From Methylocystis sp. Sn-Cys (GTDB lineage: Bacteria; Pseudomonadota; Alphaproteobacteria; Rhizobiales; Beijerinckiaceae): a stretch of DNA of 64,000 nucleotides. The notes under the pieces were generated by a model. That model had not been told where the DNA came from and searched no databases. It worked only from the letters and a program-made list of their open reading frames with translations. The position numbers and the translations under genes are program-made. The DNA is taken from positions 124,001 to 188,000 of the forward strand of contig NZ_JAERVJ010000008.1 in NCBI RefSeq assembly GCF_016745395.1, given 5' to 3'. Shown here in pieces: positions 1-64,000 of this stretch (positions are counted from its first letter, which is position 1; each line of letters begins with the position of its first letter).

Positions 1-338
1 GCCGGTTTTTCGAGATGGGGGACGCCGCCTTTCTCCCGCACTCGATCGTCGGGCTGAATATCTTCATGACAATCATGGCGCTGATCGTCGGCTTTGCGCA
101 ATCCATCTTCTTCTACAACGCTCTCAGCAGCCTCAAGCATGGCGTGCTCGCCGGGGGCAATCCCTGGCGCGCGGCGTCGCTGGAATGGCAGACGCCGGAA
201 ACCCCTCCGGGTCACGGCAATTGGGGCAAACAGCTCCCCATCGTTTATCGCTGGCCTTACGGCTACAGCATCCCCGGCGCTGCGGAAGATTTCGTGCCGC
301 AGAATGCGCCGCCGCAGAGAGGAGAAGATGCGACATGA
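1..338 (+). CDS. coxN: Cytochrome c oxidase subunit I, C-terminal end (partial)
   Basis: The reading frame is open from the window edge (first full codon at base 3) to a TGA at 336-338, so only about the last 111 residues are present. They show the last membrane segments of haem-copper oxidase subunit I followed by the typical cytoplasmic tail SLEWQTPETPPGHGNWG. The subunit carries haem a and the haem a3-CuB site of the proton-pumping terminal oxidase; those ligands lie outside the window. The stop overlaps the next start by 4 bp (ATGA). The order subunit I, III, III, IV resembles the coxMNOP alternative aa3 oxidase described in Bradyrhizobium, hence the symbol, which I infer from order only. 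Confidence 0.88.
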   Translation, partial: RFFEMGDAAFLPHSIVGLNIFMTIMALIVGFAQSIFFYNALSSLKHGVLAGGNPWRAASLEWQTPETPPGHGNWGKQLPIVYRWPYGYSIPGAAEDFVPQNAPPQRGEDAT

Positions 339-1039
339 GCGTCATGGGGCTCTTTTTCATCTGCGTCTTTTCGGTGGCGCTCATCTATCTGTGGCGCGAG
401 GGCGTGTTGGAGGCGTCTTGGCTGCAAGAAGGCGAGATAGCAGCCTATCGCGCCAATGGCGGCCGCCCGCCCAATGCGGCGAAGACCGGCCTCATCGTCT
501 TTCTGGCGGTGGCTCTCTGCCTGTTCTCGTTGCTTTGCGCGGCCTTTTTCATGCGGATGGGCTCGTATGATTGGCTCTCGCCGCCTTTGCCCGGCATTCT
601 TTGGTTCAACACAGCCGCTCTCATCGCCGCGAGCGGCGCCCTGCATGTCGCGAGCGCCGCGCGAAAGACAGCGGCTCGGGAGCGAATGAGATATGCGCTA
701 TCCGCCGGCGCCGTTGCGAGTCTGGTTTTCCTGTTCGGGCAGCTATGGGCCTGGCGCGACATGATCGCAGGCGGCTTCTACGCGTCGCAGAATCCCGCCA
801 ATGCTTTCTTCTTTCTGCTCACGGGCGCCCACGCGCTACATTTGCTGGGAGGGCTCGCGGTCCTGTTCTGGACGATCGCGCAAGCGTCGCGGAAGGAGGC
901 GGAGAATGCTTTGGCGGGGACGGTCGAACTTTGCGCCATCTACTGGCATTTCCTGCTGGCCGTTTGGTTGCTCCTTTTCGCCCTGCTCGTGGGATGGGCG
1001 GACACGCTCGGCGTCGTGTGCCGCCGTCTTCTTTCGTGA
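335..1039 (+). CDS. coxO: Cytochrome c oxidase subunit III-like protein (first copy)
   Basis: A 234-residue membrane protein with about six or seven hydrophobic segments. The C-terminal part has the subunit III features TGAHALHLLGG and a YWHFLLAVWLLLF segment, where the family has YWHFVD. The ATG at 335 overlaps the subunit I stop and has GGAGAAG just upstream; the longer open frame beginning near 185 would overlap coxN heavily and is rejected. Subunit III stabilises the oxidase core and supports proton uptake. It is followed after 15 bp by a second, more canonical subunit III gene, so the two probably act as a pair, as in coxOP. Confidence 0.85.
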   Translation: MSVMGLFFICVFSVALIYLWREGVLEASWLQEGEIAAYRANGGRPPNAAKTGLIVFLAVALCLFSLLCAAFFMRMGSYDWLSPPLPGILWFNTAALIAASGALHVASAARKTAARERMRYALSAGAVASLVFLFGQLWAWRDMIAGGFYASQNPANAFFFLLTGAHALHLLGGLAVLFWTIAQASRKEAENALAGTVELCAIYWHFLLAVWLLLFALLVGWADTLGVVCRRLLS

Positions 1040-1054
1040 TCGAAGGATCGTCGC

Positions 1055-1780
1055 ATGTCAGTCGAGTCTGTGGGACAAAAGACGGCGGTGGAGGCTCAAC
1101 GGCCGAGCGGCGTGAGCGGCGTCGTCGCGGATTGGTCCTCGGATCAGCGCTCCTTCAAGAGCGCGTCCTGGGGAAAGACGATGATGTGGATTTTCCTCGT
1201 CAGCGACACATTTATTTTTAGCTGCTTTCTCGTTTCCTACATGACCGTCCGCATGTCGACGACGGTTCCCTGGCCGAATCCCAGCGAAATCTTCGCGCTC
1301 GACATCGGCGGAAAGAAAATCCCGCTCATCCTCATCGCCATCATGACCTTCGACCTGATCACAAGCTCGGGCACAATGGCGATTGCCGTCAATTACGCTT
1401 ATGCGCGGGAGCGTCGGAAGGCGGCGCTGATGATGCTGGCGACAGCTTTCTTCGGCGCGACCTTCGTCGGCATGCAGGCGTTCGAATGGACCAAGCTTAT
1501 CCAGGAAGGGGTGCGCCCTTGGGGCAATCCCTTCGGCGCCGCGCAGTTCGGCTCCTGCTTTTTCATGATCACCGGCTTTCACGGCTTCCATGTTTCGATG
1601 GGCGTGATCTTCCTTCTGATTATTGCGAGATCCGTCTGGCGCGGCGACTATGATCGGGCGAAGCCTGGATTTTTTACGGGCCGCCGGGGCCGGTACGAGA
1701 TCGTCGAGATCATGGGGCTTTATTGGCACTTTGTGGATCTGGTCTGGGTGTTCATTTTCGCCTTCTTCTATCTCTGGTGA
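1055..1780 (+). CDS. coxP: Cytochrome c oxidase subunit III (second copy)
   Basis: A 241-residue protein with a hydrophilic N-terminus of about 40 residues and then around five to seven membrane spans. Family motifs are clear: FHGFHVSMGV near residue 175 and GLYWHFVDLVWVFIFAFFYLW at the extreme C-terminus. It is in the same operon as the other oxidase genes. It is diverged from the preceding subunit III gene, so this is an old paralogous pair rather than a recent tandem duplication. Confidence 0.9.
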   Translation: MSVESVGQKTAVEAQRPSGVSGVVADWSSDQRSFKSASWGKTMMWIFLVSDTFIFSCFLVSYMTVRMSTTVPWPNPSEIFALDIGGKKIPLILIAIMTFDLITSSGTMAIAVNYAYARERRKAALMMLATAFFGATFVGMQAFEWTKLIQEGVRPWGNPFGAAQFGSCFFMITGFHGFHVSMGVIFLLIIARSVWRGDYDRAKPGFFTGRRGRYEIVEIMGLYWHFVDLVWVFIFAFFYLW

Positions 1781-1811
1781 GCGGCGACGAATTTCCGGGA
1801 GGAGCAGGGAA

Positions 1812-2225
1812 ATGGAAGCGGCTGGTGATAAAATGACAGCTCTCGCGCACGCCTCGTCCGCCAAATCGCGTAGCACGCCGGGCGCCGCCGTTCATGGCCA
1901 ACAGCACCCGATCGCACTCTATCTACTGGTCTGGGTCTTGCTGTTCGTTTTGAGCGCCTGCTCCTATTTGGTCGATTATTTCAATTTCCACGGCGAGCTT
2001 CGTTGGGGATTGATCATTCTGTTCATGCTGCTCAAGGCCGGGCTGATCGTCGCGGTGTTCATGCATATGGCGTGGGAGCGCCTTGCGCTTGTCGCCGCAA
2101 TTCTTGTTCCGCCGCTCGCCGTGCTCGTTTTTGTTGGAGCGATGGCGCTCGAAGGCGGTTACACGAATATTACGCGGCAGGTCTTTTTTGCGGCGGCAAC
2201 GCAACCGCGCGCGGTCGAGCATTGA
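1812..2225 (+). CDS. Cytochrome c oxidase subunit IV family protein (prokaryotic type)
   Basis: 137 residues: a hydrophilic first 35 residues, then three hydrophobic segments, with the family-typical run LLKAGLIVAVFMHMAWE in the second. This small subunit belongs to the CtaF/CoxF-type bacterial subunit IV family found at the end of oxidase operons. The start chosen is ATG 1812, which has GGAGGAGCAGGGA directly upstream; the open frame runs further upstream inside coxP but without a ribosome site. It is the last gene of the operon and converges on a stress-protein gene. Confidence 0.82.
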   Translation: MEAAGDKMTALAHASSAKSRSTPGAAVHGQQHPIALYLLVWVLLFVLSACSYLVDYFNFHGELRWGLIILFMLLKAGLIVAVFMHMAWERLALVAAILVPPLAVLVFVGAMALEGGYTNITRQVFFAAATQPRAVEH

Positions 2226-2259
2226 CGCGCATTTCGCCCGCACGGTCCCGCGAGCAAAA

Positions 2260-2277
2260 AGAGCGCAAAAGCGCTCT
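2260..2277 (-). terminator. Intrinsic terminator of the universal stress protein gene
   Basis: A perfect 7-bp stem (AGAGCGC 2260-2266, GCGCTCT 2271-2277) with an AAAA loop; on the minus strand it is followed by five Ts (complement of 2256-2260). The stem overlaps the stop codon at 2276-2278. It may also serve the convergent oxidase operon, but there is no T-run on the plus strand. Confidence 0.7.
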
Positions 2278-2698
2278 AGCGCAGCACGAGAACCGGGCAG
2301 GCCGCATGCCGCACGATCGCGCTGGCGTTCGAGCCGATCAGAAAGCGGTCCATGTCGGGGCGATGCGAACACAGCAGGATAAGGTCGGCGCCCCAGCGCC
2401 CCGCCTCCGCCAGGACGGTTTGATACACCGGCCCGAATAGCAGCACTGTGGAAATGCGCTCAGCCGGGCGATCGATATTGGCCGCGACCTGCGCTAATTC
2501 GCTCTCGAAACCCCGCCTTATATTCTCGTCGAAATCGCGAGGGAGATAATCGATCAGCTTGATCGGCGTGAGCGATTGCACATTGATCAGACGAATTTCC
2601 GCGTCGAAAGCTTTGGCGAGCGTTTCGGCGTAATCCACCGCCAGCTTTGTCATCTGAGGCTCGGCAAGATCGAGCGGGACGAGGAGCCTTGTGAGCAT
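2276..2698 (-). CDS. Universal stress protein (UspA family)
   Basis: 140 residues with the UspA fold order: MLTRLLVPLDLAEP at the start and CPVLVLR at the end. The usual nucleotide-binding motif G-2x-G-9x-G(S/T) is only partly kept: SHRPDMDRFLIGSNAS retains the final GS but not the first glycines, so ATP binding is uncertain. The start at 2698 was chosen because the residues before it (open to 2815) do not resemble the family. It lies downstream of, and on the same strand as, the efflux adaptor gene but 187 bp away, so it probably has its own promoter. Confidence 0.85.
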   Translation of the reverse strand: MLTRLLVPLDLAEPQMTKLAVDYAETLAKAFDAEIRLINVQSLTPIKLIDYLPRDFDENIRRGFESELAQVAANIDRPAERISTVLLFGPVYQTVLAEAGRWGADLILLCSHRPDMDRFLIGSNASAIVRHAACPVLVLR

Positions 2699-2885
2699 CG
2701 CGAATGTTTCCCGATCAGAGCGCATTCCGCAAAAGGTAATAGACTTTTGCGATAAGAATGGGCTCCAGCTTTGTGACTCTGCGCGCTTTCTCATCGCTCG
2801 CATGATTCCATGCAAGCGAAAGGCGCGCTAGGCCGGATCGACTCTCATGACATATAGGGCCGAGCAGAGGCGCTGGCTCGTCGCC

Positions 2886-3803
2886 CTACCATCCCGGAAA
2901 CAGCGAAAAGGCGCGCTTCGATTGGTCTTGCGGATCGACAAAGACGGTCGCGGTCCGGCCGGCCACGAGTCGGATGTCCGGTGGGGGCTGATCGAGAGCG
3001 ATGCGCACTGGAATGCGCTGGGCCAGCCGCACCCAATTGAAGGTGGGGTTGACGTTCGCCAGAAGGTTGGCGCCGCTGCTGCGATCGCGATCCTCGATGC
3101 CGCTCGCAATCCCTTCAACATGGCCGAAGAGAGGCTGGCGCTCGCCCATCAGATGCACCGCGACACGGTCGCCGACATGGATCATGGGGAGCTTGGTCTC
3201 CTCGAAATAGCCGTCGACGTGAAGGCTATCCTCGTCGACGAGCGCCGCGACGCTTTTGCCCGCCGTCACATAGCTTCCCGGCCGCAGCTCGAAATTCGTC
3301 ATCGCGCCATTGACGGAGGCGCGCACCTCGGAACGCTCGAGATTGAGGCGGGCGAGATCGCGGTCGGCGACCGCAAGGTCGTAAGCCGCGCGCGCCTGCT
3401 CGTGCTGCCCCGTCACATTCTCGAACTGTTGCTTGGAAACGGCGATGTTGTTTTTGGCGTCGAGCGTGCGGTAGCGCGTGAAGTCCTGCGCCGTGACCTC
3501 GAGCGCGGCGGCGCGGCCGGCGAGGGTCGCCTCCGCCTGGCGCAACGCCAGCTCGAAACGCTTCCGGTCGATGCGGAACAGGACATCGCCCTTCCGGACG
3601 CGTTGATTGTCGTGCACGAGGACTTCGCTCACGAGGCCCGAGACGTCGGGCGCGACAGCGACGACCTCTGCGCGAACGCGGCCGTCGCGCGTCCATGGCT
3701 CTTCCTCATAATAAGACCACAGACGCCATCCCACGAAGACCGCAGCCAGCGTTATCGCCACAGTGATCGCGACGCCGAGAGATTTCGCCAGTGCTTCCTT
3801 CAT
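2886..3803 (-). CDS. HlyD-family periplasmic adaptor (membrane fusion protein) of a FUSC efflux system
   Basis: 305 residues. One N-terminal membrane anchor (about residues 8-28) is followed by the biotinyl-lipoyl-like half motif VAPDVSGLVSEVLVHDNQRVRKGD, a short alpha-hairpin (about 80-165) and the second half with NGAMTNFELRPGSYVTAGK. This layout matches AaeA/EmrA-type adaptors that join an inner-membrane pump to an outer-membrane channel. ATG 3803 overlaps the DUF1656 stop by 4 bp, so the three genes FUSC-DUF1656-HlyD are translationally coupled. Confidence 0.9.
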   Translation of the reverse strand: MKEALAKSLGVAITVAITLAAVFVGWRLWSYYEEEPWTRDGRVRAEVVAVAPDVSGLVSEVLVHDNQRVRKGDVLFRIDRKRFELALRQAEATLAGRAAALEVTAQDFTRYRTLDAKNNIAVSKQQFENVTGQHEQARAAYDLAVADRDLARLNLERSEVRASVNGAMTNFELRPGSYVTAGKSVAALVDEDSLHVDGYFEETKLPMIHVGDRVAVHLMGERQPLFGHVEGIASGIEDRDRSSGANLLANVNPTFNWVRLAQRIPVRIALDQPPPDIRLVAGRTATVFVDPQDQSKRAFSLFPGW

Positions 3804-4009
3804 AGCGCGGTCCTCGAAAGCACGTGAAGGAGGGCGCCGAGGAAACACACGAAGACGGCGGCGTTGAACAGACCCCGGTGCCAGAGAAACCGATAAACGC
3901 CCAAGGCGCTCAGCGCCAATCGCAACAGGGAAGCGAGAATGTAGGCGAGCGGCGCACACACCAGAAGTCCGGGCGCATAGAGTCCAAAGAAACTCACCTC
4001 CGCATTCAT
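3800..4009 (-). CDS. DUF1656 small membrane protein (AaeX-like)
   Basis: 69 residues with two membrane segments (about 10-30 and 45-65); begins MNAEVSFFGLYAPGLLV, typical of DUF1656 proteins encoded between a FUSC pump and its adaptor. ATG 4009 overlaps the FUSC stop by 4 bp and its own stop overlaps the HlyD start by 4 bp. The role of AaeX-type proteins is unknown; by position it is an accessory part of the pump. Confidence 0.85.
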   Translation of the reverse strand: MNAEVSFFGLYAPGLLVCAPLAYILASLLRLALSALGVYRFLWHRGLFNAAVFVCFLGALLHVLSRTAL

Positions 4010-6003
4010 GGATGTCCTCCGAAATCTGCGAGTTGAAGCGGCGCCGCTTGCGGAAAGAGGCAACGACGCAGACCCGCGAGCGCAAGAAGCGCCTCCCTCT
4101 CCGCCGCGTCGCCGCCACGCAGGGCCCGAATGGCGCGATCGAGCGCTGCGAGCGCGCGGCTGTCGAGCGGTGTATGCCGCCGATAGTTGCGTCGCAGGCG
4201 CAACAACGCGGCGTCGAGCCGTCGCCGCGCTCTTTGCGGAAGCTTCGCGCGCGCCTTGCGGGCCTCGACCATATTCAGCCCCGCCCGCAATTGCCGCATG
4301 GCGTCCGGCATGTCTTCATCGGCCGATTGCACGATGGGGGCGATCGTCGACAGCCTGTCGAACATGAGCCCCAGCAGATAGGCGTCATTGCGCCGGCTTC
4401 GAATATCGGCGACCTCCGCGAGGCTGCGGTTGTTCGCGCGAACAAATTGCGCCGCACGCCATTCCGCGCCAATGACGCGCACCACCGCGGTAGTTACCGC
4501 CGCGATCGCCATGCCGGAGATCATCGCCATGCCGGTATTCAAAAAGGCTTTGGCGTCTACCTCATAGGCGCTTTGGAGCGCCATGGTCGTCGGCATGAGA
4601 ATGCCAAGAGCGACGCCGATCACAAAGGTCTTCGGCTCCGCAATGAGCAGGCCGAAGAGAAGCAAGGCCGGCGCAAGCGCAAGCGCGAGAGTCTCGAAAC
4701 TATGGACCTTGGGGAGAATCACGAAAACATAGAGGCCGGAGGTTGCGACGGCGACGGCGCTCCATATCCCGAACTTCCGGATAGAAGGCACGGGATCGTC
4801 CTGTGTCGCAAAGAGACTGCCCGCGACGGCCGCCATCATCGCTGCGGCGGCGCCTTCCTGCCAGCTCGTGAGAATCCAGAAGGCGCAGCAGAAGATGAGG
4901 GCGAGTGAGAGCGTCGCGGCGGCAATGAGCGCCCGGGCATGCTCGTCATGGCGAACGCGCGGCGCATCTGCGTCGAGCGGAAAGGCGAGGGGCTTGTCGA
5001 GGCTCTGCGTGTTGGCGGCAAGGGCGCGCGCGAGGGCGTCATTGTCCGAAAAAAGAGCGACAAGGTCGCGTAGGCGAAGCGCGAGGGTGAGCTCGACGAA
5101 CGCCCGCCAGCATGTGATGGGGCCGCGAGCGCGGGTAAAGGCGTCTAGCCCTTCCAACATAGTAGCGTCCGCGCGAGGGGCGTGGGCCGCGAAGGCGGGA
5201 TCGACGCGCGCGAGCAAAGACGCCATCTCGGGCGAGGGACCGCCGAGCGCGCCGAGCTCGCGCATCAGGTCCCCGACAGCCGAAATCATTGGCAGCGTCA
5301 TGAGCATGCGCGGAACAAGGCTGTGCGCCAAAGGCGACACAGCCGGGTCTGTGGCTGCTTCAAAAGGAAGATGCTCGGCAAGCGCTTCGATCTTTGTCGT
5401 GTCGGCGGCAAGCTGCAGCCAATGCGCTTCTCGGGCGCCAGGATCGATTTTACGCAACGCGTCGCGCCCGGCGGCCCGCGCGTCGTTCAGCCAAAGCGCA
5501 ACGCGTTCCGCCACTGCCGGTCCGACGCTACGCGGGAAAAGCAGGCTCGACACCAAAGCGGCGCAAAAAATGCCGACGAGAATTTCTTCCGTGCGCGCCA
5601 AGGCGAGGTCGAAGATCTCGATGGGCGTATCGACCGCCGGGAATCCGATGATCGCCGTCGTATAGCCCGCGAGCATGAAGGCGTATCCACGCGGGCTCCG
5701 ATCGAGAATCGACGCATAAAGGCACAGGCCCGACCAAATCGCGATGGCGAGGATGAGCACGGGCGGCGCATTCACGAGGTTGGGAACGAGCGCAATGGCC
5801 ATGGCCGCTCCCGCCAATGTTCCAATCGCGCGATAGAAGGACTTCGAAAATGTTGCGCCCGTGAGCGGCTGTGCGGTGATGTAAACGGTTGCGAGCGCCC
5901 AATAGGGCCGCGGCAAGTCCAGCCAGAAGGCGACCGCCAGCGCGAGAACTCCGGCAAGGAACGCCTGAATGGAGAAAAGCCAATGCTCGGGGCGGGGCAG
6001 CAC
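4006..6003 (-). CDS. FUSC-family inner-membrane transporter (AaeB/YccS-like)
   Basis: 665 residues built as two halves: an N-terminal block of about five or six membrane spans (RPYWALATVYITAQP, the FUSC signature, near residue 35), a cytoplasmic region of about 160-340, a second membrane block (about 345-500, with TSWQEGAAAAMMAAV) and a soluble C-terminus rich in Arg and Leu. The family exports aromatic acids such as p-hydroxybenzoate and some drugs. It diverges from a TetR gene across a palindromic operator, so ligand-induced expression is likely. The substrate cannot be read from sequence. Confidence 0.9.
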   Translation of the reverse strand: MLPRPEHWLFSIQAFLAGVLALAVAFWLDLPRPYWALATVYITAQPLTGATFSKSFYRAIGTLAGAAMAIALVPNLVNAPPVLILAIAIWSGLCLYASILDRSPRGYAFMLAGYTTAIIGFPAVDTPIEIFDLALARTEEILVGIFCAALVSSLLFPRSVGPAVAERVALWLNDARAAGRDALRKIDPGAREAHWLQLAADTTKIEALAEHLPFEAATDPAVSPLAHSLVPRMLMTLPMISAVGDLMRELGALGGPSPEMASLLARVDPAFAAHAPRADATMLEGLDAFTRARGPITCWRAFVELTLALRLRDLVALFSDNDALARALAANTQSLDKPLAFPLDADAPRVRHDEHARALIAAATLSLALIFCCAFWILTSWQEGAAAAMMAAVAGSLFATQDDPVPSIRKFGIWSAVAVATSGLYVFVILPKVHSFETLALALAPALLLFGLLIAEPKTFVIGVALGILMPTTMALQSAYEVDAKAFLNTGMAMISGMAIAAVTTAVVRVIGAEWRAAQFVRANNRSLAEVADIRSRRNDAYLLGLMFDRLSTIAPIVQSADEDMPDAMRQLRAGLNMVEARKARAKLPQRARRRLDAALLRLRRNYRRHTPLDSRALAALDRAIRALRGGDAAEREALLALAGLRRCLFPQAAPLQLADFGGHP

Positions 6004-6067
6004 GTAGTTTCCTTCGTGAAACGAAGCCGCTCATTGGGTCGGCTTCGCCAACCCTCTTGATTTTGTA

Positions 6068-6089
6068 AAAATGACCGGTTAGTCATTTT
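6068..6089. promoter_or_regulatory. Palindromic operator between the FUSC pump and TetR genes
   Basis: Perfect 8-bp inverted repeat AAAATGAC (6068-6075) and GTCATTTT (6082-6089) around a 6-bp centre CGGTTA, in an AT-rich stretch. It lies 65 bp upstream of the pump start and 25 bp upstream of the regulator start, the usual place for a TetR-family site controlling both directions. Binding by the adjacent regulator is inferred. Confidence 0.65.
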
Positions 6090-6113
6090 GTGTCAAGAGA
6101 GGGAGCATTCAAG

Positions 6114-6770
6114 ATGGCGGCTGGCGCTCAGCGGCGAGGCGACGCCCCGCAGAAAGAGCTGCGGCAGCGGGCGAGGAGCCCGAGCGTAGAGAAAACGACG
6201 CAGACGCGGCGCGCGATCGTTTCAGCGGCGCTCGCGGAGTTTCTGGAGCGAGGCTTTGCATGCGCGACCATGGATGCGGTCGCGAGGCGGGCGGGCGTCG
6301 CAAAGGGCACGCCTTATCGTTATTTTCCGACGAAGGAAGCCTTGTTCGAGGGCGTCGTTCGGCAGGAGATCGCTGGCGCGGTCGTCGATGTGAACGCCGC
6401 CAACCGGGCGCCGGGCGAGAAGGTGGGCGCGTTTCTCAGGCGCACCATGTCGCCTGCAATGCAGGTCGTCGAGCGTCAGGGACGCGCGGCCCTGGCGCGG
6501 CTCGTCCTGACAGAGGGCGTGCGATTTCCCGTGCTCATCGAAATCTACCGCCGCGAGATGTTCGATCCTTTGCTGAACCAGCTTCGCAACCTTGTGCGAT
6601 CGGCGCGCGAGGAAGGCGAATTGAAATCCGATGCGCTGGTGGACAATCCGGAGCTGCTGATTGCGCCGATCTGGTACGGGATCGTTCACAATGGCTTGCT
6701 CGACAGGTCCCAGCCCCTCGACATCGGGGCGCTCTTCGACGCCAATCTCGATCTTCTCTTCGAGGAATAA
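6114..6770 (+). CDS. TetR/AcrR-family transcriptional regulator of the efflux locus
   Basis: 218 residues. After a basic N-terminus of about 30 residues comes the TetR DNA-binding domain: RRAIVSAALAEFLERGFACATM and the recognition region ARRAGVAKGTPYRYFPTKEALFEGVV (about 57-82). The rest is an all-helical ligand and dimer domain. ATG 6114 is preferred over GTG 6090 because it has GGGAG 8 bp upstream and because 6090 would lie on the operator edge. It is probably an autoregulatory repressor of both the FUSC operon and the following TolC-like gene, which starts 9 bp downstream. Confidence 0.88.
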   Translation: MAAGAQRRGDAPQKELRQRARSPSVEKTTQTRRAIVSAALAEFLERGFACATMDAVARRAGVAKGTPYRYFPTKEALFEGVVRQEIAGAVVDVNAANRAPGEKVGAFLRRTMSPAMQVVERQGRAALARLVLTEGVRFPVLIEIYRREMFDPLLNQLRNLVRSAREEGELKSDALVDNPELLIAPIWYGIVHNGLLDRSQPLDIGALFDANLDLLFEE

Positions 6771-6778
6771 GAAGAGCC

Positions 6779-8224
6779 GTGAAAAACAAGCGAGGAATCG
6801 CGCGCTCGGAGGGCTTGGCGAGGCGCCGTCTCCTTGTTGGCGCGGTTTTGAGCGGCTCGATATTCGCCGGCGGAATCGAGGCTCATGCCGAGAGCCTGCG
6901 ATCGGCTTTGGCGCGCGCCTATGTCGAAAACCCCGATTTGAACCAGAGCCGGGCGAGCGTTCGCGCGCAGGATGAAGAAGCGCCGAAAGCGCTTGCGGGC
7001 AAGCGCCCGAAAGCCAGCATTCAAGCGACGGCGGGGTGGCAGGTTGGAGCGATCAAAATCCCGGCGGGCCGATCTGCGAACGGACAACGCCAGTTCGTCG
7101 ATGACGCCTTCTCGAGCTTTCCCCGCGGCGCGACGCTCGCTGTTTCGCAGACCCTTTTCGATGGGGGGCGTACCGAAAGCGCTTTCAGGCAGGCCGAGTC
7201 GAGTGTTTTCGCCGCGCGTTCGACGCTGCGTCTCACCGAACAGGCCGTCCTCCAGAACGGCGCCGCCGCTTATATGAACGTCCTGCGCGATACGGCGATA
7301 ATGCGCCTGCGGCGAAATAACATCTCGGTGCTGGAGCAGCAGCTCAAAGTCACCGCCGACCGTTTCAGCGTGGGCGCGGTGACGCAGACCGATGTCGCGC
7401 AAGCGCAGGCGTCATTGGCGCAGGCGCGTTCGCAGCTTTACGCGGCGCAGGCGCAACTCAAGACCAGCATCGCCGGCTACCGCCAGATTATCGGCAACGA
7501 GCCAAGGCGCCTGGAGCCGAGCCCCTCGGTCGAGCCCTTGCTGCCAAAATCCCTGAACCAAGCGATTACCGTCGCGCTGGCCGAACATCCGGGCGTGACC
7601 GCGGCCCTGCATCAGGTCGACGCAGCGGAACAAGCTGTGAAGGCGGCCGAAAGCGTGCTTTCGCCAACTCTATCGGTTGGCGCGCAGCTCACGAACGAAC
7701 GCGACGCGGTTCTGGGCGTCCCAGGCACGCGCCAGTTTGCCGCCGCGGTCGTCGGGCAGCTCAATGTGCCGCTCTATCAGGGCGGCGGCGAATATGCGTC
7801 GATCCGCCAGGCCAAGGAGCGTCTCGGACAGGCGCGGCTGAATGCGGATCTGCAACGCGACAGCGTAAGGGCGAGCGTGGTGTCGAGCTACGGGCTTCTC
7901 GAAACGGCGAAGGCGTCTCTGACGTCCTGGCGCGCCGCCGAAAAAGCGGCGGAGACTGCGCTCATTGGCGTGCGGGACGAGGCGAAAGTTGGAAGGCGCA
8001 CGACGCTCGATGTCTTGAATGCTCAGCAGGCGCTCCTGAACACGCGCGTCGCGATCGTTGTCGCGCAACGCGATCTTGTCGTCGCGTCCTACGCCGTTCT
8101 CGGCTCCATCGGGCGGCTTTCAGCGGATACTCTGAATCTCGATGTCGCGATTTACGATCCGAGCGCGCATTATGATCAGGTCAAAGTCAAATGGTTCGGC
8201 GTCGAAACGCTGGGCGGTCCGTAA
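6779..8224 (+). CDS. TolC-family outer-membrane efflux protein
   Basis: 481 residues from a GTG start (AAGAAGAG just upstream) with a signal peptide of about 38 residues ending near EAHAES. The mature part has the TolC internal repeat: two long coiled-coil halves, with LRDTAIMRLRRNNISVLEQQL and TDVAQAQASLAQARSQL in the first and DEAKVGRRTTLDVLNAQQALL in the second. It would form the trimeric exit channel for the divergent FUSC/HlyD pump, so the locus encodes all three layers plus the regulator. An alternative is that it serves other pumps as well. Confidence 0.9.
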   Translation: MKNKRGIARSEGLARRRLLVGAVLSGSIFAGGIEAHAESLRSALARAYVENPDLNQSRASVRAQDEEAPKALAGKRPKASIQATAGWQVGAIKIPAGRSANGQRQFVDDAFSSFPRGATLAVSQTLFDGGRTESAFRQAESSVFAARSTLRLTEQAVLQNGAAAYMNVLRDTAIMRLRRNNISVLEQQLKVTADRFSVGAVTQTDVAQAQASLAQARSQLYAAQAQLKTSIAGYRQIIGNEPRRLEPSPSVEPLLPKSLNQAITVALAEHPGVTAALHQVDAAEQAVKAAESVLSPTLSVGAQLTNERDAVLGVPGTRQFAAAVVGQLNVPLYQGGGEYASIRQAKERLGQARLNADLQRDSVRASVVSSYGLLETAKASLTSWRAAEKAAETALIGVRDEAKVGRRTTLDVLNAQQALLNTRVAIVVAQRDLVVASYAVLGSIGRLSADTLNLDVAIYDPSAHYDQVKVKWFGVETLGGP

Positions 8225-8263
8225 TCGACGAGCGCGCCGAGCCCGCAAGCTTTTTACTTCCGC

Positions 8264-8490
8264 TCGATTGGTTCGGCGCCATCCCCGACGCTCGCGCCGT
8301 TTGGACACATAGGAAAATCACCGCCGTCATGCGGCGAAGCGACGAAGCAATCCAGGGCCGCATCGCCGCCCTGGATTGCTTCGCTTCACTCGCAATGACG
8401 GGCTCTGGGCAAAACCAGCGTTCTTGTGGCTGCCCGCCGGGCAAAACACGCGCCCGGTGCGAGCTGTTCAAACGAAAATGGAATGGCGCC
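8264..8490 (+). repeat. Composite palindromic intergenic repeat, copy A
   Basis: Fills most of the 272-bp gap between tolC and the S10 peptidase gene. It starts with CGATTGGTTCGGCGCCAT, has an inner imperfect palindrome (about 8325-8400, arms containing AAGCAATCCAGG and CCTGGATTGCTTCGCTTC) and ends near GAGCTGTTCAAACGAAAATGG. The same order of segments occurs reversed at 28629-28864, with shorter relatives at 27841-27937 and 30714-30862. No coding capacity. Confidence 0.8.
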
Positions 8491-8496
8491 TGATCT

Positions 8497-9987
8497 TCAG
8501 TGTTGGCCCTCGACCAGCTTTCGCGCGGCATCGCGCATGCCCGCGCGCGACTCATCGTGCAGATAGGGCATGTGCCCGCCTTTCAGCACAATGAGGCGGA
8601 CGCGGTCGGCGTCCCCATAGGCGGGCAGTTGATCGAGCATCAGCTTGGTGGCGAAATAGGGCGTCACGAGATCGGCGACGCCATGGACGACAAAAACCCG
8701 CAGTCTGGGATCGAGCGCCAAGGCGTCACGCAGATCGGAGACAACCTCGGCGTTCTCGCGTCCGCCATGACCGAAATCCCACCGGCGTGCGATCCGTTCG
8801 TTGAGGATGAAATAGCGTGCTTCGCCGATCGGCCAGGCGAGCTTTTCCTGGGTGAGGCGCATCATGGCTGCGCCGAGCGGCGTGCGCCATGTTTCGAGAA
8901 CCGGATCGCTCCAGTCGCTCACCGGCGCAAAGGGCGTGGGATCGTAACCCTCCACGCCGCCGTCATAGGCGCTGGAGACGCGCTGCTTGTTGCGACCACG
9001 TTCGCGGCTGAAGCTCTTCGCGTCGATACGGGCGCCGAGGCGCGAGACGAAATGGCTGTCGAGCAAGGTGAAGCGTGCGACGGACTGGTTCATGCGGGCG
9101 AGCGCCGGTCCATCCTTGGCGCCTTTGAGCAGGTCGACAATATAGTCGCCCGCAGCGTAGGTTTCGGCGTCCGCCAGCTCGGTCCGCCCGTTGGAGCCGC
9201 GCGCGACGGCGGTCATGGAGGGCAGCAGCCCCGCGTAGGACAGAAGATTGCGCCCGCCCTGCAACCAAGCAAAATCCAATGCGGGCGACACCAGATAAAG
9301 ACCCTCGACGCCAATATTCTCGCGCTCTCTCAAAGCCGCTAGCGCTTTGATCGCGCGAAAAGCGCCGTAGCTTTCGCCGACAATATATTTTGGCGACAGA
9401 AGACGGCCCCTGGCCGCGAGCCATTTGCGCATGACGACTGAGAGCGCCTCGGCGTCGCCGTCGACGGAGAAAAAGCGCTTCTCGATGTCGTCGCTGTCGG
9501 ACAACAATTTGCTGTAGCCCGTCCCAGGCGGATCGATCAGGACGAGATCGGCGAAGGCGAGCCATGTCTCCGCATTGTCGGCAAGCACGGGCGCTCGGGA
9601 AGGGGAGGGGGCGTCCGCCGGGAAGCGCAGCCGCCAGGGCGAAAGGGCGCCCAGCCCCAACCATGCAGAGGCGGCGCCTGGCCCGCCGTTGAAGACAAAA
9701 ATGACCGGGCGCGCGGCGGCGTCGGCGCCGTTGCGCTCATAGGAAACATAGGCGACGTCGGCCTGGGGCGCGTCGCTCTTGGCGTCGCGTAGCCGAATGG
9801 CTCCCGCACGCGCGGTGAACGCGACCTGCTCGCCTTGCAGAGAGATGATGTGAGATGTCACCGCCTCGGCCGGCAGCCCCCGCGCAACAACTTGTTCCTC
9901 CGCGTGTTTCTGGCTCTCGGCGCGGGCGGGCGGAGAAGCCCAGACAGCGAGCGCCGCCGCCAGCGCGATCGATGCAAATCTCATCAT
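8497..9987 (-). CDS. Secreted serine carboxypeptidase (peptidase family S10)
   Basis: 496 residues. The start is ATG 9987 (second ATG at 9984) behind GAGAGGAGGC; a signal peptide of about 23 residues ends at PPARAES. S10 landmarks are present: FVFNGGPGAAS (residues 98-107, oxyanion loop), YIVGESYG with nucleophile Ser206, FVVHGVADLVTPY with Asp439 and KGGHMPYLH with His472. The family removes C-terminal residues from peptides, often at acid pH; the location here should be periplasmic or extracellular. It diverges from a small secreted-protein gene and is bounded downstream by a repeat element. The frame is open far upstream, but that region has no similarity to the family. Confidence 0.9.
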   Translation of the reverse strand: MMRFASIALAAALAVWASPPARAESQKHAEEQVVARGLPAEAVTSHIISLQGEQVAFTARAGAIRLRDAKSDAPQADVAYVSYERNGADAAARPVIFVFNGGPGAASAWLGLGALSPWRLRFPADAPSPSRAPVLADNAETWLAFADLVLIDPPGTGYSKLLSDSDDIEKRFFSVDGDAEALSVVMRKWLAARGRLLSPKYIVGESYGAFRAIKALAALRERENIGVEGLYLVSPALDFAWLQGGRNLLSYAGLLPSMTAVARGSNGRTELADAETYAAGDYIVDLLKGAKDGPALARMNQSVARFTLLDSHFVSRLGARIDAKSFSRERGRNKQRVSSAYDGGVEGYDPTPFAPVSDWSDPVLETWRTPLGAAMMRLTQEKLAWPIGEARYFILNERIARRWDFGHGGRENAEVVSDLRDALALDPRLRVFVVHGVADLVTPYFATKLMLDQLPAYGDADRVRLIVLKGGHMPYLHDESRAGMRDAARKLVEGQH

Positions 9988-10128
9988 GCCGCCTCCTCTC
10001 GTGAGCTCGTCCAGAAAGCATATCGTCGTCGAGAAACGCCGCCGACCGCTTTTTTCGATCATTTTCCACGATCCGCGGCGCCTGCCGAATGTTCTATCTA
10101 TCCGGCGGGCGGGCGATCCGGAGGCACC

Positions 10129-10374
10129 ATGCGACCGATTCAAATCTTTTTCGTGCTCCTCGCGGCAACCCAATACGTTGGGGCGCTGGCCGCAGAGGAG
10201 GCACAGCCAAAAAGAGAGCCGTCTGGCGACGAAACCCTCAGCCAGCGCCTCGATAGGCAGAAAGGCGTCCTGAAACCGAAGCAGGACGTCGATCCCTCCT
10301 TTGTAAAACCAGCGCCAAAGATGGACCCTCGCTCGACGCCGGAGATCAAACCGCCGAGCCCCGAGGCGAAGTAG
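10129..10374 (+). CDS. Small exported protein of unknown function
   Basis: 81 residues from ATG 10129 with GGAGGC 4 bp upstream. Residues 1-21 are a signal peptide (hydrophobic core IFFVLLAATQYVGALA, cut before EEAQ). The mature 60 residues are charged and proline-rich with no cysteine, ending in PPSPEAK. I do not recognise a family. It diverges from the S10 peptidase across 141 bp; a functional link is possible but not shown. Confidence 0.6.
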   Translation: MRPIQIFFVLLAATQYVGALAAEEAQPKREPSGDETLSQRLDRQKGVLKPKQDVDPSFVKPAPKMDPRSTPEIKPPSPEAK

Positions 10375-10750
10375 TTTGTAGAAGGGCCAATCAAACGGAT
10401 CTCGCATCACTTTGTCGAGGGCGGGTATTTGATTGCGACCCGCCGAGGGGCGGAGCGGCGGTTGCCTCCCGGACATCGACGCGCCGCTCTCGGGCTCTTC
10501 AAGTGCGGCACGTTGCCTCGCAGCGGCAAAATTCCCCGGCTTCAAAACGGCCGGAGTTGGAGAAGTCGCCAAAACGCGTCCAAAAAACATATTAAAAAAC
10601 AATATGTTCTGACGAGCGCTGTCTATCTGCCAACTGTTCGAATGGTTAAGAGAAAAATTTACCTAAAATTGTCCGTATTCTATTCAAATTCGGGCAAACG
10701 ATCTATAGCTTAAATGTTTGCGGATTTCATTTGGCTTGTGAGTTTCCCGA
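10375..10750. promoter_or_regulatory. AT-rich intergenic region with an inverted repeat upstream of wecG
   Basis: 376 bp without a credible gene. The 3' half is unusually AT-rich for this genome. It contains a perfect 8-bp inverted repeat AACATATT (10586-10593) and AATATGTT (10601-10608) separated by 7 bp, about 145 bp before the first glycosyltransferase gene. This is a plausible promoter/operator region for the polysaccharide locus; the protein that would bind it is unknown. Confidence 0.45.
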
Positions 10751-11500
10751 ATGCCCAACGAGCTCATCCTGGGGCCGATCAGAGTAGAGCACCTGACCGT
10801 CGATGCAGCGCTGAAACAACTCGACGAGGCGCTGGAGAAGGACTCTCCGAAGCGCGTCGCATTTTGTAATGCGCACTGCGTCAGCCAAGCCCTTTTCGAC
10901 CCAACCTATCGGGCGGCCCTATCACGCATGCTTCTTTTCAATGATGGGGTGGCGCTCGACATTGCGTCCAGGCTGATCACAGGCAAGCCTTTTCCAGCAA
11001 ATTTGAACGGCACGGATTTCATTCCGGCCTTTCTCGCAAAATCGAAACACTCCCTGCGCATTGCTCTCCTTGGCGGAAAACCGGGAGTCGCGCATCGGGC
11101 GGCGAAGAGCCTGGCGGCGCGCTATCCGCGGCATCAGGTCGTCTTCGTGCGCAACGGCTATTTTTCGGCAGAGCAGGAACGGGAGATCGTGGCGTTGATC
11201 GCCAAAGAGGCGCCGGACGTGCTCCTCGTGGCCATGGGCAATCCGCTTCAGGAACTATTCATGCACAGAAATGCGCAGGCGCTGAATTGCAAGCTCGTCT
11301 TCGGCGTTGGCGCGCTGCTGGATTTCCTGTCCGAGAGCATGCCTCGCGCGCCTTTCTGGATGCGAAAAGCGCGTCTCGAATGGCTGTTTCGGCTGAAGAA
11401 CGAGCCGCGTCGGCTGATGGCGCGTTACACCGTGGGGGCAGTCACTTTTGCCTGGGCGGTGTTGGTGTTCCGGATCAAAGCGACGCTCGATAGCCCTTGA
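10751..11500 (+). CDS. WecG/TagA/CpsF-family glycosyltransferase (GT26)
   Basis: 249 residues. Family motifs are visible: VAFCNAHCVSQA, LFNDGVALDIASRL (the conserved N-D-G region, about residues 57-70), NLNGTDFIPA, LLGGKPGVA and ALLVAMGNPLQE-like VLLVAMGNPLQELFM. Members transfer ManNAcA, ManNAc or other sugars to a lipid-linked intermediate in teichoic acid, ECA or gum synthesis (GumM is one). The last 26 bp overlap the end of the convergent GT2 gene. No initiating sugar-phosphate transferase is in this window. Confidence 0.88.
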   Translation: MPNELILGPIRVEHLTVDAALKQLDEALEKDSPKRVAFCNAHCVSQALFDPTYRAALSRMLLFNDGVALDIASRLITGKPFPANLNGTDFIPAFLAKSKHSLRIALLGGKPGVAHRAAKSLAARYPRHQVVFVRNGYFSAEQEREIVALIAKEAPDVLLVAMGNPLQELFMHRNAQALNCKLVFGVGALLDFLSESMPRAPFWMRKARLEWLFRLKNEPRRLMARYTVGAVTFAWAVLVFRIKATLDSP

Positions 11501-12359
11501 TCGTTCCGCGCATCCATTCGAGCTTGTCTCGCGCTGTCGTAAAGTCGAGCGCAACGAGCGAGAGTGCGGCGCGCGCGAACATCCGCGCCAAACGCCAAAG
11601 AAAATAGCCCGCGCCGTAATGGAGCCGCAACACGCGGCCAAATCCGGGCGCATAGGCGCGCGCGCGCTCGAGGGAGGCGCCGGCTCCTCCGGCGCCAACC
11701 TGATCGTGATGAACGATCAGATCGCTTTGGAACCAGGCGACGGCGCCGAGGCTCAGTCCCCGAAGCACATAATCCGTCTCTTCGCCCGATTTGAAAGCCG
11801 TCGACGCGCCCACGCCGAGTTCTTCGTTGAAGGGGCCGATTTTGCGAGCCAGTTCGGCGCGCAAGAAGATCGTGTTGGAGTTGCCGCAGAACCACACGTT
11901 GTGGCGATCAATCGCAACGGTCTCCGTCAGAAAATTCCCGAGGGAGTCTTTGCCCGAGGCGTCGACGGTCCTGCCCATGATCAGCTCGATGTCAGGATTT
12001 CGCGCGAAGCGTGTTGCGATGTCGGCGATGAGCCCATCCGGATACCAGCAATCGTCGTCGGGAAAGCAAATCAGCGCTCCTCTCGCTTCCGCAAGGCCGA
12101 CATTTCGAGCTCGGGAGAGACCGCGCGGCGAGGTCAAATGTGAGATTTTGAGCTTGCCCGCATAGGCGGCGAGGAGGGGATCGAGTGCGCCCGGCGGATT
12201 TTGGTCGACCAAAATCACCTCGAAGTCGTCGCTCGTTTGCCGGGCAAGAGATTCCAGCAGCCGGCTGAGCGGCGCGGTGCGGCCGACCGTGCAAAGGATG
12301 AGTGATAGGCTCGGGCTCCCGGATGCGAGACTCTCTGCCGGCCCATTAGCGCTGCGCAT
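11475..12359 (-). CDS. Family 2 glycosyltransferase
   Basis: 294 residues with a GT-A fold: LSLILCTVGRTAPLSRLLESLARQ at the N-terminus, VDQNPP for the nucleotide pocket, SRARNVGLAEA, and the metal-binding DxD region CFPDDDCWYPDG (about residues 99-110). GEETDYVLRGLSLG matches the E-D/E-x-D acceptor-site motif. It probably adds a sugar to the repeat unit of the polysaccharide encoded around it. It is transcribed opposite to its neighbours: convergent with wecG and divergent from the next glycosyltransferase. Confidence 0.85.
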   Translation of the reverse strand: MRSANGPAESLASGSPSLSLILCTVGRTAPLSRLLESLARQTSDDFEVILVDQNPPGALDPLLAAYAGKLKISHLTSPRGLSRARNVGLAEARGALICFPDDDCWYPDGLIADIATRFARNPDIELIMGRTVDASGKDSLGNFLTETVAIDRHNVWFCGNSNTIFLRAELARKIGPFNEELGVGASTAFKSGEETDYVLRGLSLGAVAWFQSDLIVHHDQVGAGGAGASLERARAYAPGFGRVLRLHYGAGYFLWRLARMFARAALSLVALDFTTARDKLEWMRGTIKGYRASL

Positions 12360-12460
12360 GAATTCTGCCTTCTAGAAAGTAGTTAGGTCGATCTTTATCA
12401 TTTTCCCCGTAAATCCTTCGCTAAATTCGGCGGAATGCCATGGGGAGACGGCGGGCGCTA

Positions 12461-13582
12461 ATGAAGATCGTTCATGTCGTTCGTCAATTCTGGCCTTCGA
12501 ATGGCGGGTTGGAAGAATTCGTGCGCAGGCTCGCGCTCGAGCAGATCGCCAAAGGCGACGATGTCCGCATCGTTACGCTGGACGAATTGTTCACGCGTCG
12601 GGGCGTGAAGCTCCCTGAGCGCGAGACGCGGGAAGGGATCGACATCCAGCGCATCCCTTTTCGCGGGTCGTCACGTTACCCCTTGGCGCCGAGCGTGCTC
12701 CGCCACATTGGCGATGCGGAGATCGTTCATGTGCATGCGATAGACTTTTTCTTCGATTTTCTTGCCCTGACTCTTGGTGTGCGTCACCGGGCCCTTGTCG
12801 CGACCACGCATGGCGGCTTCTTCCATACGTCCAAAAACTCTTTGCTCAAGCAAATCTGGTTCAATACCGTGACGCGGCTGTCCTCTCGCTTTTATGGCGC
12901 GATCGTCGCTTGCAGCGAGAGTGATTATCAGATGTTTGCGGGTATATCGCCTGCTAATCTGCGTCTCGTCGAGAACGGGGTCGATATTGCAAAATTCGCG
13001 AATCTGGCCAGCGCCGAACCGGTCAAAGCGATGATAACGATCGGGCGGCTCTCCGATAACAAAAGGATCGACCGTCTTCTCGATATGATGTCGGCCTTGG
13101 CGGCCAAGGATGATGAGTGGCGGCTGCATATTGTCGGAACTCAGTCCGATTGGTCGGGCGAACGCTTACGCAACGAGATTTCCGCGCGCGGCCTCGATGC
13201 CAAAGTGGAATGCTATCTGGGGCTCGACGACGCCGGCGTCGCAGAGGTGATCCGGCAATCCAGCATCTTCGTCAGCGCCTCCGAGCATGAAGGGTTTGGC
13301 ATAGCGCTCGTCGAAGCGCTGAGCGCAGGTCTCCTTCCGGTCGTCCATAGCAACGCGGCCTACCGCGGGTTTGCTTCGAAGCACGGCGCCGTTCGCATCG
13401 TCGATTTTGAAGACTCCCGATCAAGCGCGGCCGCCGTTCGAGGCGCATTCGCGGATCTTGCCGCATCTCCGAACTTGCGCGACGACGGGATCAAGGTTGC
13501 GGAAAAATTCACGTGGCCGCAGGTCGGGCAGAAATACCAAACGGTTTATAGAGACGTCCTCGGGCGGCGCGCCAGTGGATGA
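12461..13582 (+). CDS. Family 4 (GT-B) glycosyltransferase
   Basis: 373 residues from ATG 12461 (GGGGAGACGG about 11 bp upstream; an alternative ATG at 12440 adds seven residues). MKIVHVVRQFWPSNGGLEEFVRRLA is the N-terminal glycine loop of GT4 enzymes; SASEHEGFGIALVEALSAGLLPVV (about residues 272-295) is the E-x7-E nucleotide-sugar site. The product is a cytoplasmic retaining glycosyltransferase, probably acting on the same lipid-linked oligosaccharide as the adjacent enzymes. Confidence 0.88.
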   Translation: MKIVHVVRQFWPSNGGLEEFVRRLALEQIAKGDDVRIVTLDELFTRRGVKLPERETREGIDIQRIPFRGSSRYPLAPSVLRHIGDAEIVHVHAIDFFFDFLALTLGVRHRALVATTHGGFFHTSKNSLLKQIWFNTVTRLSSRFYGAIVACSESDYQMFAGISPANLRLVENGVDIAKFANLASAEPVKAMITIGRLSDNKRIDRLLDMMSALAAKDDEWRLHIVGTQSDWSGERLRNEISARGLDAKVECYLGLDDAGVAEVIRQSSIFVSASEHEGFGIALVEALSAGLLPVVHSNAAYRGFASKHGAVRIVDFEDSRSSAAAVRGAFADLAASPNLRDDGIKVAEKFTWPQVGQKYQTVYRDVLGRRASG

Positions 13583-13642
13583 GGCGGCTCGACGAGCGCG
13601 CCGCTGAGCGAATGTCGTTCTTGGGCAGTTCGCGCTTGCGCC

Positions 13643-14707
13643 TCAGCGACGGCGCGCGCGTCCATAGGCGCTTAGAACGCTCATCTGCGGCCGATCGTGG
13701 CCGTCTTTTGGTTCAACCGAGAACATATAGTCGCCCCACCAGGCGCCCGCCGCCCAATAAGCCCAACCGATCCATACGTCGCGGTTCTGCGCCATAAAGT
13801 CGAGCATCGCACGACCTTCGGCCAACGCTTCCGGCGTCGCCGCGAATCCAAATTCCCCGAGAAACGCCTTGGCGTGGCGGGCGCGCGCCCATTCAGTAAA
13901 CTCTTTCAAACGCGCCTTGCCGGCGCCCAAACTCGCCTGAGGCGATGTGCCGGAGCTATCGGCGTCGAGATATTGGTGCAGCTCATAGGCGAAGTTGTCT
14001 CCTGGGTCTACGACGCCCGTCATGACGGCGCCATTGTCGGTATTGGTCCAGGAATGCGCGCCGCTCCAATAGGAGCCAGGAACGAGGATAAGCTGACGGG
14101 CGCCGCTCTTCCGAATGGCGGCGATTGCAGCGTTGGCGCCGGTCAACCATTCGGCGGCCGATTGTTCGTGCGGCTCGTTCATCAAACCGAAAACGACGTT
14201 GGTACGGCCGCGTAACCGCGCGGCGATCTCACCCCAGACGGCAGCGAACTCTTGTGTCGCTGAAGCGTCTCGGCCAATGAGCCGTGAGTCGATCGCGCCA
14301 TACTGATGGAGATCGATGATGACGTCGGCGCCCTTGCGCGCCGCATAATCGATCAAACTGACAAGGGCGCGCCAATCCTCGGTCACGATCGATTTATCGC
14401 TGACGAACAGTCGGCTGCTCAGCACGGGGATCCGGAACGTGAGCAATCCTCGCTCGGTGAAATAGTCGATCTGTTGCGTCGTCGGCAGGACGTAATCGAT
14501 GTTTGGGCGGTTGCGCCCTGGATTCAACTCCGCGCCAGACAGATTTACGCCCGTCTTCCACGCATCCGCGCAGAGAGCGACGTTTGGCGCGAAGACGAGG
14601 CTTGCCGCGAGGGCGATGGCGGACAGTCTCGAGAAGAGCGCCAAAGCGCGCTTTCGCGTGGCGGACTCGAGACGAGACGGATTGGAAAAGTGGAGCTTTG
14701 ATCGCAA
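13643..14707 (-). CDS. Exported glycoside hydrolase family 5 (endoglucanase-like)
   Basis: 354 residues with a signal peptide of about 47 residues (AIALAASLVFAPNVALCADA). The GH5 TIM barrel shows DLHQYG, acid/base Glu178 in VVFGLMNEPHE and nucleophile Glu285 in AFLGEFG, with GWAYWAAGAWWGDY near the end as substrate-stacking aromatics. Glycanases of this type are common in exopolysaccharide clusters, where they trim or release the polymer. It reads against the cluster and is therefore separately expressed. Whether it cuts beta-1,4-glucan or the cluster's own product is unknown. Confidence 0.88.
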   Translation of the reverse strand: MRSKLHFSNPSRLESATRKRALALFSRLSAIALAASLVFAPNVALCADAWKTGVNLSGAELNPGRNRPNIDYVLPTTQQIDYFTERGLLTFRIPVLSSRLFVSDKSIVTEDWRALVSLIDYAARKGADVIIDLHQYGAIDSRLIGRDASATQEFAAVWGEIAARLRGRTNVVFGLMNEPHEQSAAEWLTGANAAIAAIRKSGARQLILVPGSYWSGAHSWTNTDNGAVMTGVVDPGDNFAYELHQYLDADSSGTSPQASLGAGKARLKEFTEWARARHAKAFLGEFGFAATPEALAEGRAMLDFMAQNRDVWIGWAYWAAGAWWGDYMFSVEPKDGHDRPQMSVLSAYGRARRR

Positions 14708-15163
14708 GATTCTGTCGCTTTCCGGCAGGCGCGCGCCGCAATGATTTTACCTTTTACGGCGTCAATTCGCGCTGCAACATGAACATTCTCTCGAAATTGC
14801 ACGGTTTCGTTAATGGCGGATTTGATCGCGCTCCATTTGTTACCTTGGTAAACAACCAAGTTTATTGTGCGTTTCCTCAGCCGTCCGCCAACAAGATTCC
14901 GGAGTTTAGATTAAATATGTAACATAGCGTTCACGACTGCGCTGCAGGAAGAGAGGGGTGAGTGAATGGCGTGGCCCTTGATCTCTGATGACGGGTTCGA
15001 TCATCGACGGGCGACCGCTCGATGAAATTTTTGCCCGTGCTCGCAGTAAAGAGGTTACGCGTAGCGTGGGACGACTTGTTCGCCGAGTTTTCGGGCTATC
15101 TCGAGCTCGAGCATGAGCGCGGCGTTCTAAGCGGATTCGAAACGAAAAGGTAAACGAAACTTT
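14708..15163. other. Intergenic region between GH5 and the flippase gene
   Basis: 456 bp between divergent genes. I find no convincing gene, RNA or strong inverted repeat. The short open frames here (for example 14503-14922 plus) mostly overlap the GH5 gene antisense and lack ribosome sites. It presumably holds the promoters of the GH5 gene and of the long flippase-to-GH2 transcription unit. Confidence 0.4.
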
Positions 15164-16690
15164 ATGTCCTTCGACCGTTTCGCGCGAAATTCGATCTTCG
15201 GCACGATTGCCGGCCTCAGCTCGGCTCTGGGCAGCTTCCTTGGGATGGTCATCGTGGCGCGGACGCTTGGTCCCGTCGGTTCTGGCGTTGTCAGCATGGG
15301 AATCTGGCTTGCCGGGACGGCCGTGACTTTCGCCGATCTGGGACTGCCTCTCACAGTATCCCGTTTTGTTCCCGAGTTGAACGCGCGCGAACAAAACCTG
15401 GAGGCGCGCGCGTTTGCTCCTTATTTTTTGAAAATGGTGTTGCTGACGACGGCGATCGTCGTCGGCCTATGCGTCGCTCTGGGCGTCGGCGGCGCCGAAT
15501 GGCTGCGCGACCATGTGCGATTCAGCATTCTGTCCAGCTCTCCGGATTCGATCTGGCTCGTTGTGGGATTTGTCTTCGCGTGTCAGGCCATCGGCAATTT
15601 TGGCCTATCCACGCTCCGGGGAGAGCAGCGCTTCGACCGAGCTGCGAAGCTGACGACTCTTGGGGCCCCGATCCAACTGATCGCGATGGCGACGGGGGCT
15701 ATTATGGGAGGCGCCGAAGGCGCGCTGCTCGGTTATGCGGTGGGCGGCATGGCGACGGCGAGCGTCGCTTTGCGGTTAATCGGCGCCAAAGTCGATTTGC
15801 CCGACGAGCTGAAACGCCGATCATGGCGCTTCGCCGTCAATAGCTGGATCGTCGGCGTCATTTCGACCATCGTCTGGTCGCGGGTGGAGCTTGCCTTTCT
15901 GGATTATTGGCGGGGCGCGCGGGAGGCGGGACTCTACTCGGCCGCCTATACGCTATGCGCCCTGGCCGTGCAGGGTCCGATGCTCATGACCGGCGGCCTC
16001 CTCGCCTATTTCTCCGAACGCCACGCTGTTTCGGATCAGTCGGGCCTCAAAGAGGCCTATGCGCAGGCCGTGCGATTTATGAGTCTTCTTCTGCTTCCCG
16101 CCTGTTTCGGTATGGCGGCGATCACGCCCGTTATCTTGCCTCTGCTCTTCGGCGACGCATTTTCCGACGCTGCTCCGGCTGCGGCGATCCTTGTTGGCGC
16201 GCAGGCCCTCGGCGCTATTTCGACGGTCAGCTCGACGTTTCTCATGTCGGTCGAGCGCGGCGCTTTTCTGGTGCGTGTCGGCCTGCTCGGCGTCCTGTTC
16301 TCGCTCCTGGCCGGAATGACGGTCATTCCGTTTTTCGGTCTCGAGGGCGCGGTGATCTCGCGGGCCTTTGTGCAAGGATTGTTAACCATCCTGGCGTTCA
16401 TCTTCATCGAGAAAGGGCTGCAGTGCCCATTTCCCCTCGGCGCCGTCCTTCGAATTACCGCCGCGGCGCTGGGCTGCGCGATCGCCGCGCGCGCCATCAT
16501 TGTTCTGTGGCCGCAGCCTGTTGCACTCTTTCTTGCTATTCCCGCGGGCGCGATTCTTTACGTCGTGGCGATCCTCGCTTTCCGCGCCCTGACGCCGAGC
16601 GACATCCAGGCGGTGAGCAAGGTCGCGAACAGGCTGGCTGCACGAGCGGCCCCATTGCTCGGCGCCTTTCAGGCGAGGCGACGCGGGTGA
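15164..16690 (+). CDS. Polysaccharide flippase (Wzx/MATE-like, oligosaccharide flippase family)
   Basis: 508 residues with about 12-14 membrane segments spread evenly. The N-terminus FGTIAGLSSALGSFLGMVIVARTLGPVGSGVVSMG matches the polysaccharide biosynthesis protein family, which flips undecaprenyl-linked repeat units across the inner membrane. A C-terminal basic tail (ARAAPLLGAFQARRRG) faces the cytoplasm. It is the first gene of an apparent co-directional unit running to 27802; the gap to the next gene is about 100 bp. Confidence 0.88.
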   Translation: MSFDRFARNSIFGTIAGLSSALGSFLGMVIVARTLGPVGSGVVSMGIWLAGTAVTFADLGLPLTVSRFVPELNAREQNLEARAFAPYFLKMVLLTTAIVVGLCVALGVGGAEWLRDHVRFSILSSSPDSIWLVVGFVFACQAIGNFGLSTLRGEQRFDRAAKLTTLGAPIQLIAMATGAIMGGAEGALLGYAVGGMATASVALRLIGAKVDLPDELKRRSWRFAVNSWIVGVISTIVWSRVELAFLDYWRGAREAGLYSAAYTLCALAVQGPMLMTGGLLAYFSERHAVSDQSGLKEAYAQAVRFMSLLLLPACFGMAAITPVILPLLFGDAFSDAAPAAAILVGAQALGAISTVSSTFLMSVERGAFLVRVGLLGVLFSLLAGMTVIPFFGLEGAVISRAFVQGLLTILAFIFIEKGLQCPFPLGAVLRITAAALGCAIAARAIIVLWPQPVALFLAIPAGAILYVVAILAFRALTPSDIQAVSKVANRLAARAAPLLGAFQARRRG

Positions 16691-16791
16691 GGTTCCCCGA
16701 ATATGGTTAGCGGAATTTTAAGCCGCTGGTTCTTAAAATTGCGGCCAGCGACCGACGCCTGGTTTTATGGCGTCGCGTGGAAAGCGGGTTT

Positions 16792-18960
16792 ATGAATCGC
16801 GTGTCGGCCAGAAGCGTCAAGCAGCTCGGGAGGTTCGGCGCTCGGCCGGAACTCGAGGCCAGGACGCGGGCGCTTCCGCAGGATCGCCTCGATTTGGCGC
16901 GATTGATTCAGTTTCTTCGGCGCCGTGCGCGATGGATCGGGGGGACGACGGCCCTCGCTTTGGCGCTCGGACTCGTCTTTTACCTCGTCGCGCCGGCGAA
17001 ATACCGTTCGGCTGCGGAATTGCTGATCGATCCACGTGGAATTGCGGTCTCCAAGACGGACTCGGCGTCGCAAACCCAGGGCGCCGACAGTAATCTGCTC
17101 GATCTCGAAACGTACCGCTATCTCATCCTGTCCAAGGCTGTCCTCGGCTCCGTCGTCGATAGCGAGCATCTGGCTGACGACCCGCGTTTTGCCGGGCCCG
17201 GCTTTTTCGGCAGGCTTTTCAAATTCGGCGCCAAGAGCGGCGACGCGCGCGAAGCGGCGTTAGCCAAGTTGATCGACAGCGTCGAGGTTGTGCGCGGCGA
17301 ACGCGCGCTTATTCTCGACGTCGTCGTCACGACGTCGGACCCTCAGCTTTCGGCGCGCCTCGCGAACGCCATCAGCCGGGCGTTTTTCACGCAACAGGCC
17401 AATGCGCGCACCGAGGCGGCCAAGCGCGCCGGGCTGGCGTTACAGACACGCGCCGAACAATTGGCTCGGCAGGTCCAGGAAGCGGAAGTCAAGGTCGAAC
17501 GCTACAAATCCGAACATGATCTCTCCGGTCAGGCGGGCAAGCTCACCGAGGAGCAGCAGCTCAACGATGTGAACTATCAACTCGGGCTGGCGCGCTCGCA
17601 GACGGCGACGCAGCATGCGCGCTACGAGGAGGCGTTGCGGCTGAGCCGCTCGCGCGCCGAGACGGACCAATTGAGCGAGGCCGAATCCTCGCAGGTGTTG
17701 ATTGGATTGCGCGCGCAATACGCCGCTCTCATGCAACAGAAATCGGCGCTAGAAACTCAGTTCGGAGCTCAGTATCCCGCCGTCGTCGACGTAAACCGCC
17801 AGTTGCGCACGGTGAGCGGATTGATCAAGGACGAGCTGACGCGGCTCGTCGGCGCCGCGCTCAGTGATTACCGCCGTGCGCAGGCGAAGGAAGCGGCGCT
17901 GGAGAAAACCCTCACGGAGCTCAAGCAGAAGTCATACCGCCAGAATGAATCGGTAATCGGCTTGCGCGCCTTGGAGCGCGGCCTCGAGGCGACGCGGGCG
18001 CTATACCAATCCTCCTTGACGCGCGCCAAAGACCTCGAGGAAACGCAGGACGTCGACAGCTCGACGTCGCGCATCATTACAGAAGCCACGCCCGCGTCGA
18101 AACGCAGCGGCGCGCCCTTGCCGCTGATACTTGGAGGCGTGCTGATCTGCGGCCTGGGTCTGGGATCGGCGCTCGGCTATCTGCGCGATCTTTCCAGCAA
18201 CAACGTGGATGCTGGCGCCGGCGCTTCGCTGGGAGACCGTCTTGGCCTGCCCGTCGTTGCGCAGGCGGTGTTTGCGCGCCGGGACGCGATGGGTAACGCT
18301 GCGGCTTCCCGGCGCGGCGATCCTCCTGCGATAGAGGTCCAATCGGAGCAGTTGCTCGATTGGATTCTCTCCATACCGCCACGATATGGCGCGCGCATCA
18401 TATGTGTCGCCGGGCTAGACGGTGATTTACGGAAATCGAGGATATTGTTCGAGTTGGGCGTCGCTTGTCTTTTGGACAAGCGACGCGCCCTTGTCGTCGA
18501 TACCGACCTCGACGGGGGCGCGGCGAGCACCTTTTGGCGCAAAGCTGGCGAAGGCTTGGTGAGCGCGGAACGCCGTGTGCAGCCGTTCGAATTGGCCGCA
18601 TTCGAATTGGCGCCGTTCGAAGAATTCGAAGCTTCTTTTGCAATCTACGGCCCTGGCCCCGGGGCGCTCGAATTCTTGTGGCTGGGCGACGTAACGGGCC
18701 GGAACAGGAATTCTTTGACGGCGGGGCGCCTCGAACGAGCGCTTCAGCCTTGGACAGAGGACGCTGACATTGTCTTGATAGACGCAGGCATCGACGAGAA
18801 CCTGGACCGCGCCTGCAGGGAGATTTCCGACGGCCTGGTCGTGCTCGTCGACAGCGACCATATGCGTGCTTCCGACATGGCGAGCCTATCGGATCGGCTC
18901 GGGCCGAAATATCCGGATTCAACTTGCGTCATGCTCGTCAGCGAAAGGGCGGCGGCGTGA
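16792..18960 (+). CDS. Wzz/GumC-type polysaccharide co-polymerase with a degenerate kinase-like domain
   Basis: 722 residues. ATG 16792 is preferred to GTG 16777, as GGAAAGCGGG lies just ahead of it. After a 40-residue cytoplasmic head come a first membrane span (TTALALALGLVFYLV), a large periplasmic region with the Wzz fold and a long coiled coil (about 215-390), a second span (LPLILGGVLICGLGLGSALGYL) and a C-terminal P-loop-like domain. The Walker A' strand RALVVDTDLDGG remains, but the Walker A position reads CVAGLDGDLRKS, without GxxxxGK(S/T), and there is no C-terminal tyrosine cluster. It should set chain length and help export, but is unlikely to be an active tyrosine kinase. Confidence 0.85.
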   Translation: MNRVSARSVKQLGRFGARPELEARTRALPQDRLDLARLIQFLRRRARWIGGTTALALALGLVFYLVAPAKYRSAAELLIDPRGIAVSKTDSASQTQGADSNLLDLETYRYLILSKAVLGSVVDSEHLADDPRFAGPGFFGRLFKFGAKSGDAREAALAKLIDSVEVVRGERALILDVVVTTSDPQLSARLANAISRAFFTQQANARTEAAKRAGLALQTRAEQLARQVQEAEVKVERYKSEHDLSGQAGKLTEEQQLNDVNYQLGLARSQTATQHARYEEALRLSRSRAETDQLSEAESSQVLIGLRAQYAALMQQKSALETQFGAQYPAVVDVNRQLRTVSGLIKDELTRLVGAALSDYRRAQAKEAALEKTLTELKQKSYRQNESVIGLRALERGLEATRALYQSSLTRAKDLEETQDVDSSTSRIITEATPASKRSGAPLPLILGGVLICGLGLGSALGYLRDLSSNNVDAGAGASLGDRLGLPVVAQAVFARRDAMGNAAASRRGDPPAIEVQSEQLLDWILSIPPRYGARIICVAGLDGDLRKSRILFELGVACLLDKRRALVVDTDLDGGAASTFWRKAGEGLVSAERRVQPFELAAFELAPFEEFEASFAIYGPGPGALEFLWLGDVTGRNRNSLTAGRLERALQPWTEDADIVLIDAGIDENLDRACREISDGLVVLVDSDHMRASDMASLSDRLGPKYPDSTCVMLVSERAAA

Positions 18961-20195
18961 GCGCCGGCCACTCTGACGCGTTCGACTGGCTACGCACCGC
19001 CGAGACTCGTTATGGGGCGAGCTTCGCGGGATGGATTGTTTTCGGCGCGCTGACGTTCAATTTCATCCTGTGCTTCGTCAACACGAAGATTTTCGGGGTC
19101 AGCGCCGCAATTGTGATGGCGTCGGAGATGGCGCTTCTTGGCCTCGCCTTACTCCTGGTCCTCAGAGACAATCCGCCCTTATACGCCGTCCTCGCGGGCT
19201 ATGTGTCCTTCGCGCTCTATTTGAGCAGCCTGCAAGGCGCGTTGGACATGAAGGCGATACGGGATATTCTTATCCCGATCGTTTTTTTGTTTCTTGGCCG
19301 CCGTCTCGGTTCGCCGGAAGCAGGCGACCGGCTTGTCGATATATGCGTCTGGACAGTGCTCGTCGTCGGCATCTGCGAATATTTGTTCCTGCCGTATTAT
19401 CTGAAGTTCTTCGACATATTGGCCTATTACGTCGCGCGCGGGACGGTCGACGCCGCCGCGGCGGACACCACTGGAACAGGACTTTTCGCTAGCGGAATTC
19501 GGCCGGAGGGGCGCACGCTCCTGCCGTTCCTTGGCCCGCACCGTGTTTCGTCGATTTTCCTCGAGCCTGTTTCGGTCGGCAATTTTGGAGCGGTTGTCTT
19601 CTCGTGGATCATATTGCGCAATGTCGAGCGTCCGCTCGTCATGGCGATGAAGCTTCTACCCGCCACCGCCGTTTTCGTGCTCGCCGACGCGCGTTTCGGC
19701 CTGATGGTGTCGCTGACGAGCTTCGTCTTGTATCCGCTGGCGCGGTATATCGGACGGTTGCCGATCCTGTTGGCGCCCTTCTGCGTCCTTCTGCTTCTTG
19801 CCGTAAACGGCTTCCTCAACCCCGACAAGCCGTGGGACAATGGTTTCGCCGGTCGCCTTCTTCTGACCGGTCAGATGCTTTCGCATCTCGATTTTTGGGA
19901 GGCCATGGGCTTCGTGCAGGTGACGCGTTTTGTCGCCGATTCAGGATATACCTACACGCTCACCAAATTCGGGCTGCTCGGCTGCATCGGCCTCTGGAGC
20001 TTATTCGTGCTGCGCCCCGTCTCGGATGAAGTGGCCTGGCGCTATCGGCTGTTTACCGCAATTTACATCATCGCATTGCTGATGATCAGCAATTCAATGT
20101 ATTCGATTAAAACCGGGGCTCTGCTCTGGTATCTTCTCGGCTGTTTGGAGGCGCCCGCAGCGCTCGATGAATATTACGAAGGGGTTGAAAGTTGA
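18957..20195 (+). CDS. Wzy/O-antigen-ligase-like polysaccharide polymerase
   Basis: 412 residues from a GTG that overlaps the previous stop (GTGA); an upstream ATG at 18924 would overlap more and lacks support. About ten to twelve hydrophobic segments with a larger loop around residues 160-210 (GTVDAAAADTTGTGLFASGIRPEGR, then FLGPHRVSSIFLEPVSVGNFG), a layout usual for Wzy-type polymerases and O-antigen ligases. FLEPVSVGNF resembles the periplasmic-loop signature of EPS polymerases. It would join lipid-linked repeat units in the periplasm with the preceding co-polymerase. Sequence identity in this family is always weak, so the call rests on topology and context. Confidence 0.75.
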   Translation: MSAGHSDAFDWLRTAETRYGASFAGWIVFGALTFNFILCFVNTKIFGVSAAIVMASEMALLGLALLLVLRDNPPLYAVLAGYVSFALYLSSLQGALDMKAIRDILIPIVFLFLGRRLGSPEAGDRLVDICVWTVLVVGICEYLFLPYYLKFFDILAYYVARGTVDAAAADTTGTGLFASGIRPEGRTLLPFLGPHRVSSIFLEPVSVGNFGAVVFSWIILRNVERPLVMAMKLLPATAVFVLADARFGLMVSLTSFVLYPLARYIGRLPILLAPFCVLLLLAVNGFLNPDKPWDNGFAGRLLLTGQMLSHLDFWEAMGFVQVTRFVADSGYTYTLTKFGLLGCIGLWSLFVLRPVSDEVAWRYRLFTAIYIIALLMISNSMYSIKTGALLWYLLGCLEAPAALDEYYEGVES

Positions 20196-21967
20196 CCGCC
20201 ACGATCCCCACTGCCTTCAGCGCCGCAACCGAGGGGGGAATTCCTGTCACCTTCTCCGGTTGCGCGGGCTTTTACCATCCGGGCGGGGGCGATGTCGCCG
20301 TGCTGATGTGCAGCGCCTGGGGCTATGAAGAATTATGCGTTCGCGCAAGCTGGCGGCGAATGGCCGCCGAATTGGCCGCGGCCGGCTTTCCAACGCTCCG
20401 CTTCGATTATCCGGGCGTCTGTGATTCACTCGGCGCCTCGACAGAGCCATGGCGCCTCGACGATTGGATCGACGCCGCCAAAGCGGCCGCCGCCTTGCTG
20501 CTGGATATCTCGCAAGCGCGCCGGATCATCGTGCTTGGTCAAGGCCTCGGCGCGGGCGTCGCGATCCTTGTGGCGCAACAGCTCTCGCGTGTCGAAGGCC
20601 TCGTTCTCCTTGCGTCATTTTCCAAGGGGCGCGCTTATGTTCGCGAGCTGAGTGTCTCCGCCACTATGCTCGCAGATGCGGCTGGCGTTTCCATCGCCGC
20701 CCGCGCCGACGGGTCTTTGACCATGCTGGGCTTCGAGCTTCCGGCCTCGTTCGTCGGCGATCTCAAGAAACTCAATTTCCTCGAGTTGGAAAGCTTGCCG
20801 GCGCCTCGCGTTCTTTTGGTCGATCGCGTTCAAAGCCAGCAGGAACTCGCAAACCATTTCAACTTTCTTGGCGCGGCCGTCGAGCAGGTTCCCTACACTG
20901 GCTACGAGGAGCTCGTTTCCAATCCGACGATCACCGAGCATCCCCGCGAGGTCTTTTCCGGCATTGTCGACCACATGCTCGCTTGGAGCGGCGATCGAAC
21001 GCGCCCCTTTAATTCCACGCCGCGTGCGCCGCAACCCGCCAAGCCGCTCGCGGGCCCTTCGTGGCGGGAAACGCCGCTACACCTGGCGAACGGTCATGTG
21101 TTCGGCGTGTTCTGCGAACCGCTGACTCCGCGCGTCGAGAGTGTTGCGCTGTTTCTCAACTGCGGCGCCAATCCGCACACGGGTTGGCGGCGCATGACCG
21201 TCGACCATGCCCGCGTTCTGGCGGCGCATGGGATTGCGTCTCTTCGCATCGATACGACCGGGATTGGCGATTGCCCGGCGCCGATTGACTTTGGCGAAAG
21301 AATATACACGCAGGCGCAAACTGCGGATGTTCTCGCCGCCGTCGATTGGCTGGCGGGGCAAGGCAGGGGGAAAGTCTCCGTGATTGGCGTATGTTCCGGC
21401 GCCTATCAAGCCTTCCACGCCGCCATCCGCGACCCGCGGATCGAACAAGCGATTATCATCAATCTCGTGGTCTTCGCCCGCGACCCCGCGCGCTCGGTCA
21501 GCGAATTGATAAAATATCACTCTCGCAGCAATACGGAATATTTCTCTCGCGTGCTCGATCGCGACGGGCTGATCAAGCTGCTCAAAGGCCAAGCGCCTAT
21601 CCGCAAGCTGCTTTCGGTTGTTTTGGGGCGGATCGCAGATTCCGCCAAATACAAATTGATGTGGCTGATTCACTCGTTGGTCGGCAAAAAGCTCTTGAAC
21701 GAACCGCAGAAGCGATTGGCGGAATTGGCTGCGCGCGGAACGCGGATCTCCTTCGTGACGAGCGCGGGAGATTTGGGAGAGGATGAGCTGACCAAATATT
21801 TCGGCAAGAATTGCGTCGGTCTGCGGGCATATGACAATGTCACTTGGTCGCGTATCCAAAACGCCGACCATAATCTGACGACGCAGGAAAGCGTCGATTG
21901 GCTGCGAGATCATCTTCTCGCCCGACTCGACGATCCGATAAAGAGTTCATTCAGACAAGCGTCGTAA
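20192..21967 (+). CDS. Tandem alpha/beta-hydrolase protein with altered nucleophiles
   Basis: 591 residues from TTG 20192, overlapping the polymerase stop by 4 bp (TTGA) with GAAGGGG upstream. It contains two alpha/beta-hydrolase units. Unit 1 (about 20-270) has VLMCSAWGYEELC and an elbow VLGQGLGAG in which Gly118 stands where the Ser nucleophile should be. Unit 2 (about 295-580) has an elbow VIGVCSGAYQA with Cys401 at the nucleophile place and NADHNLTT supplying a likely histidine. The units resemble hydrolases known from exopolysaccharide/exosortase clusters. Likely a carrier-thioester or acyl transferase/hydrolase for the next genes; the first unit may be structural. Confidence 0.72.
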   Translation: MTATIPTAFSAATEGGIPVTFSGCAGFYHPGGGDVAVLMCSAWGYEELCVRASWRRMAAELAAAGFPTLRFDYPGVCDSLGASTEPWRLDDWIDAAKAAAALLLDISQARRIIVLGQGLGAGVAILVAQQLSRVEGLVLLASFSKGRAYVRELSVSATMLADAAGVSIAARADGSLTMLGFELPASFVGDLKKLNFLELESLPAPRVLLVDRVQSQQELANHFNFLGAAVEQVPYTGYEELVSNPTITEHPREVFSGIVDHMLAWSGDRTRPFNSTPRAPQPAKPLAGPSWRETPLHLANGHVFGVFCEPLTPRVESVALFLNCGANPHTGWRRMTVDHARVLAAHGIASLRIDTTGIGDCPAPIDFGERIYTQAQTADVLAAVDWLAGQGRGKVSVIGVCSGAYQAFHAAIRDPRIEQAIIINLVVFARDPARSVSELIKYHSRSNTEYFSRVLDRDGLIKLLKGQAPIRKLLSVVLGRIADSAKYKLMWLIHSLVGKKLLNEPQKRLAELAARGTRISFVTSAGDLGEDELTKYFGKNCVGLRAYDNVTWSRIQNADHNLTTQESVDWLRDHLLARLDDPIKSSFRQAS

Positions 21968-22039
21968 CATCCTCGCCGGAAACGACGAGCAATTCATTGC
22001 GACGCGGACTTGTGTGTCCGTATCGGCGGAGAAATGGAA

Positions 22040-22291
22040 ATGAACGAGGCCATTCGGCAGGCTCTTGAGGAACATGGCCGCCTTGCTGTGTCAGTCGATA
22101 CGCTCACCGGAGCGTCCGACCTCTACGCGGCCGGCCTGACCTCCTTCGCAGCGGTTCAACTTATGCTTGCTCTCGAAGAGAAATTCGACATCGAGTTTCC
22201 GGATAGAATGCTCAACCGAAAAAGCTGGGCGTCGATCGACATGATCGCGAGCTGCATCTCCGAGCTCAAAGGTAAAGGCGTCGCTGCATGA
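22040..22291 (+). CDS. Acyl/aminoacyl carrier protein
   Basis: 83 residues from ATG 22040, which has GGAG 8 bp upstream (ATG 22034 sits too close to it). The four-helix carrier fold is evident, with DLYAAGLTSFAAVQLMLALEE carrying the phosphopantetheine serine, Ser35. The sequence is acidic but less so than fatty-acid AcpP, and its motif is G-L-T-S rather than D-S-L. It overlaps the next gene by 4 bp and sits two genes before the amino acid:carrier-protein ligase, so it is the expected acceptor of the activated amino acid. Confidence 0.9.
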   Translation: MNEAIRQALEEHGRLAVSVDTLTGASDLYAAGLTSFAAVQLMLALEEKFDIEFPDRMLNRKSWASIDMIASCISELKGKGVAA

Positions 22292-23442
22292 GCGCCCCGC
22301 TCGACCGTATTTCGAGCGTCGTCGCTGTCGCTGCGCGCCATGCGGAGGAGGTCGACAGAGTAGCGCGTTTTCCCTTTGAAGCCTTTGCGGCTCTCAAAGA
22401 CGCGCGGCTGCTGTCTCTCCTCATCCCGGTAGAATTTGGCGGCGACGGCGCGCGGCTTGCCGAAGTCGCGGAGGTTTGCTCCGCGCTGGGACAGCATTGC
22501 GCGTCGACGGCCATGATCTTCGCCATGCATCAGATCAAGGTTTCCAGCCTCGTCTCTTATGGGGCCGAAACCGATTGGGGGAAGCGCTTCCTGCGCCGCA
22601 TCAGCGACGAGCAACTGCTTCTTGCTTCGGCCACCACTGAAGGCGGCGTCGGCGGCAATATGCGCGCGAGCGTTTGCGCCTTCGAGCGCGAGGGAAGCGA
22701 TTTTCGCGTCGAAAAGCGCGGCGCTTTGATCTCCTATGGCGCTCAAGCCGACGCCATCTTGGTCACGGCGCGGCGTGCGCCCGATGCGGCCGCCTCCGAC
22801 CAGCTCATGGCCGCCATCACCAAAGATCAATACACGCTGTCGCGCACGGGCGTATGGGATACGCTCGGCATGCGCGGGACTTGTAGTGACAGCTTCATTC
22901 TGACAGCCAAGGCCCCGACCGAGCAGATTCTCGGCGCCGATTTCGCCGAAATCGCCGCGCAATCGATGCTGGCGACAGCCCATCTTCTGTGGGGTTCGGT
23001 GTGGTATGGCGTCGCCGTCGACGCGCTCGTGCGCGCTCAAAATTTCGTTCGCGCAGAAGCGCGCAAGGGTGGCGGCGGGCTGCCGCCCGGGGCATTGCGC
23101 TTGGCGGAGGCGTCGACGAAAGCCGAAGCGATGCGCGCAGCGCTCAAGGAAGGTCTCGCCCGCTTCGAATGTGCGCAGGAGAATCACGAAGACCTCAATT
23201 CGATGAGCTTCGGCGTCCGATTCAACAATCTAAAGACTTTTGCCTCTGAAACGGCGATCGACATCATCAATCACGCGCTGTTGATCACCGGGATCTCGGG
23301 CTATCGGAACGACAGTCCGCACAGCGTGGGCCGCCATATGCGGGACGCGCTCTCGGCGCGGATCATGATCTCGAACGACCGGATCTATCAGAACCTGTCG
23401 AATATGCTGCTTGCCCATCGACTCGATCCGAGGCTTTCTTAA
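22288..23442 (+). CDS. Acyl-CoA-dehydrogenase-like flavoprotein
   Basis: 384 residues with the three ACAD domains: N-terminal helices (LLIPVEFGGDGARLAEVAEV), middle beta-domain (LLASATTEGGVGG and RGTCSDSF) and C-terminal helices. Near the end, where many family members have the catalytic-base signature YEGTxxI, this protein has RIMISNDRIYQN, so that glutamate is absent. ACADs acting on carrier-bound aminoacyl groups are known, for example the prolyl-carrier oxidases of pyrrole pathways. Because it is coupled to a carrier protein and an amino acid ligase, the substrate is probably an aminoacyl or acyl thioester on the adjacent carrier, not free CoA. That assignment is inference. Confidence 0.82.
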   Translation: MSAPLDRISSVVAVAARHAEEVDRVARFPFEAFAALKDARLLSLLIPVEFGGDGARLAEVAEVCSALGQHCASTAMIFAMHQIKVSSLVSYGAETDWGKRFLRRISDEQLLLASATTEGGVGGNMRASVCAFEREGSDFRVEKRGALISYGAQADAILVTARRAPDAAASDQLMAAITKDQYTLSRTGVWDTLGMRGTCSDSFILTAKAPTEQILGADFAEIAAQSMLATAHLLWGSVWYGVAVDALVRAQNFVRAEARKGGGGLPPGALRLAEASTKAEAMRAALKEGLARFECAQENHEDLNSMSFGVRFNNLKTFASETAIDIINHALLITGISGYRNDSPHSVGRHMRDALSARIMISNDRIYQNLSNMLLAHRLDPRLS

Positions 23443-24354
23443 ATGTGTGGCGCTTGCTCCAGTTTTCTCGAGAACTTATTCGCCAAAGGCATTCTTCATG
23501 CGACTGGCGTCGATGGGTTATATGCGCGTGGCGGACGCTTCGAGGCTGTCATCGAGGGGATCGACGCGCTTATCTCGAATTTCGGCGCTAAGGACGGCGC
23601 CGAGGTCATCCGCTTTCCGCCTGGGATGAATCTGTCGCTCTTTCAAAAGAGCGGCTACATGAAATCATTTCCCCAGCTCGCAGGGACCGTGCATAGTTTT
23701 GCCGGATCCGAGCGCGAGCACTTGTTGCTGCTCGATCGGATTCACAATGGCGAGAAATGGACCGACGGGCAACAGGCGACAGAGATCGCGCTGACGCCCG
23801 CGGCTTGCTACCCGCTTTATCCGATCGTCGCCCAGCGCGGTAAACTACCCGAAGGCGGCCTGCTTTTCGACGTGCAGTCCTATTGCTTCCGTCACGAGCC
23901 GTCGAAAGACCCGGCGCGGATGCAGATGTTTCGAATGCGGGAGTTTGTGCGTATCGGCCCGCCGGAGACTGTCACGAGCTTCCGGCAGGATTGGCTGGAT
24001 CGCGGCCGGGAATTCGCAGGCGCGCTCGGCCTGCCATTCGACATCGACGTCGCGAACGATCCGTTCTTTGGTCGCAGCGGGCGCATGATGGCCTCCAGCC
24101 AGCGTGAACTCGGACTGAAGTTCGAACTCCTTGTTCCGATCGAAGACGCCGACAAGCCGACGGCCTGCCAGAGCTTCAATTACCATCAGGACCACTTTGG
24201 TTCGCTCTGGGGCATCCAGACGGCTGCCGATGAAGTCGCGCATACGGCGTGCGTGGGTTTCGGAATGGAGCGCTTGGCGCTCGCCTTGTTCAAACACCAT
24301 GGGCTCGACACCGATGGCTGGCCTTCTTCAGTTCGCGCCGCGCTCCAATTCTGA
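23443..24354 (+). CDS. Amino acid:[carrier protein] ligase (class II aaRS homologue)
   Basis: 303 residues, starting directly after the previous stop (TAA then ATG; GAGG 10 bp upstream). It is the catalytic core of an atypical seryl-tRNA synthetase with no tRNA-binding arm: motif 2 region [24 protein letters not shown] and motif 3 [12 protein letters not shown]. The zinc ligands of the Bradyrhizobium enzyme (Cys131, Glu176, Cys279, recalled from the literature) match Cys122, Glu167 and Cys270 here with a constant offset of nine. Characterised homologues activate glycine or alanine with ATP and load it on a carrier protein's phosphopantetheine rather than on tRNA. The physiological product of such operons is, to my knowledge, unknown. 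Confidence 0.92.
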
Positions 24355-25327
24355 GGAAGCGCCGCGCGTCTCGCCTGCGAGCTATGTGTCGCACGCGTTG
24401 CATCGCCCGGAACGCGACTGGCCTCAGACCAATTGCTATGTCGATCTCTGGATCGAGGTGATTGCAACGCATGGCTTCGCGCCCGAGGCTATGCTCGGCT
24501 TCACGGTTCGTCAGGATTTCGAGGGCGATCAGTTCACTTTCTTCAAGCCGTCGCATGCAGATCTCGACTTTCTGTACGGTTTGCGGGTGGATGAGCTCGC
24601 TCTCTACGACAGCCTCGAAAATCATATCGAGACGCAGTTGCATCGCGGGCGCATTGTCGTCATCGAGGTGGATAGTTTTTACCTGCCGGACACGCGCGGA
24701 ATTTCCTACCACAGCGAACATTCGAAGACGACGATCGGCATCGTCGGCTTTGATGTCGCGCAATCGCAAATGCTCTATTTCCACAATGACGGCCTCTTCG
24801 CGCTCGAGAACGACGACTTCCTCGGCGTGCTCGGCCGCGCGCCCGAGCAGAAGCGCGAAGATGCGCTTTTTCCTTATGCGGAGTTTGCGCGTTTCGAGGC
24901 GATACCCGAGCGGGGGGTGGATGTTCGCAAAAAAGCAGAGCAGCTTCTTCGCGCGCATCTGGCGCGTCGGCCGGAGCGCAATCCTGTGAGCGCGTTTGCG
25001 GTTGCGTTTCCGCAGCTCTGGCAAAACCTCGAACAGCGACCGCCTGCTTTTTTCAACGTCTTCGCCTTCAACACGCTTCGGCAATTTGGCGCGAATTTCG
25101 AGCTGCTCGGCAGTCATCTCAACTGGCTGAGGCCCGATGGCGCATTCGCGCGAGAAAGCGCCGAGTGCCGCGCGCTTTCCTCGGCGGCAAAGGCGCTGCA
25201 ATTCAATGTGGCGCGGGCGGCAACCCGGCGACGGGCGATCGATCCCACGCAAGCCTTGAATGAAATGGCGGCTGCTTATGATCGCCTTTTCGCCGGTCTC
25301 CTCGCCACGCTCGACGGCGCGAGATAA
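24314..25327 (+). CDS. DUF1839 family protein
   Basis: 337 residues from ATG 24314, which overlaps the ligase gene by 41 bp; GTG 24386 is a possible later start. No signal peptide or membrane span. It begins its conserved part with [16 protein letters not shown] and continues with [45 protein letters not shown] and [14 protein letters not shown]. The VDSFYLPDT...YH segment resembles cysteine-protease-like NRPS-associated folds that begin with a conserved Cys (here Cys in QTNCYVD), but this is only a visual similarity. DUF1839 genes are regular neighbours of amino acid:carrier-protein ligases, so a role in using the aminoacyl thioester is a fair guess. Confidence 0.8.
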
Positions 25328-25330
25328 CAG

Positions 25331-27802
25331 GTGGCGCGCGTTCTTTCGGTGCAAGGAGAACGCCGGCGCCGGCTCGAAGACGGTTGGTCATTTCTTATCG
25401 ACGAAGGCGGCGACTGGTCGCATCCTGACGTAATTCCATCGGATGCTGTATGGCGCGCCGCCAAGGTCCCCGGCGTCCTCGCGCAAGCTTTGATCGAGCA
25501 AGGCTGTCGTTACGAGCATCTGCCGCCGCTCGACGGGATCGACTGCTGGTACCGCCTGTCCTTCGAGAATGAGGTTGAAGCCGATCTCGTGTTTCACGGG
25601 CTCGCGACGCTCGCGGAGATTTTCCTGGACGGAGCGCTGGTGCTGTCGAGTGACAATATGTTCGTTCGGGAGGCAATTCGTTCTATCCAGCCCGGACAGC
25701 ACGATCTGCACATCCGGTTTCGCTCGGTCCTGCGCGAGATAGACACGAAGAAGGGGCGCGCGCGTTGGCGCCCGCGCATGATCGTTCCCAGCGGGCTGAG
25801 GCACATTCGGACAACGGCGTTGGGACGGCTACCTGGATTTGCGCCGCCGACGCCGCCGGTCGGGCCTTATCGGGCTGTCGAGTTGATCGAGCACGGTCCG
25901 TTGCGTTTGCGTGACGCGGCGGTTCGCGCCGAGGTCGATAGGAGGGGCGCGACACTTGCGGTCAAGGTGGATGTCGCCACGCCCGAAGTGGATTCGGGCA
26001 CGCTATTCTGTGGCGAGCGTCATGTAGCTTTTGAAAAGCAAGGGGAGGGACGTCTCGTCGCCGAACTCCGGCTGGTTGCTTACGAGCCTTGGTTTCCTCA
26101 CAGCATCGGCGCGCCGAAATTATACGATGTTCACGCCGAGATCGGCGGCGTTAGCGTCGATCTCGGGCGCACGGGCTTTCGCCGCGTCGACCTTTCGCGT
26201 GGCGAAGACGGCGCCGATTTCGCCCTCTCGGTGAATGGCGCGCCGCTCGTCTGTCTCGGCGCCGTCTGGACGGGAGCGGATCCACACAGTCTCGACGGCT
26301 CACGCCAGACGCTTGCGCCGCTCCTTGAAGCGGTGCGAGACGCGGGCATGAATATGCTGCGTGTTCCTGGAATACTCTACTACGAGAGCGACGACTTTTA
26401 CGAGCTGTGCGACGAACTCGGGATCATGGTGTGGCAGGATTTCGCCTTCGCCAACTTCGATTACCCAATCGACGCGCCTGAATTTCGTGCGAGCGTTGCG
26501 CGTGAGGCCGCAGAGTTTCTTTCCCGCGTCGAGGCGTCGCCGTCTTTGGCGGTGACTTGTGGGGGCAGCGAGGTCTATCAGCAGGCCGCGATGATGGGGA
26601 TTGCCGAGGCGAAATGGCGTTCGCCATTGTATGAGGAGCTTTTGCCGGAAGCGGTGCGGCAGCAAAGGCCCGACGTGATTTACGTTGAGAACTCGCCTTC
26701 CGGCGGCGCCTTGCCCTTCCAATCCGATTATGGCGTTTCTCACTACTATGGCGTCGGCGCCTATCGCCGCCCGCTCGATGACGCCCGACGCGCCAATGTG
26801 CGTTTTGCCACCGAGTGCCTCGGTTTTTCCTGTCCGCCGGAGACGGCGTCGATCCTGCGCAATTTCGGGTCGGCGCAAATTGCGTCGCCGCTCTGGGAGC
26901 CTCGTATCCCGCGCGACATGGGCGCGCTGCAGGATTTCAGGGACGTCACCGAGCACTATATGCGGCTTCTCTATGGCTGCGAGCCAGAGCGGCTGCGGGC
27001 GTCCGACCCTGACCGCTATCTCGACCTCGCACGCGCTTGCGTCGCCGAAACGATGACGTCGACCATCTCGGAGTGGCGGCGTTGCGGTTCGGAGGTGCGT
27101 GGCGCGCTTGTTTGGTTCTTGAAGGATCTTTGGCCGGGGCCGGGGTGGGGCGTTCTCGATTCAGACCGATTGCCGAAATCCTCCTATTACGCGTTGAAGC
27201 GCGCCTTTGCGCCGGCGCAGACGTTCCTGATAGACGAAGGGGTGAATGGTCTTCATCTGCACCTCGTCAATGCCGGGCCCGAGACGCTCGAAGGCGACGC
27301 GTCGCTGACCTGCTACCGCGACGGAAGAACCATTGTCATGCACGCGACACGCTCGATCAGAGTGGCGCCGGGACAGGTGAGCGTCACTCGAGACATTGCG
27401 TTCTGGGGCGGGTTCTTCGACACGGCGCTCGCCTATAATTTCGGACCGCCGTCGCATGACGTCACTGTCGCGGCGTTCCGGCCGAAAGACAATCCAGACC
27501 ATGTGTTGGAAGCATTTCACTTCCCGCTTGGGTTCGGCATAGCGCGCGCCGAATGTGGCTTACGAGCGGGGGTTGTTTTCGACGGCGCGGGCTTTGCCCT
27601 GATGTTGACCGTGGATTCTTTCGCGCAGTCGGTCTGCATAGAGTGTGAAGAATTTCTCCCGGAGGATAATTGGTTTCATCTGGCGCCGGGGAAGCAAAAG
27701 CGCATTGCGCTGCGGCCGCTCCGGCCATCGGCTACTCACCCGCGCGGTAGCGTGAGGGCGTTGAACGGTAAGCGAGTAGCTTACGAATGGCGGCCCGCTT
27801 AG
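25331..27802 (+). CDS. Glycoside hydrolase family 2 protein (beta-mannosidase-like)
   Basis: 823 residues from GTG 25331, three bases after the DUF1839 stop. No signal peptide is visible, so it should be cytoplasmic. Domain order: jelly-roll sugar-binding domain (about 15-190), Ig-like domain (about 200-290), TIM barrel (about 300-640) and a C-terminal beta region. Probable catalytic residues are Glu414 in TCGGSEVYQ (acid/base; the usual motif is NE preceded by G-N) and Glu495 in FATECLGF (nucleophile). It closes the carrier-protein module. It might hydrolyse, or by transglycosylation build, a mannoside- or glucoside-type conjugate that receives the aminoacyl product. Confidence 0.85.
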   Translation: MARVLSVQGERRRRLEDGWSFLIDEGGDWSHPDVIPSDAVWRAAKVPGVLAQALIEQGCRYEHLPPLDGIDCWYRLSFENEVEADLVFHGLATLAEIFLDGALVLSSDNMFVREAIRSIQPGQHDLHIRFRSVLREIDTKKGRARWRPRMIVPSGLRHIRTTALGRLPGFAPPTPPVGPYRAVELIEHGPLRLRDAAVRAEVDRRGATLAVKVDVATPEVDSGTLFCGERHVAFEKQGEGRLVAELRLVAYEPWFPHSIGAPKLYDVHAEIGGVSVDLGRTGFRRVDLSRGEDGADFALSVNGAPLVCLGAVWTGADPHSLDGSRQTLAPLLEAVRDAGMNMLRVPGILYYESDDFYELCDELGIMVWQDFAFANFDYPIDAPEFRASVAREAAEFLSRVEASPSLAVTCGGSEVYQQAAMMGIAEAKWRSPLYEELLPEAVRQQRPDVIYVENSPSGGALPFQSDYGVSHYYGVGAYRRPLDDARRANVRFATECLGFSCPPETASILRNFGSAQIASPLWEPRIPRDMGALQDFRDVTEHYMRLLYGCEPERLRASDPDRYLDLARACVAETMTSTISEWRRCGSEVRGALVWFLKDLWPGPGWGVLDSDRLPKSSYYALKRAFAPAQTFLIDEGVNGLHLHLVNAGPETLEGDASLTCYRDGRTIVMHATRSIRVAPGQVSVTRDIAFWGGFFDTALAYNFGPPSHDVTVAAFRPKDNPDHVLEAFHFPLGFGIARAECGLRAGVVFDGAGFALMLTVDSFAQSVCIECEEFLPEDNWFHLAPGKQKRIALRPLRPSATHPRGSVRALNGKRVAYEWRPA

Positions 27803-27840
27803 CGGGGACGCCTGCGGCAAGAGACCAGATCAACGATAGC

Positions 27841-27937
27841 GCTCTTGTGGCTCTGGTTCCCCGGTCGGGCTTCCAGCCCGCGGGGAATGACAAGGTCCCG
27901 TGCGAGCTGTTCATAGGGAAAGGCGCCAGTCGCCCTT
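27841..27937 (+). repeat. Composite palindromic intergenic repeat, shortened copy C
   Basis: Lies in the 180-bp gap between GH2 and the dienelactone-hydrolase-like gene. It holds a palindrome around 27857-27888 (GGTCGGGCTTCCAGCCCGCGGGGAATGAC region) and then TGCGAGCTGTTCAT...GGCGCC, matching the right end of copy A at 8458-8490. Confidence 0.6.
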
Positions 27938-27982
27938 TGCGTGTCGTGCATTAATTGGCTAATTTAACGCAGGAGGCGCGCC

Positions 27983-28630
27983 ATGACCGAGAGCGTCATC
28001 AAGGAAGAGGTCATCGTCGGTCGCCAAGGTCTCGAAGGCGTTCTGCGTAAGCCGCGTGAACCGCAGGGTCTCGTCATTTTCGCCCATGGCAGCGGTTCGT
28101 CGAGGTTGAGCCCACGCAACAACTTTGTCGCGGGGGAGCTGTCCAAGCGCGGATTCGCAAGCTTGCTGTTCGATCTTCTTACCGAGGAAGAAGCGCAAGA
28201 TCGCCGTAACGTCTTCGATGTCGCTTTACTGGGCGAGCGTGTCGTCGAAGCGCTCGAATGGGCGACGCGCGAGCGGGCTTTGCACGGATTGCCGATCGGC
28301 CTCTTTGGAGCAAGCACCGGCGGCGCGGCGGCCTTGGTTGCTGCAGCAGCAAGACCCGCCCTGGTTGGCGCGGTGGTCTCGCGTGGCGGTCGCCCTGATC
28401 TCGCCGAAAGAGCGCTACCGTTGGTGAAGGCGCCGACTCTGTTGATCGTTGGCGGCCTGGACGATCTGGTTATACAACTGAATCAATCGGCGCTGCTCAT
28501 GCTGCAATGCGCGAAGCGCCTCGATATCGTCCCGGGCGCTACGCATCTTTTTGAGGAGCCCGGAACGCTGGAGACGGTCGTCAGCCTGGCGATAGATTGG
28601 TTCGATCGCCATCTCCCGAATGCTGGCTGA
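27983..28630 (+). CDS. Dienelactone-hydrolase-like alpha/beta hydrolase
   Basis: 215 residues from ATG 27983 with a strong AGGAGG site 6 bp upstream. Single alpha/beta-hydrolase domain: oxyanion region VIFAHGSGSSRLSPRNNF, nucleophile Ser111 in LFGASTGGAA, Asp in LIVGGLDDLV and His in VPGATHLFEEPG. These proteins are cytoplasmic and often annotated as DLH or phosphoribosyltransferase-associated hydrolases; the substrate is not predictable. Flanked on both sides by copies of the same repeat, so it is probably a single-gene unit apart from the polysaccharide operon. Confidence 0.82.
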   Translation: MTESVIKEEVIVGRQGLEGVLRKPREPQGLVIFAHGSGSSRLSPRNNFVAGELSKRGFASLLFDLLTEEEAQDRRNVFDVALLGERVVEALEWATRERALHGLPIGLFGASTGGAAALVAAAARPALVGAVVSRGGRPDLAERALPLVKAPTLLIVGGLDDLVIQLNQSALLMLQCAKRLDIVPGATHLFEEPGTLETVVSLAIDWFDRHLPNAG

Positions 28631-28864
28631 TACCATTTCGGTTTGAACAGCTCGATCGCGCGCGTGTCATTCCCCCGACCGGGAATCCAGAGCCAGGAGA
28701 GCGCTAGTTTTGCCCAGCGCCCGTCATTGCGAGCGAAGCGAAGCAATCCAGGACAGCGATGCGGCCCTGGGTTGCTTCGTCGGCTCCGCCTCCTCGCAAT
28801 GACGGCAGTGTTTTCCTGTGTGTTCAAACGGCGCGAGCGTCGGAAATGGCGCCGAACCAAATCG
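28629..28864 (-). repeat. Composite palindromic intergenic repeat, copy B
   Basis: Reverse-oriented counterpart of copy A (8264-8490). The end at 28800-28864, read on the minus strand, repeats CGATTTGGTTCGGCGCCAT and the following 45 bases with few changes. The centre has the palindrome with AAGCGAAGCAATCCAGG and CCCTGGGTTGCTTCG arms; the other end carries GTTTGAACAGCTCGATCG. It fills the gap between two convergent genes. Confidence 0.8.
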
Positions 28865-28877
28865 ATGAGATGCCATA

Positions 28878-29297
28878 TCACGAGAGGTCGGCTTCGTAGA
28901 GCGCCTTGGTTATGTGGTCGTGCAGATCGGCGTCCTCCATCATCGAGGCGCTGATCGTCTCATTGCCGAGTCTCTCGGCCTCCGCTGCACCCTCGCGCAA
29001 ATCCTTGGCGGCAAGATGCCCCTGGCCAATGCGCATCAGGGCGTAAAGCTCGAAGCGCGCTGCTGGAGAGAGAGCCGCCATCGCGTCGCGCAGCGCAGCA
29101 ATCTGCGGGGCGCCGGGAGGCAGGGGCTCGAAGCCGAGAGCCCCCGTTGGGTTATGTTCGCCGCGCGCTGGCGGCGCTTCGCCGAGATCCTCCTCGGCGA
29201 CATTGCCGAGCAATTCATCGCGGCGCGCACGCGCCGCCTTTGCAAGGGTTGCGATGGATTGCGCCTGGCGGACGTCGATATCTTCGAGCGTGATCAT
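28878..29297 (-). CDS. DUF3775-type conserved hypothetical protein
   Basis: 139 residues from ATG 29297 (GGGAGAGGC upstream); the open frame continues upstream through the next gene's antisense and is not real there. Soluble, acidic and helical: MITLEDIDVRQAQSIATLAK at the start, then LSPAARFELYALMRIGQG (a conserved patch of this family, about residues 80-97) and SASMMEDADLHDHITKALYEADL at the end. No catalytic motif. The CBS-domain gene lies 35 bp upstream on the same strand, so the two may be co-transcribed. Confidence 0.65.
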   Translation of the reverse strand: MITLEDIDVRQAQSIATLAKAARARRDELLGNVAEEDLGEAPPARGEHNPTGALGFEPLPPGAPQIAALRDAMAALSPAARFELYALMRIGQGHLAAKDLREGAAEAERLGNETISASMMEDADLHDHITKALYEADLS

Positions 29298-29332
29298 ATC
29301 TGCCTCTCCCGCCGCAGATGCGCGATCGAGCG

Positions 29333-29752
29333 TCAACGGTGATGCGCCGATACGGCTTTCATTACTTCCGCCGCGAGATCGCGCGAGCCGCCGTGGGAGA
29401 TGTCGCCCAAAGCGACGATTCCGACCATGCGTTTGTTTTCGTCGATCACTGGAAGCCGTCGGATTTGCTTGCTTTCCATGATCCTTATCGCGTCGCCGAC
29501 ATCCTCCGTATCGCGGCAATAGATGATGCCGCTCGTCATGACCTCGCGTACGGAGAGCTTGGAAATATCCTTGTCTTCGGCGACGGCTCTGATGGTGATG
29601 TCGCGGTCGGTGACCATGCCGACAAGGCGATCGTTTTCGCCAACCGGGATTGCGCCGACGTCGTGCTCGCGCATCTTTTTCGCCACTTCTGCGACCGGCG
29701 TGTCGGGCGAAACCCATTCGACGCCCTGGTGCATCACGTCCTTCACCTTCAT
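29333..29752 (-). CDS. CBS-domain protein (tandem CBS pair)
   Basis: 139 residues containing two CBS domains and nothing else: DVMHQGVEWVSPDTPVAEVAKKM...GMVTDRDITIRA (about 4-60) and EVMTSGIIYCRDTEDVGDAIRIM...GIVALGDIS (about 70-125). Stand-alone CBS pairs bind adenosine nucleotides and sense energy status, or act as subunits for other proteins. The start at 29752 gives the family N-terminus MKVKDVM; 16 further residues upstream are open but atypical. Confidence 0.9.
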   Translation of the reverse strand: MKVKDVMHQGVEWVSPDTPVAEVAKKMREHDVGAIPVGENDRLVGMVTDRDITIRAVAEDKDISKLSVREVMTSGIIYCRDTEDVGDAIRIMESKQIRRLPVIDENKRMVGIVALGDISHGGSRDLAAEVMKAVSAHHR

Positions 29753-29957
29753 GGCAAGCTCCAATGCAAAGGCGGAGTTTCGCGCAGGGACTTCACGCAT
29801 TCGTCCCTACGCTCGCTCGATGCTATCTGGTTCGCCGGTTCGAGAGCGCAATCCCGCTGCCGGAGCTGGAGATTGCGAGCCCGACGCCGCGAGCTGCGCT
29901 TGACAACGGCGCCTCTTCGCCGTGACTTGCGGCCGGTTTTCATGCGCCGGAGTCGTC

Positions 29958-30716
29958 ATGCGCCTCGCCCAACTCTACCGCTATCCAGTCAAGGGCCTCT
30001 CGCCGGAGCCGCTGCGCGCCGCCGATCTCCCGACGGATGGTTATTTCCCCTGCGACCGGCTCTTCGCGTTGGAGAACGGGCCTTCGGGTTTCGACCCGGC
30101 CGCGCCGGAGCATCAGCCCAAGATCAAGTTTCTCATGCTCATGAAGAATGGCGCCCTCGCTGGGCTTGCCACCCGCTACGACGAAGAGAGCGGAACGCTC
30201 GCGATCTCGGAGGGTGGCCGTGAGGCGGTGCGCGCCAATCTGCGCACGTCAGAGGGGCGCGCCGCAATCGAGGCGTTTCTGAGCGCATATGTCGATGACG
30301 CGCAAATTCGCGGGCCGGTGAAGCTGCTAGAGGCGCCCGAAGGTTTTCGGTTCACCGATTCCAAATCGGGCTTCGTCTCGCTCATCAATCTCGCAAGCGT
30401 TGCAGAGATCGAGAAGGCGCAAGGGACCCGCGTCGATCCGCTGCGCTTTCGCGGCAATCTCTATATCGAGGGCGCAGACGCTTGGGCGGAAGCCGCTTGG
30501 CCGGGGCGCACGCTGAAGATCGGCGACGCGACGCTTTCAGTACTGAAGATGACCGACCGTTGCGCGGCGACGGGCGTCGAGCCCGGCACGGGGCGGCGCG
30601 ATATGGATGTCGTGCAGACGCTGAGAAAGAATTTTGGCCACGTCGACTGCGGCGTCTACGCCCGCGTCGAAAAGGGCGGACGCGTGGCGGTCGGCGATGC
30701 TCTGACGCTCCTCTGA
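29958..30716 (+). CDS. MOSC-domain protein
   Basis: 252 residues from ATG 29958 with GGAG 5 bp upstream. An N-terminal beta-barrel domain begins MRLAQLYRYPVKGLSPEPL; the MOSC domain follows with PLRFRGNLYIEG, and the conserved cysteine lies in MTDRCAATGVEPGTGRRD (about residue 200). MOSC proteins handle molybdenum cofactor sulfur or reduce N-hydroxylated compounds (YiiM/YcbX/mARC group); the Cys and neighbouring basic residues are kept. The divergent CBS gene starts 205 bp upstream. Confidence 0.88.
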   Translation: MRLAQLYRYPVKGLSPEPLRAADLPTDGYFPCDRLFALENGPSGFDPAAPEHQPKIKFLMLMKNGALAGLATRYDEESGTLAISEGGREAVRANLRTSEGRAAIEAFLSAYVDDAQIRGPVKLLEAPEGFRFTDSKSGFVSLINLASVAEIEKAQGTRVDPLRFRGNLYIEGADAWAEAAWPGRTLKIGDATLSVLKMTDRCAATGVEPGTGRRDMDVVQTLRKNFGHVDCGVYARVEKGGRVAVGDALTLL

Positions 30717-30862
30717 TACCGTTTCCGTTTGAATAGATCGCATTGGCGCTTGTCATTCCCGACGGGGCAAAGGCCCGATCGGGAATCCAGAGCCACAAAA
30801 GCGCAGGTTTTGCTCTGGATTCCCGATCACTCGCTGCGCGAGCGTCGGGAATGACACCGAAC
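30714..30862 (-). repeat. Composite palindromic intergenic repeat, copy D
   Basis: Begins CTGATACCGTTTCCGTTTGAAT, close to the left end of copy B (28629), and contains two nested palindromes built on TCGGGAATCCAGAGC and GCTCTGGATTCCCGA (about 30778-30828) and on GTCATTCCCGACG/CGTCGGGAATGAC. It occupies the gap after the MOSC gene. Confidence 0.65.
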
Positions 30863-30904
30863 TGGTCTCACGGATTTCGTAGAGCTGATGCGCCTTTGAA
30901 AAAG

Positions 30905-30937
30905 AAAAGAGCCGCCTCGGTCTGAGGCGGCTCTTTT
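30905..30937 (-). terminator. Intrinsic terminator of the DUF4167 gene
   Basis: Perfect 14-bp stem AAAAGAGCCGCCTC (30905-30918) and GAGGCGGCTCTTTT (30924-30937) with a 5-base loop. On the minus strand it ends in a T-rich run (complement of 30898-30908) and lies 15 bp past the DUF4167 stop. Confidence 0.9.
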
Positions 30938-30951
30938 GGTTTCGATGAAGC

Positions 30952-31911
30952 TCAGAGACGGTCCGGCTCGAGCGGGAGCTCGGTTGGCTGCGTCGCTTCC
31001 TCGCGAGCTTCGCTGGCGGCTTCGTCGAGCTGCGCGCGCGGACGGCGGCGGCGGCGCGGATTGAGGTGGAAATTCACCCCCTCGTGCTCGCGCGCCTGCG
31101 GGCGCTCGGCAGGCGCGAAACCGGCTTCGGGGGCGTCGCCCTCGGCGGCGACAGGCGCGCGCGCGGGCGGCGCGGTGATGAAGGAGGGCAGGCCGGGCGG
31201 CGGTTCGTCACTGGCCTCGGGTCGCTGGAAGCGGCGGTCGCGGCCGCGTTCGAAGCGACGCGGCTCACCCTCGGCGCTGCGCTCGCGGAAGGGCGGGCGC
31301 TCCGGCCGCGGCGGTCGCTCGCCGCGCTCTGGCCGCTCCATCCGCTCTGGCCGCTCCATGCGTTCTTGCCGATCCGCACGCTCGGGCCGTTCGGGCCGCT
31401 CCGGGCGTTCCGGCCGCTCTGCGCGCATTTCTCCGATCGGCCGCTCCTCATAGGGCTGCGGCTGGGGTTGCTGCTGCGCGTAATGGGGTTGCGGCTGTGG
31501 CTGCTGCGGCGCGAAAGGCTGCTGCTGCGGCTGCCCTTGATAAACCGGCTGCGGCAAGCGCTCGGAGAGCGGCGCGAAGCGATCGGGCAGGGCGGCGAAA
31601 TCGTCGTCGTCCTCCAGCTCGACTTCCGCCTCCATTGGCGGGCGGCCGTAGCCGCTTGCCTGCTGCTGCGCGAGCTGCGCGGCGGCGATGAGGCGGAAAT
31701 AATGCTCGGCGTGCTGCAGCAGGCTCTCGGCCATGATCGTGTCGCCAGACGACTGCGCGTCGCGCGCGAGCTGCAAATATTTCTCGGCGATATGCTGGGC
31801 GGTGCCGCGGATTTTGACGTCTGGACCGTTCGACTCGTAAGAGCGCGTCAGTGGGTTCGGCCCTTTCCGGCCGCTGCGCCCCCGCATTCTCTTGTTTTGT
31901 CCTGGTCTCAT
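30952..31911 (-). CDS. DUF4167 protein with an Arg-Pro-Glu repeat region
   Basis: 319 residues from ATG 31911 (GGGGGAA upstream). The first 85 residues are the DUF4167 domain: MRPGQNKRMRGRSGRKGPNPLTRSYESNGPDVKIRGTA and helices ending in LLQHAEHYFRLIAAAQ. The rest is low complexity: a Pro/Gln stretch (about 135-170), then repeated R-P-E and R-M-E triplets (about 180-225) and a basic tail RRRRRPRAQ. This is typical of alphaproteobacteria, where the gene follows prmC as it does here. A disordered RNA- or protein-binding role is plausible; the function is unknown. Confidence 0.85.
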   Translation of the reverse strand: MRPGQNKRMRGRSGRKGPNPLTRSYESNGPDVKIRGTAQHIAEKYLQLARDAQSSGDTIMAESLLQHAEHYFRLIAAAQLAQQQASGYGRPPMEAEVELEDDDDFAALPDRFAPLSERLPQPVYQGQPQQQPFAPQQPQPQPHYAQQQPQPQPYEERPIGEMRAERPERPERPERPERADRQERMERPERMERPERGERPPRPERPPFRERSAEGEPRRFERGRDRRFQRPEASDEPPPGLPSFITAPPARAPVAAEGDAPEAGFAPAERPQAREHEGVNFHLNPRRRRRPRAQLDEAASEAREEATQPTELPLEPDRL

Positions 31912-32427
31912 AATTCCCCCGAAAGCTTCGCGCAATTCATGCGCAAATGATGCAAATGGCAGGTCGCGCCATGCCGTTCCTTCCGCCGAAGGAAGTTCGT
32001 TTGGATCGCTCCGCAGGCGCTGCGTATCGACGGATCGGAGGCCGGCCATTGACCGCGCCGTCATCGATCCTGTTGCTGCCGCTTGGCCCTGCGCGATTCC
32101 CTGTATCGCTCGGCGACTCGCCTGGCCTCTCGGCGCGGTCGCCTAACATGTCAACCAAGCGGACATCGATGGCCGCGCATCTTCAAAGGAGGCGCGCCGT
32201 GACGATCAGCGTGGTTTTACTCCGCCGGGATCATGCAGCTTACACGCCAGCCTTTGCCGGCCTGTCCTGAGGCGTCGCTCGCGAGGCGGGCCCGGAATTG
32301 TCGAGATCCCCATCTCGATTTCGTTTAGCTGATATAGTTCAGACTATAGAGACTGCATCCCCCCGAGCCAAGTGCGGCGTCGCGTTCTACGGTTAAAATC
32401 GAGTGCACTGTAGCGAATATGTCACGT
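31912..32427. other. Intergenic region between prmC and DUF4167
   Basis: 516 bp. A plus-strand frame at 31947-32270 has no ribosome site or recognisable protein and is not called. No tRNA, terminator or strong repeat found. It probably carries the DUF4167 promoter on the minus strand. Confidence 0.35.
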
Positions 32428-33333
32428 CTACGGCTGAGCCGGACGCGCGGCCACGACGCGCTCGTGGCCGCCCGCGTCTCTGCCCACCCGCGCAATGGCG
32501 AAACCCTTCGCGCCAAGGAGGGAAGCAACGCTCACCGCCTGATCCGAGCCGACCTCGAATGCGACAAGTCCGTCGGATTTCAGCAATCGCGCAACATCTG
32601 CGACAATCTCGCGGTAGCAATCGAGTCCGTCCCGCCCGCCGTCGAGCGCGAGCGCAGGATCATAGAGCCTGACTTCCGGATCGAGGGTGGAAATATCGCC
32701 GGCGCGCACATAGGGCGGGTTGGAGACGATGACGTCGAAGGGACCGGCGAGCGATTCGGCCCATCTTCCCCGCACCACGATGGCGCGGTCCGTGAAGCCG
32801 CAACGCGCGAGATTTTCAGCCGTCGCCGCGCAAGCATGAGGCGAGAGATCGACCGCGATAGCGCGCGCCGCCGGCAATTCGCTCAACAAAGCGCAGGTGA
32901 TCGCCCCCGACCCTGCGCCGAGATCGAGAATAGAAAGCGGCGCGTCGCGCTTGTCGAGGAGCGCAAGAACGGTTTCGACGAGCGTCTCCGTGTCGGGGCG
33001 CGGGTCGAGAACTTGAGGAGAGACGACGAGGTCGAGCGTCCAGAAGCCGCGCTCCCCGAGAATGCGCGAGACCGGCTCGCGCGCCGCGCGGCGCGCCGCC
33101 AGTCGCGAAAGCCGGTCGGCTTCGTCGTCGGTAATTGGCGCCTGGGGAGACATCGCCAGCTCCAGGCGCGAAAGCCCCGCCGCCGCGCGCAGCAAGGCCC
33201 GCGCGTCGTCCTGGGCTTGCGCGGCCTCCACGCCGCTATCGCTCAGATAGGCCGCGACCTGCGCAATGGCCTCCGCGCGCGAGGGTTGCCTCTCGATGGC
33301 GGAGAATGGCGCTGGGTCGCGGCGCATGTCCAT
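32428..33333 (-). CDS. prmC: Peptide chain release factor N5-glutamine methyltransferase
   Basis: 301 residues. N-terminal helical domain, then a Rossmann methyltransferase fold with SAM loop ILDLGAGSGAITCALL (135-150) and the release-factor-recognising motif NPPY at 205-208 (FDVIVSNPPYVRAG). It methylates the glutamine of the GGQ loop in RF1/RF2. Its usual partner prfA is not next to it; instead the start lies two bases after the htpG stop, implying coupled translation. ATG 33327 is an alternative start two codons later. Confidence 0.92.
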   Translation of the reverse strand: MDMRRDPAPFSAIERQPSRAEAIAQVAAYLSDSGVEAAQAQDDARALLRAAAGLSRLELAMSPQAPITDDEADRLSRLAARRAAREPVSRILGERGFWTLDLVVSPQVLDPRPDTETLVETVLALLDKRDAPLSILDLGAGSGAITCALLSELPAARAIAVDLSPHACAATAENLARCGFTDRAIVVRGRWAESLAGPFDVIVSNPPYVRAGDISTLDPEVRLYDPALALDGGRDGLDCYREIVADVARLLKSDGLVAFEVGSDQAVSVASLLGAKGFAIARVGRDAGGHERVVAARPAQP

Positions 33334-33335
33334 GT

Positions 33336-35234
33336 CTATGCGACCTTGGCGATCAGCGCCGACAGACGCTTGGCGAAGGCCGCCGGATCGACAGGCGCCT
33401 CGCCGTCGGCGACGCGCGCGAGATCGAGCAGGAGATGCAGCCCATCGGCCGCGCCCTCTCGACCCTTCTCACGCAGGCTCGCCGCCAGCGCCGCGACGGC
33501 GGGATGCTTGGCGTTGATCTCCAGCACCGGCTTGCCGAAAAGCCCCTTCTGTCCGGTTTCGGCGAGAATGCGCGCAAGCTGCCGGTCGAGGCCCTTTTCG
33601 GACGCAACGAGACAGGCGGCGCTTTCGGTCAGCCGCGTCGAGACGCGCACGTCCTCGACGGCGTCCGACAAGGTCTCCTTGAGCGCGGCGACGAGATCGC
33701 CCACATCGGCGGCCGGCGGGGTTTCCTCCTTGCTCTCGTCGAGCAGGGCAATGGCGTCGATGTCCGCCGCGCCCTGAGTCACGGATTTGAACGGCTTGCC
33801 GTCGAACCCGAGCGCGTTCGTCACCCAGAAGGCGTCCACGGCGTCGTCGAGCAGCAGAACCTCGACGCCTCTCGCGCGGAAGCCTTCGAGCTGGGGACTC
33901 GTCGCCAGACGCTTCGCGTCGTCGCCGGTGATGTAATAGATGGCTGTCTGATTCTCGCGCAGGTCGGCGACGTAATCTTTCAGCGTGCGCGTCTCGCCGT
34001 CGGATTTGTTCGAGGTGAACCGTGCAATCGCGAAGAGATCGTCGCGGCGGCTCGGGTCTTCGTGCAGGCCTTCTTTCAGCACAGAGCCGAAGTTTTCCCA
34101 CACTGTCGCGAATTTCTCGGGCTCGTTCTCGGCAAGCTTTTTGAGCTCCTGGAGGAGACGCGTCGCGACCGCCTTGCCGATCGAGGCGATGACGGGGCTC
34201 TTTTGCACCATCTCGCGCGAGACATTGAGGGGAATGTCCGCGCTATCGACCACGAGCCGCACGAAGCGTAGCCAGGCCGGCAGAAGCTCGACGTCGCGCG
34301 AGATGAGCACGCGGCGCACGTAAAGCTTCGACTTGCTCTTGCGGGAGGGCTCGAAGAGGTCGAACGGACGCGAGCCAGGCACGAAGGCGAGCACCGTATA
34401 TTCGGTGCGGCCCTCCGCGCGCCAATGCACCGTCAGCGCCGGCTCGTCGAAGGAGCCCGAGAGCTGTCGGTAGAAGTCCGTGTACTGCTCCTCGGTGATC
34501 TCCGACTTCGGCTTGGTCCAGAGCGCTTGACCGTCGGCGATTCGGCGCGGCTCCTTGCCAGGCTCCTCGATGAGGTCGATCGGCGTCGAGACAGCGCCGG
34601 AATGTTCGCGCACGATGTTCTCGATGCGCCAGGGCTCGAGAAATTCGTCGGATTCAGCGTTGAGATGCAGCGTCACGCGCGCGCCGACCTTGGGCGCGTC
34701 GTCGAGCGCGAGCGGCGCAATCGAATAGGTTCCCTTGCCTTGCGACGACCAGAGCCAGGCTTGGTCATCGCCCGCGCGCCGCGTGGCGACCTCGACCAGA
34801 TCGGCGACCATGAAGACGGAATAAAAGCCGACGCCGAACCGACCGATCAGCGACGCGCCTTCCCCGGCGCCCTCCTGGCCGAGCTTATCCAAAAAGGCGC
34901 GCGTGCCGGAATTGGCGATGGCGCCGAGCGCGCTGATAAGCTCGTCATGCGACATGCCGACGCCATTGTCGGCGACGGTGAGCTGGCGCTTTTCCTTATC
35001 GAGCGCGATGGTGACCAGCGGCGCGCCGGCCTCGGCCGCGAGCCTCTCGTCGGAGAGTGATTCGTAGCGCAGCTTCTCGCAGGCGTCGGCGGCGTTCGAA
35101 ATAAGCTCGCGAAGGAAAACCTCGCGTTCCGAATAGACGGAATGCGTCATTAGCTCGAGAAGCTGCGCGACATCCGCTTCGAAGCCGAACTGAGCGGCTT
35201 GCGGCGCTTCGGCAGTAACAGCGTCTTTGGTCAT
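33336..35234 (-). CDS. htpG: Molecular chaperone HtpG (bacterial Hsp90)
   Basis: 632 residues from ATG 35234 with GGAG 5 bp upstream. All Hsp90 parts are present: the GHKL ATPase domain with ELISNAADACEKLRY, VADNGVGMSHDEL and SLIGRFGVGFYSVFMVAD; middle domain with YVRRVLISRD and LPLNVSRE-like IPLNVSREMVQ; C-terminal dimerisation domain. The family usually stands alone and is heat-induced. I looked for an RpoH-type promoter upstream and did not find a convincing one. The frame is open far upstream (to 35765), but that region is not HtpG. Confidence 0.95.
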   Translation of the reverse strand: MTKDAVTAEAPQAAQFGFEADVAQLLELMTHSVYSEREVFLRELISNAADACEKLRYESLSDERLAAEAGAPLVTIALDKEKRQLTVADNGVGMSHDELISALGAIANSGTRAFLDKLGQEGAGEGASLIGRFGVGFYSVFMVADLVEVATRRAGDDQAWLWSSQGKGTYSIAPLALDDAPKVGARVTLHLNAESDEFLEPWRIENIVREHSGAVSTPIDLIEEPGKEPRRIADGQALWTKPKSEITEEQYTDFYRQLSGSFDEPALTVHWRAEGRTEYTVLAFVPGSRPFDLFEPSRKSKSKLYVRRVLISRDVELLPAWLRFVRLVVDSADIPLNVSREMVQKSPVIASIGKAVATRLLQELKKLAENEPEKFATVWENFGSVLKEGLHEDPSRRDDLFAIARFTSNKSDGETRTLKDYVADLRENQTAIYYITGDDAKRLATSPQLEGFRARGVEVLLLDDAVDAFWVTNALGFDGKPFKSVTQGAADIDAIALLDESKEETPPAADVGDLVAALKETLSDAVEDVRVSTRLTESAACLVASEKGLDRQLARILAETGQKGLFGKPVLEINAKHPAVAALAASLREKGREGAADGLHLLLDLARVADGEAPVDPAAFAKRLSALIAKVA

Positions 35235-35675
35235 GAGTGCTCCAAATCGGTCAGGCTCCGGCGCGGGAGTCCTGATTAAAAAGGCAAAAAGGGCGGCCTT
35301 GCGGCGCGCTGCTTGAGTTTGGCATTTGTCCAAAAATTGCAAGGGGACAGCGGTCAAAAGACAGGGCCGGCGCGGGATTTCTCCCGGCCGGCCCGTCATC
35401 ACCGGACCTGTTGCGACTTGAGAACGCGCGATCCCGGGGGGCTGGGGGGCTGACGAAAACCGGAAAAGCGCGCCGAAGCCGGTCGCGGCAATGAGAAGAA
35501 ATATTGGGCTAGCCGTTTGACGCGCAAGGGGCCCAATGCAGGCTAAATTGTGATTAATGACTGTAGGTGCCGAGGTTAAGGCGCGGAAGCCCTTTAATAT
35601 GTCGCGTCGATGACAAACAACGCTTGCCCCGCAGCCCGCATCGCGCGAACATAATGGCAAGCTTGGAGAACATGC
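35235..35675. promoter_or_regulatory. Divergent intergenic region between htpG and DUF2794
   Basis: 441 bp with no gene that I can support. Contains a GC-rich imperfect palindrome (GGGCCGGCGCGGGATTTCTCCCGGCCGGCCC region, about 35366-35396). Must contain the promoters of both flanking genes; no sigma-factor consensus is clear enough to place. Confidence 0.35.
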
Positions 35676-36095
35676 ATGGCGGAGTCGGAGACGACGGAGC
35701 CCAGCCGTTCCCGCCCAGCCTTTGTGGTGGTGGGCGGCTCCGGACGCTCGGGGCAGGGGGACCACGCGAAGGGGGCGGAGAACCGGGCGGCGGCGCAGGT
35801 CTCGTTCGACCGGCGCGAGCTCAACGCCCTGTTCAATCTCTACGGCGCCAAGGTCGCCGCCGGCGAGTGGCGCGATTACGCGCTGGACTTCACGCCCGCC
35901 AAGGCGGTTTTCTCGATTTTCCGGCGGACCAGCGAAGCGCCGCTATATCGAATCGAAAAAAATCCTGAGCTGGCGCGCAAGCAGGGGGCCTATGCGGTGA
36001 TCGCCGCCGGCGGGCTCGTTATGCGGCGTGGGCACGACCTCGCGCGCGTTTTGCGCGTGCTCGACAAGGGGCTGCGCATCGTCGGCGCGGAATAG
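35676..36095 (+). CDS. DUF2794 conserved protein
   Basis: 139 residues from ATG 35676 (TTGGAG 8 bp upstream). After a variable polar N-terminus of about 40 residues comes the conserved core VSFDRRELNALFNLYGAKVAAGEWRDYALDF, AVFSIFRR, PLYRIEKNPELARKQGAYAV and MRRGHDLARVLRVLDK. This family is almost confined to alphaproteobacteria and has no known function; no catalytic motif, signal or membrane segment is visible. Confidence 0.85.
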   Translation: MAESETTEPSRSRPAFVVVGGSGRSGQGDHAKGAENRAAAQVSFDRRELNALFNLYGAKVAAGEWRDYALDFTPAKAVFSIFRRTSEAPLYRIEKNPELARKQGAYAVIAAGGLVMRRGHDLARVLRVLDKGLRIVGAE

Positions 36096-36105
36096 GCCAA
36101 TAAAA

Positions 36106-36127
36106 AAGCCCCGCTCGCGCGGGGCTT
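36106..36127 (-). terminator. Intrinsic terminator of the Bax-inhibitor-1 family gene
   Basis: Perfect 9-bp stem AAGCCCCGC (36106-36114) and GCGGGGCTT (36119-36127) with a TCGC loop; on the minus strand it runs into a T-rich tail (complement of 36101-36107). It lies between two convergent genes and may also stop the DUF2794 transcript. Confidence 0.85.
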
Positions 36128-36158
36128 CTCCGGATCGGGCTTAGGCCGCCTCAAAGCG

Positions 36159-36929
36159 TCAGTCGTTGCGCTGACCGAAGAGATACAGCAGCGACTGGAA
36201 CATGTTGATGAAGTCGAGGTAGAGCGACAGCGCGCCGAAGACGCTCTTTTTCTGCGCTACTTCGTAACCATCGCCCTCGTAATACATGTCCTTGATGTTC
36301 TGCGTGTCCCAGGCGGTGAGGCCCGAGAAGATCAGCACCGACAGGATCGACAGCGCGAACTGAAGGCCGCTGGAGTGCAGGAACAAATTGACGAGGCCGG
36401 CGATAACGAGCCCCCACACGCCCATGACCAGGAAGGAGCCGAAGGCCGAGAGGTCGCGCTTCGTTATATAGCCGTAGATGCTGAGGCCGCCGAAGGCCGC
36501 CGCCGTGATGAAGAAGACGCGGGCGACCGAAACGCCGGTGTAGACCAGCAGGATCGACGACATCGACAGGCCCATCAACGCCGAGAAGGCGAGGAACAGG
36601 TTACGCGCCGTCGCCGCCGACATGGTCTGGGCGCGCGCGCCGATCAGGAAGACGAAAGCGAGCGGCGATAGCATCACCACCCAGCGCAGCGGCGAGAGAT
36701 AGAGCGCCTGGCCGAAGGACGACAGAGCCACCAGCTTGCCGCCGACGAATTGCGGCTCCGCGAGCATATAGGTGCCCAGCGCCACGAGGCCGGTCACGGC
36801 GAGGCCCAGCGTCATGTAATTGTAGACGCCCAGCATATAGCCGCGCAGGCCTTCGTCGATCTCGGCCGTGGTCGACCGGGCGACCCCGCGGCCGTAGCCG
36901 AAGTTCGAGTTGCGGTCGTAATATGACAT
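36159..36929 (-). CDS. Bax inhibitor-1/YccA-family membrane protein
   Basis: 256 residues, seven hydrophobic segments after a 30-residue soluble head (MSYYDRNSNFGYGRGVARSTTAEIDEGLRGYM). The family's C-terminal features are present: FSGLTAWDTQNIKDMYY and LSLYLDFINMFQSLLYLFG. Relatives include YccA, which binds the FtsH protease, and BsYetJ, a pH-dependent calcium leak channel; the acidic pair used for gating is plausible in the D-x-Q and L-D-F-I-N segments. ATG 36929 has AGAGGAT 6 bp upstream. Confidence 0.9.
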   Translation of the reverse strand: MSYYDRNSNFGYGRGVARSTTAEIDEGLRGYMLGVYNYMTLGLAVTGLVALGTYMLAEPQFVGGKLVALSSFGQALYLSPLRWVVMLSPLAFVFLIGARAQTMSAATARNLFLAFSALMGLSMSSILLVYTGVSVARVFFITAAAFGGLSIYGYITKRDLSAFGSFLVMGVWGLVIAGLVNLFLHSSGLQFALSILSVLIFSGLTAWDTQNIKDMYYEGDGYEVAQKKSVFGALSLYLDFINMFQSLLYLFGQRND

Positions 36930-37510
36930 AGCGATCCTCTCGATCTCCCAAGGCCGGCGCGGACGGATTTCCGACCATCGCTCGTAGCCTCAACCATTAT
37001 GGCTGAGTGCAATATGGCTTGGCCCGATTTGGGTGGCAAGGCGCGCCTGGATGAACTCTTGTTAAGGTGGCGCGAGGATTAATGGAAAGTAGAGAACAGG
37101 CTTGGCGTCCCGCCGCTCGCCAGGAAACGCCCCGGATCCGTCATTGCGAGCGATCAGGGCCGCGTCGCAACTCCCGATCGCTTCGTCGCTTTGCCCCGCA
37201 ATGACGGCTGCGCCGCCGGTTCGGGCTTTTTTTTGTGCGGTTGCGAAAGGCGCAAGCGCCGTGCCAGGAGCCCTCGACTTCCCCTGCGCCCCCGGGCGTC
37301 CAGGCGGTTTCGAGGGGAAAAACGCGCGGCCAGCCATGGTGCGAAGCCGCATAGATGACTGATTGTCGCACCCTTGCCGTTCAAACGGATTACGCTAACA
37401 TCGAGGGAAGGGCGTCGCCCGGCTTCCCGCCGGAGCGGCGGGATTGCGCGGCGCAATGCGGATGTCCCGGGAGTCGCGTGTCTTTGCCGCACGAGGACCA
37501 GGAGGAGAAG
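36930..37510. repeat. Intergenic region with a palindromic repeat (relative of the composite repeats)
   Basis: 581 bp between divergent genes. About 37138-37208 holds an imperfect palindrome whose outer arms are CGTCATTGCGAGCGAT and its complement within CGCTTTGCCCCGCAATGACGG, the same outer sequence seen in copies A and B. The rest (36930-37130 and 37210-37500) shows no gene. The open frame running from 37355 into the next gene is not supported before 37511. Confidence 0.55.
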
Positions 37511-38290
37511 ATGAGTGATGACGCGCCGACGTCGTTTCATAGCTACATGAGGCTGCTCAGAACTTTTGCGGCCGCCGGCGCTCTGGCTTTCACAGGGCTC
37601 TTCGCCGCGCCGGCAGAGGCGCATGGGCGCCTGGGCGCCGCCGAAGGCCGCTGCCGGCTGTACATCGGCCCCGACGTCATGAACTTCACGGGCTATTTGC
37701 CCGAGGCCTCGAAAAACGAGTTCTGCGAGGACATCCCCGCGACCGGCCCGATCATCATGGTGCTCGACGCGGAGCAGCAAGAGCTCCGCGACATGAAGAT
37801 CGAGATACGTATCGTCAAGGACGTGGGCGGCCCGGAAAAAGAGAACGAGAATCTCGAGGCGGCGACCGTCGCCTACCAGCCGCCCAAGCTCTATCCAACC
37901 GGTACGGTGAATTTCGAGCACACCTTCAAGGAGGGCGGCTATTTCGTCGGCATCGTGACCGTGACCGGCGACCACGGCGAGCAATGGGTGTCGCGCTTTC
38001 CTTTCTCGGTCGATCGCACTTTTATGCGCGATCTGCCGATCTATCTGACGCTTGGCCTTGGCGTCGTCGCCGCTTTCCTCATTTATCTCGTGCATCGCGG
38101 CCGCAAGCCGCCGCCGCAGATCGCCACCGCCGCCGCGGCTTTCAAGACGCCGCCGCTGCCGCCGATCGACGGCCCCGACCCGGACGCGGACCCGTCCCGA
38201 GAGACGGTTGAAGAAGAGGCGGCCGAGACCGACGGAGAAAAAGCCGAGGAACGGGACGAGACCGACAGATACAGCACCGCCGCAGAATAG
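37511..38290 (+). CDS. Exported membrane-anchored protein, predicted N-terminal histidine, CopC-like features
   Basis: 259 residues from ATG 37511 behind GGAGGAGAAG. A signal peptide (about 13-37) ends FAAPAEA, predicting a mature chain that begins His38-Gly-Arg. A beta-rich periplasmic domain follows (about 38-170) with Cys48 and Cys72, then GGYFVGIVTVTGDHGEQWVSRFPFSV, close in pattern to the last strands of CopC-type copper proteins (...SADGH...G.F.F.V) with His155 at the matching place. A membrane helix (about 174-194) and an acidic 60-residue cytoplasmic tail finish it. I do not recognise the named family; copper binding through His38/His155 is an inference. Confidence 0.6.
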   Translation: MSDDAPTSFHSYMRLLRTFAAAGALAFTGLFAAPAEAHGRLGAAEGRCRLYIGPDVMNFTGYLPEASKNEFCEDIPATGPIIMVLDAEQQELRDMKIEIRIVKDVGGPEKENENLEAATVAYQPPKLYPTGTVNFEHTFKEGGYFVGIVTVTGDHGEQWVSRFPFSVDRTFMRDLPIYLTLGLGVVAAFLIYLVHRGRKPPPQIATAAAAFKTPPLPPIDGPDPDADPSRETVEEEAAETDGEKAEERDETDRYSTAAE

Positions 38291-38302
38291 GCCGTCATCA
38301 TG

Positions 38303-38333
38303 TAAGTCCGCCGTTTTCCAAACGGCGGACTTA
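38303..38333. terminator. Hairpin between convergent genes
   Basis: Perfect 14-bp stem TAAGTCCGCCGTTT (38303-38316) and AAACGGCGGACTTA (38320-38333) with a 3-base loop, 12 bp after one stop and 10 bp after the other. No T-run on either side, so it may end transcription weakly or protect both 3' ends. Confidence 0.7.
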
Positions 38334-38343
38334 GCAAATCGAG

Positions 38344-39156
38344 CTATTCGCCGCCGCCGTCGATTTGGCGGCCGATGATGGCGATGGCTCTTTCATAAAC
38401 CGAGGCGGCGTTCCATGCCTGGATCGCCTCGAAATTGGGCTCTCCCGGCTGATAGCCCGCCCCCGCGCGCCAGCCATGCGCGTGCAGGAAATTCGCCGTG
38501 GACATCAGCGCCGCCGAGGCGTTGTCCAGATTGCCGACGCCATATTGCAGAATGTTCTTGGGCAGAAACTGCGTCTGGCCAATCTCGCCATGCATGGAGC
38601 CGCGGGCGCTGGCGGACAGTCTCCCATTGTCGATCAGCTCGAGGGCGGCGTAGAGCTGATCTGTGAAATAGTCCGACCGCCGGCAGTCATAGGCGAGCGT
38701 CGCCACGGCGGAGAGCGCGTGCTGATTGCCATGCACCGCGCCGAAACCCGTCTCCATGCCCCAAATCGCCAAAAGCGGGCCCGGCGGCACGCCATAGCGG
38801 CTCTGGATCGAGGAGAAGAGCGCGGCCTGCGAATGTTTGAGCTGGCGTCCGCGCGCGACAATGGCCGAGGCGCCGCGCTTCGTCATGAAGGCTTCCAGCG
38901 AGAGATGAAAGCTCTTCTGGCCGCGATCCGCGCCGATCGTCGGGGAGTTGTAATGGGTGTCCATGAGGGCGTCGATGCCCGCGGCGCCGACGCGCCCGCG
39001 CGCTTCCTCGGCGAACGCCTGTTTCCACGCCTCGAAGCCGCCCGCGCCATTGCCGCATCGCGCCGCCTGAGCCGGCGCCGCCGCGCCGAGCGCTCCGATA
39101 ACAAGCGTCGCCGCCAAAAACTTAGCGGCGGCGCGGCTTGTCGATAATCTCTTCAT
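38344..39156 (-). CDS. Lytic murein transglycosylase (MltB/SLT2 family)
   Basis: 270 residues from ATG 39156 with GAGGAGGAGG upstream. A signal peptide of about 31 residues ends APAQAARC. The SLT2 domain shows FEAWKQAFAEEARGRG-like start, catalytic Glu in LAIWGMETGFGAVHGN, SARGSMHGEIGQTQFLPKN and NFLHAHGWRAGAGY, NAASVYERAIAII. The enzyme cleaves the MurNAc-GlcNAc bond to give 1,6-anhydro ends in the periplasm. The residue after the signal is Cys, but the local sequence AARC is not a good lipobox, so it is likely soluble. Confidence 0.9.
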   Translation of the reverse strand: MKRLSTSRAAAKFLAATLVIGALGAAAPAQAARCGNGAGGFEAWKQAFAEEARGRVGAAGIDALMDTHYNSPTIGADRGQKSFHLSLEAFMTKRGASAIVARGRQLKHSQAALFSSIQSRYGVPPGPLLAIWGMETGFGAVHGNQHALSAVATLAYDCRRSDYFTDQLYAALELIDNGRLSASARGSMHGEIGQTQFLPKNILQYGVGNLDNASAALMSTANFLHAHGWRAGAGYQPGEPNFEAIQAWNAASVYERAIAIIGRQIDGGGE

Positions 39157-39326
39157 CGGCCTCCTCCTCGGGCTCTCCGAAACGCCAGGGAGCCTAAACA
39201 TATTTGACAATGCGGCAAGCTTACGAGCGAGCGCTCGAATGTTCGTATATTGTTCTTGCGCGATCAAGCCCCGAAAGTTAATTTAGCTCTGTTTCAGGCG
39301 GCCGGTGGTTTTCTGGGAGCATTGCT

Positions 39327-40865
39327 ATGGCGGTCAGGGTGGCGACGGTCGCTTTCGAAGGCGTCGAAGCGCGCCCGGTGGACGTCCAGGTCCAGATTGC
39401 GCCCGGCTCGGTCGTCTTCAATGTCGTGGGCCTCGGCGACAAGGCTGTCGCCGAATCGCGTGAGCGGGTGCGGGCGGCGCTCATCGCCTCCGGCCTCGCC
39501 CTGCCCGCCAGGCGCATCACCGTAAATCTCGCTCCCGCCGACATGCCCAAGGAGGGCAGCCATTATGATCTGCCTATCGCGCTGGGGGTGATGGCGGCCA
39601 TTGGCGCGATCCCGGCCGATGCGCTGGAAGGCTTTGTCGTCCTCGGCGAGCTCGCGCTCGACGGGACGCTGACGCCTGTCGCCGGCGTGCTCCCGGCCGC
39701 GGTGGCGGCCAATGCGCGGGGGCAGGGGCTGATTTGCCCCAAGGAATGCGGGCCGGAAGCCGCCTGGGCCTCCGGAGAGATGGAGGTGCTCGCGCCGCGC
39801 TCGCTCATTCAGCTCGTCAATCATGTCAAAGGAACGCAGGTCTTGGCCCGGCCCGAGCCGGCGGTGCGCGCACGGGCCGCCGATCTTCCCGATCTTGCCG
39901 ACATCAAAGGGCAGGAGAGCGCCAAGCGGGCGTTGGAAATCGCCGCGGCTGGAGGCCACAATCTGCTGATGAGCGGGCCGCCGGGGGCGGGCAAATCCAT
40001 GCTCGCCGCAAGGCTCCCGTCGATCCTGCCGCCGCTGACGCCGCGCGAGCTGCTCGAAGTCTCCATGATCCATTCGGTGGCGGGGCAGATCGCCGGCGGC
40101 GAGCTGACCGACCGGCGGCCGTTTCGCGCGCCGCATCATTCCGCTTCCATGGCCGCTCTCGTCGGCGGCGGAACCCACGCGAAGCCCGGCGAAATTTCGC
40201 TCGCCCACAATGGCGTGCTCTTCCTCGACGAATTGCCGGAGTTCCAGCCGCAGGTTCTCGACAGTCTGCGCCAGCCGCTCGAAACTGGCGAGGTCGCCAT
40301 CGCGCGCGCCAATCATCGGGCGGTTTATCCCGCGCGTTTCCAGCTTGTCGCGGCGATGAACCCCTGCCGTTGCGGCCACGCGCTCGATCCCGGCTTCGCC
40401 TGCCGCCGGCAGCCCAATGAACGGTGCGTGGCGCAATATCAGGCGCGTCTGTCCGGGCCGCTGCTCGACCGTTTCGATCTCCAAATCGAGGCGCCCGCTG
40501 TCAGCGCCGCCGATCTTGTCCTGCCGCCGCCGGCCGAAGGCTCGCGCGAGGTCGCGGCGCGCGTCGCTCGCGCCCGCGCCTTGCAGCGGGAGCGTTACGA
40601 GGCGTTGGGACTGCCGGGCGTCCTCGCCAACGCCGCTGCGCCTGCGTCGGTCATCGAGCGGGTGGCGCAGCTCGACGGCCCGGGGACTGCGCTGATCCGG
40701 GACGCGTCGGATCGTTTCGCCCTGAGCGCGCGCGGCTTCCATCGCGTATTGAAACTCGCCCGCACCATCGCCGATCTCGATGGCGCCGAACGGATTGCGC
40801 GCGCGCATCTTGCCGAGGCGCTCTCCTATCGTGCGGGTCTGGCGGCGCGGCGGGTCGCGGCATGA
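39327..40865 (+). CDS. comM: YifB/ComM-family Mg-chelatase-like AAA+ ATPase
   Basis: 512 residues. N-terminal Lon-protease-like domain (VSTVAFEGVEARPVDVQVQI-type start, DLPIALGVMAAIGAIP), then the AAA+ module with Walker A SGPPGAGKSMLAARLPSILPP (about 213-225), the ComM signature FRAPHHSASMAALVGGG, Walker B VLFLDELPEF and the cysteine-bearing segment NPCRCGHALDPGFACR. C-terminal Mg-chelatase domain SARGFHRVLKLARTIADLDG. ComM is a hexameric branch-migration helicase used in natural transformation and recombination; it is widely conserved also in non-competent bacteria. The last four bases overlap the kinase start. Confidence 0.93.
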   Translation: MAVRVATVAFEGVEARPVDVQVQIAPGSVVFNVVGLGDKAVAESRERVRAALIASGLALPARRITVNLAPADMPKEGSHYDLPIALGVMAAIGAIPADALEGFVVLGELALDGTLTPVAGVLPAAVAANARGQGLICPKECGPEAAWASGEMEVLAPRSLIQLVNHVKGTQVLARPEPAVRARAADLPDLADIKGQESAKRALEIAAAGGHNLLMSGPPGAGKSMLAARLPSILPPLTPRELLEVSMIHSVAGQIAGGELTDRRPFRAPHHSASMAALVGGGTHAKPGEISLAHNGVLFLDELPEFQPQVLDSLRQPLETGEVAIARANHRAVYPARFQLVAAMNPCRCGHALDPGFACRRQPNERCVAQYQARLSGPLLDRFDLQIEAPAVSAADLVLPPPAEGSREVAARVARARALQRERYEALGLPGVLANAAAPASVIERVAQLDGPGTALIRDASDRFALSARGFHRVLKLARTIADLDGAERIARAHLAEALSYRAGLAARRVAA

Positions 40866-42571
40866 GCGCTGTGGAGATTGTGGCTCTCATCGCCGCTGTG
40901 GCGCTGCTCGGGGGCGCGGTTTTCGGCGCCTTGCGCAGGAGCCAGCGCGGCGTGCGCGAGGCGGAGCTCGAAAAGCTGCGGGATGAAATCTGGGAGCTGC
41001 GCGCCGCGGCGGCCGAGCGCGATAAGGCCGAGGCCGCGAGTCTGGCCAAATCCCGCTTTCTTGCGACCGTCAGCCACGAAATTCGCACGCCCCTCAATGG
41101 GGTGATGGGGCTCGCGCAGCTTCTTGCGATGACGCGGCTCGACGCGGAGCAGGCGAGCTACGTCGAGGCTATCGGCGATTCCAGCCGGTCGCTTGCTCAG
41201 CTCATCGACGACATCCTCGACTTCTCCAAGATCGAAGCCGGCAAATTGGACTTGCGCCGCGAGACCTTTGCATTGGCGCCGCTCGTCGAGGGCGTCGTCG
41301 AGCTGCTGGCGCCGCGCGCTTTCGCCAAAGGGTTGGAGATCGCAAGCGTTGTCGAGCAGGATGCGCCGCGAATGATCGAGGGCGATCCCTCGCGGCTGCG
41401 ACAGGTGCTGGTCAATCTTATCGGCAACGCCATCAACTTCACCGTGCGCGGCGGCGTCGGCGTGCGGGTTGCGCGTGACGGCGCCTTATTGCGAATCGAC
41501 GTGCGCGATACGGGGCCGGGCGTTCCCGAGTCCGCGCGCGAGGCGATCTTCGAGGAATTCGAGCAGGGCGACGCCTCCGCGACGCGCCGCCAGGGCGGGA
41601 CGGGATTGGGGCTCGCCATTTCCCGCCGTCTCGTAAGCCTGATGGGCGGCGCGCTGTCGCTCGCGCAGACGTCGAGCAATGGGTCGACCTTCGCCTTCAC
41701 GTTGCCGATCTCAATAAGCGCTCCGGAAACGCCGTCGAGGCCGCTTGCCGGTCTGCGGGTTCTGCTCGTCGACGACAGCTCGTTCGAAGCGCCGTTTCTC
41801 GCTGAGAGCCTGAGGTCGGCGGGCGGCATTGCCGAGGTTGCCGCAAATCTGCAGGCGGGGCTGACGCTTATCTCAGCGGCTGCGCCATATGAGGCGATCA
41901 TCGTCGATTGCGCGCTGGGATCGGAGGATGTCGCGCAACTTGCGGCGGCGGCGCGCGCGGCAGGCGTGCGGCGCCGGTTTCTCCTCTTCTCGCCCTTGGA
42001 GCGGCGGGCCTTCGGCGAAGCGGCGCTACGCGATTTCGACGGCTGGCTCGTCAAGCCCGTGCGCAGCGCCTCGCTCGTCGCGCGGCTGTCCAAAGAGCGG
42101 GCCGATGCGCCAGCGCCTGCCGCAGCGCAGCCGATCCGCGCGCTCGAGGGCGCGAGGGCGCTCATTGCCGAGGACAATGACGTCAACGCCCTGATTCTCT
42201 CGCGGCATCTCGCGAAGCTCGGCGCGGCGGCGACCCGCGCCCATACTGGCGCCGAGGCGGTCGCGCTTGTGACGGCGGCGATCGAAGCAGGTTCGGCCGG
42301 CCGCTATGACGTCGTCATTATGGATCTCTTCATGCCCGAACTCGACGGGCGCGAAGCGACGCGGCGAATCCGTGAGGCCGAAGCGCGCGCCCGGGCGCCG
42401 CGCACGCCGATCCTTGCCTTGACGGCGAGCGCGCAGGCGGAGGACGAGCGCGCGGCCCGCGCCGCCGGCGTCGACGGCTTTCTCACCAAACCGGTCGATT
42501 TCGCCGTGCTCGCCGCAACGATCGAGGAGCTCCGGCTTACGCCATGCGGCGTCGAACGCCGCGGCGGGTAG
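40862..42571 (+). CDS. Membrane-anchored hybrid histidine kinase with two receiver domains
   Basis: 569 residues from ATG 40862 (ATGA overlap with comM). One N-terminal membrane helix (3-24), a short coiled coil, HisKA with His72 in LATVSHEIRTPLNG, HATPase with NLIGNAINFT, DTGPGVPES and GGTGLGLAIS (about 190-290), then two receivers. Receiver 1 (about 300-410) keeps the DDS pair, Asp349 and a LVKPV lysine but has an unusual IIVDCALGSEDV loop; receiver 2 (about 435-560) is canonical (AEDNDVN, Asp488 in VVIMDLFMPELDG, LTAS, TKPV). There is no sensory domain beyond the helix. Coupling to comM is curious; the target is unknown. Confidence 0.9.
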   Translation: MSAVEIVALIAAVALLGGAVFGALRRSQRGVREAELEKLRDEIWELRAAAAERDKAEAASLAKSRFLATVSHEIRTPLNGVMGLAQLLAMTRLDAEQASYVEAIGDSSRSLAQLIDDILDFSKIEAGKLDLRRETFALAPLVEGVVELLAPRAFAKGLEIASVVEQDAPRMIEGDPSRLRQVLVNLIGNAINFTVRGGVGVRVARDGALLRIDVRDTGPGVPESAREAIFEEFEQGDASATRRQGGTGLGLAISRRLVSLMGGALSLAQTSSNGSTFAFTLPISISAPETPSRPLAGLRVLLVDDSSFEAPFLAESLRSAGGIAEVAANLQAGLTLISAAAPYEAIIVDCALGSEDVAQLAAAARAAGVRRRFLLFSPLERRAFGEAALRDFDGWLVKPVRSASLVARLSKERADAPAPAAAQPIRALEGARALIAEDNDVNALILSRHLAKLGAAATRAHTGAEAVALVTAAIEAGSAGRYDVVIMDLFMPELDGREATRRIREAEARARAPRTPILALTASAQAEDERAARAAGVDGFLTKPVDFAVLAATIEELRLTPCGVERRGG

Positions 42572-42601
42572 ACCGGTGGAGACGCGCCCCGCTCACGCGC
42601 C

Positions 42602-43471
42602 TTACGGCGCCGCCGCTCCAAAACGCCCCGCGCGATAATCCGCGATCGCTTGCTCGATCTCCGCCCGCGTGTTCATCACGAAAGGCCCCTCCTGCACGAC
42701 CGGCTCGTGGATCGGTTCGCCGCTGAGCAGCAGGAGTTTCGTATCCGCTTGCGCGGAGAAGATGACGTCGCCGCCCGCGCGCTCGAAGATGATCGTCTCT
42801 CCAGCGCGCACATGCGCTTGGCCATCGACGACAACCGGCCCGTCGAGCGCGACGACGACAAGATTATGCCCCTCGGGCAAGGAAAAGGCGGCGGTCCCGC
42901 CTTCCTTGATGCGGACGTCCCAAATGTTCATCGGCGTCGCCGTGCGCGCGGGCCCGGTCGCGCCCTGAAGCTCCCCGGCGATGACGCGCGCGACGCCGGC
43001 GCCCTTGTGCAGCGCCACATTCGGAATATCGCCGGCGGATAGCGCCTGGTAACGCGGGGCCGTCATCTTCAGGTGCGCCGGCAGATTGACCCATAGCTGA
43101 ACGATTTCGAAGCGCCCGCCTGTTCGGGCGAAATCATCGGCATGATATTCCTCATGCAGGACGCCCGCGCCGGCTGTCATCCACTGCACGTCGCCAGGCC
43201 CGATAAGCCCGCCCGCGCCGGTCGAGTCGCGATGCGCGACTGCGCCGTCATAGACGATCGTCACCGTCTCGAAGCCGCGATGCGGATGCAGCCCGACGCC
43301 GAGACGCCGCTCGGTTGGCTCGAAATGCACAGGACCGGCGTAATCCAGCAGGAGGAAAGGGCTCATCAGCGCCTCGCGCCGTTGATGCGAGAAAAGCGTG
43401 CGCACCGGAAAGCCGTCGCCGACCCAATGCATGGTCTCGGGCGCGGCAAGGACCCCGATGATCTTGCGCAT
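42602..43471 (-). CDS. Pirin family protein
   Basis: 289 residues from ATG 43471 with GGGAGG 8 bp upstream. Bicupin: pirin metal ligands match His62 and His64 (GLHPHRGFETV), His106 and Glu108 (GVLHEEYH), spaced as in human pirin and E. coli YhhW, and the C-terminal cupin follows (NIWDVRIKEG...FSLPEGHN). Bacterial homologues can have quercetin 2,3-dioxygenase activity; others regulate pyruvate metabolism. It diverges from the SMR transporter gene across 161 bp. Confidence 0.92.
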   Translation of the reverse strand: MRKIIGVLAAPETMHWVGDGFPVRTLFSHQRREALMSPFLLLDYAGPVHFEPTERRLGVGLHPHRGFETVTIVYDGAVAHRDSTGAGGLIGPGDVQWMTAGAGVLHEEYHADDFARTGGRFEIVQLWVNLPAHLKMTAPRYQALSAGDIPNVALHKGAGVARVIAGELQGATGPARTATPMNIWDVRIKEGGTAAFSLPEGHNLVVVALDGPVVVDGQAHVRAGETIIFERAGGDVIFSAQADTKLLLLSGEPIHEPVVQEGPFVMNTRAEIEQAIADYRAGRFGAAAP

Positions 43472-43500
43472 AACGGACCTCCCTGCCGACTCGTCCGGCA

Positions 43501-43628
43501 AATTCCTTTCCAACTTATGTTGGGGCTCGCGCGCGTAATTCAAACAAGCGGGCTGGGCGCGCGCCGCCCGCTTGACGCCGCTGGCTGGAGCGCCAACAAG
43601 GCAATCGCATTCTGTGTTGGAAGGAATT
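43501..43628 (+). promoter_or_regulatory. Inverted repeat that pairs with the ribosome site of the SMR transporter gene
   Basis: AATTCCTTTCCAAC (43501-43514) is complementary, with one bulged base, to GTTGGAAGGAATT (43616-43628), which contains the Shine-Dalgarno GGAAGGA. Between them is an inner stem CAAGCGGGC (43545-43553) with GCCCGCTTG (43566-43574), and CCAAC 43510-43514 can pair alternatively with GTTGG 43519-43523. Two mutually exclusive pairings for the same arm are what a translational switch needs. I could not fit it to guanidine riboswitch classes I-III. Confidence 0.5.
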
Positions 43629-43632
43629 GTAG

Positions 43633-43953
43633 ATGGCCTGGATCATCCTCTTGATCGGAAGCCTTTGCGAGGTGGGCTGGCTCGTCGGCATGAAATACGC
43701 CGACGGCTTCACGCGCCTGTGGCCGACGGTGATCATGCTGTTTTTCATGGTCGCGAGCGTTGGCTGTTTGGGCGTCGCGATAAAGACGATACCGGCGGGG
43801 ACAGCCTATGCCGTGTGGACCGGCGGCAGCATCGCGGCCGTGGCGGTCGTCGGCGTGTTTTTCTTAGGCGAGCCCGCCACCCCGATGCGGCTGGCGTCCT
43901 TCGCCTTGATCGTCATCGGCATGGTCGGGCTCAGATTGAGCGGCGTGAACTAA
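43633..43953 (+). CDS. SMR-family transporter, SugE/Gdx type
   Basis: 106 residues, four membrane helices filling the protein, with the essential glutamate Glu13 in GSLCEVGWLVGMKYADGF and GTAYAVWTGGSIAAVAV in helix 3. The W-x2-x-K-Y-A-D-G-F pattern after Glu13 and the tryptophan next to it place it nearer to SugE/Gdx guanidinium exporters than to EmrE drug pumps. It functions as an antiparallel dimer exchanging substrate for protons. The start has GGAAGGA 7 bp upstream, which can be sequestered. Its last four bases overlap the end of a convergent amidinotransferase gene, whose chemistry also concerns guanidino groups. Confidence 0.85.
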   Translation: MAWIILLIGSLCEVGWLVGMKYADGFTRLWPTVIMLFFMVASVGCLGVAIKTIPAGTAYAVWTGGSIAAVAVVGVFFLGEPATPMRLASFALIVIGMVGLRLSGVN

Positions 43954-45062
43954 AAATAGCTCTCCAGCGTTCCACGCCGGCGCACGTCGAGCGTCGCGCA
44001 ATGGTAGGCCCCGCCGAACGCCGCATAATGCAGGAAGGGAACGGGAATCGGCTCGAAGCCCCATTTCTCGACCTGCCGCAGCATATTGACGTGATGCGGA
44101 TCGACGATCATGCGCTTCTCGTCAATCATCAGAATATTCATGCTCAGCCATTTGCCGCACATGGAGGTGATGGCGAGAATGCGGTCGTCGATCGGCGTCG
44201 GGTCCGGCGCGACGAGTATGTCCCATTTCTTGAGAATGTCCGGCAGCTCGTCGGGGTGAATATATTCCGGATTGATGAGGAGCTTGCCGGGGCCGAGTGG
44301 CAAGATGGTCGTGTCGATATGCATCGGGTTGGGGCAGCGGCTTTTGATCTCGTGAATGCGATAGCCTTCGCCCAAATGCCGGCGCAGCCAGTCGACGCCC
44401 ATCTTGTTCGTCACATTTGAGCGGGTGACGAAAATATCCCGCCCGCAGCGGAAGAAGTCGGCCGCGTCGAACACCGGTTCGAATTCGGTGAGAATATAGC
44501 GGATCGGCTCGCCCTTTTTCGGCAATTCGAAATTCGGATCGAACAGCGCGTCGGTGAGTTGCGGCTTCGGCGCCGAGGTCCAACGCGCGCCGCGGCGGAA
44601 ATAGTCCTTGAGGATGGGGCGGTAAGAGTGCGTTTCGAAATAGCGGCAGGGCCAGGCCATGGGCGTTTCGAGAATCTCGTCGCCAATGACCAGCATCGAA
44701 TCGCGCGGGCAGGAATTGCAGAAGCCGCGCGAGGACCAATAGGGTGTCGCGAATTTCGCGTGGTGATCGAAGGGCTCGGGGCGCGTGACGGTGACGCCGA
44801 GCGATTCGAGCACCTCGATGAAATGATCGAGCTCCTCCTGGGCGGGCTCGACCATGAATTTGGGAAAGCGGAAGCCCGCCGCCAGGGACTGGGCGCGCGC
44901 CGCCATGCCGGGGATGTTGCAAGTGACGACCGGGTGGTTGGAGGGGATGGTCGACCCTTCGAGGCGTCCGACGATGATTTCCTCCAGCGGGTCCCATTCA
45001 TTGTGGGAACTCACAGGGCAGGCGGCGGCGGACGATTCGGACGAAGGCGCGTGAAAGTTCAT
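43950..45062 (-). CDS. Glycine amidinotransferase-like enzyme (AGAT/StrB1 family)
   Basis: 370 residues. Long motifs shared with human arginine:glycine amidinotransferase are present: VFDAADFFRCGRDIF, CPNPMHIDTTI, KWLSMNILMIDEKR and GGAYHCATLDVRRRGTLESY. The triad equivalents are Asp199, His248 and Cys355; Cys forms the amidino-enzyme intermediate. The reaction moves the amidino group of arginine to an amine, such as glycine (giving guanidinoacetate) or an aminocyclitol. The acceptor cannot be told from sequence. It converges on the SMR gene with a 4-bp overlap. The start 45062 has only a weak ribosome site. Confidence 0.88.
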   Translation of the reverse strand: MNFHAPSSESSAAACPVSSHNEWDPLEEIIVGRLEGSTIPSNHPVVTCNIPGMAARAQSLAAGFRFPKFMVEPAQEELDHFIEVLESLGVTVTRPEPFDHHAKFATPYWSSRGFCNSCPRDSMLVIGDEILETPMAWPCRYFETHSYRPILKDYFRRGARWTSAPKPQLTDALFDPNFELPKKGEPIRYILTEFEPVFDAADFFRCGRDIFVTRSNVTNKMGVDWLRRHLGEGYRIHEIKSRCPNPMHIDTTILPLGPGKLLINPEYIHPDELPDILKKWDILVAPDPTPIDDRILAITSMCGKWLSMNILMIDEKRMIVDPHHVNMLRQVEKWGFEPIPVPFLHYAAFGGAYHCATLDVRRRGTLESYF

Positions 45063-45307
45063 GCTGAAAATCCCGGTGTTTCCTCGCTATTATTTTTGGC
45101 CGACGCGGGAGAGAGGGCCATCGCTCAATATGTCGCAGGAACGGCTCCGGTCCAACGCTCTTGCAAGTCCGGCTGGTTTCGCTTTATAAGCCGCGCTTCC
45201 GAACCGCCCGGCCAGTGATGGGCTGCCGTGGCGGTTCTTTCGCTCGCGCGAAGCGCGTTGGCTCAGCCGGCGCGAAAAACAACAGGGCCAAGGCCCAGGA
45301 GAGCAAA

Positions 45308-45508
45308 ATGCCCAAGCTGAAGACGAAATCCGGCGCAAAGAAGCGCTTCAAGGTCACCGGGACCGGCAAGGTGGTCTATGCCCAGCAGGGCAAGCGCCAC
45401 GGCATGATCAAGCGCACGAACAAGCAGATCAGAAATCTGCGCGGGACGAATGTTCTGTTCAAGACCGACGGCGACAACGTCAAGAAATACTTCCTGCCGA
45501 ACGCCTAA
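45308..45508 (+). CDS. rpmI: 50S ribosomal protein L35
   Basis: 66 residues, [22 protein letters not shown] start and [26 protein letters not shown] end, full length for the family. AGGAG 7 bp before ATG 45308; the frame is open further upstream but without the family sequence. Paired with rplT after 39 bp. The infC gene that often precedes this pair is absent, so the 245-bp leader from 45063 should contain the promoter and possibly the L20 autoregulatory site, which I could not identify. Confidence 0.97.
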
Positions 45509-45547
45509 TCGTCCCCTATACACGCAGAATTCTGAAGGAGTTTCGTC

Positions 45548-45913
45548 ATGGCTCGCGTCAAACGGGGCGTTACGTCCCACGCCAAGCACAAGAAAACGCT
45601 GAAGGCCGCCAAGGGCTTCTACGGCCGCCGCAAGAATACGATCCGCACCGCCAAGGCGGCCGTCGATCGCTCGATGCAATACGCCACGCGCGACCGCAAG
45701 GCCAAGAAGCGCACCTTCCGCGCGCTGTGGATTCAGCGCCTCAACGCCGCCGTGCGTGAGCATGGCCTGACCTATTCGCGCTTCATCGACGGCCTCGCCA
45801 AGGCTGGCGTGATCGTCGACCGCAAGGTTCTGTCGCAGCTCGCCATCGAGAAGCCCGAGGCTTTCGCGGCCATCGTGGCGCAGGCCAAGGCGGCGCTGCC
45901 GCAGGCTGCCTAA
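45548..45913 (+). CDS. rplT: 50S ribosomal protein L20
   Basis: 121 residues, standard length: [51 protein letters not shown] and a helical C-terminus. Basic N-terminal extension binds 23S rRNA early in 50S assembly. AAGGAG 7 bp upstream of the ATG. Followed by a strong terminator, so rpmI-rplT is a closed two-gene operon. Confidence 0.98.
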
Positions 45914-45938
45914 CCTTCTGATCATACAAGATTTATTG

Positions 45939-45971
45939 AAGCGCTCGCCGTTCGACGGCGGGCGCTTTTTT
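45939..45971 (+). terminator. Intrinsic terminator of rpmI-rplT
   Basis: 13-bp stem AAGCGCTCGCCGT (45939-45951) with ACGGCGGGCGCTT (45955-45967), one G-T wobble, TCG loop, then six Ts. It begins 26 bp after the rplT stop. Confidence 0.93.
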
Positions 45972-46052
45972 GATTTATTCCAAATTTACCTGGATCAATC
46001 CGGCTTCTTCGGGTGTTGCTCCTCCCTGGAAAGGAGAACAGGAGTCACACTC

Positions 46053-46196
46053 ATGAAAGGCAAGCAGAAAGACGGAGTCGCGGCGACTTTGGCCAAATTG
46101 GTGGACGCCGTGCGCGGCGCCTTCGCCGGCCCGGCGACGCCCGTATTGCGGCCGATCCCCGTTCGGCGGCCAGTTGCTCCCCAACGCCATGACTAG
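46053..46196 (+). CDS. Small hypothetical protein
   Basis: 47 residues from ATG 46053 with GGAG 8 bp upstream (and AAGGAG further up). MKGKQKDGVAATLAKLVDAVRGAF is amphipathic and the rest is Pro/Arg-rich (PVLRPIPVRRPVAPQRHD). No family recognised. It is supported only by the ribosome site and codon pattern; it sits after the ribosomal-protein terminator as a probable single gene. Confidence 0.45.
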   Translation: MKGKQKDGVAATLAKLVDAVRGAFAGPATPVLRPIPVRRPVAPQRHD

Positions 46197-46276
46197 CGCG
46201 TTGGACAAGACACTCCCGCCTGCGTCGGCGAGTCCTATCTTTTGCTACAGCGGCGAAAGACTCAGATAGAGGCCAA

Positions 46277-47191
46277 ATGCCGGCGCAGGCGCTTTTGAGA
46301 TCGACGAAATTCCTCGGAGAGGCGGTGAGGGAGACGCCGAGACTGGCGGTCGATCTCGCCGCGCGGTTGCAGGATCATCGGCGGATCGCCGATATGCCTT
46401 ATGGCGAGGGGCCGCGCCGTCGGCTCGACGTCTATCTTCCGGCGAGCCTCGCGGCGCCCCGCGCCATCATCCTTTATCTCTACGGCGGGAGCTGGTCCTC
46501 CGGCGCCAAGGAGATTTACCGCTTTCTCGGCGCGTCGCTGGCCGCGCGGGGCTATCTCGCCGTCGTCCCCGACTATAGCATCTATCCGGCCGCCCGTTTT
46601 CCGGCGTTTGTCGAGGACGCCGCCGAGGCGCTTTGCTGGACCCATAACCATGCGGCGCGCTTCGGCGCCGATCGAAGGCGGCTCTTTGTCATGGGCCATT
46701 CGGCGGGGGCTCATATCGCCTCCATGCTCGCATTCGAAAAACGCTGGCTTGCGGCCGTGGGCCTCGATAGCCGCGCCGACCTTGCCGGCGTGATCGGCCT
46801 TGCCGGCCCCTATCACTTCGAGATCGACACGGATTTGCTCCGCGGCGTCTTCGGCCCGCCGGAAAACAAGGGGCGGACCCAGCCCATGGCCTATGTGACG
46901 CGCGACGCGCCGCCGCTGCTGCTGGCGACGGGAGAGGTCGATAAAACCGTTACGCCGCGCAACACGCATGATCTCGCGGCCGCCGTGCGGGCGGCGGGCG
47001 GCGAGGTCGAGACGAGATTCTATCCGCGGCTGGGGCATCGCGAGATCATCGGCGCCTTTTCACCGATCTTTTCCTTCCTGGCGCCCGTCGCCGCCGACGT
47101 AACGGCCTTCATCTCGACTAAAACCGCGCGCGCCGCTAACACTGGGCGAAGCGGCGGAAGCGAGCGGGGCCCGCATGAGCCAGTCATATGA
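46277..47191 (+). CDS. Alpha/beta hydrolase (carboxylesterase/BD-FAE-like)
   Basis: 304 residues, no signal peptide. HSL-type landmarks: oxyanion motif ILYLYGGSWSSG (the HGGG region), nucleophile in VMGHSAGAHIA (about residue 142), Asp in ATGEVDKTVTP or nearby and His in PRLGHREII. Similar proteins include kynurenine formamidase-like and feruloyl esterase-like hydrolases. The 3' end overlaps lpdA by 17 bp in another frame, so the two are co-transcribed; a metabolic link with the dehydrogenase is not obvious. Confidence 0.85.
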   Translation: MPAQALLRSTKFLGEAVRETPRLAVDLAARLQDHRRIADMPYGEGPRRRLDVYLPASLAAPRAIILYLYGGSWSSGAKEIYRFLGASLAARGYLAVVPDYSIYPAARFPAFVEDAAEALCWTHNHAARFGADRRRLFVMGHSAGAHIASMLAFEKRWLAAVGLDSRADLAGVIGLAGPYHFEIDTDLLRGVFGPPENKGRTQPMAYVTRDAPPLLLATGEVDKTVTPRNTHDLAAAVRAAGGEVETRFYPRLGHREIIGAFSPIFSFLAPVAADVTAFISTKTARAANTGRSGGSERGPHEPVI

Positions 47192-48614
47192 TGTCATCGT
47201 CATCGGCGGCGGACCGGGCGGCTATGTCGCCGCCATACGCGCGGCGCAGCTCGGGCTGAAGACGGCGGTCGTCGAGCGCGAGCATCTCGGCGGCATTTGC
47301 CTCAACTGGGGTTGCATCCCGACCAAGGCGCTGCTGCGTTCGGCCGAGGTCTACCGGCTGGCGCAGGAGGGCGCGCGCTATGGTGTGACGGTCACGGAAC
47401 CGGGCTTCGATGCGGCCCGTATCGTGGCGCATTCGCGCGAGGCGGCGGGGCGGCTCAACGCTGGCGTCGGCTTTCTGCTGAAGAAAAACAAGGTCGACGT
47501 CATTTGGGGTGAGGCGCGGCTCGGGTCCAAGGGCGAAGTGCAGGTCGGCGCGCCGACGAAACCGGCCGTGACGCCGCAGCTCCCGGCGCCGAAGACGCCT
47601 CTGGGGGAGGGCGCCTATCAGGCCAAGCATATCATCGTCGCGACCGGAGCGCGTCCGCGCGTCCTTCCGGGGCTGGAGCCCGACGGGCGGCTGGTATGGA
47701 CTTACTTCGACGCGCTGAAGCCCGAACGGTTCCCGAAGTCGTTGCTCGTCGTCGGCGCTGGCGCCATCGGCGTTGAATTTGCCTCCTTCTATCGGACCTT
47801 CGGTGTCGAGGTGACGCTGGTCGAGGCGTTGCCGCAAATTCTCGCCGCGGAAGACGCCGAGATCGCCGCTTTCGCGCGCAAGAGCTTCGAGAAGCAAGGG
47901 ATTGTCATAGAGACGGCGACAACTGTCGTTGGTCTGGAGAAGAAGGCGGACGGCGTCGTCGTTACGCTCAAGGGCGCCGACGGCGGGACACGCACGTTGG
48001 AGGTCGAGCGCGTGCTGTCGGCCGCGGGCGTCGTCGCCAATGTCGAGAACATCGGGCTCGAGGCGCTGGGCGTCGCGCTGGAGCGCGGCGTCATCAAGAC
48101 GGACGGGCTCGGGCGCACCAATGTTCCGGGCGTCTACGCCATCGGCGACGTGGCGGGCGGGCCGATGCTCGCGCATAAGGCGGAGCACGAGGGCGTCGCC
48201 TGTGTTGAGGCGATCGCAGGGCTGCCGGCGCATCCGCTGGACAAATCCCTCGTTCCCGGCTGCACTTATTGCCATCCGCAGGTGGCGTCGGTCGGCCTCA
48301 CCGAGGAGAAGGCGAAGGCCGCGGGCGATGAGGTCCGGGTCGGACGCTTCCCCTATCTCGGCAATGGCAAGGCCATTGCGCTTGGCGAGCCCGAGGGGCT
48401 CGTGAAGACGATCTTCGACGCCAAGACCGGCCGCTTGCTCGGCGCGCATCTCGTCGGCGCCGAGGCGACGGAGCTGATTCAGGGCTTCGTCATCGCCATG
48501 AATCTGGAGACGACGGAGGAGGAGCTGATGCAGACGATCTTCCCGCATCCGACGCTCTCCGAGACGATGCATGAGAGCGTGCTGAACGCCTTCGGGCGGG
48601 CGATTCATATTTGA
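47175..48614 (+). CDS. lpdA: Dihydrolipoyl dehydrogenase (E3)
   Basis: 479 residues. FAD-binding GGGPGGYVAAIRAAQLG, redox disulfide in GGICLNWGCIPTKALL (about 42-47), NAD-binding VVGAGAIGVEFA, second FAD motif GVYAIGDVAGGPMLAHKAEHEG, and the His-Glu pair in FPHPTLSETMHE that is needed from the partner subunit. An insert of about 25 residues (SKGEVQVGAPTKPAVTPQ...) near 118-145 is usual in alphaproteobacterial pyruvate dehydrogenase E3. It reoxidises lipoamide of the 2-oxo-acid dehydrogenase complexes, none of whose E1/E2 genes are nearby. Confidence 0.95.
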   Translation: MSQSYDVIVIGGGPGGYVAAIRAAQLGLKTAVVEREHLGGICLNWGCIPTKALLRSAEVYRLAQEGARYGVTVTEPGFDAARIVAHSREAAGRLNAGVGFLLKKNKVDVIWGEARLGSKGEVQVGAPTKPAVTPQLPAPKTPLGEGAYQAKHIIVATGARPRVLPGLEPDGRLVWTYFDALKPERFPKSLLVVGAGAIGVEFASFYRTFGVEVTLVEALPQILAAEDAEIAAFARKSFEKQGIVIETATTVVGLEKKADGVVVTLKGADGGTRTLEVERVLSAAGVVANVENIGLEALGVALERGVIKTDGLGRTNVPGVYAIGDVAGGPMLAHKAEHEGVACVEAIAGLPAHPLDKSLVPGCTYCHPQVASVGLTEEKAKAAGDEVRVGRFPYLGNGKAIALGEPEGLVKTIFDAKTGRLLGAHLVGAEATELIQGFVIAMNLETTEEELMQTIFPHPTLSETMHESVLNAFGRAIHI

Positions 48615-49070
48615 CCCCCTCCCATCACTCCCAAGGGAGTCACGCATCTTGGGGGCGTCATGGCCCGGCTTGTCCCCGCCACCCAAGCTCAGGTGCACGG
48701 CTCACAAGACGCCTTATCATTGGATAAGTTCATGCAAGGCTTTGGAGGCTAGTCCCGCGCCTCTGGCGGGTGCATAGTGCGATTACTGCCCAGCACTAGC
48801 TACGGTTGCTCGGCGTGGATGGCCGGGACAAGCCCGGCCATGACGAGGGCCGCGACATGAAGATTTGTGCACACGCCAGCCAACCCTCCCGCGCTGCCGC
48901 GGGAGAGGCGGTAGAGCGTGGCTTTTATCGAGTTGGTCGTCCACTCTTCCGCTAAGCGGGGGAGGGACGGGGTGCGGCCTTTCACCCCGGGGGCCGAGCG
49001 ATAAACTCTCTTGCAAGCAGGCGCGCGCGACCGTTTCTATTGTGAAGGCGAAGCGGGGAAGGGAAGACAT
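48615..49070. repeat. Intergenic region with a 190-bp inverted-repeat element and a short hairpin
   Basis: 456 bp. CGTCATGGCCCGGCTTGTCC (48656-48675) is nearly complementary to the segment at 48821-48845 (GCCGGGACAAGCCCGGCCATGACG), bounding about 190 bp without a coding frame. A separate perfect hairpin CTCCCGCG (48886-48893)/CGCGGGAG (48898-48905) follows. The psiE promoter should lie after this. Small open frames here look spurious. Confidence 0.6.
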
Positions 49071-49538
49071 ATGGCCAGCGATCGCGCTCCGGAGTCCAGC
49101 GAAGCGATGCGGCGCATGCGCGGCTTCGCGCATCCCCTCGGGCATTTTCTGTCGGAGAGCTTTCACTTCCTAGGGCTCTTCGCCATCGGCGGTGCGACCG
49201 TCTGGGCGGCGGCGAAGGCCTTTATCGAGATGACCGGGAAGGGCCACGCATCGATCGAGGATCTCCTACTGCTCTTTATCTACCTCGAGATCGGCTCGAT
49301 GGTTGGGATTTATTTCAAGACAAATCACATGCCGGTGCGTTTTCTGCTTTACGTCGGCATCACCGCGCTGACGCGCCATATGATCGGCTATGTCCAGAAG
49401 GACGCGCCGCCGGACTTCGGAATTTTGATCCTCGCCGGCGGCACGTTGATCCTGGCGCTTGCGGTTTTCATCATCCGCTATGCGTCGTTCCACTACCCCT
49501 CTTCGGAGGCGAGCGACCCCGGACGCGAGACGGCGTAG
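49071..49538 (+). CDS. PsiE-family phosphate-starvation-type membrane protein
   Basis: 155 residues from ATG 49071 (GGGAAGGGAAG upstream). About four membrane segments after a 30-residue soluble head; family-typical LLLFIYLEIGSMVGIYFKTNHMPVRFLLYVGITALTRHMIG (about 70-110) is conserved. E. coli PsiE is induced by phosphate starvation but its function is unknown; no Pho-box is evident upstream here. It converges on aspS with 8 bp between stops. Confidence 0.82.
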   Translation: MASDRAPESSEAMRRMRGFAHPLGHFLSESFHFLGLFAIGGATVWAAAKAFIEMTGKGHASIEDLLLLFIYLEIGSMVGIYFKTNHMPVRFLLYVGITALTRHMIGYVQKDAPPDFGILILAGGTLILALAVFIIRYASFHYPSSEASDPGRETA

Positions 49539-49546
49539 ACGGGGCC

Positions 49547-51331
49547 TTACGCCCCCTTCTCCGCCGGCAGGTTCAGCCTGATGTGCAGCTCGCGGAGCTG
49601 CTTCATCGTCGCTTCGCTCGGCGCGCCCATCAGCAAATCCTCGGCGCGCTGGTTCAACGGGAAGAGCGTCACCTCGCGCAGATTTTCTTCCTCGGCGAGC
49701 AGCATCACGATGCGGTCGACGCCCGGCGCGATGCCGCCGTGCGGCGGGGCGCCATATTGGAAGGCGCGATACATGCCGCCGAATTTCTCGATCAGCACAT
49801 CCTCGCCATAGCCGGCGATCTCGAAGGCCTTCTTCATGATCTCGGGGCGATGGTTACGAATGGCGCCCGAGGAGAGCTCCACGCCGTTGCAGACGATGTC
49901 ATATTGATAGGCGAGGATGTCGAGCGGGTCCTTCGTCTCCAGCGCCTCCATGCCGCCCTGCGGCATGGAGAAGGGATTGTGCGAGAAGTCGATCTTCTTG
50001 TCCTCGTCGTTCCACTCGTACATCGGGAAGTCGACGATCCAGCAGAATTCGAAGACGTCGGTCTTCGACAGGCCCAGCTCATTGCCGATGCGCAGACGCG
50101 CGGCGCCCGCGAGCTTCGCCGCGGGAGTCTCTTCGCCCGCCGAGAAGAAGACGGCGTCGCCCGCCTTCACGCCGGCCTTGGCGGCGATAACCGCCTGCAC
50201 GTCGGCGGGGATGAACTTGGCGATCGGCCCCTTGCCGGTCAGCGCGCCGTTTTCTTCCTCGAAGATGATATAGCCCAGGCCCGGCGCGCCTTCGCCGCGG
50301 GCCCAGTCGTTGAGCTTGTCGAAGAAGCTGCGCGGCTGCGACGCCGCGCCCGGCGCCGGAATGGCGCGCACGGTCTTGCCGCGGAAGGCCTTGAAGCTGA
50401 CGTTCTCGCCCTCGAACTCGGCGGAGAGATCGACGATGACGAGCGGATTGCGCAGGTCCGGCTTGTCCGAGCCATATTTGAGCATGGCTTCGCGGAAGGG
50501 GATGCGCGGGAATTTCTGCGTGACCGGCTTGCCCTTCGAGAATTCCTCGAAGACGCCGCGCAGCACCGGCTCCATCGCCTCGAACACGTCTTCCTGCGTG
50601 ACGAAGCTCATCTCGACGTCGAGCTGGTAGAATTCGCCGGGCGAGCGGTCGGCGCGGGCGTCCTCGTCGCGGAAGCAGGGCGCGATCTGGAAATAGCGGT
50701 CGAAGCCCGCGACCATCAGCAACTGCTTGAACTGCTGCGGCGCCTGCGGCAGCGCGTAGAACTTGCCGGGATGCAGGCGCGAGGGCACCAGAAAGTCGCG
50801 CGCGCCCTCGGGCGAGGAGGCGGTCAGGATCGGCGTCTGGAACTCGAAGAAGTTGCCGGCCTTCATGCGCGAGCGGATCGAGTCGATGATGCGCCCACGC
50901 AGCATGATGTTGGCGTGCAGCTTCTCGCGGCGCAGGTCGAGGAAGCGATATTTGAGGCGGATGTCTTCCGGGTAATTCTGGTCGCCGAAGACAGGAAGCG
51001 GCAGCTCGCCCGCGGGGCCGAGCACCTCGATCTCATTCACATAGATTTCGACGTGGCCCGTCGGCATGTCGGGGTTCTCGGTGCCGGCCGGGCGCTTGCG
51101 CACCTCGCCGTCGAGCCTCACGACCCATTCCGAGCGCAGCTTTTCAGCCTGAGCGAAGGCGGGCGAATCGGGGTCGACCACGCATTGGGTGAGGCCGTAA
51201 TGGTCGCGCAGGTCGATGAACAGCACGCCGCCATGGTCGCGGATGCGATGGCACCAGCCGGAGAGGCGGATTTTCTGACCCGCGAGCGCTTCGGTGGGCT
51301 CTCCGCAGGTATGCGAACGGTAGCGATGCAT
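49547..51331 (-). CDS. aspS: Aspartyl-tRNA synthetase
   Basis: 594 residues from ATG 51331 ([13 protein letters not shown]). N-terminal OB anticodon-binding domain ([22 protein letters not shown]), class II core with motif 1/2 ([41 protein letters not shown]), the bacterial GAD insertion (about 300-420) and motif 3 [23 protein letters not shown]. In alphaproteobacteria lacking AsnRS this enzyme can also charge tRNA-Asn; that cannot be decided here. Divergent from thiL. Confidence 0.96.
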
Positions 51332-51515
51332 GGGCCGCTTTCGGTTGGAAATGTAAAGGATGCCGGAAAGGCCCGGCGATTGCGCGCCAAGAAGCGCAAT
51401 GGGATTGTCCCTGTCAAGCCGGGGAGGGAGGGGTTCTGGCTCGGATGTCGGGCGCCGAACTGCCCCTCCCCATCCCTCCCCGGTTTTGCGTCGCAAAGCG
51501 GGAGAAGGAGGAACC

Positions 51516-52469
51516 ATGATGCCCAGCCGCTACACCGAAGACGAACTCATCGCCCGCGTCTTCGCCCCCATCGCTGGGCCGGCGGCCTTGGGGTTGAAGG
51601 ACGACGCCGCGCTCATTGAGCCTTCGCCCGAGGCCACCGTCGCCACCGTCGATATGCTCGTTGCGGGGGTGCATTTCTTTCCCGACGATCCGCCGGGCGC
51701 CGTCGCCCGCAAGGCGCTGCGGGTCAATCTTTCCGACCTTGCCGCCAAGGGCGCCGCCCCGATCGGTTTTCTCCTCTCGCTTGCCCTGCCGACCGACTGG
51801 ACGAATGATTGGCTCTCGGCCTTCGCGGCGGGCCTTGCGGAAGACGCCGCAACCTATGCCGCGCCGCTCATCGGCGGCGACACGACGGCGACCCCGGGCC
51901 CGTTGACGATTTCGATCACCGCGCTCGGCCGCACGTCGCGTTTCGCGCCGCGCACCGGCGCCAGGGCCGGCGACGCCATCTATGTGTCCGGGACGATCGG
52001 CGACGCCGCGCTCGGCCTCGCGCTACGCCGCGATGCAAAACTGGCGGCGCGACTTTCGCCTCTCGCCCGCGCGTCTCTCCTCGACCGCTATCTGCTTCCG
52101 CGTCCGCGTCTCGATCTCGTTTCGCTGCTGCGCGAGCACGCCAGCGCTGCAATGGACGTCTCGGACGGGCTCGCCGGCGATCTCGCCAAGCTTTGCGCGG
52201 CCTCGGGCGTGGGCGCGGTGGTGGAGGCGCCGATGGTCCCGCTGTCGGACGCCGCGCGCGAGGCGATTGCGCTTGCGCCAAGCCTTTTCGAGACCGCGCT
52301 GACGGGCGGCGACGACTATGAGATTCTCTTCACGGCCGGCCCCGGTTTCGCTCCGCCAGACGCGGTGACGCGAATTGGAGAAATCCTCGCCGGCCCGGCC
52401 GCGCCACAGTTCCGCAGCGCAGCAAAAAAGCCGCTGATTTTCAAGAAATTATCCTTCAGCCACTTTTGA
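51516..52469 (+). CDS. thiL: Thiamine-monophosphate kinase
   Basis: 317 residues; ATG 51516 or the adjacent ATG 51519, behind GGAGAAGGAGG, the second having the better spacing. PurM/AIR-synthetase-like fold: [30 protein letters not shown] (metal and ATP-binding aspartates), [59 protein letters not shown] and [11 protein letters not shown]. It phosphorylates ThMP to ThDP, the active cofactor. Lone thi gene here. Confidence 0.94.
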
Positions 52470-52649
52470 GGGCGCCCGGTGGCGCCATTGCCGGGAGCCC
52501 CGGAGTCTGGCACAAATCGCCCCCGGAAAACTTTCGCGCGCCCGGACGATTCCAGCGGCCGGGACGCGTTTCCTTTTTCCATTTGCGCGACAGCCCTTTG
52601 TGGCGCGAACCGCTCGACCGCTGGTCGAAGAAAGAAAAGGCGAACCCAA

Positions 52650-54842
52650 ATGGTCCTTTTTCTCACCATCGTCTTCGGACTTATGTCCATCGCATATGGC
52701 GTAAAAACTTCCCAAGAGTTGATCGCGGCCGATCCCGGCTCGCAGCGCATGCAGGAAATTTCCGGCGCCGTGGCGGAGGGCGCGCAGGCCTATCTCAATC
52801 GCCAATATAAGACCATCGGTTATGTCGGCGCGGCGATCTTCGTTCTGCTGGTCATTCTTCTGGGCTGGTCCGTGGGCTTTGGTTTCGCCATTGGCGCGGC
52901 CTTGTCGGGCGCAGCCGGCTATATCGGCATGAATGTCTCGGTGCGCGCCAATGTCCGCACCGCGCAGGCGGCGACGCAGTCGCTCGCGGGCGGCCTCGAC
53001 ATCGCCTTCAAGGCGGGCGCCGTTACGGGCCTGCTGGTTGCGGGCCTCGCGCTGCTCGGCGTCGCGATCTATTTCGCCATCCTCACCTGGTTCGTCGGCT
53101 ATTCGGTGTCCGACCGCGCGGTTGTCGACGCGCTTGTTGCGCTGGGCTTTGGCGCCTCGCTCATCTCGATCTTCGCGCGCCTTGGCGGCGGCATCTTCAC
53201 CAAGGGCGCCGATGTGGGCGCCGATCTCGTCGGCAAGGTCGAGGCGGGCATTCCGGAGGATGACCCACGCAACCCGGCCACCATCGCCGACAATGTCGGT
53301 GACAATGTCGGCGACTGCGCGGGCATGGCCGCCGATCTCTTCGAGACCTATGCGGTCACCGTCGTCGCCACCATGGTTCTGGCCTCGATCTTCTTTGCGG
53401 GCCAGGAAGGCCTGTATGGCGCGGTGATCTACCCGCTCGCCATCGGCGGCCTCTCCATCCTCACCTCCATTGCCGGCACTTATTTCGTGAAGCTCGGCCA
53501 GGACGACACGGAATGGGGCAAGTTCGCCGCCCCTTACTTCGCGAAGATCGGCCTCAAAGACGACTCGATCATGGACGCCCTCTACAAGGGCCTCATCGCG
53601 ACGGGCGTTCTTTCCATCATCGGCCTGTTCATCGCGACGCTCTTCACCGTGGGCCTCGGCGAGGTCGGCAAGGTCAACGGCCAGTCGGTCTATGGCGTGG
53701 GCCTGTTCTTCTGCGGCATTGTCGGCCTGATCGTGACGGGCGCGATCGTCTATATCACCGAATATTACACCGGCACGGGCAAACGCCCCGTCGTGTCGAT
53801 CGCGCAAGCCTCGGTGACGGGCCATGGCACCAATGTCATCCAGGGTCTCGCCGTGTCGCTCGAGGCGACCGCCGGGCCGGCGCTGGTGATCGTGCTCGGC
53901 ATCATCCTCACCTATAATTTCGGCGGCCTCTATGGCACGGCGATCGCGGTGACCACCATGCTCGGCCTCGCCGGCATGATCGTCGCGCTCGACGCCTTCG
54001 GTCCCGTGACCGACAACGCTGGCGGCATCGCCGAAATGTCGGGCCTGCCGAAGGAGGTGCGTCAATCCACCGACGCACTCGACGCCGTTGGCAACACCAC
54101 CAAGGCCGTGACCAAGGGCTACGCCATCGGCTCGGCCGGCCTCGGCGCACTGGTGCTGTTCGCGGCCTATACGAACGACATCAAGCATTTCGCCGCCACC
54201 GGCGTGTCCTTCTTCAAGGGGATGGAGAATATCGACTTCAGCCTCTCCAACCCCTTCGTGGTCGCGGGCCTGATCTTCGGCGGCTTGATCCCTTACCTCT
54301 TCGGCGGCATCGCCATGACGGCGGTGGGCCGCGCGGCGGGCTCGGTCGTGGAGGAAGTGCGCCGTCAGTTCAAGGAGAAGCCCGGCATCATGGACGGCTC
54401 GGCGCGTCCCGATTACGGCCGCGCGGTCGACATGCTGACGCAGGCGGCGATCCAGGAGATGATCGTGCCTTCGCTCCTGCCGGTTGCGGCGCCGGTGGTG
54501 ATGTTCATCCTCGTGCTGATCCTCGGCGGCGGCAAGGCCAATGCGCTGGCGGCGGTCGGCGCGCTGCTTCTGGGCGTCATCGTCAACGGCGTCTTCGTCG
54601 CGATCTCGATGACCTCGGGCGGCGGCGCCTGGGACAACGCCAAGAAGTCCTTCGAGGATGGCTTCATTGACAAGGACGGCGTGAAGCACCTCAAGGGCTC
54701 CGAGGCGCATAAGGCCTCGGTCACGGGCGACACCGTCGGCGACCCCTATAAGGATACCGCGGGCCCGGCCGTGAACCCGGCGATCAAGATCACCAATATC
54801 GTCGCGCTGTTGCTGCTCGCCATTCTGGCGCACTGGGGCTGA
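52650..54842 (+). CDS. hppA: Membrane proton-translocating pyrophosphatase
   Basis: 730 residues, about 16 membrane helices. PPi-binding motifs [35 protein letters not shown] are present, as are [11 protein letters not shown] and [17 protein letters not shown]. Lys485 in [10 protein letters not shown] marks the K+-independent, proton-pumping class (K+-dependent enzymes have Ala there). It converts PPi hydrolysis into a proton gradient, useful under low energy. ATG 52650 has AAAAGG 9 bp upstream. The antisense frame of similar length is a coding shadow. Confidence 0.96.
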
Positions 54843-54867
54843 GCGGTCGCGATCAGATGTGATAGGA

Positions 54868-54889
54868 AGGGCGGGGGAGACCCCGCCCT
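54868..54889 (+). terminator. hppA hairpin, proximal copy
   Basis: GGGCGGGG (54869-54876) pairs perfectly with CCCCGCCC (54881-54888), 26 bp after the hppA stop, but no T-run follows. The same 22 bases occur again at 55065-55086, after the inserted repeat element, where a T-run is present. Confidence 0.7.
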
Positions 54890-55064
54890 CAGTTTGTTGA
54901 CAAACCTCGGAGGCGGCCTCGTCCTTCGAGACGCGAGCGTCGCTCGCTCCTCAGGATGAGGCCTAAGTGTTTGACGAAGTTGCAGAAGCTCCTCATGCTG
55001 AGGAGCCTGCGCAGCAGGCGTCTCGAAGCACGAGGGGCGTCATTGCCACTTTGTCAGCACTCTG
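54890..55064 (+). mobile_element. MITE-like element, copy 1
   Basis: 175 bp with imperfect terminal inverted repeats CAGTTTGTTGACAAA (54890-54904) and TTTGTCAGCACTCTG (55050-55064), 12 of 15 complementary. The inside is an imperfect palindrome (TCCTTCGAGACGCGAGC ... GCGTCTCGAAGCACGAGG). It is flanked by a direct duplication of 22 bp (54868-54889 and 55065-55086). A second copy, about 90% alike by eye, is at 55771-55949. No open frame for a transposase, so it would be non-autonomous. Confidence 0.7.
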
Positions 55065-55096
55065 AGGGCGGGGGAGACCCCGCCCTTTTCTTTTTG
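55065..55096 (+). terminator. hppA terminator, distal copy with T-run
   Basis: The hairpin GGGCGGGG...CCCCGCCC (55066-55085) followed by TTTTCTTTTT. It is probably the original hppA terminator, now separated from the proximal duplicate by the inserted element. It ends about 20 bp before the GST start codon. Confidence 0.8.
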
Positions 55097-55116
55097 AGAC
55101 TATGAAGGATCACTCC

Positions 55117-55761
55117 GTGCTGACGCTCGTCATCGGCAATAAGCGCTATTCGACCTGGTCGCTGCGGCCGTGGATTTTGCTCAAGGAATTCGGCGTCCCC
55201 TTCGAGGAGATCGTCATCCCGCTTTATCGGGAGGACTCCAAAGGCGCTCTGCTGACGCATTCTCCCGCCGGCAAGGTTCCGATCCTTCACGACGGCGAGA
55301 CGAGCGTTTGGGATTCGCTGGCGATTATCGAATATGTCGCCGACCTCTACCCCGATCTTGTGATCTGGCCGCGCAAACGAGAAACGCGCGCTCATGCGCG
55401 CTCGCTCGCCTGCGAAATGCACGCGGGTTTTGCCGCATTGCGCAGCGAATGCAGCATGAATTTCGGCCGCGCGCCGCGCCCGATGTCGCTGACGGAGACG
55501 GCCCGCGCCGACGCCGCCCGCATCGATGCGGCGTGGCGCGACGCATTAGGGCGACATGGCGGGCCGTTTCTGTTCGGGCAATTCAGCGCCGCCGACGCCA
55601 TGTTTGCGCCGGTCGTCCAGCGGTTCGACGCCTACATGGTCCCCGTGTCGGAGGAATCGCAGCGTTATATGGACGCGATCAAATCCCTGGCGTCCTGGAG
55701 GGAGTGGAGCGTGTCGGCGAAGAGCGAGGAATGGCGGCTGCCTCAATATGAGCGCGACTGA
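55117..55761 (+). CDS. Glutathione S-transferase family protein
   Basis: 214 residues from GTG 55117, preferred over ATG 55102 because AAGGA lies 8 bp before the GTG and because MLTLVIGNKRYSTWSLRPWILLKEF is the usual family N-terminus; ATG 55102 has no site and abuts the terminator. Thioredoxin-like domain with SPAGKVPILHDGETSVWDSLAIIEYVAD (cis-Pro and glutathione-binding region), then the helical domain with GQFSAADAMFAPVVQRF. Ser11-Thr12-Trp-Ser is the probable catalytic region. The gene lies between two copies of the same mobile element. Confidence 0.88.
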   Translation: MLTLVIGNKRYSTWSLRPWILLKEFGVPFEEIVIPLYREDSKGALLTHSPAGKVPILHDGETSVWDSLAIIEYVADLYPDLVIWPRKRETRAHARSLACEMHAGFAALRSECSMNFGRAPRPMSLTETARADAARIDAAWRDALGRHGGPFLFGQFSAADAMFAPVVQRFDAYMVPVSEESQRYMDAIKSLASWREWSVSAKSEEWRLPQYERD

Positions 55762-55770
55762 CGGCCTCGC

Positions 55771-55949
55771 CGCCGCCAGTTTGTTGACAGATCTCCGAGG
55801 CGGCCTCGTCCTTCGAGACGCGAGCTTCGCTCGCTCCTCAGGATGAGGCCTAAGTGTTTGACAAAGTTGCAGAAGCTCCTCACGCTGAGGAGCCTGCCTA
55901 GCAGGCGTCTCGAAGCGCGAGGGGCGTTATCGGCCACTTTGTCAGCAAT
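55771..55949 (+). mobile_element. MITE-like element, copy 2
   Basis: Same orientation and structure as copy 1 (54890-55064): CAGTTTGTTGACAG at the left, CTTTGTCAGCAATC at the right. Flanked by a 13-bp direct duplication CTGACGGCCTCGC (55758-55770 and 55950-55962); the left one includes the GST stop codon. The duplication length differs from that of copy 1, which is unusual for a single transposase. Confidence 0.68.
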
Positions 55950-56043
55950 CTGACGGCCTCGCGGCTGCCTTGCTTTCAGGGCTCTGACCCACTCCAAAAA
56001 GGATAGGTTTCCAGTTCCAGTGCACGAGGAGATTTCACATCAG

Positions 56044-56421
56044 GTGGCGTTGAAGCGGCAAAGGAGCCTGCGCGCGGTCCTCTCCGGCGCGCTCCTTGCC
56101 GCCGCCGTTGCGCTCTCCGCCTGCCTCCCGACCAATATTTCCGCCCTGGGGCCGAATATGGTCCGGCTCGATTTCCAGGGCGCCGATAAGCTCTCGGATG
56201 AGACGGCGCTCAAGGAAGCATTGGCGCGCGCCGCCAAGGAGACGCTCGCGCGCGGCTACACGCTGTTCCGCTTCACGGACTGGGCCGCCGGACCGCCGCA
56301 AACCATCACGCCGGGCCAGCCCGCCACGGCGAATTTCGCGGTGACGGTCGTCATGTTTCACGACGGCGAGCAGGGCGCGAACCCGTTTTTCGACGCGCGC
56401 CAGATCGTGAAGGTTCAGTAG
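56044..56421 (+). CDS. Small lipoprotein, function unknown
   Basis: 125 residues from GTG 56044 (GAGGAG 12 bp upstream; GTG 56020 would add eight residues). A lipoprotein signal: [24 protein letters not shown], with lipobox LSAC giving a lipidated Cys near residue 27. The mature domain of about 98 residues has [42 protein letters not shown], a pattern of a small alpha/beta domain also seen in other proteobacterial lipoproteins with a CC0125/CC1285-like domain. Anchored in the outer or inner membrane, role unknown. Confidence 0.68.
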
Positions 56422-56507
56422 CATTATCGGGGACTGCCAATCCACGCGGCTTTGAGGCATTATCCCGCCGTCTCTCCACTGCGCTTCGGTCGCTGACGCG
56501 GGCTGAT

Positions 56508-58541
56508 ATGAACCATCCCTTCTTCTCGCTGCATACGCATGGCTTCATCCGCGCCGCCGCCGCCTGTCCCTCCGTCCGCGTCGCCGATCCCGCCTTCAAT
56601 GTGGCCCGCACGATCGAGATGGCGCGCGACGCAGATGAACGCGGGGCCTCGCTCGTGCTTTTCCCCGAGCTGGGGCTCTCCGCCTATGCGATCGACGATC
56701 TTTTGCAGCAGGAGGCGCTGCTTGCCGCCGTCGAGACTGCGCTTGGCGTGCTGATCGACGCCTCCCGCGCGCTGCAGCCCATCATTGTGGTCGGCGCGCC
56801 GCTGCGTCATCGCGGTCGCCTCTATAATTGCGCGGTGGCGATCTTGCGCGGGCGCGTGCTGGCGGTGACGCCCAAGATCTATCTGCCGAACTACCGCGAG
56901 TTTTACGAGAAGCGTCACTTCGCCTCGGGGGCCTTCATCGCCGGCGAGGAGATAACGCTTGCCGGGCAGGTCGCGCCTTTTGGCTCCGACGTGCTGCTCG
57001 AAGCCTCCGATGTCGACGGCCTCGTGATCCATCTGGAAGTCTGCGAAGATGTCTGGGTTCCGATCCCGCCGTCGTCGCGCGCGGCGCTTGCCGGGGCGAC
57101 GGTGCTGCTCAATCTCTCCGCCTCCAACGCCATCGTCGGCAAGTCGGACTATCGGCAGACGCTGTGCGCCGCGCATTCGGCGCGCTGCCTCGCCGCCTAT
57201 CTTTATTCCGCGGCGGGGCAGGGCGAATCCACGACCGATCTTGCCTGGGACGGCGAGGCATTGATCTTTGAGAAAGGCGATCTCCTCGCCAAGGCGCCGC
57301 GCTTTTCCGACGAACAGCAAATGGTCTTCGCCGACATCGACCTCGGACGGCTTCTCGCCGAGCGGGCGCGGCAGGGAACTTTCGGCGATTGCGCCGATGT
57401 GGAGGCGGGCGCGACGCAATATCGCCGCGTCGAATTCGAGCTGGCGGCGCCGCGCGACGTGGACCTTGGCCTCCTACGCGACGTTCCGCGTTTCCCCTTC
57501 GTGCCGAATGACGAGGCGAGGCTGGCCGAGCTTTGCTTCGAGGCCTTCAACATTCAATCGCACGGGCTCGAGCAACGCCTGCGCGCCGCGCGCATCGAGA
57601 AGGTCGTCATCGGCGTCTCTGGCGGTCTCGACTCGACGCAGGCTCTCTTGGTCGCAGTGACGGCGATGGAGCGTCTCGGACTGCCACGCGCGAATATCCT
57701 CGCCTATACGCTGCCCGCCTTTGCGACGACGGATCGCACAAAAAACAACGCTTGGCGGCTGATGCGCGCCTTGGGAGTCACGGCGCAGGAGATCGACGTC
57801 TCAGCGGCCTGCAAGCAGATGTTGGAAGACATCGGCCATCCGGCGGCGCGCGGCGCGCCCGTTTACGACGCGACCTATGAGAATGTGCAAGCGGGGGCGC
57901 GAACGTCGCTCCTCTTCCGGCTCGCCAATCTTCACGACGCCATCGTCATCGGCACGGGCGATCTATCCGAGCTGGCGCTCGGCTGGTGCACCTATGGCGT
58001 GGGCGATCAGATGTCGCATTACAACGTCAACGCATCCGTGCCCAAGACGCTGATCCAGCATCTCATCCGCTGGTGCGCGCGCGATGCGCGTTTCGGGGCC
58101 GAGACGGTGTCGGTGCTGACCGACGTCCTCGCAACCGAGATTTCACCCGAGCTGATCCCAGGCGAGGAAGCGCAGCGCACCGAGGCCTTCGTCGGGCCCT
58201 ATGCGCTGCAGGATTTCAACCTCTATTACACGACGCGCTATGGCTTCGATCCGGCGAAGACGGCCTTTCTCTCCTGGCACGCATGGCGAGACGCGCGCGC
58301 CGGCCAATGGCCGTCGGTGATCGCGGATGAGGACCGCGTCGCCTACGACCTCCCAGAGATCAAGCATTGGCTCGCGGTCTTTTTGCGCCGCTTCTTCGCG
58401 ACGAGCCAGTTCAAGCGCACGGCCGTGCCTAATGGGCCAAAGGTCAGCTCCGGCGGATCGCTCTCGCCGCGCGGCGACTGGCGGGCGCCGAGCGATTCCT
58501 CGCCGGACGCCTGGCTCGCCGCGCTTTCGTCGATTCCTTAA
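56508..58541 (+). CDS. nadE: Glutamine-dependent NAD+ synthetase
   Basis: 677 residues, the long two-domain form. Nitrilase-type glutaminase domain with Glu54 ([10 protein letters not shown]), Lys123 ([16 protein letters not shown]) and Cys179 (HLEVCEDVW); synthetase domain with the PP-loop [14 protein letters not shown] (about 367-380), [15 protein letters not shown] and [16 protein letters not shown]. It makes NAD+ from deamido-NAD+, ATP and glutamine, as the M. tuberculosis enzyme does. It stands alone, with a hairpin just after the stop. Confidence 0.95.
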
Positions 58542-58565
58542 AAAAGGGCCGGCTAACGCCGGTCC
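58540..58565 (-). terminator. Terminator between nadE and DUF1328
   Basis: GGGCCGGC (58546-58553) pairs with GCCGGTCC (58558-58565), one G-T wobble, TAAC loop; the minus strand then reads six Ts (complement of 58540-58545). It ends the DUF1328 transcript, 33 bp past its stop. Confidence 0.8.
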
Positions 58566-58597
58566 AGTTGGGAGCACCGAAGAGAATAACGGGCGCG

Positions 58598-58771
58598 TCA
58601 GGCTCGTCGGACGAAGCTGATGACGGCGGAGATGACGAAGAGAACCAGCGCCACCCAGAACAGAATCCTTGCGCCTTCCATCGCCGTGCCCGCGACGCCG
58701 CCGAAACCGAAGAAGGCGGCGATGATGGCGACGACGAGAAACAAGATCGCATAGTGCAGCAGGCTGCCCAT
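58598..58771 (-). CDS. DUF1328 small membrane protein (YtjA-like)
   Basis: 57 residues from ATG 58771 with GGAGG 5 bp upstream: [56 protein letters not shown]. Two membrane helices joined by a short glycine-rich loop, exactly the YtjA/DUF1328 pattern and length. Members are often induced by envelope or general stress; function unknown. Confidence 0.92.
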
Positions 58772-59183
58772 GTTGGCCTCCGTAGGAAATTTCACTCGGA
58801 GGCAGAACGCACGCTTGCGAGCGCTGTTCCAGCGCAAGCGCGGCAGGAGGCGTTTGGAGAACGTCGTACAGGCTAAAATTTATGAAGTGAGCTTGGGCGG
58901 TGAGGCGCTAGGACATTGGGTAACGCGCGGCGTGATCCCATCCCTCCCCTTTACGGGGAGGGTGGCCCCGCGCAAGCGGGGTCGGGTGGGGTAAAGCCCC
59001 ACCACAATCGTTGCGGCGCGAACCCCACCCGGCGGCCTTCGGCCGCCGACCTCCCCGTAAAGGGGAGGTATGGGGGATCATCACGCCGAGTCGCTATACA
59101 ACTATTGCCCGTCGCCCCGCGCCCCATCGTCGCTTTTCCCATCGCCGCGTCTACGTAATAGAGGGAGTGACGGAGGCGGCGTC
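58772..59183. repeat. Intergenic region with a 155-bp inverted-repeat element
   Basis: 412 bp. Arms at 58931-58960 (CGTGATCCCATCCCTCCCC...) and 59050-59086 are nearly complementary; each arm also folds on itself (CCTCCCCTTTACGGGGAGG; CTCCCCGTAAAGGGGAG). Inner stems CCCCGC/GCGGGG (58975 region) and GCGGCCTTCGGCCGC (59030 region) follow. This is a REP-like non-coding element. The frame of the next gene is open through part of it (from 59070), but the real start is at 59184. Confidence 0.7.
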
Positions 59184-60587
59184 GTGGGTCAGGAAATCAA
59201 GGCGGCGGGCTTTACGCAGGCGGACAAGGCGCGCTTCGCCGCCCGGGTCGCGGAAGAGACCGCTATCGCCCGCGCGCTTTATGACTCGGGCCGTTTTTCG
59301 GCGGCCGGTCATATGCTCGGCTTCGAGATCGAGATTTGGATACTCGATCACAATTACTTCCCCGCCTCGATCAACCAGCAGCTCCTCGAAGCGCTCGACA
59401 ATCCGCTCGTCGTGCCGGAGCTGTCGCGCTTCAATCTCGAGCTCAACTGCGATCCGCTTTCCCTCGAAGGCGACGCGCTGGGGCGCGCCTTTGATGCGCT
59501 GACCAGCGTCTGGGCGCAGTGCAACAGTGTGGCCCATCGGCTCGACGCCAATCTCGTCACCATTGGCACGCTTCCCACGATCCGCGACGAGGATTTGACG
59601 CTCGTTAATATGTCGCCGCTCAACCGCTTTTACGCCTTGAACAGCGAAGTGCTGCGATCACGCGGCGGCCGGCCCTTGCGCGTCGATATATTGGGGCGTG
59701 AGCATCTGGTGTCGGAGCACAGCGACGTGATGCTGGAGGCGGCGACGACCTCTTTCCAGGTGCATCTCAAGGCGCCGGCCGATCTCGCGCATCTCTATTA
59801 CAATGCCTCCATCGCCGCCTCGGGGCCGATCCTCGCCGCTTGCGGCAATGCGCCTTTCCTCTTCGGCAAGACGCTCTGGGAGGAGACGCGCATTCCGCTC
59901 TTCGAGCAGTCGGTGGTTGCGCCGGGACCGGCCCGCGTCTGCATGGGGTCGGGCTTCGCCGCGCGCTCGCTGATGGAGGTTTTCGAAGAGAATGCGCGTG
60001 ACTATGACGCGCTGCTCCCCGTCGCCTTCGAGGAAGCCCCGGAGGCGCTGCGTCACCTTCGCCTGCACAATGGCGTGATCTGGCGCTGGAACCGGCCGCT
60101 CATCGGCTTCGACGAAGACGGCGCGCCGCATTTGCGCGTCGAGAATCGCATTCTGCCGGCGGGGCCGAGCTTCGTCGACATGATGGCGAACGCCGCGCTC
60201 TATCTCGGCCTTGCGCGCGCGCTTGCGCTCGCCGGCGAGACCGGAACAGGCGGGCTGTCCTTCGAGGAAGCGAAGCAGAATTTTTACACGGCCGCGCGCC
60301 TGGGGCTCGACGCCGTGCTTTACTGGCCAGGGCAGGGGGAGATCGGCGCGGACCGCCTGCTGCTCGAACGGCTTATTCCTGCGGCGCGCGCGGGTCTTGC
60401 CGATCTTGGCGTCGATGATCCGCGCGGCTTCCTCGATGTGATAGAAGCCCGTGTGCGCTCACGCCAAACCGGCGCGGCCTGGCAGCGTCAGGCGCTCGAG
60501 GCCCGCGGCGGCGATCTCTTCGCGCTCATGGCCGCCTATTGCGAAGGGCAGCGCAGCGGCGCGCCCGTACATGAATGGGACTTGTGA
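59184..60587 (+). CDS. Glutamate-cysteine ligase family 2 (GCS2)-like enzyme
   Basis: 467 residues from GTG 59184 (GGAGG 7 bp upstream). Carboxylate-amine ligase fold: MLGFEIEIWILDHNYFPA (metal-binding glutamates), FNLELNCDPLSLEG, EHSDVMLEAATTSFQVHLKAP and NRPLIGFDEDGAPHLRVENRILPAGPS. GCS2 proteins form amide bonds between the gamma- or alpha-carboxyl of glutamate-like acids and amines; YbdK-type members have weak gamma-glutamylcysteine activity. It overlaps the following aspartoacylase-like gene, suggesting a make-and-break pair for one amide metabolite. Confidence 0.82.
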   Translation: MGQEIKAAGFTQADKARFAARVAEETAIARALYDSGRFSAAGHMLGFEIEIWILDHNYFPASINQQLLEALDNPLVVPELSRFNLELNCDPLSLEGDALGRAFDALTSVWAQCNSVAHRLDANLVTIGTLPTIRDEDLTLVNMSPLNRFYALNSEVLRSRGGRPLRVDILGREHLVSEHSDVMLEAATTSFQVHLKAPADLAHLYYNASIAASGPILAACGNAPFLFGKTLWEETRIPLFEQSVVAPGPARVCMGSGFAARSLMEVFEENARDYDALLPVAFEEAPEALRHLRLHNGVIWRWNRPLIGFDEDGAPHLRVENRILPAGPSFVDMMANAALYLGLARALALAGETGTGGLSFEEAKQNFYTAARLGLDAVLYWPGQGEIGADRLLLERLIPAARAGLADLGVDDPRGFLDVIEARVRSRQTGAAWQRQALEARGGDLFALMAAYCEGQRSGAPVHEWDL

Positions 60588-61624
60588 GAATGGATGCAAT
60601 CGACGCGCCCTGCGCCGTGATGGACAGACTGCCGGCGGGATTTCTCGACTGCCCGCCAGAAAAGCTCATCGACATATTGCCCGGGCCGACGCTCTTCGAC
60701 TTCCAGGGCCATGACCCGCATCCCTTGTTCGTCTCGACGCTGCTGCACGGCAATGAATATAGCGGCCTTGCCGCCATGCAGTCCGTGCTGCGCCGCCACA
60801 TTGAACGGGGCCTGCCGCGGTCGCTTTTGTTTTTCGTCGGCAATATTCGCGCCGCCGCGGCCGATTTGCGGACGCTTCCCGACCAGCTCGACTATAATCG
60901 CGTCTGGCCCGGCACGCTTTATCCGGACGACCCGCAGGCGATTCAGGCGCGCTGGATTTACCACTATGCGGCAAAACGTGGCGTTTTCGCCAGCATCGAC
61001 ATCCACAACAACACGGGCTTCAATCCGCATTACGCCTGCATCAAAAAGCTCGACCCGAAATTCATCTCTTTGGCGGGTCTCTTCTCGCGCATCGTCGTTC
61101 ACTCGCAGCGGCCTGTCGGGACGCATGCGGCTGCCTTCGCGGATCTCTGTCCGGCGATGACGGTCGAATGCGGCAAGGCCGGCGCGGGCTCGGCCACGCA
61201 ACATGCGATCGAGCTTGTCGAGGCGGCGCTGTCGATCTCGCATTTCCCCGACCACCCGCCGGCGCCGCATGACGTCGATCTGCTGCGCACCTATGCGATC
61301 GTTAAGCCCCCGAAGGGAACGAGCTTCTCCTTCGACGGGACGCAGGCGGACTTCATGTTCTGCGCGGACATCGACCACTTAAATTTCAGCGAGCTGGCGC
61401 CCGGCGTTTCTTTCGGCAAGGCGCGCGCGGGGGTGAAGCTGGACATATTGCCGGGCGAAGGCGAGGAGACGGCGCCGGGTGAATATTTCGATTATGCGGA
61501 TGGCGAGATCAGGCTGTCGCGTCCGGCGATCCCGGCGATGCTGACGGTCGATCCGCGCGCGGTGGAGTTGGATTGTCTGTGTTATTTGATGCATCGGATC
61601 GGGTTGGATGGGGAGCGGGCGTGA
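60575..61624 (+). CDS. Succinylglutamate desuccinylase/aspartoacylase family (M14-like) hydrolase
   Basis: Up to 349 residues from ATG 60575; GTG 60584 (4-bp overlap with the previous stop) and ATG 60590 are alternative starts. Zinc ligands are visible: His58 and Glu61 in STLLHGNEYSG and His144 in IDIHNNTG; the catalytic Glu lies in MTVECGKAG. NIRAAAADLRTLPDQLDYNRVWPG matches the family's substrate-carboxylate region. It would hydrolyse an N-acyl or gamma-linked amino acid. Coupled to the GCS2 gene; no transporter or regulator nearby. Confidence 0.85.
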   Translation: MGLVRMDAIDAPCAVMDRLPAGFLDCPPEKLIDILPGPTLFDFQGHDPHPLFVSTLLHGNEYSGLAAMQSVLRRHIERGLPRSLLFFVGNIRAAAADLRTLPDQLDYNRVWPGTLYPDDPQAIQARWIYHYAAKRGVFASIDIHNNTGFNPHYACIKKLDPKFISLAGLFSRIVVHSQRPVGTHAAAFADLCPAMTVECGKAGAGSATQHAIELVEAALSISHFPDHPPAPHDVDLLRTYAIVKPPKGTSFSFDGTQADFMFCADIDHLNFSELAPGVSFGKARAGVKLDILPGEGEETAPGEYFDYADGEIRLSRPAIPAMLTVDPRAVELDCLCYLMHRIGLDGERA

Positions 61625-61628
61625 GCGC

Positions 61629-61785
61629 GCCCTCATCCGACCCCTGCTGACGCAGGGGCCACCTTCTCCCGCAGGCGGGAGAAGGGAGAGCCGTCCCGGT
61701 TTTGGATCACAAATCTTTCAGCGCGATTCCTTCTCCCGTTTACGGGAGAAGGTGGCCCTCGCGACAGCGAGGGTCGGATGAGGGC
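61629..61785. repeat. Inverted-repeat element with perfect 15-bp ends
   Basis: GCCCTCATCCGACCC (61629-61643) and GGGTCGGATGAGGGC (61771-61785) are exact complements, and inner segments pair too (ACCTTCTCCCGC with GGGAGAAGGT; TTCTCCCGTTTACGGGAGAA at about 61732-61751). It fills the gap between convergent genes and ends at the base before the nuclease stop codon. Non-coding. Confidence 0.85.
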
Positions 61786-62739
61786 CTACCCAACCGCAAA
61801 CGCCGCAACAATCGGCGCATGCAACGATCCCAGGACCGGCTCCGGCGCAAACACTTCGTCCTGCAGCCCCTCATTGAGAATGCGCGTCTCCCGCCACGCG
61901 GCCGCTAACACCGGCGACGCAAGAATATGGTCGATCAGCTTCGGCCTTCCCGCGTGCAAAACCGTGTAACGCCGCCCAGCCTCGACACGCTCCTCCAACG
62001 GCGCAAGCGCCCGCGCGCCTTGCTGCAGCTCATTGTCGCCGCCGCGCAATAACCGGGTCGGCGCGTCATATTCATCGGCGTTGAAATCGCCGCAAATGGC
62101 GATGCGGGCCTCGGGCTCGGCGTCGAAGAGCGTCTCGACGAAGAGCCGGGCCTCCAGCGCCTGGCCCTCGCGCTTCTGCGCCGCAATAAATTGCCCTTCG
62201 ATTTGCGATTTGCTCGAACCTTCGCCGCGCGCGGTCGCGACCGGCGCGGGCCGCGGCGCGCGCAAATGCAAATCGATCACATGCAGAACGGCGCCGGTCG
62301 GCAAATCAATCGCGGCGTAAAGCAGCGGCCGGTCCCATTCGATGACGATCGGCGCCGGCTCCACATCGCCCTCGCGCGGCGGCGGCCATGACCAGCGCGC
62401 GACGATGTTGTGGTGAATCTGGCGTGTCGCCCGGATGGGCCAGCGGCTGAGAATCGCAAGATTATGCACATCCGCCGGCGCGCTTGTTCCCGGCCGCACG
62501 CTCGTTGCGCGGAAATAGTCCCGGTAAGACGTGTCCGCCAGCAGCCGGTCCAGCGCAAGATATTCGCGGGCGCTATGCTTATGCGGCTTTTGCGCGCCGA
62601 CTTCCTGAAGGCAAAGAACATCGGCGTCGAGCGCCGCCAGCACGGGCAGCAGCGCCGCGCGGCGCTGCGCGAAAGCGGCCTCGTGGGCCGCCGACCAGTC
62701 GAGATTCTCCAGATTGAAGGTCGCGAGCCGCAAATCCAT
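61786..62739 (-). CDS. Endonuclease/exonuclease/phosphatase family protein
   Basis: 317 residues. EEP superfamily motifs in order: LRLATFNLENLD (Asn), VLCLQEVGAQ (metal-binding Glu, about residue 46), VIDLHLRAPRPAPV, ICGDFNADEYDAP (about 216) and KLIDHILASP, with SLHAPIVAAF at the end giving the catalytic His. No signal peptide. Members hydrolyse phosphodiester or phosphomonoester bonds in DNA, inositol phosphates or lipids; the substrate is not predictable. The start at 62739 has only a weak ribosome site. Confidence 0.87.
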   Translation of the reverse strand: MDLRLATFNLENLDWSAAHEAAFAQRRAALLPVLAALDADVLCLQEVGAQKPHKHSAREYLALDRLLADTSYRDYFRATSVRPGTSAPADVHNLAILSRWPIRATRQIHHNIVARWSWPPPREGDVEPAPIVIEWDRPLLYAAIDLPTGAVLHVIDLHLRAPRPAPVATARGEGSSKSQIEGQFIAAQKREGQALEARLFVETLFDAEPEARIAICGDFNADEYDAPTRLLRGGDNELQQGARALAPLEERVEAGRRYTVLHAGRPKLIDHILASPVLAAAWRETRILNEGLQDEVFAPEPVLGSLHAPIVAAFAVG

Positions 62740-62908
62740 TATCGAATTCTCGCTTGTCTCGCCGTTTCATGACCGCCCGGTTCGGCCAAGTTGACGCTCG
62801 CCCGAATTCTCTCCCGCGCAAGCCAAGATAGCGCGCGTTGCCCCTCGACGGCGGGCTATTTCGGCGTCTACTATTCAAACATTCCTTGTCACAACGGAGC
62901 TTAAATCC

Positions 62909-63598
62909 TTGTCGGTTTTTGATGGAATCCCTTTTTTCGCCGGTCTCGATCCCTCACGCGGCGAGACCTTCGGGCGGCAATGCATACGTAAGCGCTTTTC
63001 CGAGGGTGAGCTGGTTCTCGACTTCGACGACCCCTCGACGGACGTCTACTTCATCGTGAGCGGCGACGTGCGCGTTCTCATCCGCACGGCCGCGGGCAAG
63101 GAGATGATCCTCGGCGACTTCGGCCCCGGCAACTTCTTCGGCGAGATGGCGGCCATTGACGGCGCCAAGCGCTCCGCCAATGTCACGGCGCTGACCAACG
63201 CCGAGCTTTTACTCGTGCCGCCGACGGCCTTTCGCGAGATCGTCCTGCATTCGCCCGAGATCGCGGAGCGGCTTATGCGGCTTCTCACCTCCCGCGTGCG
63301 CGAGCTCAATGTGCGCCTCTTCGAGCGCTCGGTGCTCGATCTGCGCCATCGCCTCTATGCGGAGCTGCTGCGCATGGCGTCGCCGCGCAAGGGGCACGAC
63401 GGCCAGTCCATCGTCTCGCCGCCGCCCTTCCAGCACGATCTCGCCGCCCGCATCGGCTGCCGCCGCGAGCAGGTCAGCCGCGAGCTCGGCGCCATGACGG
63501 AGGAGGGGCTCGCCGAGAAAGTCCGCGGCGGCCTCGTCCTGCTGCGTCCGAACGTGCTCGAAAAGCGCGTGCGCGACGCAATGAACGCCGCCGAATGA
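62909..63598 (+). CDS. Crp/Fnr-family transcriptional regulator
   Basis: 229 residues from TTG 62909, with GGAG 10 bp upstream. N-terminal cyclic-nucleotide-binding fold (DVYFIVSGDVRVLI, GPGNFFGEMAAIDGAKRSANVTA, about 45-105; the arginine of R-S-A is the cAMP-phosphate contact), a long dimer helix, and a winged helix with QHDLAARIGCRREQVSRELGAM (about 175-196). No FNR-type cysteine cluster, so not an Fe-S oxygen sensor of that kind. The ligand may be cAMP; no target site was searched. Confidence 0.9.
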   Translation: MSVFDGIPFFAGLDPSRGETFGRQCIRKRFSEGELVLDFDDPSTDVYFIVSGDVRVLIRTAAGKEMILGDFGPGNFFGEMAAIDGAKRSANVTALTNAELLLVPPTAFREIVLHSPEIAERLMRLLTSRVRELNVRLFERSVLDLRHRLYAELLRMASPRKGHDGQSIVSPPPFQHDLAARIGCRREQVSRELGAMTEEGLAEKVRGGLVLLRPNVLEKRVRDAMNAAE

Positions 63599-63677
63599 GC
63601 CATGTGCGGCGGCGCACAGCGTTAAATCCGGGTCTCTCTCACATTCGGGGAGCGGTAGAGAGGACGAGGAAACGCCG

Positions 63678-64000
63678 ATGACTCCCCGGTTGACGCCGAT
63701 CGAACGCTGCGTGGACGTCGCGGGCTTGGCGCCGCATGAGATTGTGCTCGGCGTCAGCCCCAGCAAAAAGCATGAGCGGATGCTCGCGCATTATCGCCGC
63801 TCCAGGCGTTCGAGCGCCGTCGCGCGGGTGAAGATCGTCGCCGACCTGCGCGCCGCGGTCAGCCGGGGCGCGGCGGCGGATGCAGCGGATTTGCTGCTCG
63901 TGCTGCGACGGCTCCTCGCCGTGAAACCCGCGCGCCGGGCCGTTCGGCGCCCGGCGCCGGCCACGCGGCGTCGAGGCAACCCGCCCAGGAATCGAGCGAG
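63678..64000 (+). CDS. Hypothetical protein, truncated by the window end
   Basis: An open frame from ATG 63678 (AGGACGAGGA about 8 bp upstream) with no stop before base 64000, at least 107 residues. MTPRLTPIERCVDVAGLAPHEIVLGVSPSKKHERMLAHYRRSR is followed by a helical leucine-rich stretch (ADLRAAVSRGAAADAADLLLVLRRLLAV) and a basic, Pro/Arg-rich end. No family recognised and the C-terminus is missing. Confidence 0.55.
   Translation, partial: MTPRLTPIERCVDVAGLAPHEIVLGVSPSKKHERMLAHYRRSRRSSAVARVKIVADLRAAVSRGAAADAADLLLVLRRLLAVKPARRAVRRPAPATRRRGNPPRNRA

Follow-up and report, generated by a model that had tools for sequence, protein, structure and literature searches.

Members of the amino acid:carrier-protein ligase family load glycine or alanine onto a carrier protein, and an NRPS-like role was reportedly the first to be proposed for them. 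According to the accessible part of a 2022 review, the biological role of amino-acid loading on these carrier proteins remains unknown (PMC9437257). The nearest precedents for delivery to the cell envelope are AlmE-AlmF-AlmG and DltA-DltC (accessible text of PMC12930378). AlmEFG, which places glycine on lipid A, and DltABCD, which places D-alanine on teichoic acid, follow the same logic as proposed here, with adenylation, transfer to a carrier protein and delivery to an envelope glycoconjugate. Their ligase is of the ANL type, whereas the ligase of the present locus (LIG) is class II aaRS-like. In addition, the likely transferase here is reportedly papain-like, and an ACAD-like enzyme, a GH2 protein and a hydrolase (HYD) are added. 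A Pfam scan of 30 window proteins showed no MBOAT protein (DltB-type). For transfer to a sugar, the papain-like ACP:aminoglycoside acyltransferase BtrH moves a carrier-bound acyl group to a sugar amine, like the role proposed below for DUF1839 (PMC10318531), although the two belong to different Pfam families and are likened by family description, not by sequence.

A closely similar gene set was described in a 2010 note in proof, the accessible text of which links the ligase of the Agrobacterium Atu2574 region to the same partners as seen here, namely a carrier protein, a redox enzyme, a conserved uncharacterised protein (Atu2574), a glycosidase and liposaccharide genes (PMC2922099). It predicts that the amino acid is joined by an amide bond to an amino sugar of the cell surface, and that the uncharacterised protein, the counterpart of DUF1839, has a ligase role. 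The core idea developed here is thus already in print as a prediction, and the statement in the initial annotation that no described pathway joins these parts has to be amended. The same accessible text mentions no tandem hydrolase, exosortase-A parallel, two ligase branches or counts; new here are the obligate HYD, its likeness to the paired hydrolases of exosortase-A loci and the split between the branch of LIG and that of Bll0957. A literature search, with most subscription papers beyond its reach, found no experiments on what the cassette makes. We lean, with modest confidence, towards a reading in which the carrier protein (CP), the ACAD-like enzyme, LIG, DUF1839, GH2 and HYD would form one cytosolic pathway that attaches an aminoacyl group, probably oxidised, to a sugar of a Wzx/Wzy-type surface polysaccharide before the lipid-linked unit is flipped.

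Gene content of the locus

The window, a stretch of 64,000 nucleotides from Methylocystis sp. Sn-Cys, contains a polysaccharide locus with a WecG/TagA/CpsF glycosyltransferase (10751..11500, + strand; PF03808, E 3e-54), a family 2 glycosyltransferase (11475..12359, - strand; PF00535, E 6e-20), a family 4 glycosyltransferase (GT_p; 12440..13582, + strand; PF00534, E 2e-23) and a GH5 cellulase-like protein (13643..14707, - strand; PF00150, E 2e-48), which has a hydrophobic N-terminus (KD 1.96 over the first 40 residues) and is probably exported. A run of genes on the + strand follows, starting with a Wzx flippase (15164..16690; PF01943, E 2e-17; 9 hydrophobic segments), a Wzz/GumC chain-length protein (16777..18960; PF02706, E 1.5e-9; TIGR01005, E 1e-44, under its cut-off) and a Wzy-like polymerase of uncertain start (18924..20195). 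Next come HYD, with two alpha/beta-hydrolase domains (20192..21967; TIGR03100, E 2e-25, and TIGR03101, E 8e-20, both under cut-off), and the cassette proper: CP (22034..22291; NF005480, 106.7 bits, cut-off 72), the ACAD-like flavoprotein (22288..23442; PF02771/PF00441), LIG (23443..24354; NF005479, 484.6 bits against a cut-off of 357; PDB 4h2w, E 4e-99), DUF1839, a reportedly papain-like putative aminoacyl transferase (24314..25327; PF08893, E 1e-113, 379.9 bits against a cut-off of 22.5), and GH2, a beta-mannosidase-like protein (25331..27802; PDB 5n6u, E 8e-52). This same-strand run is as initially annotated, and all members except the Wzy-like protein were identified by profile. The latter gave no family match in Pfam and NCBIfam scans and is named Wzy-like because of its 8 hydrophobic segments and its place in the locus; relatives align from about residue 33 and adjoin Wzz in loci L045, L046, L082 and L203.

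The annotated junctions agree with the DNA. The Wzy-like and HYD genes overlap by TTGA (20192-20195) and those of CP and the ACAD-like protein by ATGA (22288-22291), the ACAD-like and LIG genes abut at 23442/23443 (TAA followed by ATG), and LIG and DUF1839 overlap by 41 bp (24314-24354); the DNA also places DUF1839 and GH2 3 bp apart. HYD and CP are separated by 42 bp if CP starts at the TTG at 22010, from which the reading frame is open, or by 66 bp if it starts at the ATG at 22034, which is more likely. The tandem hydrolase of the initial annotation does have two domains, but they form a single protein of 591 residues with a TTG start. Promoter-like sites (1 against 3.5 expected) and terminator-like sites (28 against 18.7 expected) in a scan of 14700-28700 were not informative. 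CP, the ACAD-like protein, LIG, DUF1839, GH2 and HYD of the window all have an N-terminus without a hydrophobic stretch.

Conservation and distribution of the cassette

The order CP-ACAD-LIG-DUF1839-GH2 is kept in 105 of 108 DUF1839 loci (103 distinct DUF1839 sequences, in a sample that includes the best 80 of 560), and the remaining three are short or cut. The best 80 of the 560 confirmed loci are mostly from Rhizobiaceae and contain five pairs that repeat one DUF1839 sequence; the other 40 neighbourhoods were our choice out of 71 matches. Such a fixed order shows that the arrangement is, as judged from gene order, maintained by selection, and on this ground a chance run or hitchhiking was rejected. 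Thinning at 85% ligase identity left 41 loci, 32 of them with DUF1839, and all five genes are present in 30 of these, the other two being fragments. Of the 32 DUF1839 stretches in this thinned set, 16 contain HYD and 18 a polysaccharide gene of one of the types seen in the window.

Among 297 genomes of the order Rhizobiales, DUF1839 is present in 49, and HYD (E<=1e-20) was found in the same 49 and in G253 (a weak partial match of 179 residues). The Fisher p for this shared distribution is 1e-55, uncorrected for kinship. Within the window's own family (12 genomes), four genomes have both proteins and eight have neither, one of the latter belonging to the same genus as the window. Within the stretches examined, HYD lies in 74 of the 108 neighbourhoods with DUF1839 and in 0 of the 12 without. 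One family outside the order contributes four DUF1839 genomes, each with the five genes in order (L197-L200); in L198 they are joined by Poly_export, Wzz and a Wzy_C-type protein, and in L197 by ManC, a weak Wzz and HYD.

Two branches of the ligase

In the ligase tree, which includes one fragment with a long branch (L140), type A and type B ligases are split by one branch with a support of 100/100. Type B loci make up 12 of the 40 neighbourhoods, and one of them (L032) is a second locus of the window's genome. They hold ACAD and LIG, while DUF1839, GH2 and HYD are absent from the stretch examined, and ten proteins picked from five of them include class IV aminotransferase, SDR, TPP, PLP and AMP-binding enzymes. 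Bll0957 (PDB 3mey, 4h2w) belongs to the same NF005479 family as LIG (E 4e-99), but it differs in its position on branch B, nearly identical to L042, and in the absence of DUF1839, GH2 and HYD from the stretch examined.

The enzymes near type B ligases, together with the seven genomes of the 49 in which the cassette lies far from HYD and the accompanying polysaccharide locus, could indicate that the product is a soluble secondary metabolite or a short peptide, in line with the NRPS-like role, and that the cassette clusters with polysaccharide genes without sharing their chemistry. We consider this unlikely, as the two ligase types fall on opposite sides of a fully supported branch, HYD accompanies DUF1839 in every one of the 49 genomes and stays with polysaccharide genes where the cassette lies elsewhere, and even among type B loci, 4 of the 12 have a Wzz relative close by.

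Association with polysaccharide genes

In at least 38 of the 49 genomes, a Wzz or WecG gene is found no more than 10 kb from HYD, with about 1 expected by chance if gene places were random along the genome. The co-occurrence in other genomes whose absence the initial annotation had set as refuting its polysaccharide link is therefore present. Around DUF1839, a Wzz or WecG gene occurs within 20 kb in at least 28 of the 49 genomes, and the cassette is more than 20 kb from HYD and its polysaccharide locus in seven. The claim that the module is fused to an exopolysaccharide operon is thus too strong as a general statement; overall, the initial interpretation is partly supported, with its tie to polysaccharide upheld. 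In all seven genomes with a distant cassette, Wzz or WecG lies no more than 10 kb from HYD. In twelve of the 49 genomes, HYD and DUF1839 did not fall inside 20 kb on one contig, and these were rechecked. In three of them both lie on a single contig at distances of 226-766 kb, four have them more than 20 kb apart as judged from contig ends (G010, G187, G249, G266), and in G246 they are linked across a contig break, with the end of GH2 beside HYD; in G027, G137, G255 and G296 the distance cannot be told, and these are not among the seven. Against the main reading, 9 of the 49 cassette genomes have no Wzz or WecG among the matches listed within 20 kb of HYD or DUF1839.

Nearby Wzz alone was rejected as a marker of the cassette, since within the stretches examined it occurs in 25 of 108 DUF1839 neighbourhoods versus 4 of 12 on the other ligase branch. 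The window's Wzy type was found in 16 of the 49 cassette genomes and 5 of 31 genomes without the cassette, and its GT4 in 17 and 2, respectively. These minorities among cassette genomes exclude one obligate Wzy or GT4 and imply no single polysaccharide. GT_p-type matches (E<=1e-5, other GT4s included) are present in 60 of 108 neighbourhoods with DUF1839 and in 1 of 12 without. A polysaccharide deacetylase would expose an amine, but among the matches listed one lies within 10 kb of HYD in at least 13 of the 49 genomes, which leaves unsupported the idea that a deacetylase always prepares an amine. The window's genome has four deacetylase matches, and neither of the two among the matches listed is near HYD.

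As the cassette is tied to no single polymerase or glycosyltransferase type, it might decorate not the adjoining Wzx/Wzy polymer but a different glycan of the envelope, be it LPS core, O-antigen or an oligosaccharide of the periplasm. Liposaccharide is named in the accessible text of PMC2922099, and AlmEFG acts on lipid A (PMC12930378, accessible text). This appears rather improbable in view of the closeness of HYD to Wzz or WecG in at least 38 of 49 genomes and of loci such as L075, L082 and L203, in which the cassette shares its locus with Wzx, Wzz, Wzy, GT4 and GH5, or with the majority of them.

Conserved residues and candidate activities

The Ppant serine of CP lies in GLTS and is Ser in 112 of 112 rows. 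CP is over the cut-off of NF005480, the cognate carrier protein being encoded near LIG with ACAD between, and matches DltC weakly (E 2.5e-9, under cut-off). In LIG, Cys122 and Glu152 are each conserved in 120 and Cys242 in 121 of 121 rows; we take them to be zinc ligands. The catalytic Glu of canonical ACADs occupies one of two places, the IYEGT loop or the isovaleryl-type site. In the ACAD-like protein the loop position is Ile361 and the isovaleryl-type site, residue 231, is Ser, Ala, Thr or Cys, each in 118 of 118 rows, and an ordinary acyl-CoA dehydrogenase was rejected because both sites are changed. His81 was considered as the catalytic base, but butyryl-CoA dehydrogenases also carry His there. 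Dehydrogenase and monooxygenase relatives score alike, which leaves both chemistries as candidates, a point against the main reading. A flavoprotein and a hydrolase beside a CP could also release free glyoxylate or a similar small acid from a CP-bound amino acid precursor, to be used by the glycan genes or merely made next to them, and the ACAD-like relatives do include a prolyl-ACP dehydrogenase (4irn), but this is very unlikely, as it needs neither DUF1839 with its invariant Cys and His, nor GH2, nor the place of HYD in polysaccharide loci.

DUF1839 is reported to be papain-like with a C(T/S)H catalytic set (PMC10318531), and Cys41, Thr139, Thr140 and His157, conserved in 109 of 109 rows, are the columns that we infer to represent it. 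A search of its profile against PDB sequences gave nothing significant (best E 0.63). In GH2, Glu414 and Glu495, the acid/base and nucleophile positions when aligned to 5n6u and 2vjx, are present in 44 of 44 rows.

The nucleophile elbows of HYD read GxGxG in the first domain and GxCxG in the second. Among 26 rows longer than 500 residues, the first domain is mostly without a nucleophile, the second keeps its Cys, and Cys401, Asp527 and Asp559-His560 are conserved. The best match of the second domain is exosortase-A hydrolase 1 (90 bits). Exosortase-A (XrtA) loci comprise a TIGR03098 ligase, an ACP, hydrolase 2 and hydrolase 1, and locus L204 resembles the present one in a CP adjoining a hydrolase pair, in which the nucleophile position is Arg in one member and Cys in the other, and in having its own adenylating ligase. 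Exosortase-A loci use an ANL ligase and two separate hydrolases, whereas here a class II aaRS-like LIG and a single HYD are found. Exosortase (PF09721) has no match in the window's genome, on which ground identity with the exosortase-A system was rejected; it occurs in 2 of the 49 cassette genomes and in both exosortase-locus genomes.

Proposed pathway and implications

In the proposed pathway, LIG is predicted to adenylate glycine or alanine and load it on CP, as others have shown for family members. The ACAD-like enzyme would then probably oxidise or hydroxylate the CP-bound group, and DUF1839 would move it to an amine or hydroxyl group of a sugar, in the manner of BtrH in butirosin synthesis. 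HYD could perform a second acyl transfer or clear mis-loaded CP. Finally, GH2 might trim or reject oligosaccharide in the cytosol; this is the weakest step, and a cytosolic glycosidase suits no part of the pathway well. More tentatively, and doubtful at present, CP-based acyl decoration of surface polysaccharides could be a general strategy with two interchangeable chargers, ANL in exosortase-A loci and a class II aaRS relic here, both with a dead/Cys hydrolase pair, and ACAD-like oxidation here could yield a polymer with an unusual oxidised aminoacyl group.

The gene sets name six co-travelling proteins, a second candidate acyl-transfer enzyme (HYD) and a polysaccharide locus to analyse, and the conserved tie to polysaccharide genes across many genomes makes the purpose of amino-acid activation testable. 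If the proposal is true, it would give a first handle on the hydrolase 1 and 2 genes of exosortase loci, and a relic of protein synthesis would join bacterial surface chemistry in rhizobia, methanotrophs and their relatives.

Organization of the locus

The window lies on contig C19 of a 4.02 Mb genome (G000). A polysaccharide locus runs rightward from 10751 and contains a WecG-type GT, GT2, GT4, an exported-looking GH5, Wzx, Wzz and a Wzy-like membrane protein. On the + strand follow HYD (20192-21967), a 591-aa protein with two alpha/beta-hydrolase domains, and then a cassette, ending at 27802, of a carrier protein (CP), an ACAD-like flavoprotein, an amino acid:CP ligase (LIG), a DUF1839 protein and a GH2 protein. 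The Wzy-like gene and HYD overlap in a TTGA, and gene calls and junctions read from the DNA confirmed the coordinates and gene overlaps of the initial annotation. Among the best 80 of 560 named-record loci, Methylosinus spp. are the nearest named relatives by DUF1839 (58-59% identity). A similar arrangement is seen in L203, a locus from the same order, with GT2, Wzx, HYD, the cassette, Wzz, Wzy, GH5 and GT4 in 17 kb.

Two further genes precede the locus. On the minus strand at 8497-10602, next to the polysaccharide locus, is the gene for a 701-aa protein that weakly matches a serine carboxypeptidase (E 6e-11) and has a strong relative near the cassette in Methylosinus sp. Ce-a6 (L073). Upstream, at 6260-8224, lies a gene for a TolC-like outer membrane efflux protein, with relatives in 10 of 108 DUF1839 neighbourhoods.

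Conservation of the cassette

The gene run is real, conserved and functionally coherent, and not a product of chance. We compared 120 neighbourhoods, 40 from same-order genomes (picked from 71 matches) and the 80 named-record loci; DUF1839 was present in 108, with its sequence duplicated in five locus pairs. In 105 of these 108, the order CP, ACAD, LIG, DUF1839, GH2 is kept with all five genes on the same strand, and the other three are short or cut loci. After thinning at 85% ligase identity, all five genes were found in 30 of 32 DUF1839 loci. The DUF1839 of genome G210 (L067, ~10600-11550) comes in two overlapping pieces, covering profile positions 2-213 and 208-312, which is a frameshift or sequencing error.

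Across the phylum, DUF1839 occurs in 16 of 398 sampled genomes, 12 from the same order and four from another family, f109. The f109 neighbourhoods (L197, L198, L199, L200) show the five cassette genes in their usual arrangement on a single strand. L198 additionally encodes a Poly_export protein and one of Wzy_C type, and L197 a ManC-type protein. L197 carries a second DUF1839, on the opposite strand, as well as a weak Wzz and HYD; DUF1839, HYD and a weak Wzz also occur in L201. Two of the four f109 genomes have two DUF1839 genes (L197 6943-7845 and 11777-12694; L201 127-1044), the second copy being away from the ligase and close to HYD and the weak Wzz.

HYD as an obligate partner linked to polysaccharide loci

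HYD is encoded outside the cassette and is its obligate partner. Of 297 genomes from the window's order, 49 have DUF1839, and the window's HYD as query (E<=1e-20) retrieved 50, namely the same 49 and G253, whose match spans 179 residues (E 2e-21, 77 bits); the weakest best hit among the 49 scores 195 bits. With kinship ignored, this co-occurrence gives a Fisher p of 1e-55. Shared descent alone does not account for it, because the window's own family is split: four of its 12 genomes have both HYD and DUF1839 and eight have neither, one of the eight belonging to the window's genus. In 37 of the 49 genomes HYD and DUF1839 share a contig and are no more than 20 kb apart, and in G246 the GH2 end adjoins HYD at a contig break.

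HYD also ties the cassette to polysaccharide loci, even where it sits apart from the cassette. As markers we used Wzz (PF02706) and WecG (PF03808) among the matches listed for the 49 genomes. HYD is within 10 kb of either marker in at least 38 genomes (~1 expected), and DUF1839 within 20 kb in at least 28 (~1.8 expected). In seven genomes HYD and the cassette are more than 20 kb apart, either on one contig (G165, 226 kb; G210, 766 kb; G254, 319 kb) or by contig ends (G010, G187, G249, G266). In all seven HYD remains within 10 kb of Wzz or WecG, and neither marker is among the matches listed within 20 kb of DUF1839. In four further genomes, which have the two on separate contigs (G027, G137, G255, G296), HYD is again beside Wzz or WecG. 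The distribution and neighbours of HYD carry the case for a polysaccharide role. Against it, neither marker appears among the matches listed within 20 kb of HYD or DUF1839 in nine of the 49 genomes, nor in the fetched stretches around second HYD copies (L154, L156, L166, L167).

A further point against it is the spread of the window's own types: its Wzy occurs in 16 of the 49 cassette genomes and five of 31 others, and its GT4 in 17 of 49 and two of 31. The cassette thus appears to act for several polysaccharides rather than one. A polysaccharide deacetylase gene is no more than 2 kb from HYD in at least four genomes (e.g. L164 6778-7659; also G041, G081, G217) and no more than 10 kb away in at least 13 of the 49. 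Such an enzyme could free an amine for acylation.

Resemblance to exosortase-A hydrolases

The best NCBIfam relatives of HYD are the exosortase-A system hydrolases 1 and 2, both below cut-off. In the exosortase-A locus L204, a divergent TIGR03098 ligase gene is followed by one for a carrier protein, which several ACP models match below their cut-offs. Next come hydrolase 2 and then hydrolase 1; these two and the carrier protein are consecutive at 8495-10463. The HYD second-domain profile scored 90 bits against hydrolase 1 and 30 bits against hydrolase 2, and the first-domain profile ~54 bits against both. Among 26 aligned HYD proteins, the nucleophile position of the first-domain elbow is occupied by Gly in 20, Arg in five (L034, L035, L051, L063, L125) and Ser in one (L143). 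In the second domain it is Cys in 26 of 26, and Asp527, Asp559 and His560 are invariant. Within L204 (stretch L185), hydrolase 2 has Arg and hydrolase 1 Cys at the nucleophile; the same pair is seen in L186, inside locus L205, where the hydrolase 2 score is far below cut-off. By sequence, HYD looks like a fused hydrolase 1/2 pair and hydrolase 2 looks like a pseudoenzyme, perhaps generally so. Judging from two exosortase loci, the combination of CP, hydrolase pair and adenylating ligase appears to recur at polysaccharide loci where the ligase has another fold. For HYD and the cassette this is resemblance rather than membership, since the window's genome gave no exosortase match and just two of the 49 cassette genomes have one.

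Predicted activities and proposed function

LIG scores 484.6 bits against NF005479 (cut-off 357), and its closest solved structure is 4h2w. Cys122 (120/121 rows), Glu152 (120/121) and Cys242 (121/121), which we take to be the zinc ligands, are conserved, as is the Ser of the GLTS motif in CP (112/112). In the ACAD-like protein, two positions presumed to be catalytic are altered: Ile replaces the usual Glu (IYEGT in 3pfd and 8i4p) in 118 of 118 rows, and the isovaleryl-type site holds Ser, Ala, Thr or Cys in all 118. Its profile (41 members) scored best with 7p98 (98 bits); DnmZ gave 69.6, nitrososynthase 64.5 and DszC 62 bits. With dehydrogenases and these enzymes in a similar score range, the protein may oxidise or hydroxylate its substrate. 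The GH2 protein is closest to beta-mannosidases, with both catalytic Glu residues in 44 of 44 rows and no hydrophobic N-terminus in the window's protein. DUF1839 conserves Cys41, Thr139, Thr140 and His157 (109/109), and Atu2574 is presumably a DUF1839 protein. A 2023 survey groups DUF1839 with papain-like proteins that have a C(T/S)H set; on the basis of gene neighbourhoods, it suggests acyl-CoA-dependent glycan processing (PMC10318531).

We propose that the cassette would act in the cytosol, using the CP to place an aminoacyl group, or an oxidised form of it, on a sugar of a Wzx/Wzy-type polysaccharide. Amino-acid loading is known for the ligase family from the work of others (PMC9437257, PMC2922099), and we infer the later steps from residues and gene company. 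With this function the cassette would belong to a known kind of system, in which envelope glycoconjugates are aminoacylated by way of a CP; AlmE-AlmF-AlmG and DltA-DltC are the closest working precedents (PMC12930378).

The initial annotation had linked amino acid activation to surface polysaccharide modification as a combination without a described pathway. That inference is partly supported, and it had been anticipated: a 2010 note added in proof predicted that the ligase system joins an amino acid to an amino sugar of the cell surface, naming the ligase, CP, a redox enzyme, the conserved uncharacterised protein Atu2574, a glycosidase and liposaccharide genes (PMC2922099). A 2022 review still called the role unknown (PMC9437257), and a literature search with most subscription papers outside its scope found no experimental follow-up of the prediction. 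Agrobacterium Atu2573 is reported as a hub gene of a co-expression module (PMC11941606).

Two ligase branches

A tree of 45 ligases divides into A (33 rows, DUF1839 at the locus) and B (12 rows, no DUF1839), on either side of a single branch supported at 100/100; row L140 is a fragment on a long branch. HYD is found in 74 of 108 A neighbourhoods versus 0 of 12 in B, where ACAD and LIG are present and the stretches contain no DUF1839, GH2 or HYD. HYD, GH2 and DUF1839 are what sets A apart from B. Ten proteins chosen from five B loci included aminotransferase, SDR, TPP, PLP and AMP-binding enzymes; none of the ten was a polysaccharide enzyme. Since a Wzz relative lies in the examined stretch of four of 12 B loci (versus 25 of 108 A loci), branch B may also be near envelope genes.

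The window's genome has one ligase of each branch, A on C19 and B on C15. The latter locus (L032, C15:1-18000; ACAD 6160-7359, LIG 7393-8304) has homoserine O-succinyltransferase, TPP-enzyme and SDR genes close by and no DUF1839, GH2 or HYD. The crystallised ligase Bll0957 also belongs to B and is near-identical to that of L042. In Bradyrhizobium, bll0957 and its ACAD neighbour bll0958 are reported to change 3.0-fold each in a phaR mutant during microaerobic growth (PMC10888616).

What is new here is the obligate hydrolase HYD, its domain pair and its placement at polysaccharide loci even apart from the cassette, together with the exosortase parallel, the loss of the usual ACAD bases and the split between A and B ligases. 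Pathway results obtained with Bll0957 may not carry over to this cassette.
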